Shown piece by piece: positions 1 to 49,594 of a DNA stretch of 49,594 nt; the stretch's first letter is position 1, and the number at the start of each line of letters is the position of its first letter. This DNA comes from Betaproteobacteria bacterium (GTDB lineage Bacteria > Pseudomonadota > Gammaproteobacteria > Burkholderiales > Rhodocyclaceae). The notes under the pieces were generated by a model. The model searched no databases and was not told the origin of the DNA. It saw nothing but the letters and a program-made list of their open reading frames with translations. The stretch is from contig WRMF01000015.1 in NCBI GenBank assembly GCA_009777245.1, positions 1 through 49,594 of the forward strand. The letters are read 5' to 3'. The position numbers and the translations under genes were made by a program.

Positions 1-2
1 TG

Positions 3-275
3 ACAAAAAAGGCTTTAGCTTTTGGGCAGGCAAAGTACGCGGCGTACCAGGCAGCGCAGGCGGATGCGATAGCGGCTAAATCAGCCGAGGCTCTGGCTCA
101 GGCAAGCGAGATAGCGGCGTTTACCGCACTGGAGAAAGCAAAGGCGAAAGAGGCGGAGCGGCTGGCGTTCGACGTTTTTCTGTCGCTCCCAGTTCGTTTA
201 TACGCTGCCCCTAAATGCGATTTCCATTCTACAAAAAATCAGAGGCCGCGCCCCATAAGGCTTTTGGAACTATGA
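3..275 (+). CDS. Partial alanine-rich protein, C-terminal end only
   Basis: An open frame enters from the left edge and ends at TGA 273-275, giving about 90 residues. The first 60 residues are rich in Ala, Glu, Lys and Gln (AAYQAAQADAIAAKSAEAL) and should form a helical coiled coil. The last 30 are less ordered and may be out-of-frame readthrough past an ancestral stop. I do not recognise the family. Similar Ala/Gln coiled coils occur in phage tail-fibre and structural proteins. A tRNA 3' fragment about 65 bp downstream suggests this is the last gene of an integrated element lying left of the window. The start is outside the window, so function cannot be judged. Confidence 0.45.
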   Translation, partial: TKKALAFGQAKYAAYQAAQADAIAAKSAEALAQASEIAAFTALEKAKAKEAERLAFDVFLSLPVRLYAAPKCDFHSTKNQRPRPIRLLEL

Positions 276-339
276 TTTTTCCAAAATTGTAGAACAATTT
301 TAGCCTTAACCCTTTGATATTTATGAAAAAACCATACGC

Positions 340-381
340 CTCTTAATCCGTAGGTACACAGTTCGATCCTGTGACAGCCCA
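340..381 (+). mobile_element. 3' half of a tRNA-Lys(CTT)-like gene, probable attR scar
   Basis: The segment reads as an anticodon loop CT-CTT-AA (340-346), the 3' anticodon strand TCCGT, a variable loop, a perfect T-arm (CACAG 357-361, loop TTCGATC, CTGTG 369-373) and the acceptor 3' strand ACAGCCC plus A. No D-arm or 5' anticodon strand exists upstream, and no CCA follows. A 3' half-tRNA without its 5' half is the usual product of tyrosine-recombinase integration into a tRNA gene. With the orphan half here, the element lies to the left and chromosomal DNA starts to the right. It is not a functional tRNA. Confidence 0.75.
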
Positions 382-405
382 AATGATATTCCGGTATCGT
401 CCTAT

Positions 406-447
406 AAAGTCCAAAAAGCCCTTGATAATCAAGGCTTCTGGACTTTT
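406..447 (+). terminator. Two-part hairpin downstream of the tRNA fragment
   Basis: AAAGTCC (406-412) pairs with GGACTTT (440-446). Inside it AAGCC (416-420) pairs with GGCTT (433-437) and TTGA (422-425) with TCAA (429-432), with one bulged C. A T-rich end follows. Its position 25 bp after the tRNA 3' end fits the terminator of the original tRNA gene, but it could also belong to the recombination site. Confidence 0.5.
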
Positions 448-495
448 ATCCGCCAGTCTGGGTCGCACGCCAATGCTTCCTGCAGCTTTTACGAC

Positions 496-1863
496 CTATT
501 CATCATCATTTTCGTCTGCGGCTTTCTCCCCTCTGCTCCCGCTTGCCCTCTTTCGCACCAGATTGATGTGCGCTTTCAGGGTGTAGAGCATATCGGTAAA
601 GCGTAGCGGGATCGGCATCCGGTTGGCTGCTTCCTCAATAACATCAAGGCGTTTGACAAGGTCAAAACGCGCCGTTTCACCCTCCGCCTGACTTAAATCC
701 TGCTCCAGAAACTTGAGTTCGCCGTAAATTCGGCAAAGACGCGCGTGAATCCGCCAGTGATAAATCGCGGGCGCAAATCGCACAAGGGGCAGCAGCAGAG
801 TCAGAACAGGAATGATGAGAATAAGGAAACGATCAGTCAGCACCGCAAGCCAAAAAGGCATATATCGCTGCATGAAGGGCGGGCCGGAAGCGTAAAAACG
901 CTCGGCGGAAGAAGATAACTGAAAATCCCCGTCCTTATAGGCGGGAAATTCTCCGCGCCCCTGAAAAAAACCGCTATCGCCATGAATTTCGCGCATGGCG
1001 GAAAGCATCAGGGTTTGCAGGGCGGGATGCACATCCTCGCGGATGACCAGATTGGCAGTCGCGGCAAGCAGGTCGACATCATGCGGCGGATAGTTTCGCA
1101 CCAGATCAACTCCGCCTTCCGGCATGATGAGGCGAAACAGATAAGGAAAACGGCGATGATAAGCCTCGGCCTGAACAAAACTCATAAGGCGCACCATCGG
1201 CGAGCGCAGCAAAACCTGCACCACCATCGCTTCCGGCGCGGCGATCACAAAAAGCGCGTCCAGCTCGCCCTGTTGCAGCGCTTGGGCTGCCTCCATCTCG
1301 CCCATAGGCATCAAGCGCACATCATTTTCAGCAAGTTCGTTAGCCGCCAGAAGGCGATAGGCCAAGGCATGGGCGCTGGCGCTTTCCTGAATGATCGTGA
1401 CTCTAAGCCCCGCAAGATCGGACAATTTTTTCGGCATGGGATCATCGCGCACAAATACCCAAAGCGGCTCATAAAACGCGCTCCCCAGCGACAACATGCT
1501 TTCCTGCCCATCCTGCCGCCAGTTCGACGCGACTCCGCCCTGCACGAAGGCAGCATCCACTCTCTGCTCGCGCAACCGGCGCAGATTCTCGCCAGATCCT
1601 TGCGAAGTAATAAGTTCAAGGGTGACGCCATTTTTGGCAAAAAATTCCTGGTATTGTCTGGCAAAGGCGTGATAAAGACCGTCCTCACGCCCCGTACTCA
1701 TGACGAGAGTCATAGGGGGCGCAGGCTTCACAAAATAAAACGCGAGTAAAAACCCTCCTGCAACCAGCAACAGGAACGGCCAGGAAGCCTTCAACGCCTC
1801 GCGCCATGCGAGACAACGCTCCTTGAGCCGCAAACGGCGTTTTTGTCTGTTTTCGTCCATCAT
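496..1863 (-). CDS. TAXI-type TRAP receptor-like protein with membrane anchors
   Basis: 455 residues. A hydrophobic segment at ~28-45 anchors the N-terminus. Residues ~52-325 form a periplasmic substrate-binding domain of the TAXI/NMT1-like type: MSTGREDGLYHAFARQ, then ITSQGSGENLRRL, DAAFVQGG and the FVRDDPMPKKLSDLAGLRV hinge region. A second membrane segment at ~345-368 is followed by a charged, probably cytoplasmic helical tail of ~90 residues. Classical TAXI receptors are soluble and lack this tail, so this is the long membrane-bound variant. No TRAP permease (DctQM-like) is in the window, so it may be a sensor or orphan receptor. The start ATG follows a weak ribosome site, and a second ATG lies one codon downstream. 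Confidence 0.8.
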   Translation of the reverse strand: MMDENRQKRRLRLKERCLAWREALKASWPFLLLVAGGFLLAFYFVKPAPPMTLVMSTGREDGLYHAFARQYQEFFAKNGVTLELITSQGSGENLRRLREQRVDAAFVQGGVASNWRQDGQESMLSLGSAFYEPLWVFVRDDPMPKKLSDLAGLRVTIIQESASAHALAYRLLAANELAENDVRLMPMGEMEAAQALQQGELDALFVIAAPEAMVVQVLLRSPMVRLMSFVQAEAYHRRFPYLFRLIMPEGGVDLVRNYPPHDVDLLAATANLVIREDVHPALQTLMLSAMREIHGDSGFFQGRGEFPAYKDGDFQLSSSAERFYASGPPFMQRYMPFWLAVLTDRFLILIIPVLTLLLPLVRFAPAIYHWRIHARLCRIYGELKFLEQDLSQAEGETARFDLVKRLDVIEEAANRMPIPLRFTDMLYTLKAHINLVRKRASGSRGEKAADENDDE

Positions 1864-1885
1864 GATTCATTAGCCATAAATTGTT

Positions 1886-3577
1886 TCACGATGCCATGAC
1901 AATCCGGTTGCGCCCCTGACTCTTGGCTTGGTACAACGCGCTGTCCGCCTGCTCCAGCACATACTCCAGCCGCCTCTCCTGACTTTTCCCGTGGCTTGCC
2001 AATCCGGCGCTGAAACTGACCTTGAATTGCTTGCCTTCCGCGCCATGAAAAGAAATACGATTAAAGTCTTTCCTGATACGATCCAGCGACTTCCGCGCCT
2101 TGCCCGGAGCCTTTACGATCAATCCCAGCACAAATTCCTCGCCGCCGTAACGCCCCACGATGTCGCTTTGCCGCAGACGCTGCTTCAAGAGCCAGGCCAG
2201 ACTTCTGATCACCTGATCGCCGACAGCATGTCCATGTGCATCGTTTACCTGCTTGAAATGGTCTATATCCAGCATGACCACATCAAGATAATATCCTTCA
2301 GGCATGTTTTTCAATGTGTCGGCAAGCGCCTGTTTGCTGCTGGTATGGTCCAAAAGTCCGGTCAGGCTATCGCTTTGCATCATGCGGCGCAGCGCCCGAT
2401 AGCGTTCTATCTTGCTTTTTATCACGGCGTTCATCAGCACCGGATTGTATGGCTTGGTCAAAAACTGGTCTCCCCCCAGACGTAGCGCGGCAACCTGCAA
2501 ACCGACATCGGTTTCGCCGGACAGATAGATCACAGGGATGCTCAAGAATTCGTCATACTGGCGGATGACCTGCAATGCTTCCACTCCCGTGCAATACGGC
2601 ATATACATATCCATCAAAATCAGTTCCGGCTGAAAGCTCCGAATCGCCTGCAAGATATTGGAAGGTGTGTTGAGCGTAAACACTTCGACGCCGTGCGATT
2701 CCAGTGTGCTGCGGATTGCATGGGCGGCTGTCATGGAGTCTTCCACTACCAGCACCCGGTAAGATTCCTCGTCTGTTCCCATCTGGTTGGCCACCAGTTC
2801 CAGGATTTGCTGCAAGGCGCTGTCGCTTTCCAGAAAGCAATGATCCACCCCAACCATCAGAGCGCGATGGATGAGCGCAAAATCATCCGCCACATTCATG
2901 CAGGCGATCAAAGCCGTGGGATGCCGTTCGCGCAGGGATCTCAGTAAGCTGAACCTTTCCGGTTGCTGTTGTCCCTGCATATCCACCAAATAAATGCTCA
3001 AATCGGTATCGTCCGCTACCGGAGCATGCCAGTCTCTCCGTTCCGCCTTTACGCCGAAATAACGCAATTGCGCCACCAAATCGCGCCAGGCAGCTTCCTC
3101 GCCGCCCAGAAGATATACGGATCGACTTTTGACTCCTATCTCCACAGCATCTTTGCCGACGTCTTCTGTTGTCTTTTCAGGCGTCGCCTTAATCACAATG
3201 TTCGTGTCTGTTCCGACGCTTCTGTCCGGCACATGCGTCACACCCCGCCGATCAGGTTGCAGCCGGAATCCATGCCGCGCGTAATAACGCATCAACTCGG
3301 AGAATCGAACTATTATTCTTTCCATCTCTTCAAGGCCAGGCTCGGAAATCGGATGTCTGGCCTCGTCGCCGAACAGCGCAAGCGCTTTTTGTTCAAGTTG
3401 ACGACAAGCATGCGCCAAGCCTGCCTGACTCTTTTCCTGTAACGAATTTGTAAACCTGTCGAGCAGCGAAACTAACGCGACGAAACGCTCAAAATCAGGA
3501 TTCGCCCGGTACTCAAGCCAGGCCAGCAGCAAGGCTTGCTCCTGCTCCTGCAACAAGATTGGGAGTTGCTTATTCAT
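1886..3577 (-). CDS. Receiver-GGDEF diguanylate cyclase
   Basis: 563 residues from the ATG at 3577, which has AGGAC about 12 nt upstream. An in-frame ATG at 3628 exists but lacks support. An N-terminal helical region is followed by a degenerate receiver-like fold (~residues 153-265, VYLLGGEE...YLVDMQG) and a canonical receiver (~274-390: VLVVEDS, phospho-acceptor D323 in LILMDMYMP, K375 in TKPY). A C-terminal GGDEF domain follows, with the active-site variant GGEEF (478-482) and an RxxD product-inhibition site (RQSD) five residues before it. It should make cyclic di-GMP in the cytoplasm in response to phosphorylation. No EAL domain. The cognate kinase is not in the window. Confidence 0.92.
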   Translation of the reverse strand: MNKQLPILLQEQEQALLLAWLEYRANPDFERFVALVSLLDRFTNSLQEKSQAGLAHACRQLEQKALALFGDEARHPISEPGLEEMERIIVRFSELMRYYARHGFRLQPDRRGVTHVPDRSVGTDTNIVIKATPEKTTEDVGKDAVEIGVKSRSVYLLGGEEAAWRDLVAQLRYFGVKAERRDWHAPVADDTDLSIYLVDMQGQQQPERFSLLRSLRERHPTALIACMNVADDFALIHRALMVGVDHCFLESDSALQQILELVANQMGTDEESYRVLVVEDSMTAAHAIRSTLESHGVEVFTLNTPSNILQAIRSFQPELILMDMYMPYCTGVEALQVIRQYDEFLSIPVIYLSGETDVGLQVAALRLGGDQFLTKPYNPVLMNAVIKSKIERYRALRRMMQSDSLTGLLDHTSSKQALADTLKNMPEGYYLDVVMLDIDHFKQVNDAHGHAVGDQVIRSLAWLLKQRLRQSDIVGRYGGEEFVLGLIVKAPGKARKSLDRIRKDFNRISFHGAEGKQFKVSFSAGLASHGKSQERRLEYVLEQADSALYQAKSQGRNRIVMAS

Positions 3578-3701
3578 GATAATTGCTTTGTCCTGTATGT
3601 TTCCGCATGTGTGTTTAGCGGGACGCAAAATGTGTCACTTACAAATCTACCACAGGAAAAAAATTTCCGTTTGCTTTCGGAAAAATGGGAAACACATAGG
3701 T

Positions 3702-3768
3702 TTTATATTTCTTTCTGTAAATAACGCGACTGTCAGGGAGAACATGCTTTGCTCCCCTCTCTCGCTTG
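3702..3768. repeat. Dispersed repeat copy 1 (ATAACGCGAC family)
   Basis: This stretch matches 10644-10710 almost base for base (TAAATAACGCGAC, GGAGAACA, GCTTTGCTCCCCTCTC). It continues into an imperfect inverted partner, AGTGGGAGAGGGGG, at 3782-3795. It lies in the non-coding gap 3578-3886, where I see no gene. Confidence 0.75.
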
Positions 3769-3886
3769 TGGATGCGCCACGAGTGGGAGAGGGGGTATGC
3801 TGCGGTATTTTTCCTATCCCACAATTACGCGATAGTAGCTTTATTTGCGGGAATCAATATAAACCAAAATCGCTGTAACTCTGCCG

Positions 3887-5071
3887 TCAGCCCTGATTGC
3901 CGTCAATGCTGGCGGCTTGGCGGTAATGCCGGTTGGCGGCGTCCGGCTCCTCCAGAGTATCAAGGAGTCGCGCCAGGGCAAGATGAGCCGCGCGACCGGG
4001 CGTAATTGCAAGCGAGGCTTCCAGATAACTTCGCGCCTTGCCCCAGAGTTTCTGCTTTTCACATAGCAGACCAAGAGAGAGGAGCAAAACAGCGTCATAC
4101 GGGCGGGCTTTAAGCCAGGCTTCCGCGCGGGCGATGCGTCCGATCAGCGCCTTGCCGGGTTCGGCGGGCAGTTGTCCGTACAGGGCGGTAAGTTCCGGCA
4201 GGTTTTCCACATCAAGAGCGGTTTCCACGATATCGGCGGCGGCTTCTGGCGCATGGGCGCGGGCAAGACTTCTGGCGGCATTCAGCGCCAAACGCGGCGT
4301 CTTTTCGTCCTCAGGCAAAGCCTCAAAATAAGCAAGCAACTGTTCCGCATCCCCCTCACGCTGACTCAAGGCTTCCTGATGGGCTTTGCGGCGAATTTCC
4401 ATCGCGACGGCGGCATTCATGCCTCCTCGCTTTTCAAGCTGGCGGACGAGCTTCAATACGGCGGGTATATTGCCCGTTCCTTGCAGGCTCTTCAATTCCA
4501 GGCGCATGGCGGCGATATGGCGGCCATGCCGATCCTGCAATTCCTGAAGGTTTTGCAAAGCGCCGGTGAAATCTTCCTGTTCCAGCGCCATTTCCGCGCC
4601 GATCATGCCGATGGCGATTTCCATCTCAGCGCCGGTGGCGCGGGCGCGTTCCAGCCAGAGCGAGGCTTTTTCGCTTTCGCGCATTCTTTGCGCGGCGCGC
4701 GCGGCGATAATCGCAGCCGTCCCGGTCAACTGTCCGGCCTTCCAGGCGCGTTCGGCGGCGCGAATCGCGTGTCCGTAACGTCCGGAGAGCAAGAGGCGGA
4801 TTGCTTCTTCCACTGCGTCGCGCGCCTGTTTTGCTTCCCGCTCTTTGCGCCAGATGCGGGCGCGTCCGGGTAGGGAAAAAGTAAACTGCAAGGCGTGAAA
4901 AAGACAGAAGCAAAGCGCGAAGGAGAAAATGAGCAGAATAATGAAAAAATTAAAGGTGACGTGCATCTGCCAGGGCGGCAGGATGAGCAGGACAAAGCCG
5001 TCGTTGTGCGCGAGCATAGCGGCGGCGACGGCAAGGGCAAGAAGGGTCAGCAGCCAGAACAGGGAACGCAT
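3887..5071 (-). CDS. hemY: HemY-like heme-biosynthesis-associated TPR protein
   Basis: 394 residues. Two N-terminal membrane segments (~3-21 and ~40-62) form the HemY N domain. A long alpha-helical tetratricopeptide-like region follows, with repeats rich in AERAWKAG, LWLERARATG and LLSLGLLCEKQKLWGKA. In proteobacteria hemY (not the Bacillus oxidase of the same name) always travels with hemX and hemCD, and its exact role is undefined. It lies 3 bp after hemX and is presumably co-transcribed. The length is typical of the family. No catalytic motif is expected or seen. Confidence 0.93.
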   Translation of the reverse strand: MRSLFWLLTLLALAVAAAMLAHNDGFVLLILPPWQMHVTFNFFIILLIFSFALCFCLFHALQFTFSLPGRARIWRKEREAKQARDAVEEAIRLLLSGRYGHAIRAAERAWKAGQLTGTAAIIAARAAQRMRESEKASLWLERARATGAEMEIAIGMIGAEMALEQEDFTGALQNLQELQDRHGRHIAAMRLELKSLQGTGNIPAVLKLVRQLEKRGGMNAAVAMEIRRKAHQEALSQREGDAEQLLAYFEALPEDEKTPRLALNAARSLARAHAPEAAADIVETALDVENLPELTALYGQLPAEPGKALIGRIARAEAWLKARPYDAVLLLSLGLLCEKQKLWGKARSYLEASLAITPGRAAHLALARLLDTLEEPDAANRHYRQAASIDGNQG

Positions 5072-5074
5072 GGC

Positions 5075-6136
5075 TCAACGGGCTTCCTGACCGCTTCTCA
5101 ACTGCCGCGCAACGGCTGCGCTTTCGTTGAGAGTGGGCATGGCGATGTTGATTTCAGTCGCGGCAAGTTGCGAAAGCGTCGCGCGCGCCGCTTGGGTTGC
5201 CTTGGCATCATTATTGAAATAGCGCGCCAGCAACTCCTCGGCGCTCAAAAGCTCATTTTTGAAAGTCCACGAATCACGCATGAGAAGCGCCAGACGAGCG
5301 TTCAAGAGGCGCAGCTTCATGTTTTCCCTAAGGTTAAAACCTTGTTCGGGAGAAACAAGCTCCGGCACATGCCGGTCAAGGCGCTGAATGCGGATAAGCC
5401 CCCGAATTTCCTGCCAGACATCCTGAAGAAGGCCACGCCATTTGTCTTTCCCCGCAGTCTCGTCGGATGCGGTTGTTTCCGTATCTTCCGGCTTATCCGT
5501 TACATTTTCCGACCAAATATCAAGGGCAAGCGGCAGGCGGTCAATCTCGGCAATGACGCTCTCCAGCCGCAGGCTCATGCCCGCGATGTCAACAAAAGGC
5601 GTGGCCTGTAGTTTTCCAAGATCATTCGCCAGGGCGCGGCGAAGCGGCATAAAGCGGGCTTCCTTGCCTTGCAGTCGGCTATCCGCAGCCTGCAAGGCCA
5701 TGATCGCGGCTTCCACATTTCCGGTCAGTTGCAGGTGCTGCCGGGCAGTCTGGATGTTTTGCTCGATTTCAATCAGAAGCGCCTCGTCCAGACCGGCGGT
5801 GGCTTCCTGATAAAAACTTTGCAGCGCGGCGGCCTGTTCTTCCATCGCGCTCAAGCGGGCATCCAGCAAAGCCTCCCTGCGTTTAAGCTCGGCGATTTCC
5901 TTCAATCCCGTCTTGATTTGGGCAAGGCTCTTCTTCTGGGCATCCTCGTTCTCCGCCAGAAGTCTGGCGGTTTCCTGCCTGGTTTCCTGAATCAGGGAGC
6001 TGGATTTGTTCCATTGCCAGAAGATGCACGCAACGAGAACAAGCACAAACCAGAACCAGGGGTTGTGCCAGAACGGGCGGCGTTCCTGCCGTGGCGGCGG
6101 CAATGCCGGAAGAGATGAAGGAAGTTTGCTGTTCAT
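5075..6136 (-). CDS. hemX: HemX, membrane-anchored protein of the heme operon
   Basis: 353 residues from the ATG at 6136, whose first bases form ATGA with the hemD stop. The TTG 12 nt upstream is a less likely start. A proline-rich cytoplasmic N-terminus (LPALPPPRQERRPFW) precedes one membrane segment (~24-42). A long coiled coil (IQETRQETARLLAENEDAQ onward) and the HemX C-terminal domain with ELKRREALLDARL and RHLQLTGNVEAA-type patterns follow. Homologues are often labelled uroporphyrin-III C-methyltransferase because of fused relatives, but no SAM-methyltransferase motif is present. It is thought to scaffold or regulate early tetrapyrrole enzymes; this is family knowledge, not seen here. 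Confidence 0.92.
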   Translation of the reverse strand: MNSKLPSSLPALPPPRQERRPFWHNPWFWFVLVLVACIFWQWNKSSSLIQETRQETARLLAENEDAQKKSLAQIKTGLKEIAELKRREALLDARLSAMEEQAAALQSFYQEATAGLDEALLIEIEQNIQTARQHLQLTGNVEAAIMALQAADSRLQGKEARFMPLRRALANDLGKLQATPFVDIAGMSLRLESVIAEIDRLPLALDIWSENVTDKPEDTETTASDETAGKDKWRGLLQDVWQEIRGLIRIQRLDRHVPELVSPEQGFNLRENMKLRLLNARLALLMRDSWTFKNELLSAEELLARYFNNDAKATQAARATLSQLAATEINIAMPTLNESAAVARQLRSGQEAR

Positions 6137-6915
6137 GATAACCGCCAATTATAAGCCGACAGTCCGGCAAGCAATCCAGTATCGTTCGCGCCAGTGCAAA
6201 TTACGCGGGTAAACCCGGCTTTCCTTGCATGGCCTGCAATGCGCGGATGCGAGGTAAAAAAAGGGAGACTATAAAGTCCGGGCAAGGTTTTCGGGTATCC
6301 GGCGGCAAGTTCGAGCAAATTTCGCAGGGCTTCGCTGCTGGATAGCGTAATTGCGTCGAACCGACAGTCGGCAAGCAGTGCAAAAAATTCATTACTCCCT
6401 TTCTTGGGTGGATCGCGCCGATATACGGATACGGGAAAAACTGTCGCGCCGCGCTCCGTCAGGGTGGTTGTCAGTAGCTTCCTCCCGCCTTCGCCCTTGA
6501 AGATGAAAATTTCCTGTCCTGCCACCTTGTCCTCTGCCAATTCCGGCAGAGCGAGCAAGCCTTCGGAATCAAAACGCATAACCGGAAGCAGATAACGGGA
6601 AATGCCAGCCGCCGCCAGCGCATTTGCCGTGCCGGGGCCGGTCGCCGCCGCAAGCAGATGTTCCGGCCAGATTGCCCGCAAGGCGGGCATGGCATACCGG
6701 ACGGCGTTGGCGCTCACAAAAATTGCAAGTTTAGCGTTTGCAAGGCGGTTTGCGGCTTCCAGAAGCGAGGGGGAATCAGGGCAGGGCAAGATTTCCAGAA
6801 GCGGAAAACAATAAGCCTCGCCGCCCGCGTGTCGGATGCCTGTCGCCAACGCGCCGGACTGGCTGCGGGGGCGGGTCACGACGATGGTTTTTCCGGACAG
6901 CGGGAGTTGTGTCAT
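6133..6915 (-). CDS. hemD: Uroporphyrinogen-III synthase
   Basis: 260 residues. It converts hydroxymethylbilane to uroporphyrinogen III by ring-D inversion, acting straight after HemC in the cytoplasm. The start ATG at 6915 overlaps the hemC stop as ATGA. An upstream in-frame extension reads only hemC DNA and is rejected. Recognisable features are the N-terminal [11 protein letters not shown] strand-loop, the central [12 protein letters not shown] segment, GEGGRKLL and [15 protein letters not shown] near the C-terminal half. These fit the poorly conserved bilobed HemD fold. Overlap on both sides implies translational coupling in a hemCDXY operon. Confidence 0.94.
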
Positions 6916-7859
6916 GGTTCTGCCGTCAGCCGCGCCAGAATGTCGTCTGCGCCTTTTTTTCTTAATTGCGCCGCAAGGCGTTCTCCCAGGGCTTCGCATT
7001 CTCCCGGGTTGCCGTGAATTTTACCTTCCACGAAAGCTTGTCCATCCACGCTGGCGACAAAGCCGGATAACACAAGTCCGCCGTTTTCAAGGACGGCATA
7101 AGCGCCAAGCGGCAACTGGCAGGAACCGCCCAAAGCGCGGGAAAAGGCGCGTTCGGCAAGGATACGGCGCGCGTCCGCCTCATCGTTCAAGGCGGCAACC
7201 CAGGCAGCGACTTCGGGACGGTCGGAGCATACTTCAATGCCGAGCGCGCCCTGACCGGGCGCGGGCAGGGAAATTTCAGGCGGCAGCAGGGCGCGGATTC
7301 GCTCCTGCAAGCCCAGCCGGATCAACCCGGCGGCAGCGAGGATGATGGCGTCGTACTGTCCCGCATCCAGTTTTTTCAGGCGGGTATCTAGATTGCCGCG
7401 CAGGCTTTTGACCGTGATATGCGGATAACGGCGACGCAGCATGGCTTCCCGGCGCAGGCTGGAAGTACCTACCACCGCTCCGGCAGGCAGGCTGGCAAGC
7501 GAGCTGTAGCGCGGGGAAAGAAAGGCATCCAGAGGATTTTCCCGCGTTGAGATGGCGGCGAGCGTAAAGCCTGTCGGCATCTCCATCGGCATATCCTTCA
7601 TCGAATGCACCGCCAGATCGGCCACTCTTTCCAGCATGGCGTGTTCCAGTTCTTTTATGAACAAGCCCTTGCCGCCGATTTCCGCCAAGGGGCGATCCAG
7701 AATCCGGTCGCCTTCTGTTGTTATGCCGAGAATTTCAACCTTTGTGCCCGGATGCAGCGCAGTCAGACGCGCCTGCACGTGCCGAGCCTGCCACATGGCA
7801 AGTCTGGATTCGCGGGAAGCGATAGTGATCAAGCGGGGAGAAGATAGAGAAGGCGGCAT
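6912..7859 (-). CDS. hemC: Porphobilinogen deaminase (hydroxymethylbilane synthase)
   Basis: 315 residues, the usual family length. It joins four porphobilinogens into hydroxymethylbilane on a covalently bound dipyrromethane cofactor. Visible motifs: [14 protein letters not shown] at the N-terminus, the catalytic aspartate in AVHSMKD (D89), [17 protein letters not shown], the [11 protein letters not shown] loop and the cofactor-binding cysteine C247 in LGGSCQLP. It is the first gene of hemC-D-X-Y. About 240 bp of gene-free DNA separates it from the algR-like gene upstream, so it probably has its own promoter there. Confidence 0.97.
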
Positions 7860-7966
7860 GGCGGCAGAGGCAAAAGCATAATGTTAGCAGGAACATGGAA
7901 ATATAGTAATTCCCCAACTGCCAAAACGCGAAGACGAACCGCAGATAGTGCTGACCACGCCGCTGT

Positions 7967-7990
7967 AGGGGTTAAAAATTTTTTACCCCC
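7967..7990. terminator. Near-perfect palindrome between algR-like gene and hemC
   Basis: GGGGTTAAAAA (7968-7978) faces TTTTTTACCCC (7979-7989), an 11-bp inverted repeat with one mismatch. It sits in the 237-bp gap 7860-8096, downstream of the leftward algR-like gene, and could end that transcript. The rest of the gap has a CG-rich REP-like patch (GGGAGAGGG) and no gene. Confidence 0.45.
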
Positions 7991-8096
7991 GCGCCGCAAG
8001 CGGGAGAGGGTGGCCGAATGCAGGGAGAGGGCTAATCGCGCAGCGATATTACTGCACGTTTGGAGAAAAAGTGTATGCGCTCAAATAGAAAACGCT

Positions 8097-8882
8097 CTAG
8101 CCGATGTCCTCCAATACCGCCTTCTGCGCGGCAGCCCATTGGCGGCGGCTGACTGGCAGCTTTTCCGGTACGTTACGAAGCATGGCGTATCCGTAAGCGT
8201 CGTCTTCCAGAGGGGCGCGTTCAAAACCGGACAGCGCGGAACGGGCGACGAGGATGGAGCGATGCAGACGAATGAAGGCGTCCGAAAATTCTTCTTCGAG
8301 CTTGGCGATGGTTTCACTGAGCACATATTCCCGCTCGCGGGTACAGGCGGTAACGTATTTCAGGTCAGCCCTGAAATACAGAATTTCCGCGACCGGCACG
8401 AGCAGAAAACGGGTTCCTTCGTGACAAGGCAAATGGCTGCGTCCGGTATCGCCTGCCGGGGCGGCAGGCGATGCCGACATGCGCTGCCTTGCTTTTTCCA
8501 GCGCGGCCAGAAGACGCTGGGCGCGCACGGGCTTCAACAGATAATCTAACACACTCAAATCAAATGCCTGCACGGCATGGTTATCGTAGGCGGTCGTAAA
8601 AATGACGGCGGGCGGAGCGGCGAGAAATCCAAGGCGTCCGACCAGTTCCATTCCGTCCATTTGCGGCATGTGAATGTCGGCCAGCAATACATCGGGCAGA
8701 CGGGGCGTCGCTTTTTCGCTCTCCGTTCGCAACCATTCCAGCGCCGCTTGTCCGTTTTCCGCCTCGCCCAGCACTTTGGTCGGGCAGGAAGATTCAATGT
8801 CGGCCAGCAGTTCGCGCAAGCGCAGGCGGGCAAGCGCCTCGTCGTCCACGATAAAGACAGTCAGGGGAAGCTGCGCGGTCAT
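8097..8882 (-). CDS. AlgR/LytR-type response regulator (receiver + LytTR)
   Basis: 261 residues. The N-terminal receiver (~8-125) has the acidic pair DD at 13-14, phospho-acceptor D69 in LLADIHMP, and K117 in LLKPV. The C-terminal LytTR DNA-binding domain (~155-255) contains the strand pattern VPVAEILYFRADLKYVTACT and FIRLHRSILVARSAL. This architecture and its position next to hemC match AlgR of pseudomonads and betaproteobacteria. The usual AlgZ/LytS-like kinase is not adjacent; upstream is a gap and then the dehydrogenase gene. The target genes are unknown. Confidence 0.9.
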   Translation of the reverse strand: MTAQLPLTVFIVDDEALARLRLRELLADIESSCPTKVLGEAENGQAALEWLRTESEKATPRLPDVLLADIHMPQMDGMELVGRLGFLAAPPAVIFTTAYDNHAVQAFDLSVLDYLLKPVRAQRLLAALEKARQRMSASPAAPAGDTGRSHLPCHEGTRFLLVPVAEILYFRADLKYVTACTREREYVLSETIAKLEEEFSDAFIRLHRSILVARSALSGFERAPLEDDAYGYAMLRNVPEKLPVSRRQWAAAQKAVLEDIG

Positions 8883-9009
8883 GCGTTGGCTTTCATCCTT
8901 TGGAACATGGCTCTATCTTCGCATGTTTCATGGCAGGCGCAAAACTATGGTTTTTCCGTCATGCCTGCCTACGGCTGAACGGAAAAGTCATGTTCGCGCA
9001 GGATCAACC

Positions 9010-10434
9010 CTAAAAATGCAGCGCCCGTTTGTCGCAGGCAAGCGCGGCTTCGTGGAGTGTTTCCGAAAGGGTCGGGTGGGCATGGCAGATACGGGCGAGG
9101 TCTTCCGAAGCTCCGGCGAATTCCATAGCTACGGTGGCCTCGGAAATAAGCTCGGACGCGCCCGCGCCGATGATATGAACGCCCAGAATGCGATCAGTTT
9201 TCGCATCAGCCAGAATCTTGACGAACCCTTCCGGCGCATCCATCCCCAGCGCGCGCCCGTTGGCAAGGAAAGGTATCCTGCCCGCCTTGTAGTCTGTTCC
9301 TTCGGCCTTTAGTTGCTGTTCCGTCCTGCCGACCCAGGCGATTTCAGGATTGGTATAAATGACAGAGGGGATAGCGTCCAGATTGACATGACCTGCCTGT
9401 CCGGCAATGAGTTCCGCCACCTGCGCGCCTTCTTCCATTGCCTTGTGAGCCAGCATAGGCCCGCGCGCGATGTCTCCGATAGCCCATACTCCGGCAAGAT
9501 TGGTCTTGCAATGGGCGTCAACTTCAATCTGGCCGCGATCATTCACCTGCAAACCCACAGCGTCCGCGTTCAGCCCTTCGGTATTGGGAATACGCCCTAT
9601 CGAGACGATAAGACGATCCGCCTCGACCCGAACAGCCTTGCCGTTCCTGTCGGCGTAGGATACGGTGACATTTTTCTTGCCGACCTTGACTTCGCCGATT
9701 GTCACGCCGGTATGAATGGCAAGCCCCTGTTTGGTAAAGATTTTCAACGCTTCCTTGGCAACATCAATATCGGCGACGGCAAGAAAGTCCGGCATGGCTT
9801 CAAGGATAGTTACTTCCGCGCCCAGACGGCTCCAGACGGAACCCATTTCAAGCCCGATTGCGCCCGCGCCGATTATGAGAAGCCTCTTTGGCACGGTATC
9901 AATATCAAGCGCGCCTATGTTGTCGCAAACAATTTTGTTGTCGACAGGCACATTGGGCAAATGACGCGCCTTTGAGCCGGTTGCGATAATGACCTGTTTC
10001 GCCTCGACTTCATCCTTGCCGACAGTCAGTTTCCAGCCGTTCGCTGCTTTGCCGATGAAAGCGCCATGACCGGGCAGGAAAGCCACCTTGTTTTTCTTGA
10101 ATAGCATACTGATGCCGTCGGTAAGCCGGTCGACGATGGCATTCTTGCGGGCAAGCATCTTGGCGACGTTTATTGTCAAGGCGCTGATTTCAATTCCCTG
10201 TCCGGAAAAATTACGAGCCGCCTCGGAAAACAGGTGCGAGGTGTGAAGCAGAGCCTTGGACGGGATGCAGCCCACATTAAGGCAAGTTCCGCCCAATCTC
10301 GGCTTGCCCCTGGGGTCGGCGTAAGGATTGGATTCACAGCAGGCGACCGTAAAGCCCAATTGCGCGGCGCGAATGGCGGCGACATAACCGCCGGGGCCGC
10401 CGCCGATGACAAGAATATCGAATGCCTTGGACAT
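9010..10434 (-). CDS. lpdA: Dihydrolipoyl dehydrogenase (E3)
   Basis: 474 residues. A FAD- and NAD-dependent enzyme that reoxidises dihydrolipoamide of 2-oxoacid dehydrogenase complexes or the glycine cleavage system. FAD-binding GGGPGGYVAA is at 11-20. The redox disulfide is C51/C56 in GGTCLNVGCIPSK. The NAD-binding GAGAIGLEMG is mid-protein, and the C-terminal catalytic HAHPTLSE lies in the dimer interface. I place the start at the second ATG (10434), because AAGGA lies 9 nt before it and only 3 nt before the ATG at 10440. No E1 or E2 gene is nearby, so which complex it serves cannot be told. Confidence 0.95.
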   Translation of the reverse strand: MSKAFDILVIGGGPGGYVAAIRAAQLGFTVACCESNPYADPRGKPRLGGTCLNVGCIPSKALLHTSHLFSEAARNFSGQGIEISALTINVAKMLARKNAIVDRLTDGISMLFKKNKVAFLPGHGAFIGKAANGWKLTVGKDEVEAKQVIIATGSKARHLPNVPVDNKIVCDNIGALDIDTVPKRLLIIGAGAIGLEMGSVWSRLGAEVTILEAMPDFLAVADIDVAKEALKIFTKQGLAIHTGVTIGEVKVGKKNVTVSYADRNGKAVRVEADRLIVSIGRIPNTEGLNADAVGLQVNDRGQIEVDAHCKTNLAGVWAIGDIARGPMLAHKAMEEGAQVAELIAGQAGHVNLDAIPSVIYTNPEIAWVGRTEQQLKAEGTDYKAGRIPFLANGRALGMDAPEGFVKILADAKTDRILGVHIIGAGASELISEATVAMEFAGASEDLARICHAHPTLSETLHEAALACDKRALHF

Positions 10435-10643
10435 GTGCATGATTCCTTAAACTGTTAGAGGGTGAACCTGACGCGCTTGTACGCTCCATTCGATTTTATC
10501 AATTTGGAAGGATCATGGTTAGCCTGCGGCAAATTATAGTTATTCCCGCAATTCCAGAGCGGCAAAGCCGTAATGGCGTAAGCCCCCTTTTTAACAGTAT
10601 CAACTTCGCATTGGTGGGTGTCAGACAAACTCAACAAATATGC

Positions 10644-10710
10644 TTATATTGCTTTCGGTAAATAACGCGACCGTCATGGAGAACACGCTTTGCTCCCCTC
10701 TCCCGCTGTA
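10644..10710. repeat. Dispersed repeat copy 2 (ATAACGCGAC family)
   Basis: Matches 3702-3768 with few substitutions (TAAATAACGCGAC, GGAGAACACGCTTTGCTCC). It lies at the start of the long gene-poor stretch 10435-11677. Between it and the matrixin-like fragment is a ~40-codon open frame ending at 10854-10856 that I cannot assign. Confidence 0.75.
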
Positions 10711-10856
10711 CAGACCGTGGACATCGTTGACGGGTGTACGTAGAAGGTCAGTCGGTGCGGATCGTTAAATTATTCAAGGTCACAAACCTTCCCATTGAAG
10801 GTGAATCTAGCGAAGCAGCATGGAAGTTGTGCAAGCGTTTAGAGTGGAAGATTTAA

Positions 10857-11114
10857 AGCGTCGATGATGCCGGAGCACTGACGAGCAACGGGGCGGATAC
10901 GAGCTTGCAGGTGTTGCTATCCACCGCCGCTACTGCCTTCGTCGGCTTTTCCGACCTCCCCGGCTCTGCGGTTGCGCAGACTACTGGCTATTACAACAGC
11001 GGGCAGATTACGCTGGATACTAACGCTGCGGGCTGGGGCTGGTACATTGATCCAACGCCGCTGGACAACACAGACGACTATTTGCCCACTGCTGACACCA
11101 ACATCTGGAAGCGC
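10857..11114 (+). pseudogene. Fragment of a matrixin-like domain from a large secreted protein
   Basis: An in-frame piece of ~86 codons without a proper start reads GALTSNGADTSLQVLLST, then DLPGSAVAQTTGYY and ITLDTNAAGWGWYID. From memory this is the segment just before the zinc-binding HExxH helix in the matrixin-like peptidase domains of large repetitive exported proteins. Homology stops after NIWK at ~11111, where a GGGGTTCGCTACGCTTCAC repeat half-site begins, so the catalytic helix is missing. The upstream side is cut by a stop at 10854-10856. No ribosome site is seen. It is a decayed remnant. Confidence 0.6.
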
Positions 11115-11115
11115 G

Positions 11116-11149
11116 TATGGGGTTCGCTACGCTTCACCACAACCTACCG
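11116..11149. repeat. Half-copy of the GTAGGTTGGGGTGAGC repeat family
   Basis: GGGGTTCGCTACGCTTCACCACAACCTACC is one arm of the repeat seen in full at 32133-32287 and 33487-33642. It abuts the point where the matrixin-like reading frame loses homology, so its arrival probably truncated that gene. Confidence 0.65.
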
Positions 11150-11167
11150 TGCTGAAATACGAGAGGG

Positions 11168-11276
11168 CATATGGAAACGCTGATTTATTCAGAAAACCAA
11201 GCCACCGACCAACCGAACTCATTGTTTTGTAAAGGGTAGTTTTTTGACAAGATGAATAAATCAGCGTTTCCATATG
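11168..11276. mobile_element. 109-bp mini-element with perfect 24-bp inverted ends
   Basis: The left end 11168-11191 (CATATGGAAACGCTG...) and right end 11253-11276 (...CAGCGTTTCCATATG) are exact reverse complements over 24 bases, separated by 61 bp with no reading frame. If the outer bases are excluded, the ends are 19 bp starting GGAAACG and are flanked by ATAT on both sides, a possible 4-bp target duplication. This fits a MITE or a solo-end derivative of an IS. The parent element is not in the window. Confidence 0.65.
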
Positions 11277-11304
11277 GTTATTTCCGCAATTTTTGGAACA
11301 GTCC

Positions 11305-11362
11305 GTAGGGGCAGACCTGCGTGTCTGCCCAAATGCGGGCGAACACGCAGGTTCGCCCCTAC
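11305..11362. repeat. GTAGGGGCAGACC-type palindromic repeat, copy A
   Basis: It consists of two back-to-back hairpin arms: GGGGCAGACCTGCGTGTCTGCCC and GGGCGAACACGCAGGTTCGCCC, written here as two imperfect palindromes. It starts GTAGGGG and ends CCCCTAC. This is the only copy outside the prophage tail region in this window. Confidence 0.85.
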
Positions 11363-11394
11363 TCGCTCTACCATTATCCCGACAGTAGTTTTGT

Positions 11395-11520
11395 AGTAGG
11401 GTAAGCGTAAGCGAACCCCAGCACTTTGCTATTCAATGATGATAAAATTCGCCTCACCTATTTACGGTCAAACTGCCATGTTATTTGATAGTTTTCCTTC
11501 CCGAATGTTGGGGTTCGTTG
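11395..11520 (-). repeat. GTAGGTTGGGGTGAGC-type repeat, inverted full copy
   Basis: Both ends carry the GCGAACCCCA / TGGGGTTCG arms. The ~95-bp interior, read on the minus strand, matches 32160-32260 and 33510-33620, including CAGTTTGACCGT and ATTTTATCATCAT. This makes it a defined ~125-150-bp mobile repeat unit, not just a short motif. The rest of 11521-11677 shows no gene. Confidence 0.75.
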
Positions 11521-11677
11521 TGCGCGACAGGAGAACTATTAAAAGCCTTCGGTTATATTTGGTAACTATCTGGCATTCCAGCGTAGGCAGGAAATATCGA
11601 ATAAATATGCTTGCCAGTCCGCATAATCTGGAATACACTCACTGTCTGCATAAACTGACGAATCAGGAAGGATTGTT

Positions 11678-12238
11678 ATGTGGAAATGGCTCGTTGTCAT
11701 AGCGATTGCTGTAGGGGGATATTTCTTCTTTTCCTCTGAATCCGGAAAATTGCCCAATATGGACGAGACTGCCGAGACGCTGACCGTGACAAAGGGCGAT
11801 ACGAAAGTTGTTTACAACAAAAAGCAACCTTTGCAGGAAAGCTACATGATTTTTGGCGTTGGGCATTCTTCAGAAAATGATTTTATGGTAGATGGGTTCA
11901 TTGCTGGTATTCCCTGGAAAACGGCACAATCATTGCTTCGACAATACCCTGATTTGACTAAATGTAACAGCCGAGGCAGTACGGCGGCAAAAAATGCAAT
12001 GCAATCGCTTTATACAGTAAACGACTCAGATGAAGTGGGGCGCATTCTGAAAGAGGCCAGGAAGCAGTTTGACGAAGCGATCCGCGTCAACGGTTCGCGT
12101 TTTTGCCTGAAAGTAAGAGGTCTTGAATTGGCGTTTAAGGATGTTTATCACAAAGATGTTCGCTTGGTTTCCAATAATATGCCAAGAGACATGAAACTGA
12201 TTCATGTAGAGAAAATAATGATTGAGCCATGTCAATAG
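11678..12238 (+). CDS. Hypothetical protein with N-terminal membrane anchor
   Basis: 186 residues, unrecognised. A hydrophobic N-terminus (WLVVIAIAVGGYFFFSS, ~3-19) acts as an uncleaved anchor or signal. The rest is a soluble domain with two tryptophan-poor mixed alpha/beta stretches and three cysteines (C95, C147 and C185, approximate). AGGAAGGA lies 7 nt before the ATG, so translation is well supported. It stands alone, flanked on both sides by dispersed repeats, which suggests it is accessory cargo. It probably faces the periplasm. No function is proposed. Confidence 0.75.
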   Translation: MWKWLVVIAIAVGGYFFFSSESGKLPNMDETAETLTVTKGDTKVVYNKKQPLQESYMIFGVGHSSENDFMVDGFIAGIPWKTAQSLLRQYPDLTKCNSRGSTAAKNAMQSLYTVNDSDEVGRILKEARKQFDEAIRVNGSRFCLKVRGLELAFKDVYHKDVRLVSNNMPRDMKLIHVEKIMIEPCQ

Positions 12239-12249
12239 CCCGTTAGCCC

Positions 12250-12343
12250 GGTAGGTTGAGGTAAGCGTAAGCGAACCCCAACACACAGCGGTTGTTGGGG
12301 ATACAATGTTGGGGGTAGCAAACTGCGCTCTCCCAACCTGCAA
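12250..12343. repeat. GTAGGTTGGGGTGAGC-type repeat, divergent copy
   Basis: Starts GGTAGGTTGAGGTAAGCGTA with GCGAACCCCAACAC, and ends CTCCCAACCTGC. The interior (GCGGTTGTTGGGG) matches the copy at 27287-27355 rather than the 150-bp type. It fills the gap between the anchored hypothetical protein and the glycosylase gene. Confidence 0.65.
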
Positions 12344-12371
12344 GCCGATTTAATGCCATCTAAAAAAACCA

Positions 12372-12923
12372 ATGCCCCGACCTTCACCCTCAACATCTTC
12401 TCCGGCATCCCGTCTTGTCGGATTGTCGCCCGTATATCGCCAAGAATGCCGTATTCTGATTCTCGGCAGCTTTCCTTCCCCGGCTTCGCTGGCGGCGCGG
12501 CAATACTACGGTCACGCCAAGAACCAGTTCTGGCGTCTTCTGGCTGATTCAATCCATGAACCCTTGCTCGAACTTGACTATCAGGAGCGTATCGAACGGA
12601 CGCTTGCCCATCAAATCGGCATCTGGGATGTTTATAAAAGCTGCGTTCGTCCCGGTGCGCTGGATGCCGACATTCGCGCCGGAACCATGAACGACCTCGC
12701 CGCCCTTTTCGCGCACATGCCGCATCTGGAACGCCTGTGCTTCAACGGTCAGACCGCCGGAAAACACGCGCCCCGCCTTTTGTCGCTTGCCGCTTCCATG
12801 CTCGCAAGAACGCCGGAAACCCGTATTCTCCCTTCTTCCAGCCCAGCCTACACCATCTCCTTCGCGCATAAACTCGAACGTTGGCAGGAAGCCTTGACCA
12901 TTGCAAAACCAGACATGCGGTAA
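12372..12923 (+). CDS. Deoxyinosine (hypoxanthine)-DNA glycosylase, UDG superfamily
   Basis: 183 residues. The uracil-DNA-glycosylase-fold motif ILILGSFPSPASLAARQYYG (~32-51) followed by HAKNQFWRLL is the signature of the family-6 DNA-deoxyinosine glycosylases that remove deaminated adenine. GIWDVYKSCVRPGALDADIR and the C-terminal ILPSSSPAYT (substrate-recognition loop) complete the fold. The first ~20 residues are unlike the family and the ribosome site is unclear. The dispersed repeat just upstream may have replaced the original start, and the true start could be a later TTG. Base-excision repair role is family knowledge. Confidence 0.8.
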   Translation: MPRPSPSTSSPASRLVGLSPVYRQECRILILGSFPSPASLAARQYYGHAKNQFWRLLADSIHEPLLELDYQERIERTLAHQIGIWDVYKSCVRPGALDADIRAGTMNDLAALFAHMPHLERLCFNGQTAGKHAPRLLSLAASMLARTPETRILPSSSPAYTISFAHKLERWQEALTIAKPDMR

Positions 12924-12952
12924 ACTACCCGTCCCATTCACTTCAAGACTAC

Positions 12953-13894
12953 ATGATGCAAGCAGAAATCATCCCTTGGCCGAATGGCGTCTATGCCCTT
13001 GACGCTCTTTATGTCCGTCCCGGCCTTGCCGCCGTACATTTCATCGTCGAGAAAGGCCGCGTCGCAGTCATAGAGACAGCCCACAACGCAGCCATGCCGC
13101 GCTTTCTGACCGCGCTAAAAAGCCTTGACCTTGAGCCGGAAGCCGTGGATTACGTTTTCGTAACCCATGTGCATCTTGACCACGCGGGCGGCGCGGGCGC
13201 TTATATGGCGGAATTGCCCAACGCAAAGCTGATCGTGCATCCCAGGGGCGCGCGGCACATGATTGATCCGACCCAGCTTTTCGCCGGAACCGCCGCCGTA
13301 TATGGCGAGGAGAACGCCCGCAACCTCTACGGCGAGATCGTGCCTGTTCCGGCGGAACGGGTGATCGAAGCCGCCGACGAAGAGATTTTCTTGCTGGCAG
13401 GCCGTCCCCTGCAATGCCTTTATACGCCCGGTCACGCCAAACATCATCTTTGCATATGGGACAGCCAGGCGCGTGTCTGCTATACGGGCGACGCTTTCGG
13501 GATTGCCTACCCGGAATTGATTGTGGACAACACGCCTTTTCTGATTCCGGCAACGACCCCTACCCAGTTTGAGCCGGAGCCGATGAAAGCGTCTATCAGG
13601 CGGCTGCTCGCGTTAAAACCAGAAGCCATGTACCTTACCCATTTCAGCCGGATAGACGATGTGGAACGGCACGGGCAGGAACTGCTTGACCGGATTGACG
13701 CCTTTGTCCGACTGGCAGAATCTGCGCCGGGGACGGGAACGGAACGCAAAGACGCTATCCATGCCGCTATCGAACGTCATCTGCTGGAAGAAATCTCCGC
13801 CAAAAACAGAGGCAAGCTGAAGCACATATTGAATGTGGATATGGAGTTGAACGCGCAGGGACTGGCCTGGTGGCTTGAACATCGGGAAGGGTGA
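12953..13894 (+). CDS. MBL-fold metallo-hydrolase
   Basis: 313 residues from the ATG at 12953; a second ATG follows directly. The metallo-beta-lactamase signature HxHxDH is present as THVHLDHAGG (H72, H74, D76, H77). Further metal ligands are in TPGHAKHHL (~H161) and the bridging aspartate in YTGDAFG (~D179). A helical C-terminal extension (~225-313) distinguishes it from short MBL enzymes. It should bind two metal ions. The substrate cannot be deduced; relatives include thiolesterases and lactonases. It starts 30 bp after the glycosylase stop with no clear terminator, so the two may be co-transcribed. Confidence 0.88.
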   Translation: MMQAEIIPWPNGVYALDALYVRPGLAAVHFIVEKGRVAVIETAHNAAMPRFLTALKSLDLEPEAVDYVFVTHVHLDHAGGAGAYMAELPNAKLIVHPRGARHMIDPTQLFAGTAAVYGEENARNLYGEIVPVPAERVIEAADEEIFLLAGRPLQCLYTPGHAKHHLCIWDSQARVCYTGDAFGIAYPELIVDNTPFLIPATTPTQFEPEPMKASIRRLLALKPEAMYLTHFSRIDDVERHGQELLDRIDAFVRLAESAPGTGTERKDAIHAAIERHLLEEISAKNRGKLKHILNVDMELNAQGLAWWLEHREG

Positions 13895-13930
13895 GCTAGG
13901 CGCGCGGTAAAAATTTTTGTTATTTCTCTC

Positions 13931-13959
13931 TTGACAGAAATTTCAGAAATGAGTATATT
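13931..13959 (+). promoter_or_regulatory. Promoter with internal operator for the GbsR-like gene
   Basis: A consensus -35 TTGACA (13931-13936), 17-bp spacer and -10 TATATT (13954-13959). A perfect inverted repeat ATTTC-A-GAAAT (13940-13950) lies in the spacer. Transcription would start at about 13966, the A of the start codon, so the mRNA would be leaderless. An operator between -35 and -10 just before a regulator gene suggests autorepression. Confidence 0.7.
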
Positions 13960-13965
13960 GGTCTC

Positions 13966-14490
13966 ATGAAGCTAACTCCCATATCCGAACGATTCATTCT
14001 GCACTGGGGCGAAATGGGCTCCCGCTGGGGCGTCAACCGCACTGTCGCGCAGATCCATGCCCTGCTGTATCTGGCTGAAAAGCCGATGGCAGCGGACGAG
14101 ATTGCCGAAACGTTAGCAATTGCTCGCTCGAATGTCAGCAACAGCCTGAAGGAATTGCAGTCCTGGCGTCTCGCGCGGGTGGTGCATATGATCGGGGAGA
14201 GGCGCGATCACTTCGAGACTTCAAAAGACATCTGGGAGTTGTTCCGGTTGATTGTCGAAGGACGCCGCCAGCGCGAAGTCGACCCGACATTGACCATGTT
14301 GCGCGATTGTCTGATGAGTCCAGAACTGGAGCAGGAGCCGAAGGAAAGCGCCAAACTAATCCAGGAAACTCTGGAATTCATCGAAACAATGACTACATGG
14401 CTCGACGAAATGCTGCGCTTGAAACCTGAAACCCTGACCAAAGCGTTGGACATCGGGGCGCGGATCAGCCGCACAGTCCGCAGAAAGTAG
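13966..14490 (+). CDS. GbsR/MarR-family transcriptional regulator
   Basis: 174 residues. A winged helix-turn-helix of the GbsR branch of MarR: LLYLAEKPMAADEIAETLAIARSNVSNSLKELQ (~35-67) covers the recognition helix, followed by the wing VVHMIGERRDHFET. The C-terminal helices (~110-170) should form the dimer interface. No ribosome site lies before the ATG, in agreement with the leaderless promoter. It is followed after ~90 bp by an operon encoding a tiny peptide, an SDR-DoxX fusion and two DUF2269 proteins. A copy of its operator-like sequence precedes that operon, so these are the likely targets. The ligand is unknown. Confidence 0.88.
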   Translation: MKLTPISERFILHWGEMGSRWGVNRTVAQIHALLYLAEKPMAADEIAETLAIARSNVSNSLKELQSWRLARVVHMIGERRDHFETSKDIWELFRLIVEGRRQREVDPTLTMLRDCLMSPELEQEPKESAKLIQETLEFIETMTTWLDEMLRLKPETLTKALDIGARISRTVRRK

Positions 14491-14529
14491 ATTGGGCAAC
14501 GTCTCGCCTGCCCGTTTTTTTTGCAACCA

Positions 14530-14562
14530 AATTTCAGTCAATACAGAAATGACTGTAATTAA
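14530..14562 (+). promoter_or_regulatory. Operator-like palindrome upstream of the SDR-DoxX operon
   Basis: CAGTCA (14535-14540) and TGACTG (14550-14555) form an inverted repeat. The segment CAGAAATGACTGTAATT resembles CAGAAATGAGTATATT in the regulator's own promoter. AT-rich DNA follows, with a possible -10, and the ribosome site of the 29-aa ORF. Proposed as a second binding site of the adjacent regulator. Confidence 0.5.
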
Positions 14563-14577
14563 TAAAGGAAAAATGCC

Positions 14578-14667
14578 ATGCTTTCAAATGTCCTTCCCTT
14601 CTTGCAACTGGCGATGCCGATTATCGTCAGTCTCATTGCCGCAGCGTATCGAAGGAGCGGATCATGA
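14578..14667 (+). CDS. 29-residue hydrophobic peptide, coupled to the next gene
   Basis: Reads MLSNVLPFLQLAMPIIVSLI, then AAAYRRSGS. A single hydrophobic stretch of ~19 residues ends in a positively charged tail, typical of a small membrane peptide. AAAGGA lies 8 nt before the ATG. Its stop TGA overlaps the next gene's start as ATGA, implying translational coupling. It could be a functional small membrane protein or a leader that controls translation of the next gene. An overlapping frame from ATG 14573 is less plausible. No homologue is recalled. Confidence 0.6.
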   Translation: MLSNVLPFLQLAMPIIVSLIAAAYRRSGS

Positions 14668-15923
14668 AAATACTTGTATGCGGCGCAAACGGATTTGTCG
14701 GCAGCGCGATTGCAGCCCGTCTTGAACACGACGGGCATCAGGTCGCGCGCGGGGTAAGGCAACCGGCACATCCGGGAGAAATCGCCATTGACTACATGAG
14801 CGACCTGACAGCGGAGCAATGGTTAGCCAAACTTGGCGACATTGATGCCGTTGTCAACGCGGTCGGAATCCTTACCGAACAGGGCGGGCAAACTTTCGAG
14901 CATGTTCATACCAAAGCGCCGATTGCGCTCTTTACCGCGTGCCGGATGCAAGGGATAAAACACATCATCCAGATTTCCGCCCTGGATGTGGAATCACGCA
15001 AAACGCCATACTTCGCCAGTAAATGCGCGGCGGATGACTTTCTGCTGGCAGAGCCTTCGCCTCGCGCGCATGTAATTCGTCCGTCCCTGATTTACGGCAT
15101 AACCGGAACATCCGCTCGCATGTTCCGCATGATTGCGAGCTTTCCGGTACACATGCTTCCGGCAGGCGGGCGGCAGAAATTTCGTCCGGTTCATGTTGAT
15201 GATCTTGCCGAGCTTGTCGCTCGCCTGCTTGATCCGGTTGTCGAAAGCCCGTCGTGCATCAAGGTAGTAGGCAACACGGAAATAACCTATCGCGGAATGC
15301 TGGATGTTTATCGGAAGTCAATGGGATTGGCATCTGCATTCACGGTAAGCATTCCCGCCTGGATCATGCGTTTTGCGGCAACAGTAGGCGGCTGGATTCC
15401 CGGCTCGATACTGACGCCTGACACATGGTTCATGCTCCAGCGAGAAAATACGGCGGACGCGCGACAGCTTACCGACGCTCTGGGACGAACGCCCCGGGGC
15501 ATAGAGACTTTCATCGGGAGCAATGACGCGCCAACCTTGCGGGCGGAAGCATTCGCCGCATGGCGCGGGATTAGCTTACGCATTGCGCTTGCCATCATAT
15601 GGATAGGCACCGCGTTAATCAGCGCGTGGCCGCATTCATACGCGGAACGCCTAGAGTTGCTTGCCCGGCTCAATATACACGGCATCGCTGCGTATATTGA
15701 ACTCTACGGCGCGTGCGCGCTTAATTTCGGCCTGGGTGTGGCGACATTGCTGATGCCGGGACGAAGGCTCTGGCTTTTGCAGATGGGGGTAATACTCGCC
15801 TATAGCGCATTGGTCGCCATCGCGCTCCCCGAATTTCTCATGCACCCGTTCGGCCCGATTCTGAAGAATGTGCCGCTTCTCGTGATACTCATTCTTCTGT
15901 ACAGCGAGGAGCCCCGGCCATGA
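14664..15923 (+). CDS. SDR-family oxidoreductase fused to a DoxX-like membrane domain
   Basis: 419 residues. The N-terminal atypical SDR / NmrA-like Rossmann domain (~1-270) begins with the nucleotide-binding GANGFVGSAIA and contains YFASKCAADDFL (YxxxK) and RPSLIYG. The C-terminal ~130 residues hold four membrane helices (LRIALAIIWIGTALIS, AAYIELYGACALNFGLG, LLQMGVILAYSALVAIALP, VPLLVILILLY) of DoxX-like type. It is probably a membrane-tethered NAD(P)-dependent reductase or sugar/quinone-type epimerase; the substrate is unknown. GGAG precedes the ATG. It overlaps both neighbours by 4 bp and is controlled, by inference, by the GbsR-like regulator. Confidence 0.85.
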   Translation: MKILVCGANGFVGSAIAARLEHDGHQVARGVRQPAHPGEIAIDYMSDLTAEQWLAKLGDIDAVVNAVGILTEQGGQTFEHVHTKAPIALFTACRMQGIKHIIQISALDVESRKTPYFASKCAADDFLLAEPSPRAHVIRPSLIYGITGTSARMFRMIASFPVHMLPAGGRQKFRPVHVDDLAELVARLLDPVVESPSCIKVVGNTEITYRGMLDVYRKSMGLASAFTVSIPAWIMRFAATVGGWIPGSILTPDTWFMLQRENTADARQLTDALGRTPRGIETFIGSNDAPTLRAEAFAAWRGISLRIALAIIWIGTALISAWPHSYAERLELLARLNIHGIAAYIELYGACALNFGLGVATLLMPGRRLWLLQMGVILAYSALVAIALPEFLMHPFGPILKNVPLLVILILLYSEEPRP

Positions 15924-16399
15924 ACACCTATCTGTTGGTCAAGACATTGCACATCCTGTCTTCCGTGTTGCTGGTCGGTATGGCTTGTGGCAGCGGGTTC
16001 TATCTGTTCTTCGTGAACCGGACGAAATCGGTTCATGTAATCGCGACTGTATCCAGATTGCTCACACGCTCTGACTTATGGCTTTCTACGCCGGCAGCTA
16101 TCTTCCAGCCGCTGTCCGGTATCTGGCTGATGCACATGGCCGGATGGTCATGGGATACGCCGTGGTTGCTGGCATCCGTACTGTTGTACCTGATCGCGGT
16201 TCTGTTCTGGCTACCCCTCATGTGGCTGGGAATTCAGATGCGACGGATTGCGGCTGAAGCATCGGCACAGGGACACGATACGTTGCCGCCGACCTATTGG
16301 CGTTACGCGCGCCTTTGGGAATACCACCTGGGTTGCCCGGGTTTTCTGGCCATGGTCGCCATCTATTTCCTGATGGTGCCGAAGCCGACATTCTCTTGA
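15920..16399 (+). CDS. DUF2269-family integral membrane protein, copy 1
   Basis: 159 residues with four predicted membrane segments: LHILSSVLLVGMACGSGFYLFF, a central LSTPAAIFQPLSGIWLM, LLASVLLYLIAVLFWLPLMW and FLAMVAIYFLMV. The start ATG overlaps the stop of the SDR-DoxX gene (ATGA), and GAGGAG lies upstream. DUF2269 proteins are small membrane proteins of unknown function often found beside SDR-DoxX genes. The conserved histidine in LHILSS could be a metal or heme ligand, which is speculation. The next gene is a tandem duplicate. Confidence 0.87.
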   Translation: MNTYLLVKTLHILSSVLLVGMACGSGFYLFFVNRTKSVHVIATVSRLLTRSDLWLSTPAAIFQPLSGIWLMHMAGWSWDTPWLLASVLLYLIAVLFWLPLMWLGIQMRRIAAEASAQGHDTLPPTYWRYARLWEYHLGCPGFLAMVAIYFLMVPKPTFS

Positions 16400-16427
16400 T
16401 ACCCATGTACAGCGAGGAGCGCCCATC

Positions 16428-16901
16428 ATGAACACCTATCATATGGTCAGGATGTTGCACATCCTGTCTTCCGTGCTGCTGGTCGGAACCGGCTTCGGCA
16501 GCGCGTTCTACATGTTCTTCACGAACCGAACCGGGATTGTTCAGGCGATTGCCGCAGTGTCTCGTCTGGTGGTACGCGCCGACTGGTGGTTTACCACGCC
16601 GACCGTTATCTTGCAGCCGTTGTCCGGCTTCTGGCTCATATACATGGCCGGATGGCCGTGGGATACGCCGTGGTTGCTGGCTTCCGTCATACTGTATCTG
16701 CTATCCGGCCTCTGCTGGCTACCGGTCGTGTGGATTCAGATCAGGATGCGGAAAATTGCGGCGGCTTCTGCGGCAGAAGGGCAAGCGTTGCCGCCGATAT
16801 ATTGGCGTTACGCGCGTATCTGGGAATGTCTTGGCTATCCGGCCTTCCTGGCAATGCTCGTGGTTTATTTCCTGATGATAGTGAAGCCTTCGCTGTTTTG
16901 A
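16428..16901 (+). CDS. DUF2269-family integral membrane protein, copy 2
   Basis: 157 residues, clearly a tandem duplicate of the preceding gene: both begin MNTY, then LHILSSVLLVG, and share WSWDTPWLLAS / WPWDTPWLLAS and LPPTYWRYAR / LPPIYWRYAR. Even the leader TACAGCGAGGAGC is shared, so the duplication included the ribosome site. Four membrane segments. Only 28 bp separate the copies. It is the last gene of the operon, and its stop is 3 bp from the convergent phosphatase stop. Confidence 0.87.
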   Translation: MNTYHMVRMLHILSSVLLVGTGFGSAFYMFFTNRTGIVQAIAAVSRLVVRADWWFTTPTVILQPLSGFWLIYMAGWPWDTPWLLASVILYLLSGLCWLPVVWIQIRMRKIAAASAAEGQALPPIYWRYARIWECLGYPAFLAMLVVYFLMIVKPSLF

Positions 16902-16904
16902 ACA

Positions 16905-17573
16905 TCAGGCTTTGCCTTGAATCGCCTGCGCGAACCAGTCCGCCAACTCCCGCACGGAATCAGCGCAAAAAATCGGATTGGCGGCAATGAGCGCGGATTT
17001 CGGGTGCGCGCCATAGGTCACGCCAATTCCGGCGCAACCCGCGTTCGTTGCCATGTGCAGATCATGGGTCGTGTCGCCTATCATGACAACCCTGTCGGAA
17101 GCGACGGATAATTCTTCCATCAACTCCAGCAGCATGGCCGGATGCGGCTTGGACGGACATTCCCCGGCAGTGCGGGTGGCGGCAAAGTAATCGCGCAGCA
17201 TAAAATGATCCAGCGCGCGCTCCAGCCCGACGCGGGTTTTGCCGGTAGCGACCGCAAGCATAAAATCTGCCGAGCGCAAACCATCAAGCAATCCTTCCAC
17301 TCCGGCGAACAAGACAATATCATCGCTGCCGGAAAAGTAGTGGTAACGATAACGTTCCGCCATTTGCGGATACGAACTGGCGGGCATGTCCGGCGCGAGA
17401 TATTGCAAGGCTTCCAGCAATCCGAGGCCGATGACGTGCCGCGCCGCTTCATCAGTTGGCGGCGGCATCCCAAGATCATGGCAGGCGGACTTGATGGCAA
17501 GCACGATTGCGGCGGCGGAATCCATCAAGGTTCCGTCCCAATCAAAAACAACAAGGTCAAAAGGTTGGTTCAT
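16905..17573 (-). CDS. gph: HAD-family phosphatase, phosphoglycolate phosphatase-like
   Basis: 222 residues. HAD motif I is FDWDGTLMDS (nucleophile D10, acid D12), motif II VATGKTRVGL, motif III lysine in PSKPHP, and motif IV VMIGDTTHDLHMATNAG. The helical cap domain (~15-85) is the C1 type. It should hydrolyse a small phosphorylated metabolite in the cytoplasm; 2-phosphoglycolate is likely from family resemblance but not proven. It lies downstream of rluC on the same strand, a common betaproteobacterial pairing, with a strong hairpin between them. Confidence 0.9.
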   Translation of the reverse strand: MNQPFDLVVFDWDGTLMDSAAAIVLAIKSACHDLGMPPPTDEAARHVIGLGLLEALQYLAPDMPASSYPQMAERYRYHYFSGSDDIVLFAGVEGLLDGLRSADFMLAVATGKTRVGLERALDHFMLRDYFAATRTAGECPSKPHPAMLLELMEELSVASDRVVMIGDTTHDLHMATNAGCAGIGVTYGAHPKSALIAANPIFCADSVRELADWFAQAIQGKA

Positions 17574-17624
17574 GGCATCATTTTACGGTTGTCTGGTAGC
17601 GCCTGCCGGAGAGAACGCTTTACT

Positions 17625-17650
17625 CCCCTCTCCCATTTGTGGGAGAGGGG
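17625..17650. repeat. Perfect 11-bp hairpin (REP-like) between rluC and the HAD gene
   Basis: CCCCTCTCCCA (17625-17635), a 4-nt loop, and TGGGAGAGGGG (17640-17650). The preceding GAGAACGCTTTACTCCCCTC links it to the repeats at 3702 and 10644. It may attenuate or end rluC transcripts, but it lacks a T run. The gap 17574-17708 holds nothing else. Confidence 0.65.
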
Positions 17651-17708
17651 ATGCGTTTGCAAAATTTCAGGCATCATCTCCTGGATTTTCATGCTCCTAC
17701 TTTTCTCC

Positions 17709-18719
17709 TTATCCAAAGGAGTGACTACATACCCAAGGCGGAGAAAAGTTATCCGCGAGATATTCGCGTGCTTCGGCGGTATCAAGGCGGAGGATAAAAT
17801 CCCGCAGCTCGTCCGGCAGGGCTGAGGCCAGAAAAAGGCGGCGATCTTCGACCGGATGCGGAAAATCCATACTAGCGGCATGTAGCGCCATGCGCTTCAA
17901 TCCTTCTTTTCGCAATGCCTTGTTGAGCGCGAAATCGCCATATTTGTCATCGCCCAGAACAGGATAGCCCAGATGGGCAAGATGTACGCGCAATTGATGA
18001 GTGCGCCCGGTCTTCAGTTCGCCTTCCAACAGGGAAAACCGCGCCCAACGCGCCAAAAGCCGAAAGACCGTATGCGCGCTCTTGCCTTCCTTCAGATCTA
18101 CCCGTACCCGCCGCTCTTCCTCGTCGGTCAGATATTTATGCAGCGGCAGCTTGACCCGGCGGACAGGCTCCAGCCAGCGCCCTTTCACCAACGCCAGGTA
18201 GCGTTTATCGGTCATGTCCTTACGAAACATGTCATGCAGACGAACAAGAGCGGAGCGTTTTTTGCCGATCAGCAACACACCGGACGTTTCCCGGTCAAGG
18301 CGGTGCGCCAGTTCGAGAAATTTTGCTTCATGTCTTTGGCGGCGCAAGGCTTCAATCACCCCCAGCGATACGCCGCTTCCGCCATGCACGGCAATACCGG
18401 CAGGCTTGTCAATGACCAGAAGGGATGTATCTTCATACAGGATCGGAAGCTCCGGCAAATTTTGGGAAGCCCCGGCTTTTGAACCGGATTCCGCCCTCGT
18501 TGCGACGCGCATCGGCGGCAGGCGAAGCCTGTCGCCTTCCTGCAAGCGATAGTCCGGCGCTGCGCGTTTCTTGTTCACCCTGACCTCGCCGCTTCTTACA
18601 ATGCGGTACAGGTGGCTTTTCGGCACGCCCTTGCAATGCCGAATCAGGAAATTATCCAGGCGTTGCCCTGCCGATTCAGGCTCGATAGAAAGATAAACGA
18701 TGTTGTTTGTTTCCGACAT
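17709..18719 (-). CDS. rluC: 23S rRNA pseudouridine synthase RluC
   Basis: 336 residues from the ATG at 18719 (MSETNNIVYL). An in-frame upstream start at 18803 would add unrelated residues. It has an N-terminal S4 RNA-binding domain (~18-75: GQRLDNFLIRHCKGVPKSHLYRIVRSGEVRVNKKR). The RluA-type catalytic domain has LAHRLDRETSGVLL (catalytic Asp) and the later LKTGRTHQLRVHLAHLGYP. RluC isomerises uridines 955, 2504 and 2580 (E. coli numbering) of 23S rRNA. It is divergent from rne across ~430 bp. Confidence 0.94.
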   Translation of the reverse strand: MSETNNIVYLSIEPESAGQRLDNFLIRHCKGVPKSHLYRIVRSGEVRVNKKRAAPDYRLQEGDRLRLPPMRVATRAESGSKAGASQNLPELPILYEDTSLLVIDKPAGIAVHGGSGVSLGVIEALRRQRHEAKFLELAHRLDRETSGVLLIGKKRSALVRLHDMFRKDMTDKRYLALVKGRWLEPVRRVKLPLHKYLTDEEERRVRVDLKEGKSAHTVFRLLARWARFSLLEGELKTGRTHQLRVHLAHLGYPVLGDDKYGDFALNKALRKEGLKRMALHAASMDFPHPVEDRRLFLASALPDELRDFILRLDTAEAREYLADNFSPPWVCSHSFG

Positions 18720-19155
18720 TTGCAATATACTTGTTAACCGATTTTGCGCCGCGAACGGCAGCCTCGTCGTCAGACCGGCCGACGCCCCTTCACGACAGGG
18801 CATTCCGAATTATCCAGTCGGCGGACTTGGCGGCCTGCATCCTGTCTCTCCCGGAATCCGGTTACAGCAACGACAGGAGCAACGGCAGAACAAGGCATTT
18901 GCCGCCACGCAAATCGGTTTGGTTAAACTCGCTCACCAAAAGTAGCGATACTACTTGATTCGCGCATCGCTTACATCCGCGATTGCCCACGCTGATTTGA
19001 ATGCGTTCGGAAAGCAAGCCTTTCCGGGCGTTGCATCACCGGAAAATAATGGTTGAACTTTTGCGAGATTTTATCTTGATGACGACAAACACTCCTGTTA
19101 TCTGACCGGTCGCGCCCGCGTGGGCGCTTCGCTCTGCCATGCGCCGGAGCACACA
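18720..19155 (+). promoter_or_regulatory. Intergenic region and probable rne leader
   Basis: A 436-bp region between divergent rluC and rne. A perfect hairpin GCGCCC-gcgt-GGGCGC lies at 19112-19127, about 30 bp before the rne start, and GGAG lies 7 nt before the ATG. RNase E mRNAs usually have long structured leaders through which the enzyme cleaves its own message. That role here is inferred from the family. I could not identify a convincing -35/-10 pair by eye. Confidence 0.4.
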
Positions 19156-22074
19156 ATGAAACGCATGTTATTCAATGCGACACAGGCCGAGGAACTTCGT
19201 GTCGCCATTGTCGACGGGCAAAAACTGATTGACCTCGACATTGAATCGGCTGCCAAGGAACAACGTAAAAGCAACATTTACAAGGGGATCATCACCCGCA
19301 TCGAGCCTTCGCTGGAGGCCGCCTTTGTCGACTACGGCGAGGAGCGGCATGGTTTTCTGCCTTTCAAGGCCATTGCGCGAAGCTCTCTTCAGAACGGCTC
19401 CGAGCGCGGCAGAATCCACGATCTCTTGAAGGAAGGGCAGGAACTCATCGTCCAGGTCGACAAGGATGAGCGCAGCAACAAAGGGGCGGCGCTTTCCACC
19501 TTTATTTCCCTGGCCGGTCGTTATCTTGTTCTGATGCCCAACAATCCGCGCGGCGGCGGGATTTCCCGGCGCGTGGACGGCGAAGACCGCATCGAGCTTC
19601 GGGAAGTCATGGATCAGCTTGACGTGCCGCCCGGCATGAGCCTTATTTCCCGTACAGCCGCCATTGGCCGACAGGCCGAAGAACTGCAATGGGATTTGAA
19701 TTACTTGAAACAACTCTGGCGAGCCATTGAGGAAGTGGCGCGAAGCGAACACAACCCTCGCCTAATCTACCAGGAAGACAGTCTCGTCATTCGCGCCATC
19801 CGGGATTATTTCCAGCCGGAAATAGGCGAAATTCTGATTGACACCGACAGCATCTTTCAACAGGCGCGGGATTTCATGTCTTTTGTCATCCCGAACGATG
19901 TGCATCGGGTCAAGCGTTATTGGGACGATGTGCCGCTCTTTTCCCGCTTTCAGATCGAGCATCAGATCGAAAGCGCCTTCGGGCGGCAGGTCAATCTGCC
20001 TTCCGGCGGGGCGATTGTGATTGACTATACCGAGGCGTTGGTCGCGGTGGATGTCAATTCCGGACGCGCCACACGCGGCGCGGACATTGAGGAAACCGCA
20101 TTCAGAACCAATCTCGAAGCCGTTGATGAAATTGCTCGCCAGTTGCGCTTGCGCGACCTTGGTGGCCTTATCGTCATTGACTTCATTGATATGGAATCAG
20201 CCAAACACCAGCGGGAAGTCGAGACTCGCCTGAAAGAAGCCCTGAAATATGATCGCGCCCGCATCCAAATGGGCAAGATCAGCCGCTTTGGCCTGATGGA
20301 GCTTTCCCGTCAGCGACTACGCCCTGGCATTGCCGAGACCAGCTACATTTCCTGTCCTCGTTGCACAGGCACGGGTCATATCCGTTCCACCGAATCGGCG
20401 GCCCTCCATGTTCTTCGCATTCTGGAGGAAGAATCCATGAAGGAAGGCACAGTCTCCGTGCGGGCGCAAGTGCCGGTTGAGGTCGCCACTTTCCTGCTGA
20501 ACGAAAAGCGGCACGACATTCAGATAATCGAAGCAAGGCACAAGGTCTCCCTGCTCCTGATCCCCAACATGCACCTGGAAACTCCGGCGCACAACATTGT
20601 CCGCTTGAAGAGCGAGGACTTGAAGCAGGACGATGGGGCTGATTCCTCGTATCGCACAGTAACCGCCATAAGCGAGGAGAAAATCGTTTCAGTCAATGGC
20701 AAGCAAGAGCAACGCCCCCGCCAGGAAGCCGTGCTGAAGCACCTCGCGCCGGAACAGCCTGCCCCTATCGTAAAAGCGCCGGAGAAGAAGGGGTTATTTT
20801 CCCGTTTGCTTTCTCTTTTTATCAGTACGCCAAAGGAAGCGGCTCCTGTTCGGAAAACGCGGGGGAAAGGCAGGAACGCCCTTGAATCGAAGACGGAGCC
20901 GCGCCATGATAAACGGGACGGACGGGGAGAAAACCGCCGAGGCAAGACGCGCAACCGCAAGGAAGAGCGGGAAGAAGCGCGCGAGACTCGCAATGAAGAT
21001 AAGCGGAATGAGCGCAGCGCCGAGACGAAAAATCGCGCTGCCCGCATTGAACCTATCATTGCTGAAGAACCAATCATGCGTGAGCCTGGCGAGGCCGTTC
21101 GTGATCCGCGCCCCAAGCGGGGGCGCCAGGAACGCGCCAAACCCGCCGTGCCGGAAGCGGCTACTCCGGCGGAAGCCCCGGTTCCTGCTAAGGAAGGCGC
21201 GGAGATCAATGCACAAGGCAGTGGCCGCAAGCGTGGGCGCAGCCGGGGCAATGACCGCCGCCGCGCGGAATTGCCCGCCGAGCCGCAGCCGTTGGTTGAA
21301 TTGGCGGGAGACATGCCTGACGCCTTGAAACAAGTCACTCCGGTGACGATGACGGCGGATAGCGAGCCGCCGGAACAGATGGATAGCGCACCGCCGGAAC
21401 AGACGGAGAAGCCGGAGCCGACAGACATTACTGCCGCGACGCCACTTTCGCCGATAATCGCTGCCGCGCCCGTTGTTGAGCCTCTGCCGGTTGCGCCTGT
21501 TATTACGTCGGTCGTCGCTCCTGTCGCGCTTGTGGAATCCACGCCCATTGCCACGCCGGTTGCCGCTGTCACTTTGCCGGTAACGCCTGTTGCTGTATCT
21601 GTCGCCGCGCCCATCGTTACGCCAACTCCGTTCGCCGCCGCGCTGGTTGTCGCGCCAATTCCAGCCGTTATGCCTGCGCCTGTTGTCGCTCCTGATTCGC
21701 CGGTTGAGCCTGTAACGCCCTCGGTTGCGCCTGCCGCGTCTGTTGAACCCACGCCGACTGTCGCGCTTTCTGAACCGCCGGTTGTCATGGAAGCGCCGAT
21801 AGCTCCGCTGCCTGAACCGCCGGAGCCTGCCGCTGTAGAATCGCTGGAGCCTGTAACGCCGCCCGTAACCGTAACGCATAATCCGCCTTCGTCCGCGACT
21901 GCCACGGTCGAAGAGGCAGCGGCGACGTTGGAAGATACTGGCCTGATTCTGGTGCAGACGCGCCATGCCGCGCCGGATATGCCAACGACAAAGCCGCTGG
22001 GACGACCGCGCCGCAAACCGCCCGCATCCGGCGCCGTTGAGGAGCTAATGGTCATGGTGGAAACCCGGCAGTAA
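19156..22074 (+). CDS. rne: Ribonuclease E
   Basis: 972 residues. It initiates mRNA decay and processes rRNA and tRNA precursors. The start is the ATG at 19156 (MKRMLFNATQ), the conserved RNase E/G N-terminus. S1 domain ~37-120; 5'-sensor/RNase H-like regions; catalytic metal aspartates D299 (VAVDVNSG) and D342 (LIVIDFIDM); Zn-link CPRC at 400-403. After ~residue 510 comes a long unstructured scaffold: an Arg/Glu-rich stretch (~560-700) that should bind RNA, then a ~250-residue Pro/Ala/Val/Glu-rich tract with many VAP/PVAP-like repeats. A hydrophobic SRLLSLFIS segment near 555 could be the amphipathic membrane anchor. The tail's repeats cause long spurious antisense frames. Confidence 0.96.
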   Translation: MKRMLFNATQAEELRVAIVDGQKLIDLDIESAAKEQRKSNIYKGIITRIEPSLEAAFVDYGEERHGFLPFKAIARSSLQNGSERGRIHDLLKEGQELIVQVDKDERSNKGAALSTFISLAGRYLVLMPNNPRGGGISRRVDGEDRIELREVMDQLDVPPGMSLISRTAAIGRQAEELQWDLNYLKQLWRAIEEVARSEHNPRLIYQEDSLVIRAIRDYFQPEIGEILIDTDSIFQQARDFMSFVIPNDVHRVKRYWDDVPLFSRFQIEHQIESAFGRQVNLPSGGAIVIDYTEALVAVDVNSGRATRGADIEETAFRTNLEAVDEIARQLRLRDLGGLIVIDFIDMESAKHQREVETRLKEALKYDRARIQMGKISRFGLMELSRQRLRPGIAETSYISCPRCTGTGHIRSTESAALHVLRILEEESMKEGTVSVRAQVPVEVATFLLNEKRHDIQIIEARHKVSLLLIPNMHLETPAHNIVRLKSEDLKQDDGADSSYRTVTAISEEKIVSVNGKQEQRPRQEAVLKHLAPEQPAPIVKAPEKKGLFSRLLSLFISTPKEAAPVRKTRGKGRNALESKTEPRHDKRDGRGENRRGKTRNRKEEREEARETRNEDKRNERSAETKNRAARIEPIIAEEPIMREPGEAVRDPRPKRGRQERAKPAVPEAATPAEAPVPAKEGAEINAQGSGRKRGRSRGNDRRRAELPAEPQPLVELAGDMPDALKQVTPVTMTADSEPPEQMDSAPPEQTEKPEPTDITAATPLSPIIAAAPVVEPLPVAPVITSVVAPVALVESTPIATPVAAVTLPVTPVAVSVAAPIVTPTPFAAALVVAPIPAVMPAPVVAPDSPVEPVTPSVAPAASVEPTPTVALSEPPVVMEAPIAPLPEPPEPAAVESLEPVTPPVTVTHNPPSSATATVEEAAATLEDTGLILVQTRHAAPDMPTTKPLGRPRRKPPASGAVEELMVMVETRQ

Positions 22075-22089
22075 CATTTGGAAAGCGCC

Positions 22090-22992
22090 ATGTTTCCCAT
22101 ACTGCCCATTCGTTACATTGATCCGGTCTATCGCCCGCCCAGCGAGGCGAATTCCCTGATTTTGCCCTTGACTGATGGCTGTTCCTGGAATCGCTGCATT
22201 TTTTGCGAGATGTATACCGATCCGCAAAAGCGTTTCAGGGCGCGGGATGAAAAGGAAGTGGAAGAAAATTTGCGGCAGTTGGGGGAGATGCCTGCGTCCG
22301 CCGCGATTCGCAGGGTATTTCTGGCGGACGGCGACGCTCTGGCGCTGCCGACCCGGCGGCTCCTTGCCGCCCTGACCGGCATTCGCCGACATCTGCCGAA
22401 TGTTCGCCGCATTTCCAGCTATTGCCTGCCGCGCAACCTGAAGAAGAAATCGGCGGAAGAAATGCGGGAACTTGCCGAAGCCGGTCTGGCGCTTGTTTAT
22501 CTCGGCGCCGAATCGGGCGATGACACGGTGCTCCAGAAGATTGACAAGGGCGAGACTTATCAGAGCACGGTTGACGCGCTGGACAAGCTGGGCGCGGCGA
22601 AAATCCAGCGATCAGTCATGATCCTGAACGGCCTTGGCGGGATATGTTACAGCAAGGATCACGCCTTCAATTCCGCAAGGCTTGCGAACGCTACCCAGCC
22701 GGAATATCTGGCGGTGTTGACGCTTAGTTTTCCCAAGGGGGAATCGCGCCTGAAGGCAGCCTTTCCGGAATGGGAGATGCCGGATATTCAAGGCTTGCTT
22801 ATTGAGATGCGGCATTTCGTGGAAAACCTTGAACTCTCCCGCACGGTGTTCAGAAGCGATCACGCCTCAAACTGGCTTTCCCTGCGCGGCACATTAGGCG
22901 CGGAAAAAGCGCGACTACTCGCGGAACTGGATCGGGCGATTGCCGCGCCGGACTCGGCTCCGCTGCGCCCTGCCTGGGCGAGAGGGTTGTGA
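22090..22992 (+). CDS. Radical SAM protein
   Basis: 300 residues from the ATG at 22090; GGAAAG lies 6 nt upstream. The cluster-binding cysteines are spaced CX4CX2C (DGCSWNRCIFCEMY, C31, C36, C39), a variant spacing of a recognisable radical SAM subfamily. SAM-binding features follow: FLADGDAL, the GAESGDD motif and LNGLGG. The Elp3-like TIM-barrel core covers the length, without an auxiliary cluster domain. The product is unknown. It begins 15 bp after rne and may be co-transcribed with it. Confidence 0.85.
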   Translation: MFPILPIRYIDPVYRPPSEANSLILPLTDGCSWNRCIFCEMYTDPQKRFRARDEKEVEENLRQLGEMPASAAIRRVFLADGDALALPTRRLLAALTGIRRHLPNVRRISSYCLPRNLKKKSAEEMRELAEAGLALVYLGAESGDDTVLQKIDKGETYQSTVDALDKLGAAKIQRSVMILNGLGGICYSKDHAFNSARLANATQPEYLAVLTLSFPKGESRLKAAFPEWEMPDIQGLLIEMRHFVENLELSRTVFRSDHASNWLSLRGTLGAEKARLLAELDRAIAAPDSAPLRPAWARGL

Positions 22993-23058
22993 GAAATGCT
23001 ATTCCTGCAAGTTCCTCACAAGCGTTAAAATGCGCTTCTTTCTTTTTCTTTTCATACC

Positions 23059-24603
23059 ATGCCGCTGCCTGACCTGCCCCTTTACCTGCAACGCATCCTG
23101 AACGCCAACGTCTATGATCTGGCGTTGGAGACCCCGCTTGATTTCGCGCCGAATCTGTCAGGCCGAACCGGAAATCGAATTTATTTGAAGCGCGAGGACA
23201 TGCAGCCGGTTTTCTCCTTCAAGCTACGTGGAGCCTATAACAAAATCGCTTCCTTACCGCCTGCAAAACGTTCTCGCGGCGTAATTTGCGCTTCTGCCGG
23301 AAATCACGCGCAGGGCGTCGCCATGTCGGCATCTCACCTTGGCTGTCGCGCGATCATCGTGATGCCGGAAACCACGCCTGCCATCAAGATAGACGCGGTA
23401 AAAAAACGGGGCGGCGAAGTTATATTGGCCGGAGATTCTTACGATGCCGCTTATACACATGCCCTTGAACTGGAAAAATCGGAAAAACTCGCCTTCGTAC
23501 ACCCTTTTGACGACCCGGAAGTCATCGCTGGACAAGGCACAATCGGGATGGAAATCCTGCGCCAGAATTCGCGTCTGGAAGGAAATATCCACGCGGTATT
23601 TGTCGCCATTGGCGGCGGCGGCCTTGCGGCAGGAGTAGCCGCTTATATCAAGGCGGTTCGTCCCACAATCCGTGTTATCGGCGTTGAGACTTTCGATGCC
23701 GATGCCATGCGTAAATCCATAGCGGCGGGACGAATGGTCAGTCTTTCGCAGGTCGGCCTGTTCGCCGACGGTACCGCAGTACGGCAAGTGGGCGAGGAGA
23801 CTTTCCGGCTTTGTCGGACGCTTCTGGACGACATAATTCTGGTTGATACCGACGCCATATGCGCGGCTATCAAGGATGTGTTTGAAGATACGCGCTCCAT
23901 TCTGGAGCCTTCCGGCGCGTTGGCGATTGCGGGCGCGAAGGAGTATGCCGACAAGCACCGCCTGAAGGACAAGGCCTTGATTGCCGTGGCTTCCGGCGCG
24001 AACATCAACTTTGACCGGCTGCGCTTTGTCTCCGAGCGGGCGGAATTTGGCGAGCGGCGCGAGGCTGTGTTTGCCGTCACCTTGCCGGAGACGCCGGGCG
24101 CGTACAAGAAATTTGTCTCCCTGATCGGCAAGCACAACATTACCGAATTCAACTATCGCTATAACCATCCTACGGCAGCCCATGTTTATGTCGGGATGCA
24201 GGTTGCCGATCGCGCCGAATCGAAAAAGCTGGCGGAGACTTTCTCGAAGCGCGGCTACCCGACGCTTGATTTGTCCGAGGATGAGACCGCGCGGTCGCAC
24301 ATTCGCCATATGGTCGGCGGTCATGCGCCGCAGGTGCGGGAAGGCGGCATGATTGAACTGCTTTATCGTTTTGAATTTCCCGAGCGACCGGGGGCGTTGA
24401 TGAATTTTCTGAACCAGATGAGCGCAGGTTGGAACATCAGCCTCTTTCATTACCGCAACCACGGCGCGGATACCGGACGAGTATTGGCTGGCATTCAGGT
24501 TCCGCCTGAAGAAACGCGCGAATTTCAGTTATTCCTTGACAAGCTGGGCTACCGTTACTGGAACGAATGCGACAGCGAAGTTTACAAGCTCTTTCTGGGA
24601 TAG
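23059..24603 (+). CDS. ilvA: Threonine ammonia-lyase, biosynthetic
   Basis: 514 residues, the full biosynthetic length. It deaminates threonine to 2-oxobutyrate, the first step of isoleucine synthesis. The PLP lysine is K55 in SFKLRGAYNK. The PLP-phosphate loop is GGGGLAAG, with ASAGNHAQGVA before it. Two C-terminal ACT-like regulatory domains (~330-410 and ~425-514: AVFAVTLPETPGAYKKFV and LYRFEFPERPGALMNFL) mediate isoleucine/valine control. It is preceded by ~66 bp and has no other ilv gene nearby. Confidence 0.96.
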   Translation: MPLPDLPLYLQRILNANVYDLALETPLDFAPNLSGRTGNRIYLKREDMQPVFSFKLRGAYNKIASLPPAKRSRGVICASAGNHAQGVAMSASHLGCRAIIVMPETTPAIKIDAVKKRGGEVILAGDSYDAAYTHALELEKSEKLAFVHPFDDPEVIAGQGTIGMEILRQNSRLEGNIHAVFVAIGGGGLAAGVAAYIKAVRPTIRVIGVETFDADAMRKSIAAGRMVSLSQVGLFADGTAVRQVGEETFRLCRTLLDDIILVDTDAICAAIKDVFEDTRSILEPSGALAIAGAKEYADKHRLKDKALIAVASGANINFDRLRFVSERAEFGERREAVFAVTLPETPGAYKKFVSLIGKHNITEFNYRYNHPTAAHVYVGMQVADRAESKKLAETFSKRGYPTLDLSEDETARSHIRHMVGGHAPQVREGGMIELLYRFEFPERPGALMNFLNQMSAGWNISLFHYRNHGADTGRVLAGIQVPPEETREFQLFLDKLGYRYWNECDSEVYKLFLG

Positions 24604-24613
24604 CCGCTCAGTC

Positions 24614-24925
24614 ATGCTTTTTAAGGCCTTGCCCGCATTTGACCTGTCTCCTTACGCATTGTCCCTGTACGCCCTTTTTTTGGGGATGTGCGCGCAGACA
24701 TTTGCCCTTGCCTTGACCCTACGCCAATGTCTGGGCAAGCGTAACCGAAATACTTGGATTGCCCTGGCCCTGGCCATGCTTTTTCTTCTTCGACAACGCT
24801 GGGCGGCGCTTGAGTTTTCGCTTGCCACTGGCGTTTATGACAGCTTTTCCGCATTCTGCGATTTATTAGCCAGTCTACTCCTTTGCCTTGCCATAATTGG
24901 ATTTATACGGGCGGAATGCGGCTGA
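24614..24925 (+). CDS. Small integral membrane protein, unknown
   Basis: 103 residues from the ATG at 24614, 10 bp after ilvA. Three predicted membrane segments: ALSLYALFLGMCAQTFALAL (~15-34), WIALALAMLFLLR (~47-60) and a C-terminal LLASLLLCLAIIGFI (~85-99). Similar layouts occur in the sensor-membrane portions of some signalling proteins, but there is no kinase or cyclase domain. The frame could be opened upstream inside ilvA; that extension is rejected. It is probably co-transcribed with ilvA. Function unknown. The remaining gap to 25030 has no gene. Confidence 0.6.
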   Translation: MLFKALPAFDLSPYALSLYALFLGMCAQTFALALTLRQCLGKRNRNTWIALALAMLFLLRQRWAALEFSLATGVYDSFSAFCDLLASLLLCLAIIGFIRAECG

Positions 24926-25030
24926 AACCGAATTTTCGGATCAAGCGGATACATTCATAGTTTCGCCCAAGCTAAAATGATAAATGGGCAGGAAGGCGCA
25001 CAAAATGTACGCGCTTTAACCGAAACATCT

Positions 25031-25483
25031 CTAACCTCCAGTCTCCTGAAAATGGCACGACAGGCAAGCCGCCTGAATCTCGATCCGGCTGTCTTTCAGG
25101 CGGATACCCAATTCATCCAGTCTGCCGCGCATCGCGTCATACAAGGGAGCATCGTCAATCTCGCGGGTCTCGCCGCAACCTGAGCACACAAACAACAACA
25201 AGGCCGCGTGACCCTCATGTGTGCCGGTACATGGCAAATAAGCATTCAGAAAATTCACTCGATGAATAAGTCCGCCCTGAAGCAAAAATTCCAGGGTGCG
25301 ATACATGGTGGTCGGAGTCACGCGCCTGCCCTTGTCGCGCATCCGCTCGATCAGGTCATAAGCCTTGATCGGCGCGCCCTCGGCGCAAATAACATCCAGA
25401 ATCTCACGGCGCAGCCGGGTCAAACGCGCATCTTTACCCGTTTGCGTCGCGGCCTTTATGTCCGAATCGGCGCGCGAACTCAT
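25031..25483 (-). CDS. zur: Fur-family repressor, Zur-like
   Basis: 150 residues. The N-terminal winged helix (~20-85) has the recognition-helix pattern VTPTTMYRTLEFL. The C-terminal metal domain has H89/H92 (THEGHAAL), the structural zinc site C100-x2-C103 (CSGCGE) and C140-x2-C143 (CLSCH). That spacing and the neighbouring ZIP and DUF3299 genes favour Zur over Fur. As a zinc-loaded repressor it would shut off the operon. Unusually it is the last gene of the operon it probably controls; its ATG overlaps the DUF3299 stop as ATGA, so it should be autoregulated. Confidence 0.85.
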   Translation of the reverse strand: MSSRADSDIKAATQTGKDARLTRLRREILDVICAEGAPIKAYDLIERMRDKGRRVTPTTMYRTLEFLLQGGLIHRVNFLNAYLPCTGTHEGHAALLLFVCSGCGETREIDDAPLYDAMRGRLDELGIRLKDSRIEIQAACLSCHFQETGG

Positions 25484-26022
25484 TTGTACAGCTCCACCTT
25501 GTCAGCGCGCATACTATAACTGGAACTGCCCATCTCGCCGGAATCGTTGCGTTCAAGCTCCAATTTGCCATAAACCCAAACAGCATCCATGGATTTGATG
25601 CCCTTCGCCGGTTTGCCAAGCCGAACATAGATAATCTGATTGGCGGGCGGCGGCGGAAGATGAATGCAGGCTCCAAAATAGGGAACCAGCAGAAATTCTT
25701 TCAGCCTTGCGCTACTCTCCCAATCCAATGGCACGACATAGCCGGGCAATTTTACGGACTGCCCTTTCAGCGCCGGATTGGCAGGCGCGTTTTTCCATTC
25801 ATCGGCGATGATTTTCAACGCCTTGGCGGCTTCGGGAGAATTGTCGGTAATGTTCTCCAGGTTGAGATTGGCAAACAGTTTTTCCGGCTGCCATGAATCA
25901 GGCACAAGCTCTTCCCATGCAAGCTCTCGATGCTGCGCTGCCGCCTCTCCCGCAACAAGCAAAAACAGCAGGACAAGCAGGCGGGCGAGGGGTTTAGCGG
26001 GAATGATGGACGAATTGGTCAT
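25480..26022 (-). CDS. DUF3299 periplasmic protein of the zinc operon
   Basis: 180 residues. A signal peptide (LARLLVLLFLLVAGEAAA, ~12-30, cleavage after AAA-Q) is followed by the DUF3299 core GYVVPLDW...LKEFLLVPYFGACIHLPPPPANQI, where the cysteine/histidine pair and the proline-rich loop are family hallmarks. It is probably periplasmic. DUF3299 proteins accompany DUF2796 and ABC genes in zinc-regulated clusters such as Vibrio zrgABCDE (recalled); their biochemical role is unclear. It sits 4 bp after the ZIP fusion gene and overlaps zur. The same domain occurs in the next upstream gene. Confidence 0.87.
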   Translation of the reverse strand: MTNSSIIPAKPLARLLVLLFLLVAGEAAAQHRELAWEELVPDSWQPEKLFANLNLENITDNSPEAAKALKIIADEWKNAPANPALKGQSVKLPGYVVPLDWESSARLKEFLLVPYFGACIHLPPPPANQIIYVRLGKPAKGIKSMDAVWVYGKLELERNDSGEMGSSSYSMRADKVELYK

Positions 26023-26025
26023 TAT

Positions 26026-27237
26026 TCAGGCAAAAAGCAGACTGAAGACAGAAAACGCGAACAGCAAGCCAAGAATCAGCCCGACAGACAGGGTTTGCAG
26101 GCTGCCGTGGCTTCGCGCGGCGGGAATCAGCTTCATCACGGCGATAAAGACCATAATGCCCCCTGCGAACGAGAAAAACAAGCCCAAATTGGTCGGAGAA
26201 AAAAACGGCTTGATGATGGAATAAAGCAAAATGATAGCGGTCGCCGGAACAAGACCGGCGAAAAAAGCGTAGGAGACAGACTTGCGATTCGCTTGCGGCA
26301 AGGCAATGGAAAGCCCCAAAGGAAGATGATGCGCCATTACCGCGCCGCACAAAACCATGCCGGTCGCGGGGTTGACCAGGGCGGCGCTGAAAACGGCAAG
26401 GCTCTCCGGAAATCCATGCGCGGCTACCGCCAGCGCGGAAAATACTCCGGTATGCCTTTGCCCGCAAGAGCATATTTGCCCCTTTCCGTCACTTTCCCTG
26501 CGGCGTAGCAGATATTCCAGAGTTCCAGCCAGCAAAACGCCTGCCATAAACCAGAACGGAACCTGCCAGACGAAATCCAAGCGAAACATGGGTGACGCCC
26601 CAAGCCACAGCATAACTCCCGCCGAAAAGCCAAGAAGCAGACAAATTCCCCGCGTATGCGTCCCCGGCACCAGGAATGCCGCCAGCGCCCCTATCCCGAC
26701 GGAAAGGCCGGATAACAGGGTAAGCAACACCGGAAGCGTTATGGCATTGCCGGAATTTCCGGTCTCCACCCTGTCGGCCATCAACCGATAAGCGGCAACT
26801 CCTTCACTGGTGACTGAACTATCCAATGAAATGCTGCCATAGACCGTGACTGGCGTCATCGTCTGAATGTCGGTTGCGACCAGGTTCGCATGAACATGGA
26901 TGATCTGATTGGCGGGCGGCGGCGGCACATGGGTGCAAGCGCCAAAAAAAGGAACCAGCAGAAATTCACGCAACGCGCCGCCATCCATCCGTTCCAAAGG
27001 CACGACAAAGCCGCGCAGCGTGACCGACTTATCCTGAAGCGCAAGGTTTGCATGCGACGCATCCTGACGATAACGCTGCCCGGAAACTATGGATTGCTTC
27101 AGGAAGGCGTCCGTATTCCTGACCCGCTCCGTATCGGGAATCAACGCTTCCCAGCCGATTTCCTGATAGAACGGCGCGGCTTTCACAACCGGCAGCAGGA
27201 TGAGCAGGGTAATAATCCATATGCTCCGCCATATCAA
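26026..27237 (-). CDS. DUF3299-ZIP zinc transporter fusion
   Basis: About 403 residues from a TTG at 27237 (MIWRSIWIITLLILLPVV, a signal-like helix) with GAGAGG 9 nt upstream. The frame stays open to 27480, but that extra N-terminus translates only dispersed-repeat DNA. Residues ~25-165 are a DUF3299 domain (LREFLLVPFFGACTHVPPPPANQI). The rest has about seven to eight membrane helices of the ZIP family, with the metal-binding AHGFPESLAVFSAAL (TM4 HxxxE) and AHHLPLGLSIA (TM5 HH) motifs. ZIP proteins carry zinc into the cytoplasm. The fusion of the accessory domain to the transporter is notable. Start choice is moderately certain. Confidence 0.82.
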   Translation of the reverse strand: MIWRSIWIITLLILLPVVKAAPFYQEIGWEALIPDTERVRNTDAFLKQSIVSGQRYRQDASHANLALQDKSVTLRGFVVPLERMDGGALREFLLVPFFGACTHVPPPPANQIIHVHANLVATDIQTMTPVTVYGSISLDSSVTSEGVAAYRLMADRVETGNSGNAITLPVLLTLLSGLSVGIGALAAFLVPGTHTRGICLLLGFSAGVMLWLGASPMFRLDFVWQVPFWFMAGVLLAGTLEYLLRRRESDGKGQICSCGQRHTGVFSALAVAAHGFPESLAVFSAALVNPATGMVLCGAVMAHHLPLGLSIALPQANRKSVSYAFFAGLVPATAIILLYSIIKPFFSPTNLGLFFSFAGGIMVFIAVMKLIPAARSHGSLQTLSVGLILGLLFAFSVFSLLFA

Positions 27238-27242
27238 TGTTC

Positions 27243-27420
27243 TGACCTCTCTCCCGGCTCCGCTCCTGCTCGCGGCAAAGTCCCGCAGGTTGGGGTGAAC
27301 TGCCGCGAACCCCAACACGCAGCGGCTGTTGGGGGCTTGGGGTTCGCTACGCTCACTCCTGACGAACTGGATTCCCACCTTCGCGGGAATGACGGAAGGA
27401 TTAGCGTCTGTGCGAAAGAG
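27243..27420. repeat. Composite dispersed repeat inserted inside the zinc operon
   Basis: It contains AGGTTGGGGTGA and GCGAACCCCAACACGCAGCGG, then TTGGGGTTCGCTACGCTCACTCC, then ATTCCC-N8-GGGAAT at 27371-27390. The last has the exact form of the neisserial dRS3 element. It fills the space between the permease stop and the DUF3299-ZIP start, where the other junctions of this operon overlap or are 4 bp, so it is an insertion. Confidence 0.75.
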
Positions 27421-27457
27421 TGACATCATATACACCGTTTTATTCAAGTGGGGCAAT

Positions 27458-28729
27458 TCATCGTGAGAGGGAAAGCCCATCCGAGAGGCTTAAACGATAA
27501 GCGCGAAAAGCCGGAATCAGGGCGGCGCAAAATCCGGCGACAGAAATTCCACCCATGATTCCCCATTCCGTCAAGCTGGGCAAAGAAGCGTCAAGGACAA
27601 TGCCGTACAAATCAAGAAGCACGGGAGAAAGAAAATTAAGCAGCAAAAACAAGGCAAAAAGCGCAAGCAGGATGCCCGATACGACCAGCAAAAAACCCTC
27701 CGCCGCCAGCAGGACAAGAATATCGGCAGGCCGCGCTCCTACCGAGCGCAAGATGGTCAACTCCCGCCTGCGCTCGCCCAGTCCCGCCAGAATCGCGGCG
27801 ACAAGTCCCGCCAGTCCGGTCACAGTCACCAGCAATGAGACCAGGAGAAGCGCCTTCTCGCCGGTATTTACCATCTGCCAGATTTGATCCATCGCAACAC
27901 CGGGCATGACGGCGGTTAACGCCTCTTCTCGATAGTCATGAATGTCACGTTGCAGGGCAAAAACCCGACTGCGCCTTTCCAGACCGACCAGAAGCGCCGT
28001 TATGCTTTCCGGCTCCTGAATGAGTTTGCTTGCCTGCTCCGGCGAAATTTTAAGTCCCGGCAGGGGCGCGCCGCCCTGCCAGCCTAGATGAATCGCCTCC
28101 ATTGCGGCAAGACTGATATAGAGCGAGCGGTCAACCGGAGTTCCCGTAGGAGCCAGAACGCCGCGCACGGTAAAAGGCATGTCGTCATGCATGATCGCCA
28201 ATATATCGCCGCCGCCGTGGCTTAACGCCACCTCATGCCCAAGATCATAGCCAAGCATCCGCGCAACCTGAGCACCGACCACCACATCAAAAAGATCATC
28301 GAACGCCTGTCCTCTGGCAAAGGCAATGGACTCCTGATTGCGAAATTTGTAATGGCGGAAAAAATCGTGATTGGTTGCAACTACCGGATAACCCAGATGC
28401 GAATCTCCCAGGGAAATCGGGATTGTCCAGGCGACTTCCGGGTTCTCTCCGATAACTTCCGCGCTCTTGAAACCCATGTTGTGAGTTGCGCCGCCCAGAT
28501 GAAAAATCGCGTAAAGCATCAATTGAAGGTTGCCGCCCCGCGCTCCGACAATCAGATCAGTACCGGAAACAGCCTGGACAAAACTCTCCCTCACCTGGGA
28601 GCGGATTCGCTCCAACCCCAACAGCAACGTGGCGGACAAGGCAATCGAACATACAACCAGCGCCAGGGTTCCGCGCCGATTCCACGCGCTTTTGCCAGCC
28701 AGGAGAAAGAGGCAGAGAAAGCGGGTCAT
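27458..28729 (-). CDS. FtsX/MacB-type ABC permease of the zinc operon
   Basis: 423 residues from the ATG at 28729, which overlaps the ATPase stop as ATGA; a longer frame upstream only shadows the ATPase gene. One N-terminal membrane helix (RGTLALVVCSIALSATLLLGL) is followed by a large periplasmic MacB-PCD-like domain (~45-290). Three C-terminal helices contain the FtsX core LGERRRELTILRSVGARPADI. This topology belongs to type VII ABC systems, which act on the periplasm or on lipoproteins rather than pumping ions by the classical route. Its part in zinc uptake is inferred from operon context. Confidence 0.88.
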   Translation of the reverse strand: MTRFLCLFLLAGKSAWNRRGTLALVVCSIALSATLLLGLERIRSQVRESFVQAVSGTDLIVGARGGNLQLMLYAIFHLGGATHNMGFKSAEVIGENPEVAWTIPISLGDSHLGYPVVATNHDFFRHYKFRNQESIAFARGQAFDDLFDVVVGAQVARMLGYDLGHEVALSHGGGDILAIMHDDMPFTVRGVLAPTGTPVDRSLYISLAAMEAIHLGWQGGAPLPGLKISPEQASKLIQEPESITALLVGLERRSRVFALQRDIHDYREEALTAVMPGVAMDQIWQMVNTGEKALLLVSLLVTVTGLAGLVAAILAGLGERRRELTILRSVGARPADILVLLAAEGFLLVVSGILLALFALFLLLNFLSPVLLDLYGIVLDASLPSLTEWGIMGGISVAGFCAALIPAFRAYRLSLSDGLSLSR

Positions 28730-29478
28730 TGCGAGCTTGGCTCCGGCATGCCGCTTCCATTGCCCTGTTCCGTCGGGGTGGTCTGCAAAGCGCGGTTGAA
28801 TCCAGAAAGCTGTATAGAGGTGTCGAAAGTCTCGCCCAGATTCTGGTCGTGGCTTACGAAAAGCAGCGTCGAATTGGCTGCCCGGCATTCCTTGATCAAA
28901 AGACGCAAAAAGGCTTTGCGGCGATCAGCATCCAGCGAGGATGTCGGCTCATCCGCGATAAGAAGCGGCGGCGAGCCGATCAGGGCGCGCGCCGCCGCTA
29001 CCCTTTGTTGTTGCCCTACAGATAACTTGTCGGCGCGGCGTTGCCAGAGATCAGGCGCAATATCCAGACGGGAGAGGAGCATCCGCGCCGCTTCCTCCGG
29101 CGTACTGGCCTTCGGCTTACGCGAGGGCGAGAGGCGACAGGGAAGCACGACATTTTCCAGGACGGAAAGATAAGGAATCAGATTGAATTGCTGAAAAATA
29201 AACCCGATATGCTCGCCGCGAAAAATATCGCGTCTGGCGGCAGACATGGCGAAAATCGGCACGTCGCCGATCAGAACTCGCCCTGATTCCGGCGAGAGAA
29301 TGCCCGCAATCAGGCTTAGCAATGTGCTTTTCCCGCTGCCGCTGGCTCCGGCAATGAACACATGTTCCCCTGCATTGGCGGCAAAGAACGGGATGTCCAG
29401 CACAAGCCGTTCGCTGCCTGACCAGCGAAAAGAGATGTTCTCAAGAACAACAGCGGGGGTTGCCGAAGGGTTTACCAT
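28726..29478 (-). CDS. ABC transporter ATPase, LolD/MacB-like
   Basis: 250 residues. Walker A GASGSGKST (~44-52), Q-loop FIFQQFNLIPYLSV, signature LSVGQQQRVAAARAL, Walker B LLIADEPTSSLD and H-loop FVSHD are all intact, so it should hydrolyse ATP. The closest type is the LolD/MacB subfamily that partners FtsX-like permeases, here the next gene. The start overlaps the end of the DUF2796 gene by 7 bp. The C-terminal ~25 residues after FDTSIQLSG are an unstructured tail. Confidence 0.92.
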   Translation of the reverse strand: MVNPSATPAVVLENISFRWSGSERLVLDIPFFAANAGEHVFIAGASGSGKSTLLSLIAGILSPESGRVLIGDVPIFAMSAARRDIFRGEHIGFIFQQFNLIPYLSVLENVVLPCRLSPSRKPKASTPEEAARMLLSRLDIAPDLWQRRADKLSVGQQQRVAAARALIGSPPLLIADEPTSSLDADRRKAFLRLLIKECRAANSTLLFVSHDQNLGETFDTSIQLSGFNRALQTTPTEQGNGSGMPEPSSQ

Positions 29479-30026
29479 TGCAGACGATTGGAGCGGGGCG
29501 TAAGCCGCATGGCCTTTTGCCCACGCGGAGTCACAAGGTTTGCGTCTATTCTTTTGAGGGCGGAAAACGCCTGAAAAAGCCTGACTTCAACTTGATTCAA
29601 TGCCGCAGGATTCTGGCAGGTGAAAACAAATTCCGCGTCAAGGTCTGCGTGTCCGTCCGCATTATCGTGGTTTTCCTGTTCGTGCCCATGCTCATGCTCA
29701 TACGGTGTGGAATCCAGTTCACGGGCTAAAACGTCCGCTTTCAGAAGCATGGTTTTCAGGCTGCATTGGGCATTCCGGGGAAAAATAAAGATGGTAGCGG
29801 GATTGCGTAATACCGCCGCCATGTTGCGCGCTTCTTCGCTCTCCTTGTCGTTTCCGGGGGCGCGTTCAAAGGAAATCAGGTTGGCCAGGGGCGTTTCAAA
29901 CCCTATTTCCACAGTATCGCCTTCCACGGAAAGGTTGAGCCTGGCAGCGCCATGCGTATGGGCTTTATGAGCGATGACAGGCGCGGCAATCAGAAAGAAC
30001 GCCAGCGCAAGGAAAAGCTTTTTCAT
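29472..30026 (-). CDS. DUF2796 periplasmic zinc-binding protein, ZrgA-like
   Basis: 184 residues. A signal peptide (LFLALAFFLIAAPVIA, cleavage before HKAHTHGAA) gives a mature protein that starts with metal-binding HxxHxH. The DUF2796 core ARLNLSVEGDTVEIGFETPLANLISFE follows, then a His/Asp/Glu-rich loop (YEHEHGHEQENHDNADGHAD, ~115-134) that should bind zinc. It resembles ZrgA of Vibrio, a zinc-repressed periplasmic protein (recalled). As first gene of the operon it carries the promoter region and the candidate Zur box. Confidence 0.87.
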   Translation of the reverse strand: MKKLFLALAFFLIAAPVIAHKAHTHGAARLNLSVEGDTVEIGFETPLANLISFERAPGNDKESEEARNMAAVLRNPATIFIFPRNAQCSLKTMLLKADVLARELDSTPYEHEHGHEQENHDNADGHADLDAEFVFTCQNPAALNQVEVRLFQAFSALKRIDANLVTPRGQKAMRLTPRSNRLQW

Positions 30027-30052
30027 CGTGACCGCCTGAAGAAATAAGTAAA

Positions 30053-30069
30053 ACGATATAACGTATCAT
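30053..30069 (-). promoter_or_regulatory. Candidate Zur box upstream of the zinc operon
   Basis: ACGATATAACGTATCAT is an imperfect palindrome (AYGATA arms, 6 of 8 positions symmetric, extended by AAA/TTT flanks) 26 bp before the DUF2796 start and in a very AT-rich setting. Zur boxes of proteobacteria are AT-rich palindromes containing TTATAnnATAA-like cores; the resemblance is partial. Confidence 0.45.
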
Positions 30070-30163
30070 TTTATAAGCAGGGCGCGACTCTGTCAATCCG
30101 GTGTTTTTTCCTGCCGACAGCAAATATCGGGTAAGCTCTGCCATCTTCCTGGGGCTTTATCCA

Positions 30164-31168
30164 ATGAATATCCTTCTGACCGGCGGCATGGGCTATATCG
30201 GCAGCCATGTCGCAATAGTGTTGCTAGAGGCGGGGCATCATGTCGTCCTCTATGACAATCTTTGCAACAGCGACGCCGGAGTGCTTGCGCGAATCGCCAA
30301 GATTACCGGCAAAGAGCCGATTTTTATGGAAGCGGATGTCCGTGCGACAAGCACGCTAACCGAAACCTTGAAAAATCACGCAATCGAAGCGGTAATACAT
30401 TTTGCCGGATTGAAGGCAGTAGGCGAGTCGACGCAAAAACCGCTGGCATACTACGCCAACAATGTCGAAGGCACGATAAGCCTGTTGGAATCCATGTCGG
30501 AAGTAGGCATCCGCACTCTTGTATTCAGCGGCAGCGCCACCGTATACGGCGAACCGCAATATCTGCCGCTGGACGAGGCGCATCCCACCTCCGCCACCAA
30601 TCCCTATGGGCGCACCAAGCTATATATCGAAGAAATGCTGCGAGACATCTCCCTGTCCGACCCCTCCTGGCGCATTGTCTCCCTGCGCTATTTCAATCCG
30701 GCGGGCGCACATGAAAGCGGCCTGATTGGGGAAAAGCCGACGGGCGCGCCAAACAACCTGATGCCCTACATGGCGCAGGTTGCGACCGGAGAACTAAAGG
30801 AGCTTTCGGTATTCGGCAACGATTATCCGACGCCGGACGGAACCGGAGTGCGCGACTATATTCACGTCATGGACTTGGCGGAAGGCCATGCGGCGGCGCT
30901 TTCTTGGCTTGCCGGACATTTCGGCTGGCACGCGATCAATCTTGGAACGGGAGAGGGCTACAGCGTGCTGGATATGATAGCGGCTTTCGCCAAAGCCAGC
31001 GGACGCGACATACCCTATCGGATTGCGCCTCGCCGCAAAGGGGATGTTGCCGCCTGCTACGCCGATCCCGGAAAAGCCCTGCGGGAATTAGGCTGGCAGG
31101 CGCGACGCCGCCTTCATGTGATGTGCGAGGACGTCTGGAGATTCCAGAGGCGGTTGCCCCGACCATAG
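30164..31168 (+). CDS. galE: UDP-glucose 4-epimerase
   Basis: 334 residues from the ATG at 30164 (MNILLTGGMGYIGSH). An extended-SDR enzyme that interconverts UDP-glucose and UDP-galactose using bound NAD. TGGMGYIG is the dinucleotide-binding loop, FSGSATVYG holds the catalytic Ser/Thr, and YGRTK is the Tyr-Lys pair. LRYFNPAGAHESG and GTGVRDYIHVMDLAEGH are GalE signatures. The last residues (RFQRRLPRP) depart from the usual GalE ending and stop 3 bp before a dispersed repeat, so the C-terminus may have been trimmed. It supplies precursors for surface polysaccharide. Confidence 0.95.
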   Translation: MNILLTGGMGYIGSHVAIVLLEAGHHVVLYDNLCNSDAGVLARIAKITGKEPIFMEADVRATSTLTETLKNHAIEAVIHFAGLKAVGESTQKPLAYYANNVEGTISLLESMSEVGIRTLVFSGSATVYGEPQYLPLDEAHPTSATNPYGRTKLYIEEMLRDISLSDPSWRIVSLRYFNPAGAHESGLIGEKPTGAPNNLMPYMAQVATGELKELSVFGNDYPTPDGTGVRDYIHVMDLAEGHAAALSWLAGHFGWHAINLGTGEGYSVLDMIAAFAKASGRDIPYRIAPRRKGDVAACYADPGKALRELGWQARRRLHVMCEDVWRFQRRLPRP

Positions 31169-31170
31169 GT

Positions 31171-31228
31171 GTGCGGTGCGTTGGGGTTCGCGTTCCGCTC
31201 ATCCCAACCTATCGGGCTAACCTACCAG
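31171..31228. repeat. GTAGGTTGGGGTGAGC-type repeat, left border of the AT-rich island
   Basis: GCGTTGGGGTTCGCGTTCCGCTCATCCCAACCTA followed by GGGCTAACCTACC. It lies exactly at the change from GC-rich galE to the AT-rich island. The TAG stop of the LRR gene is supplied by the CTACC end of the repeat. Confidence 0.75.
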
Positions 31229-32109
31229 GCTTTGATGTTTTCTCTCAGATCAGCAAGGTTGTCTCCCTTATGGAGTTCTGCATGCCCTAGGCTGTAATGC
31301 TGCTTTGCCACAATAGCCAAATATTCCAATTTTGGTAGTTTGAGAATATTGTCTAAGTTTCCATCTTCAACTAACGAGTCTCCATTCAGAGTGAGTGCTC
31401 GGAGATTCTGTAATCTTGCAGAAAATTTTAAATCTCTGATTAACCCACAATCGCACAAAGTCAGACATTCCAGTTTGCATAAATTCTTGATTGCTGAAAA
31501 ATCATAAATTTTTTTGCAATTTTCCATGTCAAGCAAACGAAGATTCTCTAATTCTTCAATCTTTGATATGCTCGTCATGTTGCTGAAACGAGCAAGTGAT
31601 AATGAGCGCAATGCTAGTGGTAACGTATTACCCGGCAAACTATCACATTTGCCAGAAAAGATAAGCCCAACATCTACGAGATTTGGGAGTGAGCGAAGAG
31701 ATTTCCAATATTTTACTGGCAGGTTTGCAACTAAGCATTGTAACTCTGCCGCGTCTTCTAACCAGATAATACTCAGCTTTCTAGAAAAGTTTATTCTAAG
31801 CTCATGCAATTCTGGGAACGATCTTAGATTCAATTCACCATTGACTGCTCTGCCAACATAAAGGCGTTGCAAACCGACCAGTGAGTTTACAGGCTCTATT
31901 GATGCTTCTTCCTCTGGCAACAGCGCGAGGGATCTGATTTTCCGCAAACCTCTCAATGCATCAAAGCTACGCCCCTGCCAGCCCTTGGCATAATTGAGCT
32001 CTATAGAATCAATACCAGTTTCAAGAATGAACGAAAGCTCTGCTTTATCAGTTTCGCCTACAACTACGGCCGTAATGCCAAAACCTCGATTTTCCAAGAT
32101 GTACGTCAT
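31222..32109 (-). CDS. Leucine-rich-repeat protein
   Basis: 295 residues without signal peptide or membrane segment. From ~55 onward there are about nine irregular LRR units (LRKIRSLALLPEE, LVGLQRLYVGRAV, LPLALRSLSLARFSNM, ELENLRLLDMENCKKI, LCKLECLTLCDCGLI, LQNLRALTLNGDSLV), of the bacterial cysteine-containing type. Such orphan LRR proteins are common in polymorphic-toxin regions as immunity or recognition proteins, but nothing here proves that role. The gene is AT-rich and enclosed by two copies of the same repeat, so it looks like moved cargo. No strong ribosome site is seen. Confidence 0.75.
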   Translation of the reverse strand: MTYILENRGFGITAVVVGETDKAELSFILETGIDSIELNYAKGWQGRSFDALRGLRKIRSLALLPEEEASIEPVNSLVGLQRLYVGRAVNGELNLRSFPELHELRINFSRKLSIIWLEDAAELQCLVANLPVKYWKSLRSLPNLVDVGLIFSGKCDSLPGNTLPLALRSLSLARFSNMTSISKIEELENLRLLDMENCKKIYDFSAIKNLCKLECLTLCDCGLIRDLKFSARLQNLRALTLNGDSLVEDGNLDNILKLPKLEYLAIVAKQHYSLGHAELHKGDNLADLRENIKAW

Positions 32110-32132
32110 AATAGACTCACTTGTTATTTAGC

Positions 32133-32287
32133 CCGGTAGGTTGGGGTGAGCTTGCGAACCCCAACATTCGGGGAAGAAAACAATCGCACTGGCATGACAG
32201 TTTGACCATGAGGAGATGAGGCGCATTTTATCATCGTAGAATGGCGAAGTGTTGGGGTTCGCGTTCCGCTCACCCCAACCTACCGGT
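32133..32287 (+). repeat. GTAGGTTGGGGTGAGC-type repeat, full ~150-bp unit
   Basis: Ends GGTAGGTTGGGGTGAGCTTG and CGCTCACCCCAACCTACC are inverted copies of each other. The interior includes GGCATGACAGTTTGACC and TTTTATCATCGTAGAATGG, shared with 33487-33642 and, inverted, with 11395-11520. No transposase is encoded, consistent with a MITE or REP-like unit moved in trans. Confidence 0.85.
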
Positions 32288-32292
32288 CTCAA

Positions 32293-33198
32293 TTAAAAGT
32301 TGAAAGAACAAACAAAAAGTGATTTGCTATCATCAATTGGAAAAATGTATGGGACTCCAAATTCTTGCTGAAACTCTGAAGCAGTAGCAACTTGAAACCT
32401 TTTTCCAGTCTTTCTGAAAATAGCATCTGATAATGTGTGTGCGTTGGCTAAAATAACAACGGAGTACTCAGAACCATAAGTAGGTATCAGCATTTCATTA
32501 GCATCTAATCCATAAAACTTTTCATTAATGGTAAAATATGCGTATTGTAAATCATCTTTATATTGTGTATAGCCAAGTTTTTCCAGAATGCCTGTATTTG
32601 ATCGTTTACTCTCCGTGTCATAGTAAAACATCAAAGGCAAACATGTCTCTGGCCTTTGAAAAAAAATCCACTCTAGCCAATTTGGAACAACTTTTCCATC
32701 TTCTGAGATCAAGGTTTTGTCGTCAATTGAAACCAGATTCCAACAAGCATCGGTCTTCTCGAAATTGTAAAATATTTGCTGCTTGTCACTTTTGATTGCT
32801 ATCATCTCCTGATAGCTTTTATCACCAGATAGTGGCTCCGGCAAATCACGTAAAAGCTCACTGTCAATACCATAGGCATCAGCACTGAAAGACTCAATTT
32901 GCAAATCTCTGTCTTTCCTTTCTTTCTTTGGTGGTATAATAGGAAAATGGTCGTCTTTTTCCTCTAACAGCAATATTACTTTCTTTGCATCATATTTGCT
33001 TTTAAAATCAAATCGCATCTTTTTTAAAGGAAATTTTGTGAATTTTCTTTGGACATTAGCATCTTCCATGAATACCTTTATAAATTGATGGAAATACAGG
33101 GACGGGCAAGCAACATCCGCACTTCTGCTGTCAGAAGCGGCAGCAAGTCCGCTGACCAAGACGGACAACAAAATCCCTGCGTAAATCATGCACTTCAT
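32293..33198 (-). CDS. Secreted hypothetical protein
   Basis: 301 residues from the ATG at 33198, chosen because a signal peptide follows directly (MKCMIYAGILLSVLVSGLAAASDS). Several in-frame ATGs lie upstream to 33303 and the true start is uncertain. The mature protein begins with CPSLYFHQFIKVFMEDANVQ...FPLKKMRFDF; this F-x2-F-x2-F...Q...FPL pattern is reminiscent of DUF4348-like secreted domains, a weak resemblance. The second half (YNFEKTDACWNLVSIDD) is globular. AT-rich, enclosed by full repeat units at both ends. Function unknown. Confidence 0.65.
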   Translation of the reverse strand: MKCMIYAGILLSVLVSGLAAASDSRSADVACPSLYFHQFIKVFMEDANVQRKFTKFPLKKMRFDFKSKYDAKKVILLLEEKDDHFPIIPPKKERKDRDLQIESFSADAYGIDSELLRDLPEPLSGDKSYQEMIAIKSDKQQIFYNFEKTDACWNLVSIDDKTLISEDGKVVPNWLEWIFFQRPETCLPLMFYYDTESKRSNTGILEKLGYTQYKDDLQYAYFTINEKFYGLDANEMLIPTYGSEYSVVILANAHTLSDAIFRKTGKRFQVATASEFQQEFGVPYIFPIDDSKSLFVCSFNF

Positions 33199-33486
33199 GC
33201 AAGATTCAATAATCATTTTCGATATTTCCATCATTCTCATTTCAATCACCATCCGCATCTTGGGAAGCTGTTTGGTACGAGAACAACAAAAAACCGCGCA
33301 CACGCGCGCAGAACGCTCTGTGCATAGGCATAGATATTGCTGCCATCAAAAATTGTGTCGGTCATTTCCAACCTTGTCAAGAGGGTTTACAAACTTTTCC
33401 TGCCGCCTTGTTTTGTCGCTCTGCGGAACATGTCGCCTAAACTTGATGACCATACCTTCCGCTCGCTCTCAAAACGAGTTGCAGCG

Positions 33487-33642
33487 CGGTAGGTTGGGGC
33501 GCGCTTGCGAACCCCAGCATTTGGGGAAGAAAACAATCGCATTGGCATGACAGTTTGACCGTAAGGAGATGAGACGCATTCTATCATTGTAGAATAGCGA
33601 AGTGTTGAGGTTCGCGTTCCGCTCACCCCAACCTACCGCGCT
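33487..33642 (+). repeat. GTAGGTTGGGGTGAGC-type repeat, full ~150-bp unit
   Basis: Nearly the same sequence as 32133-32287: GGTAGGTTGGGGCGCGCTTG at the left, interior TGACAGTTTGACCGTAAGG, and CGCTCACCCCAACCTACCGC at the right. Together the two units bracket the secreted-protein gene in direct orientation. The gap 33199-33486 upstream of that gene shows no further gene. Confidence 0.85.
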
Positions 33643-33658
33643 ATGGGCATTTGTCATT

Positions 33659-33889
33659 TTATTGTAAATGCCATGCAGCAAACGCATAAGCAAACAAATT
33701 CGCCAAAATAAAGTACCCATTCCAACTTTCAGACATCATCACAATCGTATAGGATGGAATAGTAAAAGCATATATCCCTGCGAATAGATATAACAATATA
33801 TTATATTTTGTACCAACCAGCCGCACACAATGATTTATCATTACAAAGGGAGTCAGCATGAGCATCATGCGGAAAGCATTATGTAACAT
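33659..33889 (-). CDS. Truncated small membrane protein, paralogue of 35976-36449
   Basis: 76 residues, almost entirely hydrophobic. LMLTPFVMINHC-x-RLVG and LFAGIYAFTI...SWNGYFILANLFA match the middle of the protein at 35976-36449 (LMLTPFVMINHCGRLVG, LFAGIYAFTILPYT, GWNGYFILMNLFAS). The N-terminal helix and the soluble C-terminus of that protein are missing, so this is a truncated copy. The DNA around MLMLTPF (CATTACAAAGGGAGTCAGCATGAGCAT on the plus strand, in two parts) is still identical. It may or may not be made; it starts 3 bp after the upstream gene. Confidence 0.55.
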   Translation of the reverse strand: MLHNAFRMMLMLTPFVMINHCVRLVGTKYNILLYLFAGIYAFTIPSYTIVMMSESWNGYFILANLFAYAFAAWHLQ

Positions 33890-33891
33890 TT

Positions 33892-34431
33892 CTATTGTAC
33901 CTCGTTTTGGGCAGACAAGCGATTTTTTTCGTCATCTTCAATCATTACGATTGTTTTATCGACTGTTTTCTTCAACGCACGTTTTCCAATTAATCCAATA
34001 GAATCTTCCAAATCATCTTCAATAAATGTTAATATAATCACAAAGGCTTCAATCAATATCCCTTCCGGCTTGATTGAAAATTTGAAACACTCCCCATCGC
34101 GATAGTAAACAATTTCATCACCATAACTCAATATACGATAGCCACTTGTACGCAGAAAATTATCAATAAGGTCTCCCATTTTTGCAAAATCACCAGAAAA
34201 CTTTATAATCTTTGCAAACCTACTTCCTTTTGATGCAGTTCTCGTTCCGCTTTTAATCTGATACCCTCTTATCATTATAGGTAAAAACGGAATAATTGTC
34301 CAAAATGGAACTAGAGCTATTTTTGTAGGAACAAAAGGGACATCAGACAATAAGGATAGTACGCAAAAGACATATATAAGCGCGAGACCTGAGTATCCCA
34401 AAATCTTAATCAATAACCTTAAAAAATTCAT
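33892..34431 (-). CDS. Unrecognised membrane-anchored family P, copy 2
   Basis: 179 residues from the ATG at 34431, with AGAGGGG 8 nt upstream. Two N-terminal hydrophobic segments (~8-26 and ~38-55) are followed by a soluble domain: KGSRFAKIIKFSGDFAKMGD, then SYGDEIVYYRDGE, then FKFSIKPEGILIEAFVIIL. The same motifs in the same order occur in the gene at 34451-34882, so the two are tandem paralogues. The soluble domain probably faces the cytoplasm. I do not recognise the family; in such arrays small paralogous membrane proteins are often immunity proteins, which is inference. Confidence 0.7.
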   Translation of the reverse strand: MNFLRLLIKILGYSGLALIYVFCVLSLLSDVPFVPTKIALVPFWTIIPFLPIMIRGYQIKSGTRTASKGSRFAKIIKFSGDFAKMGDLIDNFLRTSGYRILSYGDEIVYYRDGECFKFSIKPEGILIEAFVIILTFIEDDLEDSIGLIGKRALKKTVDKTIVMIEDDEKNRLSAQNEVQ

Positions 34432-34450
34432 GGCGCATACCCCTCTGGAA

Positions 34451-34882
34451 TCAAGTATCAATTTCATTTGTTTCGATCATAACGATGATCTTGTCGACAA
34501 TTTTCTTAAGCGGTACTTTTACTGCAATTCCGACAAAACCATCCAAATTCATCTCTCTGAAAAAAATCACAAATGCCTCAATAAAAATTCCTTCTTGAAC
34601 TCTTGAAAATTTGAAGAATTGAGATGAGGCTATCATTCCACTACCACGCCGATATATGGTTTCATCACCATAGCTCTGTTTATGGAAGCCATTCGCCGTC
34701 AGAAAATCATCAATAATATTGGTGATTTTTTCAAAATCACCAGAGAATTTCACAAGTTTCGTAAACCTGCTCCCCTTCGGTGCGGTTCTCTTGCCTCTAT
34801 TAATCTGGCTCTGCCTTACCATCAAAGGAATCGAGTAAATAAACCCGACTGCCAGAATAAAAATTAGAATTGAATTAGTCAT
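34451..34882 (-). CDS. Unrecognised membrane-anchored family P, copy 1
   Basis: 143 residues. One N-terminal membrane segment (ILIFILAVGFIYSIPLM, ~5-21) and then the domain shared with the next gene: PKGSRFTKLVKFSGDFEKI, QSYGDETIYRRG, FKFSRVQEGIFIEAFVIFF, and a C-terminal VPLKKIVDKIIVMIE that matches ALKKTVDKTIVMIE downstream. The start ATG overlaps the stop of the module protein at 34879-35934 as ATGA, so the two are translated together, the arrangement expected of an effector and its partner. Function unknown. Confidence 0.72.
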   Translation of the reverse strand: MTNSILIFILAVGFIYSIPLMVRQSQINRGKRTAPKGSRFTKLVKFSGDFEKITNIIDDFLTANGFHKQSYGDETIYRRGSGMIASSQFFKFSRVQEGIFIEAFVIFFREMNLDGFVGIAVKVPLKKIVDKIIVMIETNEIDT

Positions 34883-35934
34883 GATATCTCCAACGCTAAG
34901 TTTTTCAATTCATCGGGTGCGCTACCATTTCGCATGCCAATGGCAAACAAGTATAACTCCTTGCATCGAGCATTTTTATCAGCAAGCAGTATTTGCTGAG
35001 CAATGAAAACGACAAGCCATGTTATAAGAGAAACTAGAGCAGCAATCACTACAAATACATTTGCAGCAAAAAGAGCTATTGTCAGCAAAGCAAATATCGT
35101 TAGCATATCAGCGATAGCAATACCAACTTGATCTGCGTCACTCAAACCCATCAGTTCTTGATACTGGTAATTTGCAAGAATAGCCAAAACAACCATTAAC
35201 CATCCCGCTAACGCTCCAACCGTGACAACAACAGCGGCAGCGGCGGCAGCAGCAGCAACAGCTACGCTCAGTATTGATAAACTTATAGCAAAAATAGCTG
35301 CTGATACAAAGCTACCATGTTCGACTATCCATTTATCAAATTCCGACATCTCCCCCCCATTTCCACTCCCTTCGAGGATATATCCACCTGCCCCGGTATC
35401 AGGATCAATTATTGTGTAGGCATAACCCGTCCAGCCATGCGCCGTGATTGGCTTTTCATGAATCGTCACCTCCTTGCCAGCCTGTACAGCGTTTCTCACC
35501 TCTTGACCAAGCGCGCCTGTAATCGGCAATCTGGGTAGGGCTGCTGCCGCATTCTCCCTTGTTAGCGTGTAAATCCTTTGACCCTGTTGTTGCGCTATGG
35601 CAAGCGCCCTCACCGCAGATATAGCCTGTGTACAGTCCTCTGCGACTGGATTCTGAATCTGCCCTTCCCCGTCAATGTACCGGCACTGGCTCTTGTCCAC
35701 CCAGAATTGCTCCGGCACAACAGCCTCCTGCAAACTCATGTACTGACCATTCTGACGGTTATACGCCTGCCAGCGCGTCTGCGCTCCAGTCTTGTTCCCC
35801 TGCGCCATGCCTTGATTGATTGCCGACCCCGGATCATCGTCTTTCACCCAACGAATAGCACGAATTTGACCAATGCGACTACCTCCGCCAGATAAGGCGG
35901 ATAGGCAAAAACGAAGAACGGTCAGAGCGAGCAT
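34879..35934 (-). CDS. Duplicated-module protein with membrane C-terminus, copy 1
   Basis: 351 residues from the ATG at 35934; the frame is open further upstream. Residues ~28-194 are the module shared with 36464-37363: RWVKDDDP-x-SAINQGMAQG, RQNGQYMSLQEAVVPEQFWV, AISAVRALAIAQQQGQ, YTLTRENAA, then HEKPITAHGWTGYAYTIIDP and GAGGYILEGSGNGG. From memory the GW-G-GY...DPDTGAG ending occurs near the C-terminus of transglutaminase-like/RHS-type secreted proteins, just before variable toxin domains. Here the variable part (~200-351) has four membrane segments, including an Ala/Val-rich one, unlike copy 2. The original N-terminal carrier is absent, so this looks like a displaced C-terminal cassette. 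Confidence 0.65.
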   Translation of the reverse strand: MLALTVLRFCLSALSGGGSRIGQIRAIRWVKDDDPGSAINQGMAQGNKTGAQTRWQAYNRQNGQYMSLQEAVVPEQFWVDKSQCRYIDGEGQIQNPVAEDCTQAISAVRALAIAQQQGQRIYTLTRENAAAALPRLPITGALGQEVRNAVQAGKEVTIHEKPITAHGWTGYAYTIIDPDTGAGGYILEGSGNGGEMSEFDKWIVEHGSFVSAAIFAISLSILSVAVAAAAAAAAVVVTVGALAGWLMVVLAILANYQYQELMGLSDADQVGIAIADMLTIFALLTIALFAANVFVVIAALVSLITWLVVFIAQQILLADKNARCKELYLFAIGMRNGSAPDELKNLALEIS

Positions 35935-35975
35935 GGGGTAGTTTCCAAGGGTGAACAAGGTGATGGCATGAGCAT

Positions 35976-36449
35976 TCATGTGGCAAGCATCACTGCCCAG
36001 TACAAATATAAAACCCAAGGCCCAACAAACGCTGCTAATACCCCCCACCATAAAAAATCATAATCCCGAGTGCATTTCGGTGGAAATTCTCTAAAGCTGC
36101 CCCACCTTTCAAGAGGAACCTGCTCCGCAAAAAACTCAGAAATAGAGTCTATTCTTAGAGCAAAATATCCAGAAGCAAACAAATTCATCAAAATAAAGTA
36201 CCCATTCCAACCTTCAGATATCATTACACCAGTATAGGGCAGAATGGTAAAAGCATATATCCCAGCAAATAGAAATAACAATTTACTATGCTTTACACCA
36301 ACAAGCCGCCCACAATGATTTATCATTACAAAGGGAGTCAGCATGAGCATAGCTATAATAGGCGTCAATATGCATAACCTCAGATCCCATACCTGAGTCC
36401 CTACAGTCGATAGGAGTGAGATTATGTACAAAATGACAATATCAACCAT
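35976..36449 (-). CDS. Small membrane protein, full-length paralogue
   Basis: 157 residues from the ATG at 36449. A GTG at 36464 overlapping the previous stop (TAGTG), or an ATG at 36515, are alternatives. Four membrane segments (VDIVILYIISLLS, LCILTPIIAMLMLTPFVMI, LLFLFAGIYAFTILPYT, YFILMNLFASGYFAL) are followed by a soluble stretch with a cysteine and a terminal hydrophobic WWGVLAAFVGPWVLYLYW. Partial copies are at 33659-33889 and 38631-38948. It sits between the two module proteins and may be the partner of the upstream one. The 178 bp at 36291-36468 are identical to 38790-38967. No family is recognised. Confidence 0.68.
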   Translation of the reverse strand: MVDIVILYIISLLSTVGTQVWDLRLCILTPIIAMLMLTPFVMINHCGRLVGVKHSKLLFLFAGIYAFTILPYTGVMISEGWNGYFILMNLFASGYFALRIDSISEFFAEQVPLERWGSFREFPPKCTRDYDFLWWGVLAAFVGPWVLYLYWAVMLAT

Positions 36450-36463
36450 AACCAATCCAATCA

Positions 36464-37363
36464 CTAAATCATCGACAGCAATTGAGCAAACATTATCCCC
36501 AACCATTTTACGCACTCCGCTATCGGTACTTCTCCCCCAGCCGGGAACATACCAAGCAGAGCCCCTGCCGCAGCTGAAGCACTTGCTTTAATAAACTCAT
36601 GTTCTGTTTGCGCCTGACTAACGCTACGAAGCCACAAAAAGTAATTAATAAGCTCTAATCCAATCAGAATCGCGATCCACATAGCCGCCAACCCTGAAGC
36701 CCAAATAAGAGCTATCGCAATACCAATCAAGATAGGCACTATCAACCAACCAAAGTAAAATTCTGTGGGAGTCAATAATTCTGCCCCATTCCCGCTCCCC
36801 TCAATGATATACCCTCCAGCCCCGGTATCCGGGTCAATTATCGTGTAGCCATAGCCAGTCCAGCCGTGCGCCGTGATGGGCTTTTCGTGGATCGTCACTT
36901 CCTTGCCAGCCTGCACTGCGCTCCTGATCTCCTGACCAAGCGCGCCTCCTATAGGCAGTGTGGGTAAGGCCGTCGCCGCATTCTCCCTCGTTAGCGTGTA
37001 AATCTTCTGCCCCTGTTGTTGCGCTATCGCCAACGCCCTCACCGCCGAGATTGCCTGAGCGCAGCCCGCCAAGGCCGGATTCTGAATCTGTCCTTCTCCG
37101 TCAATGTACCGGCACTGGCTCTTGTCCACCCAGAACTGCTCCGGCACAACAGCCTCCTGCAAACTCATGTACTGACCATTCTGACGGTTATACGCCTGCC
37201 AACGCTTTTGCGCCCCGGTCTTGTTCCCCTGTGCCATGCCTTGGTTGATCGCTGACCTCGGATCATCGTCCTTCACCCAGAGGATACTACGCATATGACT
37301 CATGCGACTACCTCCGCCAGATAAGGCGGATAGGCAAAAACGAAGAAAGGTCAAAGCGAGCAT
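36464..37363 (-). CDS. Duplicated-module protein with membrane C-terminus, copy 2
   Basis: 299 residues from the ATG at 37363; a second candidate start (MSHMRS) 60 bp later has a perfect GGAGGT 6 nt upstream. Residues ~28-194 are nearly identical to copy 1 at 34879-35934 (WVKDDDP, MSLQEAVVPEQFWVDKSQC, HEKPITAHGWTGYGYTIIDP). After GSGNGAE the sequence is entirely different: two membrane helices (FGWLIVPILIGIAIALIWASG, MWIAILIGLELINYFLW) and a short helical tail with AAAGALLGMFPAGGEVPIAE. A constant module with a replaced end is the hallmark of polymorphic-toxin cassettes, but a membrane-type end is unusual. Its gene end abuts the next membrane gene. Confidence 0.65.
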   Translation of the reverse strand: MLALTFLRFCLSALSGGGSRMSHMRSILWVKDDDPRSAINQGMAQGNKTGAQKRWQAYNRQNGQYMSLQEAVVPEQFWVDKSQCRYIDGEGQIQNPALAGCAQAISAVRALAIAQQQGQKIYTLTRENAATALPTLPIGGALGQEIRSAVQAGKEVTIHEKPITAHGWTGYGYTIIDPDTGAGGYIIEGSGNGAELLTPTEFYFGWLIVPILIGIAIALIWASGLAAMWIAILIGLELINYFLWLRSVSQAQTEHEFIKASASAAAGALLGMFPAGGEVPIAECVKWLGIMFAQLLSMI

Positions 37364-37659
37364 GGGGAAGTCCCTTGAACGCAATCTTTCGACATGTGGA
37401 TCATTTCTATCATGCATCAATCCATAATGCCTGCATGGTAACACAAATGAGCGATTGACAGGGATGAAAACACAGGCACGGTAGAAACCGTATTTCCAGG
37501 CGTAGAAACCGTACCCCCCACTCCCCAACTGCAATGCCGCATCAGCATTTCATCTCCCAGCACATCGTGTGCCTGTGATCGGCAGCCTAAGGAGCGCTGT
37601 CGCCGCATCATTGAGATCGCTACGGTATAATCCATGACTCCTTTCTCATCTTCACTTGA
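37364..37659. other. Gene-free interval upstream of module copy 2
   Basis: About 300 bp without a supported gene. A direct repeat of GTAGAAACCGTA occurs at 37480-37491 and 37502-37513, a possible operator or promoter element for the minus-strand module gene. I found no clear -35/-10 pair. Confidence 0.35.
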
Positions 37660-38244
37660 TTATATGCCATCAAAATTGTACCTGTGAAAATTTTTCAGCC
37701 ACATCATTATCCACTGTAGTCCGCCTGGGATAGTAACAAAAGCAAACGCCGTAAAACAAAACCATTGAGCCAATATAGATTCACATAGAAAATCATCCAC
37801 TTTCAATATAGGAATAAAATAGAAAAGTACAGGAGGACACAAACATATAGCTGCCATACATAAATAGTGCCTGAGCTTTAATCTCCTCGCTTCTACTTCA
37901 ATAATTAGCCAACTCTCATAAAGGCGAGCAAAACGTTTGTTAGTTGCAAACAAAAAAATATAAATCGGCATCATTGTCCACGCAAATGCTAAAAGAATGG
38001 CGGTCTTTTCAGGGTATGCAGACATCTCGACATTGGCATGAAAAGACGGGACAGTTGCATCAATAAAGGCAACAATAATCCCAACAACATACGCATTCTC
38101 AAGAATATTTGATGGCTCCCACAATGAAAATACAAATGAAACCAATATAGGTATCCAAAACAATGGTTTAACGTACACAGAATCAGGCGAAAACTCATCA
38201 AGAGAATCTAATAAAGCCTTTGATTCGAGTTCGTCAAGCGACAT
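37660..38244 (-). CDS. Integral membrane protein, unknown
   Basis: 194 residues from the ATG at 38244, which has AAGGAG 6 nt upstream; an ATG at 38283 lacks one. About five membrane segments: LFWIPILVSFVFSLW, AYVVGIIVAFIDATV, TAILLAFAWTMMPIYIFLFA, YLCMAAICLCPPVLFYFIP and WFCFTAFAFVTIPGGLQWIMM. Short acidic N-terminus (MSLDELESKALLDSLDEF). AT-rich like its neighbours. Not recognised. It stands between a small membrane protein pair and module copy 2, all on the same strand, and may be a partner gene of a lost cassette. Confidence 0.68.
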   Translation of the reverse strand: MSLDELESKALLDSLDEFSPDSVYVKPLFWIPILVSFVFSLWEPSNILENAYVVGIIVAFIDATVPSFHANVEMSAYPEKTAILLAFAWTMMPIYIFLFATNKRFARLYESWLIIEVEARRLKLRHYLCMAAICLCPPVLFYFIPILKVDDFLCESILAQWFCFTAFAFVTIPGGLQWIMMWLKNFHRYNFDGI

Positions 38245-38295
38245 TTTAGACTCCTTCTCATCGTGATGTTTGTTCGGTTTCATTGAGTTTATGCC

Positions 38296-38634
38296 CTATA
38301 TCAAGAGCGCAATGCAAAACCCGACAGAAAAATAACAAAAGACTTCACCTTGATCAATCCTCAGCAAATTAAGCCATGATATTTTAATGCGGTATTTATT
38401 TATAATCATAAATTCAATAGTTCCCATAGGAAGCAAGAATACTATAATAACACCTATAAGACCATCTGGGTGAGGCATTCCAAGAAAACTCCAAGTCAGT
38501 CCAGAAGCAAACCCAAAAATTGACATTGTCAATATAGCCAAAACTTCTGCAAGTTTTACATGCCTGTTGCGATATACGACATATAGAATCAACGGCACAA
38601 TTATTAATATAGCCAACAAAACCTCTGCAATCAT
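38296..38634 (-). CDS. Small integral membrane protein, unknown
   Basis: 112 residues from the ATG at 38634, which overlaps the stop of the preceding gene as ATGA. Three to four hydrophobic segments: VLLAILIIVPLILYVVY, VLAILTMSIFGFASGLTWSFL, GVIIVFLLPMGTIEFM and a C-terminal FCYFSVGFCIALLI. Not recognised. Coupling to the chimeric membrane protein upstream suggests the two are co-produced. Confidence 0.63.
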   Translation of the reverse strand: MIAEVLLAILIIVPLILYVVYRNRHVKLAEVLAILTMSIFGFASGLTWSFLGMPHPDGLIGVIIVFLLPMGTIEFMIINKYRIKISWLNLLRIDQGEVFCYFSVGFCIALLI

Positions 38635-38948
38635 ATGTCCACCCATTCATTTATCTGCCTGACAATCAGAGTAACCACTAACGCACAAACAACAGCAAGA
38701 AAAACTCCAAGAGCAATACCAGCCGGTCCCATAAAAAAGGTCCCAGGAAAAGTGCTAGTTGCATCGAGGCTATTTTCCTGCCTACTATACTTTACACCAA
38801 CAAGCCGCCCACAATGATTTATCATTACAAAGGGAGTCAGCATGAGCATAGCTATAATAGGCGTCAATATGCATAACCTCAGATCCCATACCTGAGTCCC
38901 TACAGTCGATAGGAGTGAGATTATGTACAAAATGACAATATCAACCAT
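38631..38948 (-). CDS. Chimeric small membrane protein, paralogue with replaced C-terminus
   Basis: 105 residues from the ATG at 38948; a GTG at 38963 is an alternative. The first ~50 residues (VDIVILYIISLLSTVGTQVW ... INHCGRLVGVK) are identical to the protein at 35976-36449 because the DNA is identical over 178 bp. After GVKYS the sequence switches to an unrelated end (DATSTFPGTFFMGPAGIALGVFLAVVCALVVTLIV) with one strong membrane helix. This is a recombination chimera. The sharp boundary at ~38790 marks the crossover. Confidence 0.62.
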   Translation of the reverse strand: MVDIVILYIISLLSTVGTQVWDLRLCILTPIIAMLMLTPFVMINHCGRLVGVKYSRQENSLDATSTFPGTFFMGPAGIALGVFLAVVCALVVTLIVRQINEWVDI

Positions 38949-38984
38949 AACCAATCCAATCACTAAAACATTGACGTCAGCATC

Positions 38985-39055
38985 GTAGCGCGGTAGGTTG
39001 GGATGAGCGGAACGCGAACCCCAACGTCTTTGCTGGCGTTGGGGTTCGCGTCGCC
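38985..39055. repeat. GTAGGTTGGGGTGAGC-type repeat, right border of the AT-rich island
   Basis: GCGCGGTAGGTTGGGATGAGCGGAACGCGAACCCCAAC followed by GCGTTGGGGTTCGCG (written as separate arms). A short two-armed copy lacking the 95-bp interior. With 31171-31228 it encloses the whole AT-rich cluster. Confidence 0.75.
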
Positions 39056-39358
39056 ACGCACGACGGAGTTCTCCGCCTGCGCGACCAAGGCCACCGGCGG
39101 CTCTGCGTTCGGCATATCGGGCGCTGCGTCTATGGTCAACATCTCGGTTTCTCCCTGCTCATCGAGGTTCGCTAATTGCCGTATGCTGTAGGTACGCGTG
39201 ATATTTTGGGGCGTTTTGCGTGATATTTGCGGTTGGTTTTTGTTGCGCCTGTTGCAATCTTTTTGCGGGATTGTTCAGGGAGTGGGGGTCACAGAGGTCA
39301 AGGGTAGGTGTCATGGGAGCAATGGTAGGGGGCAAGGGTGGGGGAACGATAAGCAGGC

Positions 39359-39445
39359 GGGGGAGCGGTAAGCAGCAGGATGGGGGGGCGGTAAGCAGCA
39401 GGATGGGGGGGCGGTAAGCATCAGGGCGGGGGAGTGGTAAGGGGA
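39359..39445 (+). repeat. G-rich 23-bp tandem repeat
   Basis: Three full 23-bp units (39359-39381, 39382-39404, 39405-39427) of the form GGGGGGGCGGTAAGCAGCAG-GAT and a partial fourth. Each starts with five to seven Gs followed by CGGTAAGC. Upstream DNA from ~39280 is already G-rich. The G runs could form quadruplexes on the plus strand. It lies 20 bp past the end of the leftmost prophage gene. The remaining part of 39056-39463 shows no supported gene. Confidence 0.8.
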
Positions 39446-39463
39446 GCGGCTATGGGTAGGGAG

Positions 39464-41248
39464 CTATACATAGCAGCAAATATGATCCGTAAACTCTGGT
39501 ATATCCCTGTCCGGGTTTGCGGCAAACGCCTCTATCGCGTATTCGAGTATCTCCCCTGGATCGCCGCTGTCGCGGCTTAGCTTCTTCCATCCCGTGTCAG
39601 AATCCAGACGCTTCGACCAGGCGCGCGCCCATAAGCCGGAAGGCGTCCGCTTCACGTATCCAAAGGCGTTGTTGTTCGCCCGGAAAGGAAGAATGACGGG
39701 AGTAAAGCCAGCGGGCATTACTTCGCCATCCACACGTATAACACTTGCGGACTCAACAAGCTCGCCGCCCGAACCCGTCAGATATAGTTGATCTATCCGA
39801 CCGCTCCTTTCAACCATAGTCTCCTTAACCTTCTCGCAACAGACAACAGGGCCTCCATCGTCCAAAGCAAGGCTATATTGAGTAACCTCTTCCTCCTCAA
39901 TGCGAATAATACCTGGCGCGCTACCAAAGACAGCATTGACAGGAAGCATGACCGGTAACAAGGAATCCTCTCGAAAGTGATAAATCTGATAGCCAGTAAT
40001 ACAATACCCGCCATCTTCATGCCAGGTCACGCAGTTACTGTATTCCGAGCCGGAGAATCCCTCTATCGTATATGTACCTTCGCCAAACCCAAGCGTCACC
40101 ATGCCAATTTTTGCGCTGACTGCCTTTATAAGCTCAGTCTGGATAACAGCATGGATTTTTTGCGGCATCCCTCCAGACAACACATGACCAAGCATCAGGA
40201 ACCTGTTTTCCCGACGACGCTCCACGCCTGAAATAACCGGTATCGCCTGGAAAATACTATAGTAATTATTATTTACCAGATACCTGCCCGCGCCTTCTCC
40301 GCCGTGAATGCACGTCACCGGAACGTCTACATAATAGTATGTAGTGACGGTCAGAGAGCGGTAATGTTCCACGTAATAATCGCTAAATTCTCTTCTCACA
40401 GCATCCTGTATCTCATACACATTGCTGTTTTCATTTAACACCGGCCTGAAGTGCGTGTCTCTTCCCGCCGGGACATACTCGAAAGTTATCAGAAGTCCTC
40501 CTTCCACAACCTCAGGGGTAATCACATATTCAAACATGGATATGTGAATCTCCGCCATCAACGGCTCGGCTTCGTCATGGAACGTCTCCGGCTGTTTGTG
40601 TATCTTATCGTAATCCACTCTTTCCGCCCTTGCCTGCATTGCGGCTCCGCTGCCGGACAGGCGTATAGAGAAAGCGTCCGTCACCTTGTGCAGCAACATG
40701 CCGCCTTCCGAGACGAGAGGAGCGAGCGCGAATGTCGCCACGCTGCCGTCCTCGGAGATGTCGTCTATCCTGAAGCTCGCGCCGCCATAAGGATAATCCC
40801 CGCCAAGCGGGATAAGGTACTCTTCCGGCTCTGTCAGGAATACTCCAAACCGTACCGCCTTGATCTGCGCCTGCCAGCCGGACGGCGGTATCAAAGACAT
40901 CAGCCATATTTCAGGAGCGCGACTGCCAATAACGCCCCTTGCCGCATAAAGCCATGAGGCTGTCGGCAATCCCACGCCCGCCATTGCAAGGCGGTTCGCG
41001 CTCATCTTGTATAGCCTTGCGTAATCAAGCAGAAGTCCATTCTCCGGCGTCTCCATACCCGGCCCTGGCGCGCCCGGCACACGCAGCGTAAAACAATCGC
41101 CGCCGGGGATGAACTCCTCGGCCTTGTCCGCGACTATCTCGCCGTTGCCGGTGTCTATAGTTTGCGTCTGGCTGTCGTAAAAGCCGTGGCGTAACGTCCC
41201 CCAGGCGCGGGCGCTGCTTTTGGACGGAAGAAGCATCGGGATAGGCAT
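39464..41248 (-). CDS. Prophage structural protein, tail region, unknown
   Basis: 594 residues, the last gene of the prophage tail module in this window. No signal peptide or membrane segment. It is mostly beta-rich with many Gly/Pro turns (LPSKSSARAWGTLRHGFYDS, GTYTIEGFSGSEYSNCVTWH, GGELVESASVIRVDGEV). It starts just after a dispersed repeat, with no obvious ribosome site left. Position after the hub-like gene suggests a tail-tip or fibre-associated protein. I do not recognise the family. Confidence 0.72.
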   Translation of the reverse strand: MPIPMLLPSKSSARAWGTLRHGFYDSQTQTIDTGNGEIVADKAEEFIPGGDCFTLRVPGAPGPGMETPENGLLLDYARLYKMSANRLAMAGVGLPTASWLYAARGVIGSRAPEIWLMSLIPPSGWQAQIKAVRFGVFLTEPEEYLIPLGGDYPYGGASFRIDDISEDGSVATFALAPLVSEGGMLLHKVTDAFSIRLSGSGAAMQARAERVDYDKIHKQPETFHDEAEPLMAEIHISMFEYVITPEVVEGGLLITFEYVPAGRDTHFRPVLNENSNVYEIQDAVRREFSDYYVEHYRSLTVTTYYYVDVPVTCIHGGEGAGRYLVNNNYYSIFQAIPVISGVERRRENRFLMLGHVLSGGMPQKIHAVIQTELIKAVSAKIGMVTLGFGEGTYTIEGFSGSEYSNCVTWHEDGGYCITGYQIYHFREDSLLPVMLPVNAVFGSAPGIIRIEEEEVTQYSLALDDGGPVVCCEKVKETMVERSGRIDQLYLTGSGGELVESASVIRVDGEVMPAGFTPVILPFRANNNAFGYVKRTPSGLWARAWSKRLDSDTGWKKLSRDSGDPGEILEYAIEAFAANPDRDIPEFTDHICCYV

Positions 41249-41260
41249 GTCAGTGGGCCT

Positions 41261-41318
41261 GTAGGGGCAGACCTATGTGTCTGCCCGACATAGGGCGAAC
41301 ACACAGGTTCGCCCCTAC
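41261..41318. repeat. GTAGGGGCAGACC-type repeat, copy B
   Basis: GTAGGGGCAGACC arm, spacer GACATA, and GGGCGAACACACAGGTTCGC arm ending CCCCTAC. It lies between the stop of the 98-residue gene and the start of the 594-residue gene. Confidence 0.88.
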
Positions 41319-41356
41319 GGTCTTCTGATCCCTGTCCACTGATTTCTGTACTCTGT

Positions 41357-41653
41357 TCATGATTCCGGGGCGGCGAAGCGCAGGTATTCGCCGAACTTGC
41401 CGCTTACCAGGCGGATTGCCGGAAACCAGAAAATGCCGTCGGACGATACAAATCCTCCCGTGTGCCATTGCCGTTCCAGAACGCTCTGTTCCTCGAAGAA
41501 CGTCCCGCCGCCGCCTTGTCCGCCGCTGGTCGGAGAATAAGCCTCGCCTATCCTCGTCGGCACGTTGGCTTTGGGCGGGCGCGGCATATCCTGACTACGC
41601 TCCGAAGGAGCGTCGCCAGCGGTGCGGCGGATAAGGTCGGTCAGACTGGACAT
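41357..41653 (-). CDS. Prophage hypothetical protein
   Basis: 98 residues from the ATG at 41653 (MSSLTDLIRR); the upstream open frame translates repeat DNA. A short basic N-terminus, a Gly-rich turn (SGGQGGGGTFFEE) and a compact C-terminal part (FVSSDGIFWFPAIRLVSGKFGEYL) look like a small beta protein of the tail tip. Unrecognised. Repeats stand immediately upstream and downstream of it. Confidence 0.62.
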   Translation of the reverse strand: MSSLTDLIRRTAGDAPSERSQDMPRPPKANVPTRIGEAYSPTSGGQGGGGTFFEEQSVLERQWHTGGFVSSDGIFWFPAIRLVSGKFGEYLRFAAPES

Positions 41654-41671
41654 ATCAGTGGTCAGGGTTCT

Positions 41672-41750
41672 GTAGGGGCAGACCTGTGTGTCTGCCCAAC
41701 ATAGGGCGAACGCGCCCCGACATAGGACGAACACACAGGTTCGCCCCTAC
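41672..41750. repeat. GTAGGGGCAGACC-type repeat, copy C
   Basis: As copy B but with an additional 21-bp internal partial duplication (CGAACGCGCCCCGACATAGG). Its right end supplies the TAG stop region of the gene at 41750-42205. Confidence 0.87.
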
Positions 41751-42205
41751 TACGCATTGAGTTCTTCCAGCAGGTCTGTGTATATCCTGAAATAATCCAG
41801 GCTGCCATGCGTCCAGCTGCGGAGGGCGACGTTGATTGCGATTGCGTTCCCGACCCCGCCCTGAATCATGCCGGGCAGGGGAAGCTGACCGGAAAACAGG
41901 TCTTCATCGCCCGGCGCATAATCCTCCGCCAGACAAAAGAGAATCTCCGCCGAGCTCAAAGACGGCGGCCCGTATATCGCGCCCGGGTTTGCGCGATTCC
42001 AGCCGTCCCAGTCAAATTCGCCGTACAGGTAGATCGCGGAATTGCCGTTGGCGTCTACCCATTTCCTGTCGCTGTCCGGGGAGCCAAGGTAAATGACCTT
42101 GTTGCTGTCGGCAAACCGTCCCTCAACGCCGGACAGGTGCAATCGCTCCAGCGGCGTCGTAAGGGCGGCGTCTTCGTAAAATTTGATTGAAAGCGCGTCT
42201 GACAT
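41750..42205 (-). CDS. Prophage hypothetical protein, tail region
   Basis: 151 residues from the ATG at 42205, with AGGAG 8 nt upstream, the best ribosome site in the tail module. KFYEDAALTTPLERLHLSGVEG and later LGSPDSDRKWVDANG, then LPLPGMIQGG and INVALRSW suggest a beta-sandwich, as in small baseplate or tip proteins. Not recognised. It lies 32 bp after the hub-like gene, the only junction here without a dispersed repeat. Confidence 0.7.
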   Translation of the reverse strand: MSDALSIKFYEDAALTTPLERLHLSGVEGRFADSNKVIYLGSPDSDRKWVDANGNSAIYLYGEFDWDGWNRANPGAIYGPPSLSSAEILFCLAEDYAPGDEDLFSGQLPLPGMIQGGVGNAIAINVALRSWTHGSLDYFRIYTDLLEELNA

Positions 42206-42237
42206 GGTGTTCTCCTGTTGTAAATCCGGTGAAAAAA

Positions 42238-44403
42238 TCAAATCCTGACGATTGCCTCGATGTCGGCCGTGGCCGATTCCGGCAGTTCCGGCAGGGTGCA
42301 GGCGGCCTTGCCCACAGATTCAGACTGGGGGTCATGGTCGTAGGTGAAGCGGGCGGCGCTGCGATAAATCGAATCCGGCACGCGCTGGTCGGTAATGACC
42401 GGCGCGGATATGTCTCCGGCGGCGGAAACGGTAATGCCGGTGACGGCGGGCGCGGCAAGCGCGGTAATCTCCGCCACTGCCCGTCCTGATTCCGGCGACA
42501 ACAAAAACGTCAAGCCGGAAATAACGCCGGAAGCCGAAACCCTGCCGTCGGAAACCGTTATGCCCTTGCCCAGGTCAATAGCCGGATCGAGCGGGACGGT
42601 AAAGCTGATCTGCCGTCCTCCGGCTCTGGCATCCGCCAGATGCGCCCTCGCCACTTGCCGGAAAGCCGCCGCAAAGGCGGCGCGGGCATCATCAAAGGTC
42701 GTTCCCCTGCTGGCTTTTGCGGGCGCGGGAGCGGCGGCAGAGCCTGTTGCCCCGCCTGTTCCTCCGCCGGTTATGATTCCTGTTCCCCCGCTCCCGCTTC
42801 CGCCCCCTGTAGAGCCGCCTGTTATGATGCCTGTTCCTCCGCCTGTTCCTGTAGGGCGGTAAATGCCTGCGAAGTCTTCAACAGGGCGAAGCGATTGGTT
42901 TTTGTCCGCCGAGGCAAGCCATGAACGTTCTTCCCAGGCGTTTTCGTCCTGTTCGGCTGCGGTCATGCAAATCTCGGTGACTTCCGGTTTTTTGCCGGAT
43001 TGGCCGACGACGGTAAATTCCCGCTCGTATTTCACCGTGACCGCCCGGCTGAACGGAACCAGCAATGTGCCGGATACTCCCAGGGCAAGTCCTTCCCGGT
43101 TCGTCCATGAGAACACATGCCCGAAATTCCCGCCGGTTCCGGTTCCGTATGCGCCGGAGGGCGGGGTGAGGGCATATGTAATGTTCCTGATTGACGCGCC
43201 GGTCGAGCTTATCGCGTCCTCCACCACTCCGACCGGCAACAGCCAGTTGCCCCAGGCGATGAAATTGCCGAAGCTCTGACCGGGCTTAAGGAGCGAATGC
43301 GAGAGCGAATAATGCGCGGCGGCGCGGACAGAATACCGATAGGAAAACACCAACTTTCTGGCGGCGGACAAGCCCCGACCAGCCTCGACGACAAGGCTGC
43401 CGTCCTCGACTTGCCCCGCGGGATAATCAATGCCAGGCAGAGCGTTCCATGATGTGACGCGAGGCTGTCCCGACGCGGTCAATGACAGGGATTTTGCGGT
43501 GGTGGAGAGTAAATCCATAGCCCGCTGCCAGCCGATTGAGGCTTCCGCGTTGAAGATGTTCTCCGACCATGCGCCGCCGATAAGGGCGTCTATTGCCGCG
43601 TTCGGCATCGCGTCCATTTTGTCGCGCAGACCGTCCGTAGCGGTGAGTTTTACGGCGGAACGGGCGGACTCGTAACGCGCAGTATCTATAACTCCGGTAA
43701 AGAGCCGGTAACGCTCTTCTCCCTCCGGCGGGCGAAGCGACACAATGAGCGGCAGATTGGCAAGGCTATCCGGCAAAATCCGGCGGCTGATGGCAAGGTC
43801 GGCAATGCGGGCGGCGTCCTCACCGGCCTCAATCCGAATATCCCCGATAATTTCCGGCGTGACATCCGCCCCGCCAAGCATGATTTCAACGCGCCATAAG
43901 CCTGCCGCTATGCCGAGGCCGGGATTTACGCCGCCGCCCGCGCCGCCGCCGGTGATGGAGCCTGGCGGGAGCGGCGCGGCAGAGGCTGATACCGTAACCA
44001 TGACTTCCGCCCAACCTGTAACCCTGGCGGCGATGGCAAGCGTGACCGGCAGGGACGCCTGCGAGATGATACGCGGCGGCAACGCCAAAACGTCAATGGA
44101 AACCGGCAGTTCAGGCTCGACAAATTCATAAGTGCGCTCATACGACCAGACTGTTACCGGCAAAACCAGCGGCATCCTCCCCACCCTCACATCCACGGAT
44201 ACCGGAATTTGCGCGCGGATGCCCTCATGGACTGCTATGGATACCGGAATTTTCGCCCTCACGCCATCAGGGACGGAGACGGAAACCGGCAGGTACGCCC
44301 GGCCAGGAGCCGCCTCGACCGTGACCGAAAGCCATGCCTGAAACTCCCGACAGTCAATGACCGTAATGGAAACAGGCGCGAGGGCGGTAAGCCAGCGTCT
44401 CAT
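42238..44403 (-). CDS. Prophage tail hub/tip-like protein
   Basis: 721 residues from the ATG at 44403 (MRRWLTALAP); the longer frame translates repeat DNA. Residues ~10-145 contain six or seven imperfect beta repeats marked by PVS/PVT (LPVSVSV, IPVSIAV, IPVSVDV, LPVTVWS, LPVSIDV, LPVTLAI). A Gly-rich stretch follows, then a body with LFTGVIDTARYESARSAVKLTATDGLRDKMDAMPN, which resembles the domain arrangement of phage hub proteins. A Gly/Thr/Ser hinge of ~45 residues (~545-590) links to a C-terminal domain (FTVPLDPAIDLGKGITVSDG). Hub assignment is by pattern and position, not by a diagnostic motif. Confidence 0.62.
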   Translation of the reverse strand: MRRWLTALAPVSITVIDCREFQAWLSVTVEAAPGRAYLPVSVSVPDGVRAKIPVSIAVHEGIRAQIPVSVDVRVGRMPLVLPVTVWSYERTYEFVEPELPVSIDVLALPPRIISQASLPVTLAIAARVTGWAEVMVTVSASAAPLPPGSITGGGAGGGVNPGLGIAAGLWRVEIMLGGADVTPEIIGDIRIEAGEDAARIADLAISRRILPDSLANLPLIVSLRPPEGEERYRLFTGVIDTARYESARSAVKLTATDGLRDKMDAMPNAAIDALIGGAWSENIFNAEASIGWQRAMDLLSTTAKSLSLTASGQPRVTSWNALPGIDYPAGQVEDGSLVVEAGRGLSAARKLVFSYRYSVRAAAHYSLSHSLLKPGQSFGNFIAWGNWLLPVGVVEDAISSTGASIRNITYALTPPSGAYGTGTGGNFGHVFSWTNREGLALGVSGTLLVPFSRAVTVKYEREFTVVGQSGKKPEVTEICMTAAEQDENAWEERSWLASADKNQSLRPVEDFAGIYRPTGTGGGTGIITGGSTGGGSGSGGTGIITGGGTGGATGSAAAPAPAKASRGTTFDDARAAFAAAFRQVARAHLADARAGGRQISFTVPLDPAIDLGKGITVSDGRVSASGVISGLTFLLSPESGRAVAEITALAAPAVTGITVSAAGDISAPVITDQRVPDSIYRSAARFTYDHDPQSESVGKAACTLPELPESATADIEAIVRI

Positions 44404-44418
44404 GGGCAGAATACGGAA

Positions 44419-44497
44419 GTAGGGGCGAACCTGTGTGTTCGCCCGATGTTGGGGCGTGTTTGCCTGATGTTGGGCAGACACATAGGTCTGCCCCTAC
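44419..44497. repeat. GTAGGGGCAGACC-type repeat, copy D (opposite orientation)
   Basis: Begins GTAGGGGCGAACCTGTGTG and ends GGTCTGCCCCTAC, with a doubled GATGTTGGG spacer. It lies between the stop of the 158-residue gene and the start of the hub-like gene. Confidence 0.88.
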
Positions 44498-44515
44498 AGG
44501 CTGACCACTGATGTC

Positions 44516-44992
44516 TCATATCTCCTCCGCTATCAGTTGCCATGACCATGAGGCGTTGTTGCGGTCGAAGGTCTCGGTAGGGCGCAGCAGAAACACCTCA
44601 AAGACAGGGAAATACATGGTCAGGGTTTCGGCGGCGTCCGGCCTCACCCCTTCAAACACTCGTCCGTCCGGCATGATTGAGACCCGCCATGTCGCAGCGT
44701 CCGTCCGGTGCGGCGGCAGGATTGCGGCGCGGCTCGACCTTGGCTGGACGCAATACAGGGATACGCTCTGGTTATAGTTCAAATCCGCCAGGGCGGAAGG
44801 AATCAAGCCCTGGCCTCTGGTTATGATCCTCGTCCTTTCCCATGTCCGCTGCATGATCGCCCCGCCGTCGGCGGCGCGAAACAACGCCTCGCCGCCTAAC
44901 GGCTCGTAGTCCTGGGTCAGGCTCTCCAATGAGCCGACAAACGGCGCGACAATACCGCCGATAATGAGACGCGGAGAACGATCAGACATCAT
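44516..44992 (-). CDS. Prophage hypothetical protein, tail region
   Basis: 158 residues from the first of two adjacent ATGs (44992, 44989). A beta-rich protein: RLIIGGIVAPFVGSLESLTQDYEPLGG, then WERTRIITRGQGLIP, VSLYCVQPRS and MYFPVFEVFLLRPTETFDR. Its place between the tape measure and the hub-like gene suggests a distal-tail-type role, but no motif proves it. Repeats lie on both sides, and the ribosome site appears displaced by the upstream one. Confidence 0.65.
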   Translation of the reverse strand: MMSDRSPRLIIGGIVAPFVGSLESLTQDYEPLGGEALFRAADGGAIMQRTWERTRIITRGQGLIPSALADLNYNQSVSLYCVQPRSSRAAILPPHRTDAATWRVSIMPDGRVFEGVRPDAAETLTMYFPVFEVFLLRPTETFDRNNASWSWQLIAEEI

Positions 44993-44998
44993 GGGTCT

Positions 44999-45077
44999 AT
45001 AGGGGCGAACCTGTGTGTTCGCCCGATGTTGGGACGTGTTCGCCCGATGTTGGGCAGACACACAGGTCTGCCCCTAC
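44999..45077. repeat. GTAGGGGCAGACC-type repeat, copy E (opposite orientation)
   Basis: TAGGGGCGAACCTGTGTG at the left and CAGGTCTGCCCCTAC at the right, with a GATGTTGGG spacer present twice. It starts one base after the stop codon of the tape measure gene. Confidence 0.88.
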
Positions 45078-48000
45078 TCATCTTCGCCCCCGTTTCAGGG
45101 CTTCGCGCTTTAAGGCTTTGATGAGTTCGTCCTGCACGTCTACCGCCATCTGCGCCGGATATTCGCCAATGCCGGGGAAATTAAGGATGGTCGGGGAGAG
45201 GTTGGGCGCGGCGGGAGCGGGAGCGACGGACGGCAACAGCCCGCCGTCGGCAAAGCGGGGCAAGGCGTCAAGCAATTCCGCCGGGATTGAGACGCGGGGC
45301 GGGATTAGCCTCTTCGCGGCAAGCAAACTGTTCAAACCCCCGGCGGCTATGCCGCCACACCCTTTAGAAAGGGGGCTTGAGCTGGCTCCTGGCACGACGC
45401 AAGGCTCCCGCCTTGCCCCCTTCACATGTGACCGAAGACTGCGGGCTGCCAATCCCTGCCTATTGTTCCCTGATAAAGCCTTCATCCCCAGCCTGTTGAA
45501 TTGCCGCAGGAATGCCAGCGCCCCTGCCTGCCTGGTGACGGCGCGGCGCACCACGTATTCGCCCGCCGTGCCCCAGAACAACAGGTTATCGGCCTTGTCG
45601 CGCGGGGAATGTCCGGGCAGGACGCCGCCGGAGGCAAAGCCCGGCGCATTGTCGCCGAGCGGCGGCGGCTGACCGTTGGATACATAATTGGTCGTAACGG
45701 TTATCGTCTTGTCGTCCGGCATGGCTTCAAGAGCCGCCGTTATCGCCTCAATCTCGCTTATCGCTTCCGCGCCGCCTTCCATCGTAAACGCGATCGGGTC
45801 GTTCTTCAGTTTGTTCAGTTCTTCGATGGCCTGCTGCAATTTCAGGGTTTCGGCCAGCGCGTCCGCCGTCGCGTCCTTAGCCTTGCTATCTTCCCTGTCC
45901 GCTTGGGAATCCTTGTTCTTCTGCTGCTCGCGCCCGATCTGCTCTATCAAATTGGCATTGTCGCCCCGCGAGGCGTGATTCATGGCGCTTTGCAGCAGGG
46001 ATTCGGCATCCTGCAACGCCTTGTCGAGCGCCTGGGAATCGCCCCGCTGCTCGGCCAGCCGCGCTTCAATACCGGCGGCTCTGGCGCGATTCAGGGCAAA
46101 ATGCGCGTCCTGTACCGCCTTTGCCTGCCGCTCCTCTTCCGAAAGATGGCGGGAACGCATTTCGGCGGCCTTGTCCTTTGCCGATTGCGCCAGGTCTTGC
46201 CCGCTCCGGCGTAACGCCGCCGCTGCCTTCTCAGCCGCTTCCGCATCCTTTATCCGCTCGTTACGGGTCTTTTCTATGGCCTTGGCAAGGTTTTCCTGAA
46301 CCTTGACCTGATTTCGCCACTCCTTCGGCGTCCTGGTTTTATTAAGCTCGACGTTCTGGTCTCTGGCAGCGTCGGCGGACTTCTTCAGACTGCGTTCCAG
46401 TTCCCCGGCTCGCCTGTCAAGTTCGTGCATTCCCTTCCCGCTTTTTTCCATCTCGGCTATGAGATCGGTGAATTGCCTTTGTATTTTGAGGTCGACTCCG
46501 GGCATGGTCAGGGCTTCGGCCATTCTCTCGATGTCTGGCGTGGAACGGTTGACCTCGCTCCTGATGATCTCCAGCGCCCGCCTGGTCTCTCCAACCGCCT
46601 CCGGGGTAATCAGTCCCTCGAAGCCCGATCCGGCGCCCAATCTGTTATCCGCCTTCTTGTAGATTTCCAGCTTTAATTTACTATATGCTTTTCGGGCGGC
46701 ATCCGCCTCATCCTTCAGACCGGCGAGCGAGGCTCTTTTTTCGGCATCGCCCATCTTGTTGAATTTCTCGAATACCTGCTCCGCCGTGTCGCCAAGATCG
46801 GCAAGGGAAGACTTCGCATCGTCAGACGACTTACTGAAATATACCAAAGCCGCTCCCGCAGCCATGATGGCAAGGCTTACCGGATTAAGCATGGAAAGCA
46901 AGCCGCGCATGGCTACCCCAAATCCGCTTGCAGCCGCCGTCACGCGAGTCTCCGCCGCTAGAAGCGCATTTTTAGCCAGGGTGAGTTGTTCAGTCGCCCG
47001 CTTTGCCGCGAGTTTTTGCAAAACCTGTGTGCCGATTGCCCGCGCTTTTACTAATGCAGCCTCTGCCGCCGTCACGTCAGCGCGAGCGGCGACAAGCGTA
47101 GCCGCTGCCGCTTCCCGTTCCGCCGCCGCCTTTTGGTGATTCGCCAGCGCGCTTTTGATCGCGGCGGCTGTGTTTTGGAGCGTCGTATTGGTAAGAATCG
47201 CCAGCTTGCCGACAAGGTACGCCGCGCCGCCCGCCGCGCCAGCCTTCATCAGATTGGCGACAGTATCCAGATTGTCTTTGAGCGTTTCCAGAGCCGCTAC
47301 CATCAAGCCGGTCGCGCCGGTCGCCTCGTTCGCCTCGCCTAGATAGACCTGCAAGGCATTCCTTAATGCAGTAAAGGCATCGGCAACCGTCGTCGGCATG
47401 TCGGCGGCGGCCTTTTGATTCGCGGCAAGGCTTTGCCGTAAACCTTCGGTCAGATCGGTAAGCGCAAGGGTTCCTTCCGCGCCCAGCTTTCTGATTTCTT
47501 CCTTTGTCTTGCCTGTCGCCAGAGCAATCGCATCCACCACCGACGGCACGGCGGCAAGGATTGTGCGCCAGGCCATAGCGTCCACTCTCCCCGTCTGCAA
47601 CGCCTTGGAAAAAGCGTCCATCGCGCTTGCCGCCCTATCGCCGGAAGCCGCGTTGGTGACGAACAAATAAGACAGGCTGTCTGACACATCCAATGCCTGC
47701 TGGGTGTTGTAGCCCAGAGATTTCAATGCGTCGGAAGTCCTGATATAGACTTCCTGCGCTTCTTCCAGAGGGCGATAGGTCTGATTGGCGGTTTCAAGCA
47801 GCCGCCTTTGTACCAGCTCGTATTCCGCCGTGTCCGCCGTCACCATCTTGATCCGGCTTGCCATCTGCCCGTATTCGTCGGCCATCCGTATCATGCCGGA
47901 TGCGCCGCCGGTGAGTTTCTCCGCCCCCTTCCAGGCAAAGAAAAGACCCTGCATGAGCGAGAGTTGCCCACTAATAGAGCGCAAACCCTGCGCGGCTTTG

Positions 48001-48200
48001 GTGTAATTCCCTGCCCCTTCGTTGAGGGCTTTGCTCATTTGCGACAACGCGCCCGCCGCGCTTGTTGTCCGGGCAGAAACATCTTGCGCCGCCTGCCCAA
48101 AGCCTTTAGTATCGGAAGTCAGGGATAGAAGCGCGGCTTTGGCATTTGCCGGATCGACCCTGATTTTAAACGCCAGTTCGAGATTGCTGGAGGCTGCCAT
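45078..48200 (-). CDS. Phage tail tape measure protein
   Basis: 1040 residues. It sets tail length and helps DNA passage. N-terminal ~60-290 has the conserved tape-measure domain (ADEYGQMASRIKMVTADTAE, YIRTSDALKSLGYN, MDAFSKALQTGRVDAMAWR, EEIRKLGAEGTLALTDLTEG). A hydrophobic part (~430-470, LLSMLNPVSLAIMAAGAALVYF) is followed by long Ala/Lys/Glu coiled coils (~500-800). The C-terminus has the usual FASGGVLPGHSPRDKADNLL motif and a final FADGGLLPS. Between these an in-frame block of ~40 residues (~915-955, VVPGASSSPLSKGCGGIAAG) derives from repeat-like DNA at ~45335-45430. The length is normal otherwise. Confidence 0.92.
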   Translation of the reverse strand: MAASSNLELAFKIRVDPANAKAALLSLTSDTKGFGQAAQDVSARTTSAAGALSQMSKALNEGAGNYTKAAQGLRSISGQLSLMQGLFFAWKGAEKLTGGASGMIRMADEYGQMASRIKMVTADTAEYELVQRRLLETANQTYRPLEEAQEVYIRTSDALKSLGYNTQQALDVSDSLSYLFVTNAASGDRAASAMDAFSKALQTGRVDAMAWRTILAAVPSVVDAIALATGKTKEEIRKLGAEGTLALTDLTEGLRQSLAANQKAAADMPTTVADAFTALRNALQVYLGEANEATGATGLMVAALETLKDNLDTVANLMKAGAAGGAAYLVGKLAILTNTTLQNTAAAIKSALANHQKAAAEREAAAATLVAARADVTAAEAALVKARAIGTQVLQKLAAKRATEQLTLAKNALLAAETRVTAAASGFGVAMRGLLSMLNPVSLAIMAAGAALVYFSKSSDDAKSSLADLGDTAEQVFEKFNKMGDAEKRASLAGLKDEADAARKAYSKLKLEIYKKADNRLGAGSGFEGLITPEAVGETRRALEIIRSEVNRSTPDIERMAEALTMPGVDLKIQRQFTDLIAEMEKSGKGMHELDRRAGELERSLKKSADAARDQNVELNKTRTPKEWRNQVKVQENLAKAIEKTRNERIKDAEAAEKAAAALRRSGQDLAQSAKDKAAEMRSRHLSEEERQAKAVQDAHFALNRARAAGIEARLAEQRGDSQALDKALQDAESLLQSAMNHASRGDNANLIEQIGREQQKNKDSQADREDSKAKDATADALAETLKLQQAIEELNKLKNDPIAFTMEGGAEAISEIEAITAALEAMPDDKTITVTTNYVSNGQPPPLGDNAPGFASGGVLPGHSPRDKADNLLFWGTAGEYVVRRAVTRQAGALAFLRQFNRLGMKALSGNNRQGLAARSLRSHVKGARREPCVVPGASSSPLSKGCGGIAAGGLNSLLAAKRLIPPRVSIPAELLDALPRFADGGLLPSVAPAPAAPNLSPTILNFPGIGEYPAQMAVDVQDELIKALKREALKRGRR
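45335..45430. repeat. Repeat-like insert in frame within the tape measure gene
   Basis: It contains a perfect palindrome GGCGGC-TAT-GCCGCC (45342-45356) and CCCTTTAGAAAGGG (45360-45373), the look of a widespread dispersed repeat. It adds no stop on the minus strand. Only one copy is seen in the window, so its repeat nature rests on the palindromes and on recall. Confidence 0.5.
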
Positions 48201-48378
48201 GACTTACCCCAAAACAGAAATCATCGTCGGCGTCATTTGCGCGCTCCTGCCATGCCTCGCCTTTTTCTGGCCAGCGGTTGTCCTGTGGGCGATAGGCGCG
48301 GTTCTGCTCATCGCTATCTTCTCTAACCGTGACAGGCTCTTTATAGCCCTGGCCATCCTGTTCGGCGCCACAAGCTGA
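48199..48378 (+). CDS. Small two-helix membrane protein antisense to the tail module
   Basis: 59 residues from the ATG at 48199 (MTYPKTEIIVGVICALLPCL) with GGAGG 6 nt upstream. Two hydrophobic segments (~8-27 and ~28-42) and a third at the end (LFIALAILFGAT), with a basic SNRDR turn. Its ATG overlaps the tape measure ATG on the other strand. It fills an otherwise unexplained 197-bp gap in the tail module. Holin-like size and shape, but holins seldom sit here; it may be a moron-type gene or spurious. Confidence 0.42.
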   Translation: MTYPKTEIIVGVICALLPCLAFFWPAVVLWAIGAVLLIAIFSNRDRLFIALAILFGATS

Positions 48379-48397
48379 TTCATTCCGCAGTTTCCTT

Positions 48398-48547
48398 TCA
48401 TCTTGTCAGCCTTTCAATCGCGTCTTTAGCAGCTTTCCCGCCCGTAAAGCCGAGGTTTGCCGCGATGATTCCCGCCGCCTGACTGGCATTGTCATGGTGT
48501 ATCGCCTCGCGGTAGTAGAGATTGATCTGCGCCATTGTGTATTCCAT
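48398..48547 (-). CDS. Second tail-chaperone ORF (GT-like)
   Basis: 49 residues from the ATG at 48547 (MEYTMAQINLYYREA), overlapping the stop of the first chaperone ORF as TGATG. The frame lies -1 relative to it and continues open upstream to 48757, so it could be expressed by -1 frameshifting, as in lambda G/GT, or by termination-reinitiation. Position directly before the tape measure gene is that of the GT part of tail assembly chaperones. The motif EYTMAQINLYY is typical of these short C-terminal parts. Confidence 0.6.
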   Translation of the reverse strand: MEYTMAQINLYYREAIHHDNASQAAGIIAANLGFTGGKAAKDAIERLTR

Positions 48548-49077
48548 CAGATCGCCTGCGCGGTGTCCGTGCCGGATGAGGGTTGCGAAGACCTTGCCCC
48601 ACCCAGAATTTCCGCCCTGTACTTCCTTGAGATTTCGGGGTACTCGCACAGGCGAAGATGAAAAAAAACATGGTTCGCCCACCAGAATGCCCAAAGCACA
48701 GACTCGCCGCCATCGCTGTCCAGATTCAAAGCCCAATCGGTTGTCTTGCCGCAACAAACGACAGCAAGCGGCAACAGCGTCCCCGCATTAGCCTCCATCG
48801 CCCTGATCATGAGGGACACGGCTCTATCGTCAGAAGCCGCCAGCGCCGGTTGTAACGCTTCGAGAAAGTCGGACAGCGGCTCGGCATATTGAATCTGTTC
48901 CCCGAAATTGAACGGGCGCATCGTGAGCTTCTCGCCACCGGCCATAAAGCGATGGCCGGGCGCAAGAACCGCCAGATCGTCCGGAGCGCCGGACGTATGG
49001 GCAGACCCTGTAGGGGCAGACCCATGTGTCTGCCCTTTGGGCGAACACGCAGGTTCGCCCCTACGAATCCGTGCCAT
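48547..49077 (-). CDS. Tail assembly chaperone (G-like)
   Basis: 176 residues from the ATG at 49077, 2 bp after the stop of the tail tube gene. The recognisable domain begins at ~residue 45 (MAGGEKLTMRPFNFGEQIQYAEPL), the usual chaperone start. Residues ~5-22 translate repeat copy F, which sits in frame after codon 4. A run of eight Ts on the coding strand (VFF codons GTT-TTT-TTT) gives a possible T-TTT-TTT slippery site into the -1 frame. Tail chaperones coat the tape measure during tube assembly. Confidence 0.68.
   Translation of the reverse strand: MARIRRGEPACSPKGQTHGSAPTGSAHTSGAPDDLAVLAPGHRFMAGGEKLTMRPFNFGEQIQYAEPLSDFLEALQPALAASDDRAVSLMIRAMEANAGTLLPLAVVCCGKTTDWALNLDSDGGESVLWAFWWANHVFFHLRLCEYPEISRKYRAEILGGARSSQPSSGTDTAQAI
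49010..49064. repeat. GTAGGGGCAGACC-type repeat, copy F, inside a coding start
   Basis: GTAGGGGCAGACCCATGTG arm and GGGCGAACACGCAGGTTCGC arm ending CCCCTAC, with a CTTT spacer. It lies within the first 23 codons of the tail chaperone gene and keeps the frame. Confidence 0.87.
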
Positions 49078-49079
49078 GC

Positions 49080-49594
49080 TCAATCCTCTTCTGCGCGAAG
49101 GGTAAGCCTGCCAAAGCCGCCAAGCTCGCTCTCGTTGGCAAGCATCGGATCAACCAGGGCTGATCCGGAAAGCTCGAAACTCCCGAACTCCTCGTTATGC
49201 AAGGGGAGATTGCTTGCCGGATCAAACTGCATCCGAAAGAGATCGACAATCACCGGCTCGTTGTTCAGGGTATTGACCCCGACCATCTGCATCCACCGCT
49301 CCGGCGGAGTTTCGGAAAAAATCCCGAAGGTCTCGATGCCATCAAATTGGTAGGACGCGGTAAGAGGCTGGGTAATGCCGGTAAGGTCGAGAATCCTCAC
49401 ATGTCCGGCTTCCGGCCTCTCCAGACGGTAATGCTCGCCCTCGACAAGCGTCTGGCTGCCAGACTGGATTTCGAGATCGCGGACAAAGCTCTTCTCCAGA
49501 ACCACGACGGAATCCGCCGCAAGGTTGTCAGGGAAGGCTTCGCCGGTCACCGAACCCGGCATGGTTTTGGCGCGTTTGGCGTACAGCCCTACCG
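49080..49594 (-). CDS. Partial tail tube (major tail) protein
   Basis: At least 171 residues; the frame is open to the right edge (upstream residues VGLYAKRAKT precede MPGSVTGEAF), so the start is outside the window and the ATG at 49562 is internal. LEKSFVRDLEIQSGSQTLVE, YRLERPEAGHVRILDLTG, QFDGIETFGIFSETPPERWM and NNEPVIVDLFRMQFDPASNL with the C-terminal FELSGSALVDP fit a siphovirus tail tube subunit. It precedes the chaperones and tape measure in the standard order. Confidence 0.75.
   Translation of the reverse strand, partial: VGLYAKRAKTMPGSVTGEAFPDNLAADSVVVLEKSFVRDLEIQSGSQTLVEGEHYRLERPEAGHVRILDLTGITQPLTASYQFDGIETFGIFSETPPERWMQMVGVNTLNNEPVIVDLFRMQFDPASNLPLHNEEFGSFELSGSALVDPMLANESELGGFGRLTLRAEED

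Follow-up and report, generated by a model that had tools for sequence, protein, structure and literature searches.

Background

The closest described systems to the locus analysed here are the inactive-transglutaminase polymorphic toxins, which, in the parts of the survey by Zhang et al. (2012, PMC3482391) available to us, combine a signal peptide and a transglutaminase domain that has lost its catalytic residue with varied C-terminal toxins, immunity genes and standalone cassettes. The same parts describe one pore-forming domain, Tox-WTIP, beside many enzymatic toxin domains, and include LRR repeats in polyimmunity loci. Three other groups of systems are comparable in certain respects, as far as the accessible portions of the respective papers go: 1) the MafB/MafI islands of Neisseria, where a full-length toxin is followed by truncated C-terminal cassettes with immunity genes, of which some have a start codon and others are silent (PMC4287609), 2) the CdiA-CT and Rhs systems with their orphan C-terminal toxin modules and immunity genes (PMC3150448, PMC3967940), and 3) EsxX (PMC12744356) and TelE (PMC10434224), LXG proteins of Gram-positive type VII secretion that have a glycine zipper in the C-terminal toxin, EsxX also having soluble immunity (ExiAB).

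In this article, we analyse a window of 49,594 nucleotides (the whole stretch of DNA under study, positions 1-49594 of contig C15 in a 2.15-Mb draft assembly of 43 contigs, 93% complete), in which an array of genes is flanked by galE (30101-31168) on one side and by a prophage tail module on the other, with genes for the tape measure, a tail assembly chaperone and the major tail protein. An earlier note on this DNA proposed a store of toxin/immunity cassettes, and that proposal gains support from long carriers of the shared module in relatives and from short copies found beside long ones. We conclude that the array very probably stores orphan cassettes of a polymorphic toxin system, with C-terminal tips predicted to insert into membranes. 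The description of the system as uncharacterised needs to be narrowed, since its kind has been partly known since 2012 in the form of the inactive-transglutaminase polymorphic toxins (PMC3482391).

Results

All of the eleven AT-rich minus-strand genes claimed for the array were located in the list of open reading frames (Table 1). The G+C content in 1-kb steps is 0.37-0.50 over 31-39 kb and 0.51-0.64 elsewhere in the window, with one low step outside the array (0.46 at 11-12 kb). Within the array the tips and small genes have a G+C content of 0.35-0.45 and the modules of T1 and T2 of 0.54 and 0.58; the array is AT-rich because tips and small genes make up most of it.

The repeat family said to bound and punctuate the array was found at 31180, 32251, 33604 and 38993, and we take it to be of the REP type. 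There are 12 copies in the genome at up to 3 mismatches, 4 of them inside the array, and a reversed control pattern yielded no copies in the same genome search; under an even spread, far fewer than four of the 12 copies would be expected within 7.9 kb out of 2.15 Mb. The copy on the prophage side is on the opposite strand relative to the other three full copies, and 156 nt of the paired-arm element are found again at 33483-33638 with 92% identity.

Table 1. Genes and repeats of the array, listed from the prophage side to the galE side
Feature	Coordinates	Strand	Description and basis
REP-like repeat, outer boundary on prophage side	38986-39026	+	inverted repeat and genome count
M3	38631-38963	-	ORF; chimeric membrane protein, first half M2-like, second half unrelated
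X1	38296-38646	-	ORF; 116-aa membrane protein; candidate immunity gene by position only
X2	37660-38283	-	ORF; 207-aa membrane protein; candidate immunity gene by position only
T1 leader	37304-37371	-	62 nt of leader 95% identical to T2 leader
T1	listed ORF 36464-37534, likely gene 36464-37303	-	module 36782-37303 and 105-aa hydrophobic tip 36467-36781
M2	35976-36464, frame open up to 36515	-	membrane protein, predicted T1 immunity; may overlap T1
T2	ORF 34879-36051, part from module 34879-35919	-	module 35353-35919 and 157-aa hydrophobic tip 34882-35352
Pb	34451-34882	-	predicted T2 immunity; 4-nt overlap with T2 stop
Pa	33892-34467	-	Pb paralogue; second predicted immunity gene
M1	33659-33889	-	shortened M2 copy, probably decaying
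REP-like repeat copy	33597-33642	-	repeat comparison and genome count
S	32293-33303	-	336 aa; signal-peptide-like N-terminus by eye
Inverted pair of REP-like arms, ~116 nt apart	32119-32300	-	repeat comparison
LRR	31222-32109	-	Pfam LRR_4; candidate immunity gene
REP-like repeat, outer boundary on galE side	31173-31218	-	repeat comparison and genome count

T1 and T2 are indeed two proteins with a constant module and exchanged C-termini. The last 125 residues of their modules are 89% identical and their tips 24%, the similarity ending abruptly after GGYI[IL]EGSGNG. At the DNA level the modules are 81% identical over 300 nt, and over 174 codons they show dS 0.726, dN 0.068 and dN/dS 0.094, a low ratio implying that the module has been kept as a protein by purifying selection. 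Both genes are truncated at the 5' end: Transglut_core was absent from T1 and T2 in a Pfam scan, and of the module they keep roughly the C-terminal three quarters. T1 is probably a 279-residue protein, because its leader is followed by GGAGGT and then by ATG 37303, which we regard as the likely start; the listed ORF begins further upstream. T2 has ATT (35874) where T1 has its ATG, and may be silent or started elsewhere, for example at ATG 36051. The His of an EHxxPE motif is missing from both T1 and T2 and present in the other 35 of the 37 copies read.

The three related membrane proteins, one chimeric and one truncated, correspond to M2, M3 (the chimera) and M1 (the short copy). M2, the next gene of T1, has 193 nt in common with M3 at 98% identity (38783-38975 in M3), with no synonymous and one nonsynonymous difference over the 60 codons of the N-terminal part. 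The copied DNA in M3 runs on into a stretch that corresponds to the final codons of T1, which would mean that T1-M2 was duplicated as a cassette and that the copy has since been cut close to the repeat. M1 is 87% identical to M2 over 181 nt, with a dN/dS of 0.52, and we read both M1 and M3 as remnants of a duplicated cassette.

The tandem family-P paralogues, Pa and Pb, are 50% identical (dN/dS 0.171, dS 1.8), and Pb has a single N-terminal hydrophobic segment, the rest being soluble. Comparison among strains had been proposed, with an identical array in distant relatives counting against a cassette store; the array is not identical in relatives, as the P and M families had no match in the other genomes searched (Pa/Pb 0 of 148 and M2 0 of 99), which fits what is expected of fast-changing immunity genes. 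The LRR protein matches Pfam LRR_4 (E 1.9e-7) and is a candidate immunity gene because such repeats are listed for polyimmunity loci, and S is the protein described as secreted. X1, X2 and S gave no families above the cut-off in family scans; together with LRR they are candidates by position only.

Long proteins with the same module, the search for which had been suggested as a check, exist in relatives as frames of about 1,000-1,300 aa and were not found in the organism's own assembly. With T2 as the query, 7 of 199 genomes of the family matched, the organism's own included. Of the other six matches, four fall within open frames of 1,013-1,116 aa; those with the weakest scores (E 4.5e-4 and 8.7e-4) represent a short piece and, probably, a chance match. 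Among named genomes, matches came from Ottowia sp. oral taxon 894, from four records of Acidovorax and from a Zoogloeaceae MAG. A stretch of G590, a genome of the same genus as the host, recurs unchanged in the record of Zoogloeaceae bacterium isolate Cd354_bin109 (L014), which places the host probably near Zoogloeaceae, Betaproteobacteria. In four compact carriers (L009-L012) the module lies just ahead of the C-terminus in open frames of 1,077-1,313 aa; Transglut_core (PF01841) is found by Pfam in all four and also in L049, L098, L099 and L101. The L009 domain aligns with 3isr, a solved putative cysteine protease, at E 1.2e-4, with GNATD placed on GVCRD, the Cys of which is presumably the catalytic one. 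All module-bearing frames in which the motif could be located, 23 in number, have Ala or Ser at this place, and we read the carriers as having a transglutaminase-like domain with the catalytic cysteine replaced. Signal-like N-termini were recognised by eye in G596, a genome of the same genus where the frame lies at a contig end (L049:6505-7527), and in L051:3644-5779. For the module itself, of ~240 residues, no PDB match was found. The L009 carrier is preceded by a gene of 1,549 aa that matches IgGFc_binding, a carboxypeptidase-regulatory domain and, below the cut-off, IPTL-CTERM, and similar large ORFs were seen by eye ahead of the carriers in L010-L013.

A full-length parent was not found in the organism's own assembly with either the L009 protein or the G596 N-terminus as the query. 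Module matches in relatives lie partly at contig ends (e.g., G590:C6, G590:C104, G601:C218, G681:C8), so an assembly gap could also account for the missing parent; loss and an assembly gap are equally possible. If the parent has been lost, the array might be a dead remnant, that is, a set of cassettes decaying beside the prophage after the system disappeared from the lineage, which would suit the fragments M1 and M3, the dN/dS of M1, the lack of an ATG in T2 and the missing His in both proteins. We consider this unlikely, given that the frames of T1 and T2 are open, that both the ribosome-binding site and the start of T1 are good, and that dN/dS is low for both the T1/T2 module and Pa/Pb, although the selection may predate the loss.

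The wider survey of module copies used an alignment of ten modules (A1) as the query and matched 5 of 20 genomes of the genus, 13 of 399 of the order and 17 of 369 of the class, counting the organism's own genome. Module copies in relatives are often tandem orphans; for example, three units, each made up of the module, a distinct tip and a distinct small membrane gene, are found in G600, which belongs to the same genus. A long frame and shorter copies occur together in L010, in G619 (frames of 1023, 703, 677 and 391 aa) and in G953 (one 1065-aa frame plus six short frames, of which one has its match interrupted by a stop). The frame extends less than 200 aa upstream of the module in 26 of 50 copies and is open at the sequence edge in 6 of 50. 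The tip directly follows the module and is itself followed by a small gene, usually membrane: such a gene was called in 47 of 50 copies, in 39 of these 47 at most 60 nt away. Mean G+C content is 0.552 in modules, 0.447 in tips and 0.383 in next genes; 46 of 50 tips and 46 of 47 next genes have a lower value than their module. Few tips are related to each other, and tip and next gene co-vary. A motif spotted by eye, F-x-x-[YF]-P-P-[KR], is common to M2 and the next genes of L072, L082 and L092. Relatives show two features of polymorphic toxins, namely a conserved module joined to non-homologous C-terminal domains and standalone cassettes near a full-length gene.

The variable ends had been described as membrane-spanning rather than enzymatic. 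The first half of this description agrees with the hydrophobic tips of T1 and T2 and with the survey, where 42 of 50 complete copies have tips with at least two hydrophobic segments; the second fails for some relatives, whose tips are enzymatic. In L093 the tip matches a NucA/NucB DNase (E 3.8e-14), and the gene after it matches SMI1_KNR4/SUKH-1 (E 5.4e-9), a pair that anchors the toxin reading. DUF6310, a domain of unknown function, is found in the tips of L097 and L100, the next gene of L100 being DUF5953, and no families above the cut-off were found in L095 or in the remaining long tips that were scanned (L092, L011, L055). Hydrophobic stretches lie ahead of the matched domain in the L093, L097 and L100 tips, where the helices may serve entry, and elsewhere they may be the toxin itself. 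The Tox-WTIP motif Wx[ST]IP is in none of 51 tips.

The DNase next to a SUKH-1 gene also places the module outside housekeeping proteins, to which its confinement would have spoken against the cassette store. That the array consists of ordinary small membrane proteins for transport or signalling, duplicated by chance, would agree with the lack of known families above the cut-off, apart from LRR, in the small genes scanned; this is nevertheless hardly credible in view of the sharp boundary between module and tip, the co-variation of tip and next gene, and the toxin and immunity domains at the equivalent place in a relative. The array directly follows the tail module, as would cargo that serves the prophage in lysis, in superinfection exclusion or in some other way, yet the T2 module is unmatched among 50,697 phage records, three array proteins tried (T1, S and X2) had no PHROG matches, nine of the eleven had none in PADLOC, the module copies of relatives sit in transglutaminase carriers, and the G+C content of the array differs from that of the phage. 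Cargo of this kind is therefore very improbable, and on these points we reject both it and housekeeping membrane proteins.

The orphans could also act alone inside the cell, as toxin-antitoxin-like or membrane stress modules instead of spare tips. T1 with its own start and ribosome-binding site and the undetected parent point that way, and RHS elements of Salmonella have been reported as toxin-antitoxin modules in the accessible part of PMC7043789. Against this, a free toxin would not need the retained module, which is under purifying selection, and in relatives short copies stand beside long ones; sole action inside the cell is, in our estimate, improbable.

Discussion

The module carriers, the variable tips and the DNase/SUKH-1 anchor lead us to read T1-M2 and T2-Pb-Pa as orphan toxin-immunity cassettes and to assign them, within the inactive-transglutaminase polymorphic toxins, to a branch that is compact and RHS-less. 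The parent gene in relatives would encode, in order, a signal peptide, the dead transglutaminase-like domain, a coiled region, the ~240-residue module and the tip, the tip being exchangeable and followed by its own immunity gene. After export and delivery, the tip would most likely enter the inner membrane of a competitor as a helical bundle of the glycine-zipper type and depolarise it, and the membrane immunity protein would block the tip in the inner membrane. In the array, M2 would serve as the immunity protein of T1, and Pb and Pa as those of T2, and the module retained in T1 and T2 would allow homologous recombination with a full-length gene.

Relatives' carriers resemble the inactive-transglutaminase toxins, as far as these are set out in the available parts of PMC3482391, in a transglutaminase domain whose catalytic residue is lost, the varied tips and the cassettes. 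The distant carrier L101 also follows the rest of the described pattern, in which RHS repeats come after the domain: beside transglutaminase it has DUF6531, 18 RHS stretches and, below the cut-off, an Ig-like match. In contrast, the compact carriers have the tip directly after the module, lack RHS repeats, and have mostly membrane-spanning tips, which is why we regard them as a variant. By Pfam, no RHS family was found in L009-L012 or in L049; RHS occurs only in L101, and L098 has DUF6531. Among the open-licence papers found by term searches, judged by title and the start of the abstract, none describes the compact branch.

The MafB/MafI islands are similar in the arrangement of cassettes and in having both started and silent ones; they differ in that the constant part here is a transglutaminase carrier and the tips are mostly membrane tips. 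Membership in MafB itself was rejected, as Pfam gave only Transglut_core and one sub-cut-off match in the four carriers, without the MafB N-terminal domain (DUF1020, which has a Pfam model). CdiA was rejected likewise, its two-partner secretion domain and filamentous repeats being absent from the carriers' Pfam scans, and so was plain Rhs, given the RHS-less scans of the compact carriers. EsxX and TelE are likened to the tips here with no claim of sequence relation.

The array raises the question whether spare tips are kept for recombination, immunity or intracellular use. We put forward, tentatively and at somewhat less than even chances, that the compact, RHS-less carriers form a widespread, distinct and apparently undescribed branch, defined by the dead transglutaminase and the 240-residue module, with diversified, mostly membrane-depolarising tips that are each paired with a membrane immunity protein, and that the orphans of this organism persist under selection without a parent as an immunity reserve and recombination donors. 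The 42 of 50 tips predicted to span the membrane at least twice, most of them with a small gene, amount to many candidate pairs in one compartment, and they offer a route to studying the recognition of membrane toxins by immunity proteins that are themselves in the membrane.

Conserved residue and leader

The His of the EHxxPE motif is absent from both orphan modules of the window, T1 and T2, and present in the other 35 copies read. This His may have a function in the module, or its loss may set apart an orphan lineage released from it. Truncated forms of the carriers, the long relatives that join an inactive transglutaminase-like domain to the module and a variable tip, are preceded by a ~170-nt leader showing 70–72% identity across two species of the genus. 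Within it lies TGCTATCAT, a possible promoter that would allow expression of the truncated carriers.

Surroundings of the array and of the carriers

The window's own genome contains 12 copies of the 33-nt REP-like repeat (at most 3 mismatches), one third of them in the array; no Y1 transposase was found. A prophage or phage-like tail module reaches the end of the window, and its protein closest to the array (594 aa) had no match in PHROG and PADLOC searches.

By eye, several small genes close to tips combine CPxC...CxxC zinc-ribbon-like motifs with membrane segments, and could represent a recurrent immunity type. The 1,549-aa protein encoded upstream of a carrier in L009 has an IgGFc_binding domain, with a terpene-cyclase-like segment only below the cut-off, and is possibly a surface partner of the toxin.

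Locations of the features discussed
Feature	Location
Modules lacking the His	T1 ~36990; T2 ~35560
~170-nt leader	L048:10843-11014; L048:13686-13857; L049:2928-3099
REP-like repeat	window 31173-39035; G000 contigs C3, C4, C5, C8, C9, C15, C16
Tail module (tape measure, chaperone, major tail protein)	window 39464-49562
594-aa protein	window 39464-41248
CPxC...CxxC small genes	L048:16143-16589; L051:2416-2871; L059:5784-6155
CPxC...CxxC small genes next to module copies	L089 copies 5899, 7619; L090 copy 4799
1,549-aa gene	L009:3054-7700
Transposase-like gene	L053:2047-3111

A split module-tip gene and possible tip exchange

The transposase-like gene in L053 interrupts a module-tip gene just past the module boundary. 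The 2.2-Mb genome G953 (stretches L089 and L090) carries seven module copies, with clearly related tips in three, which makes it a good site to seek tip exchange between strains.
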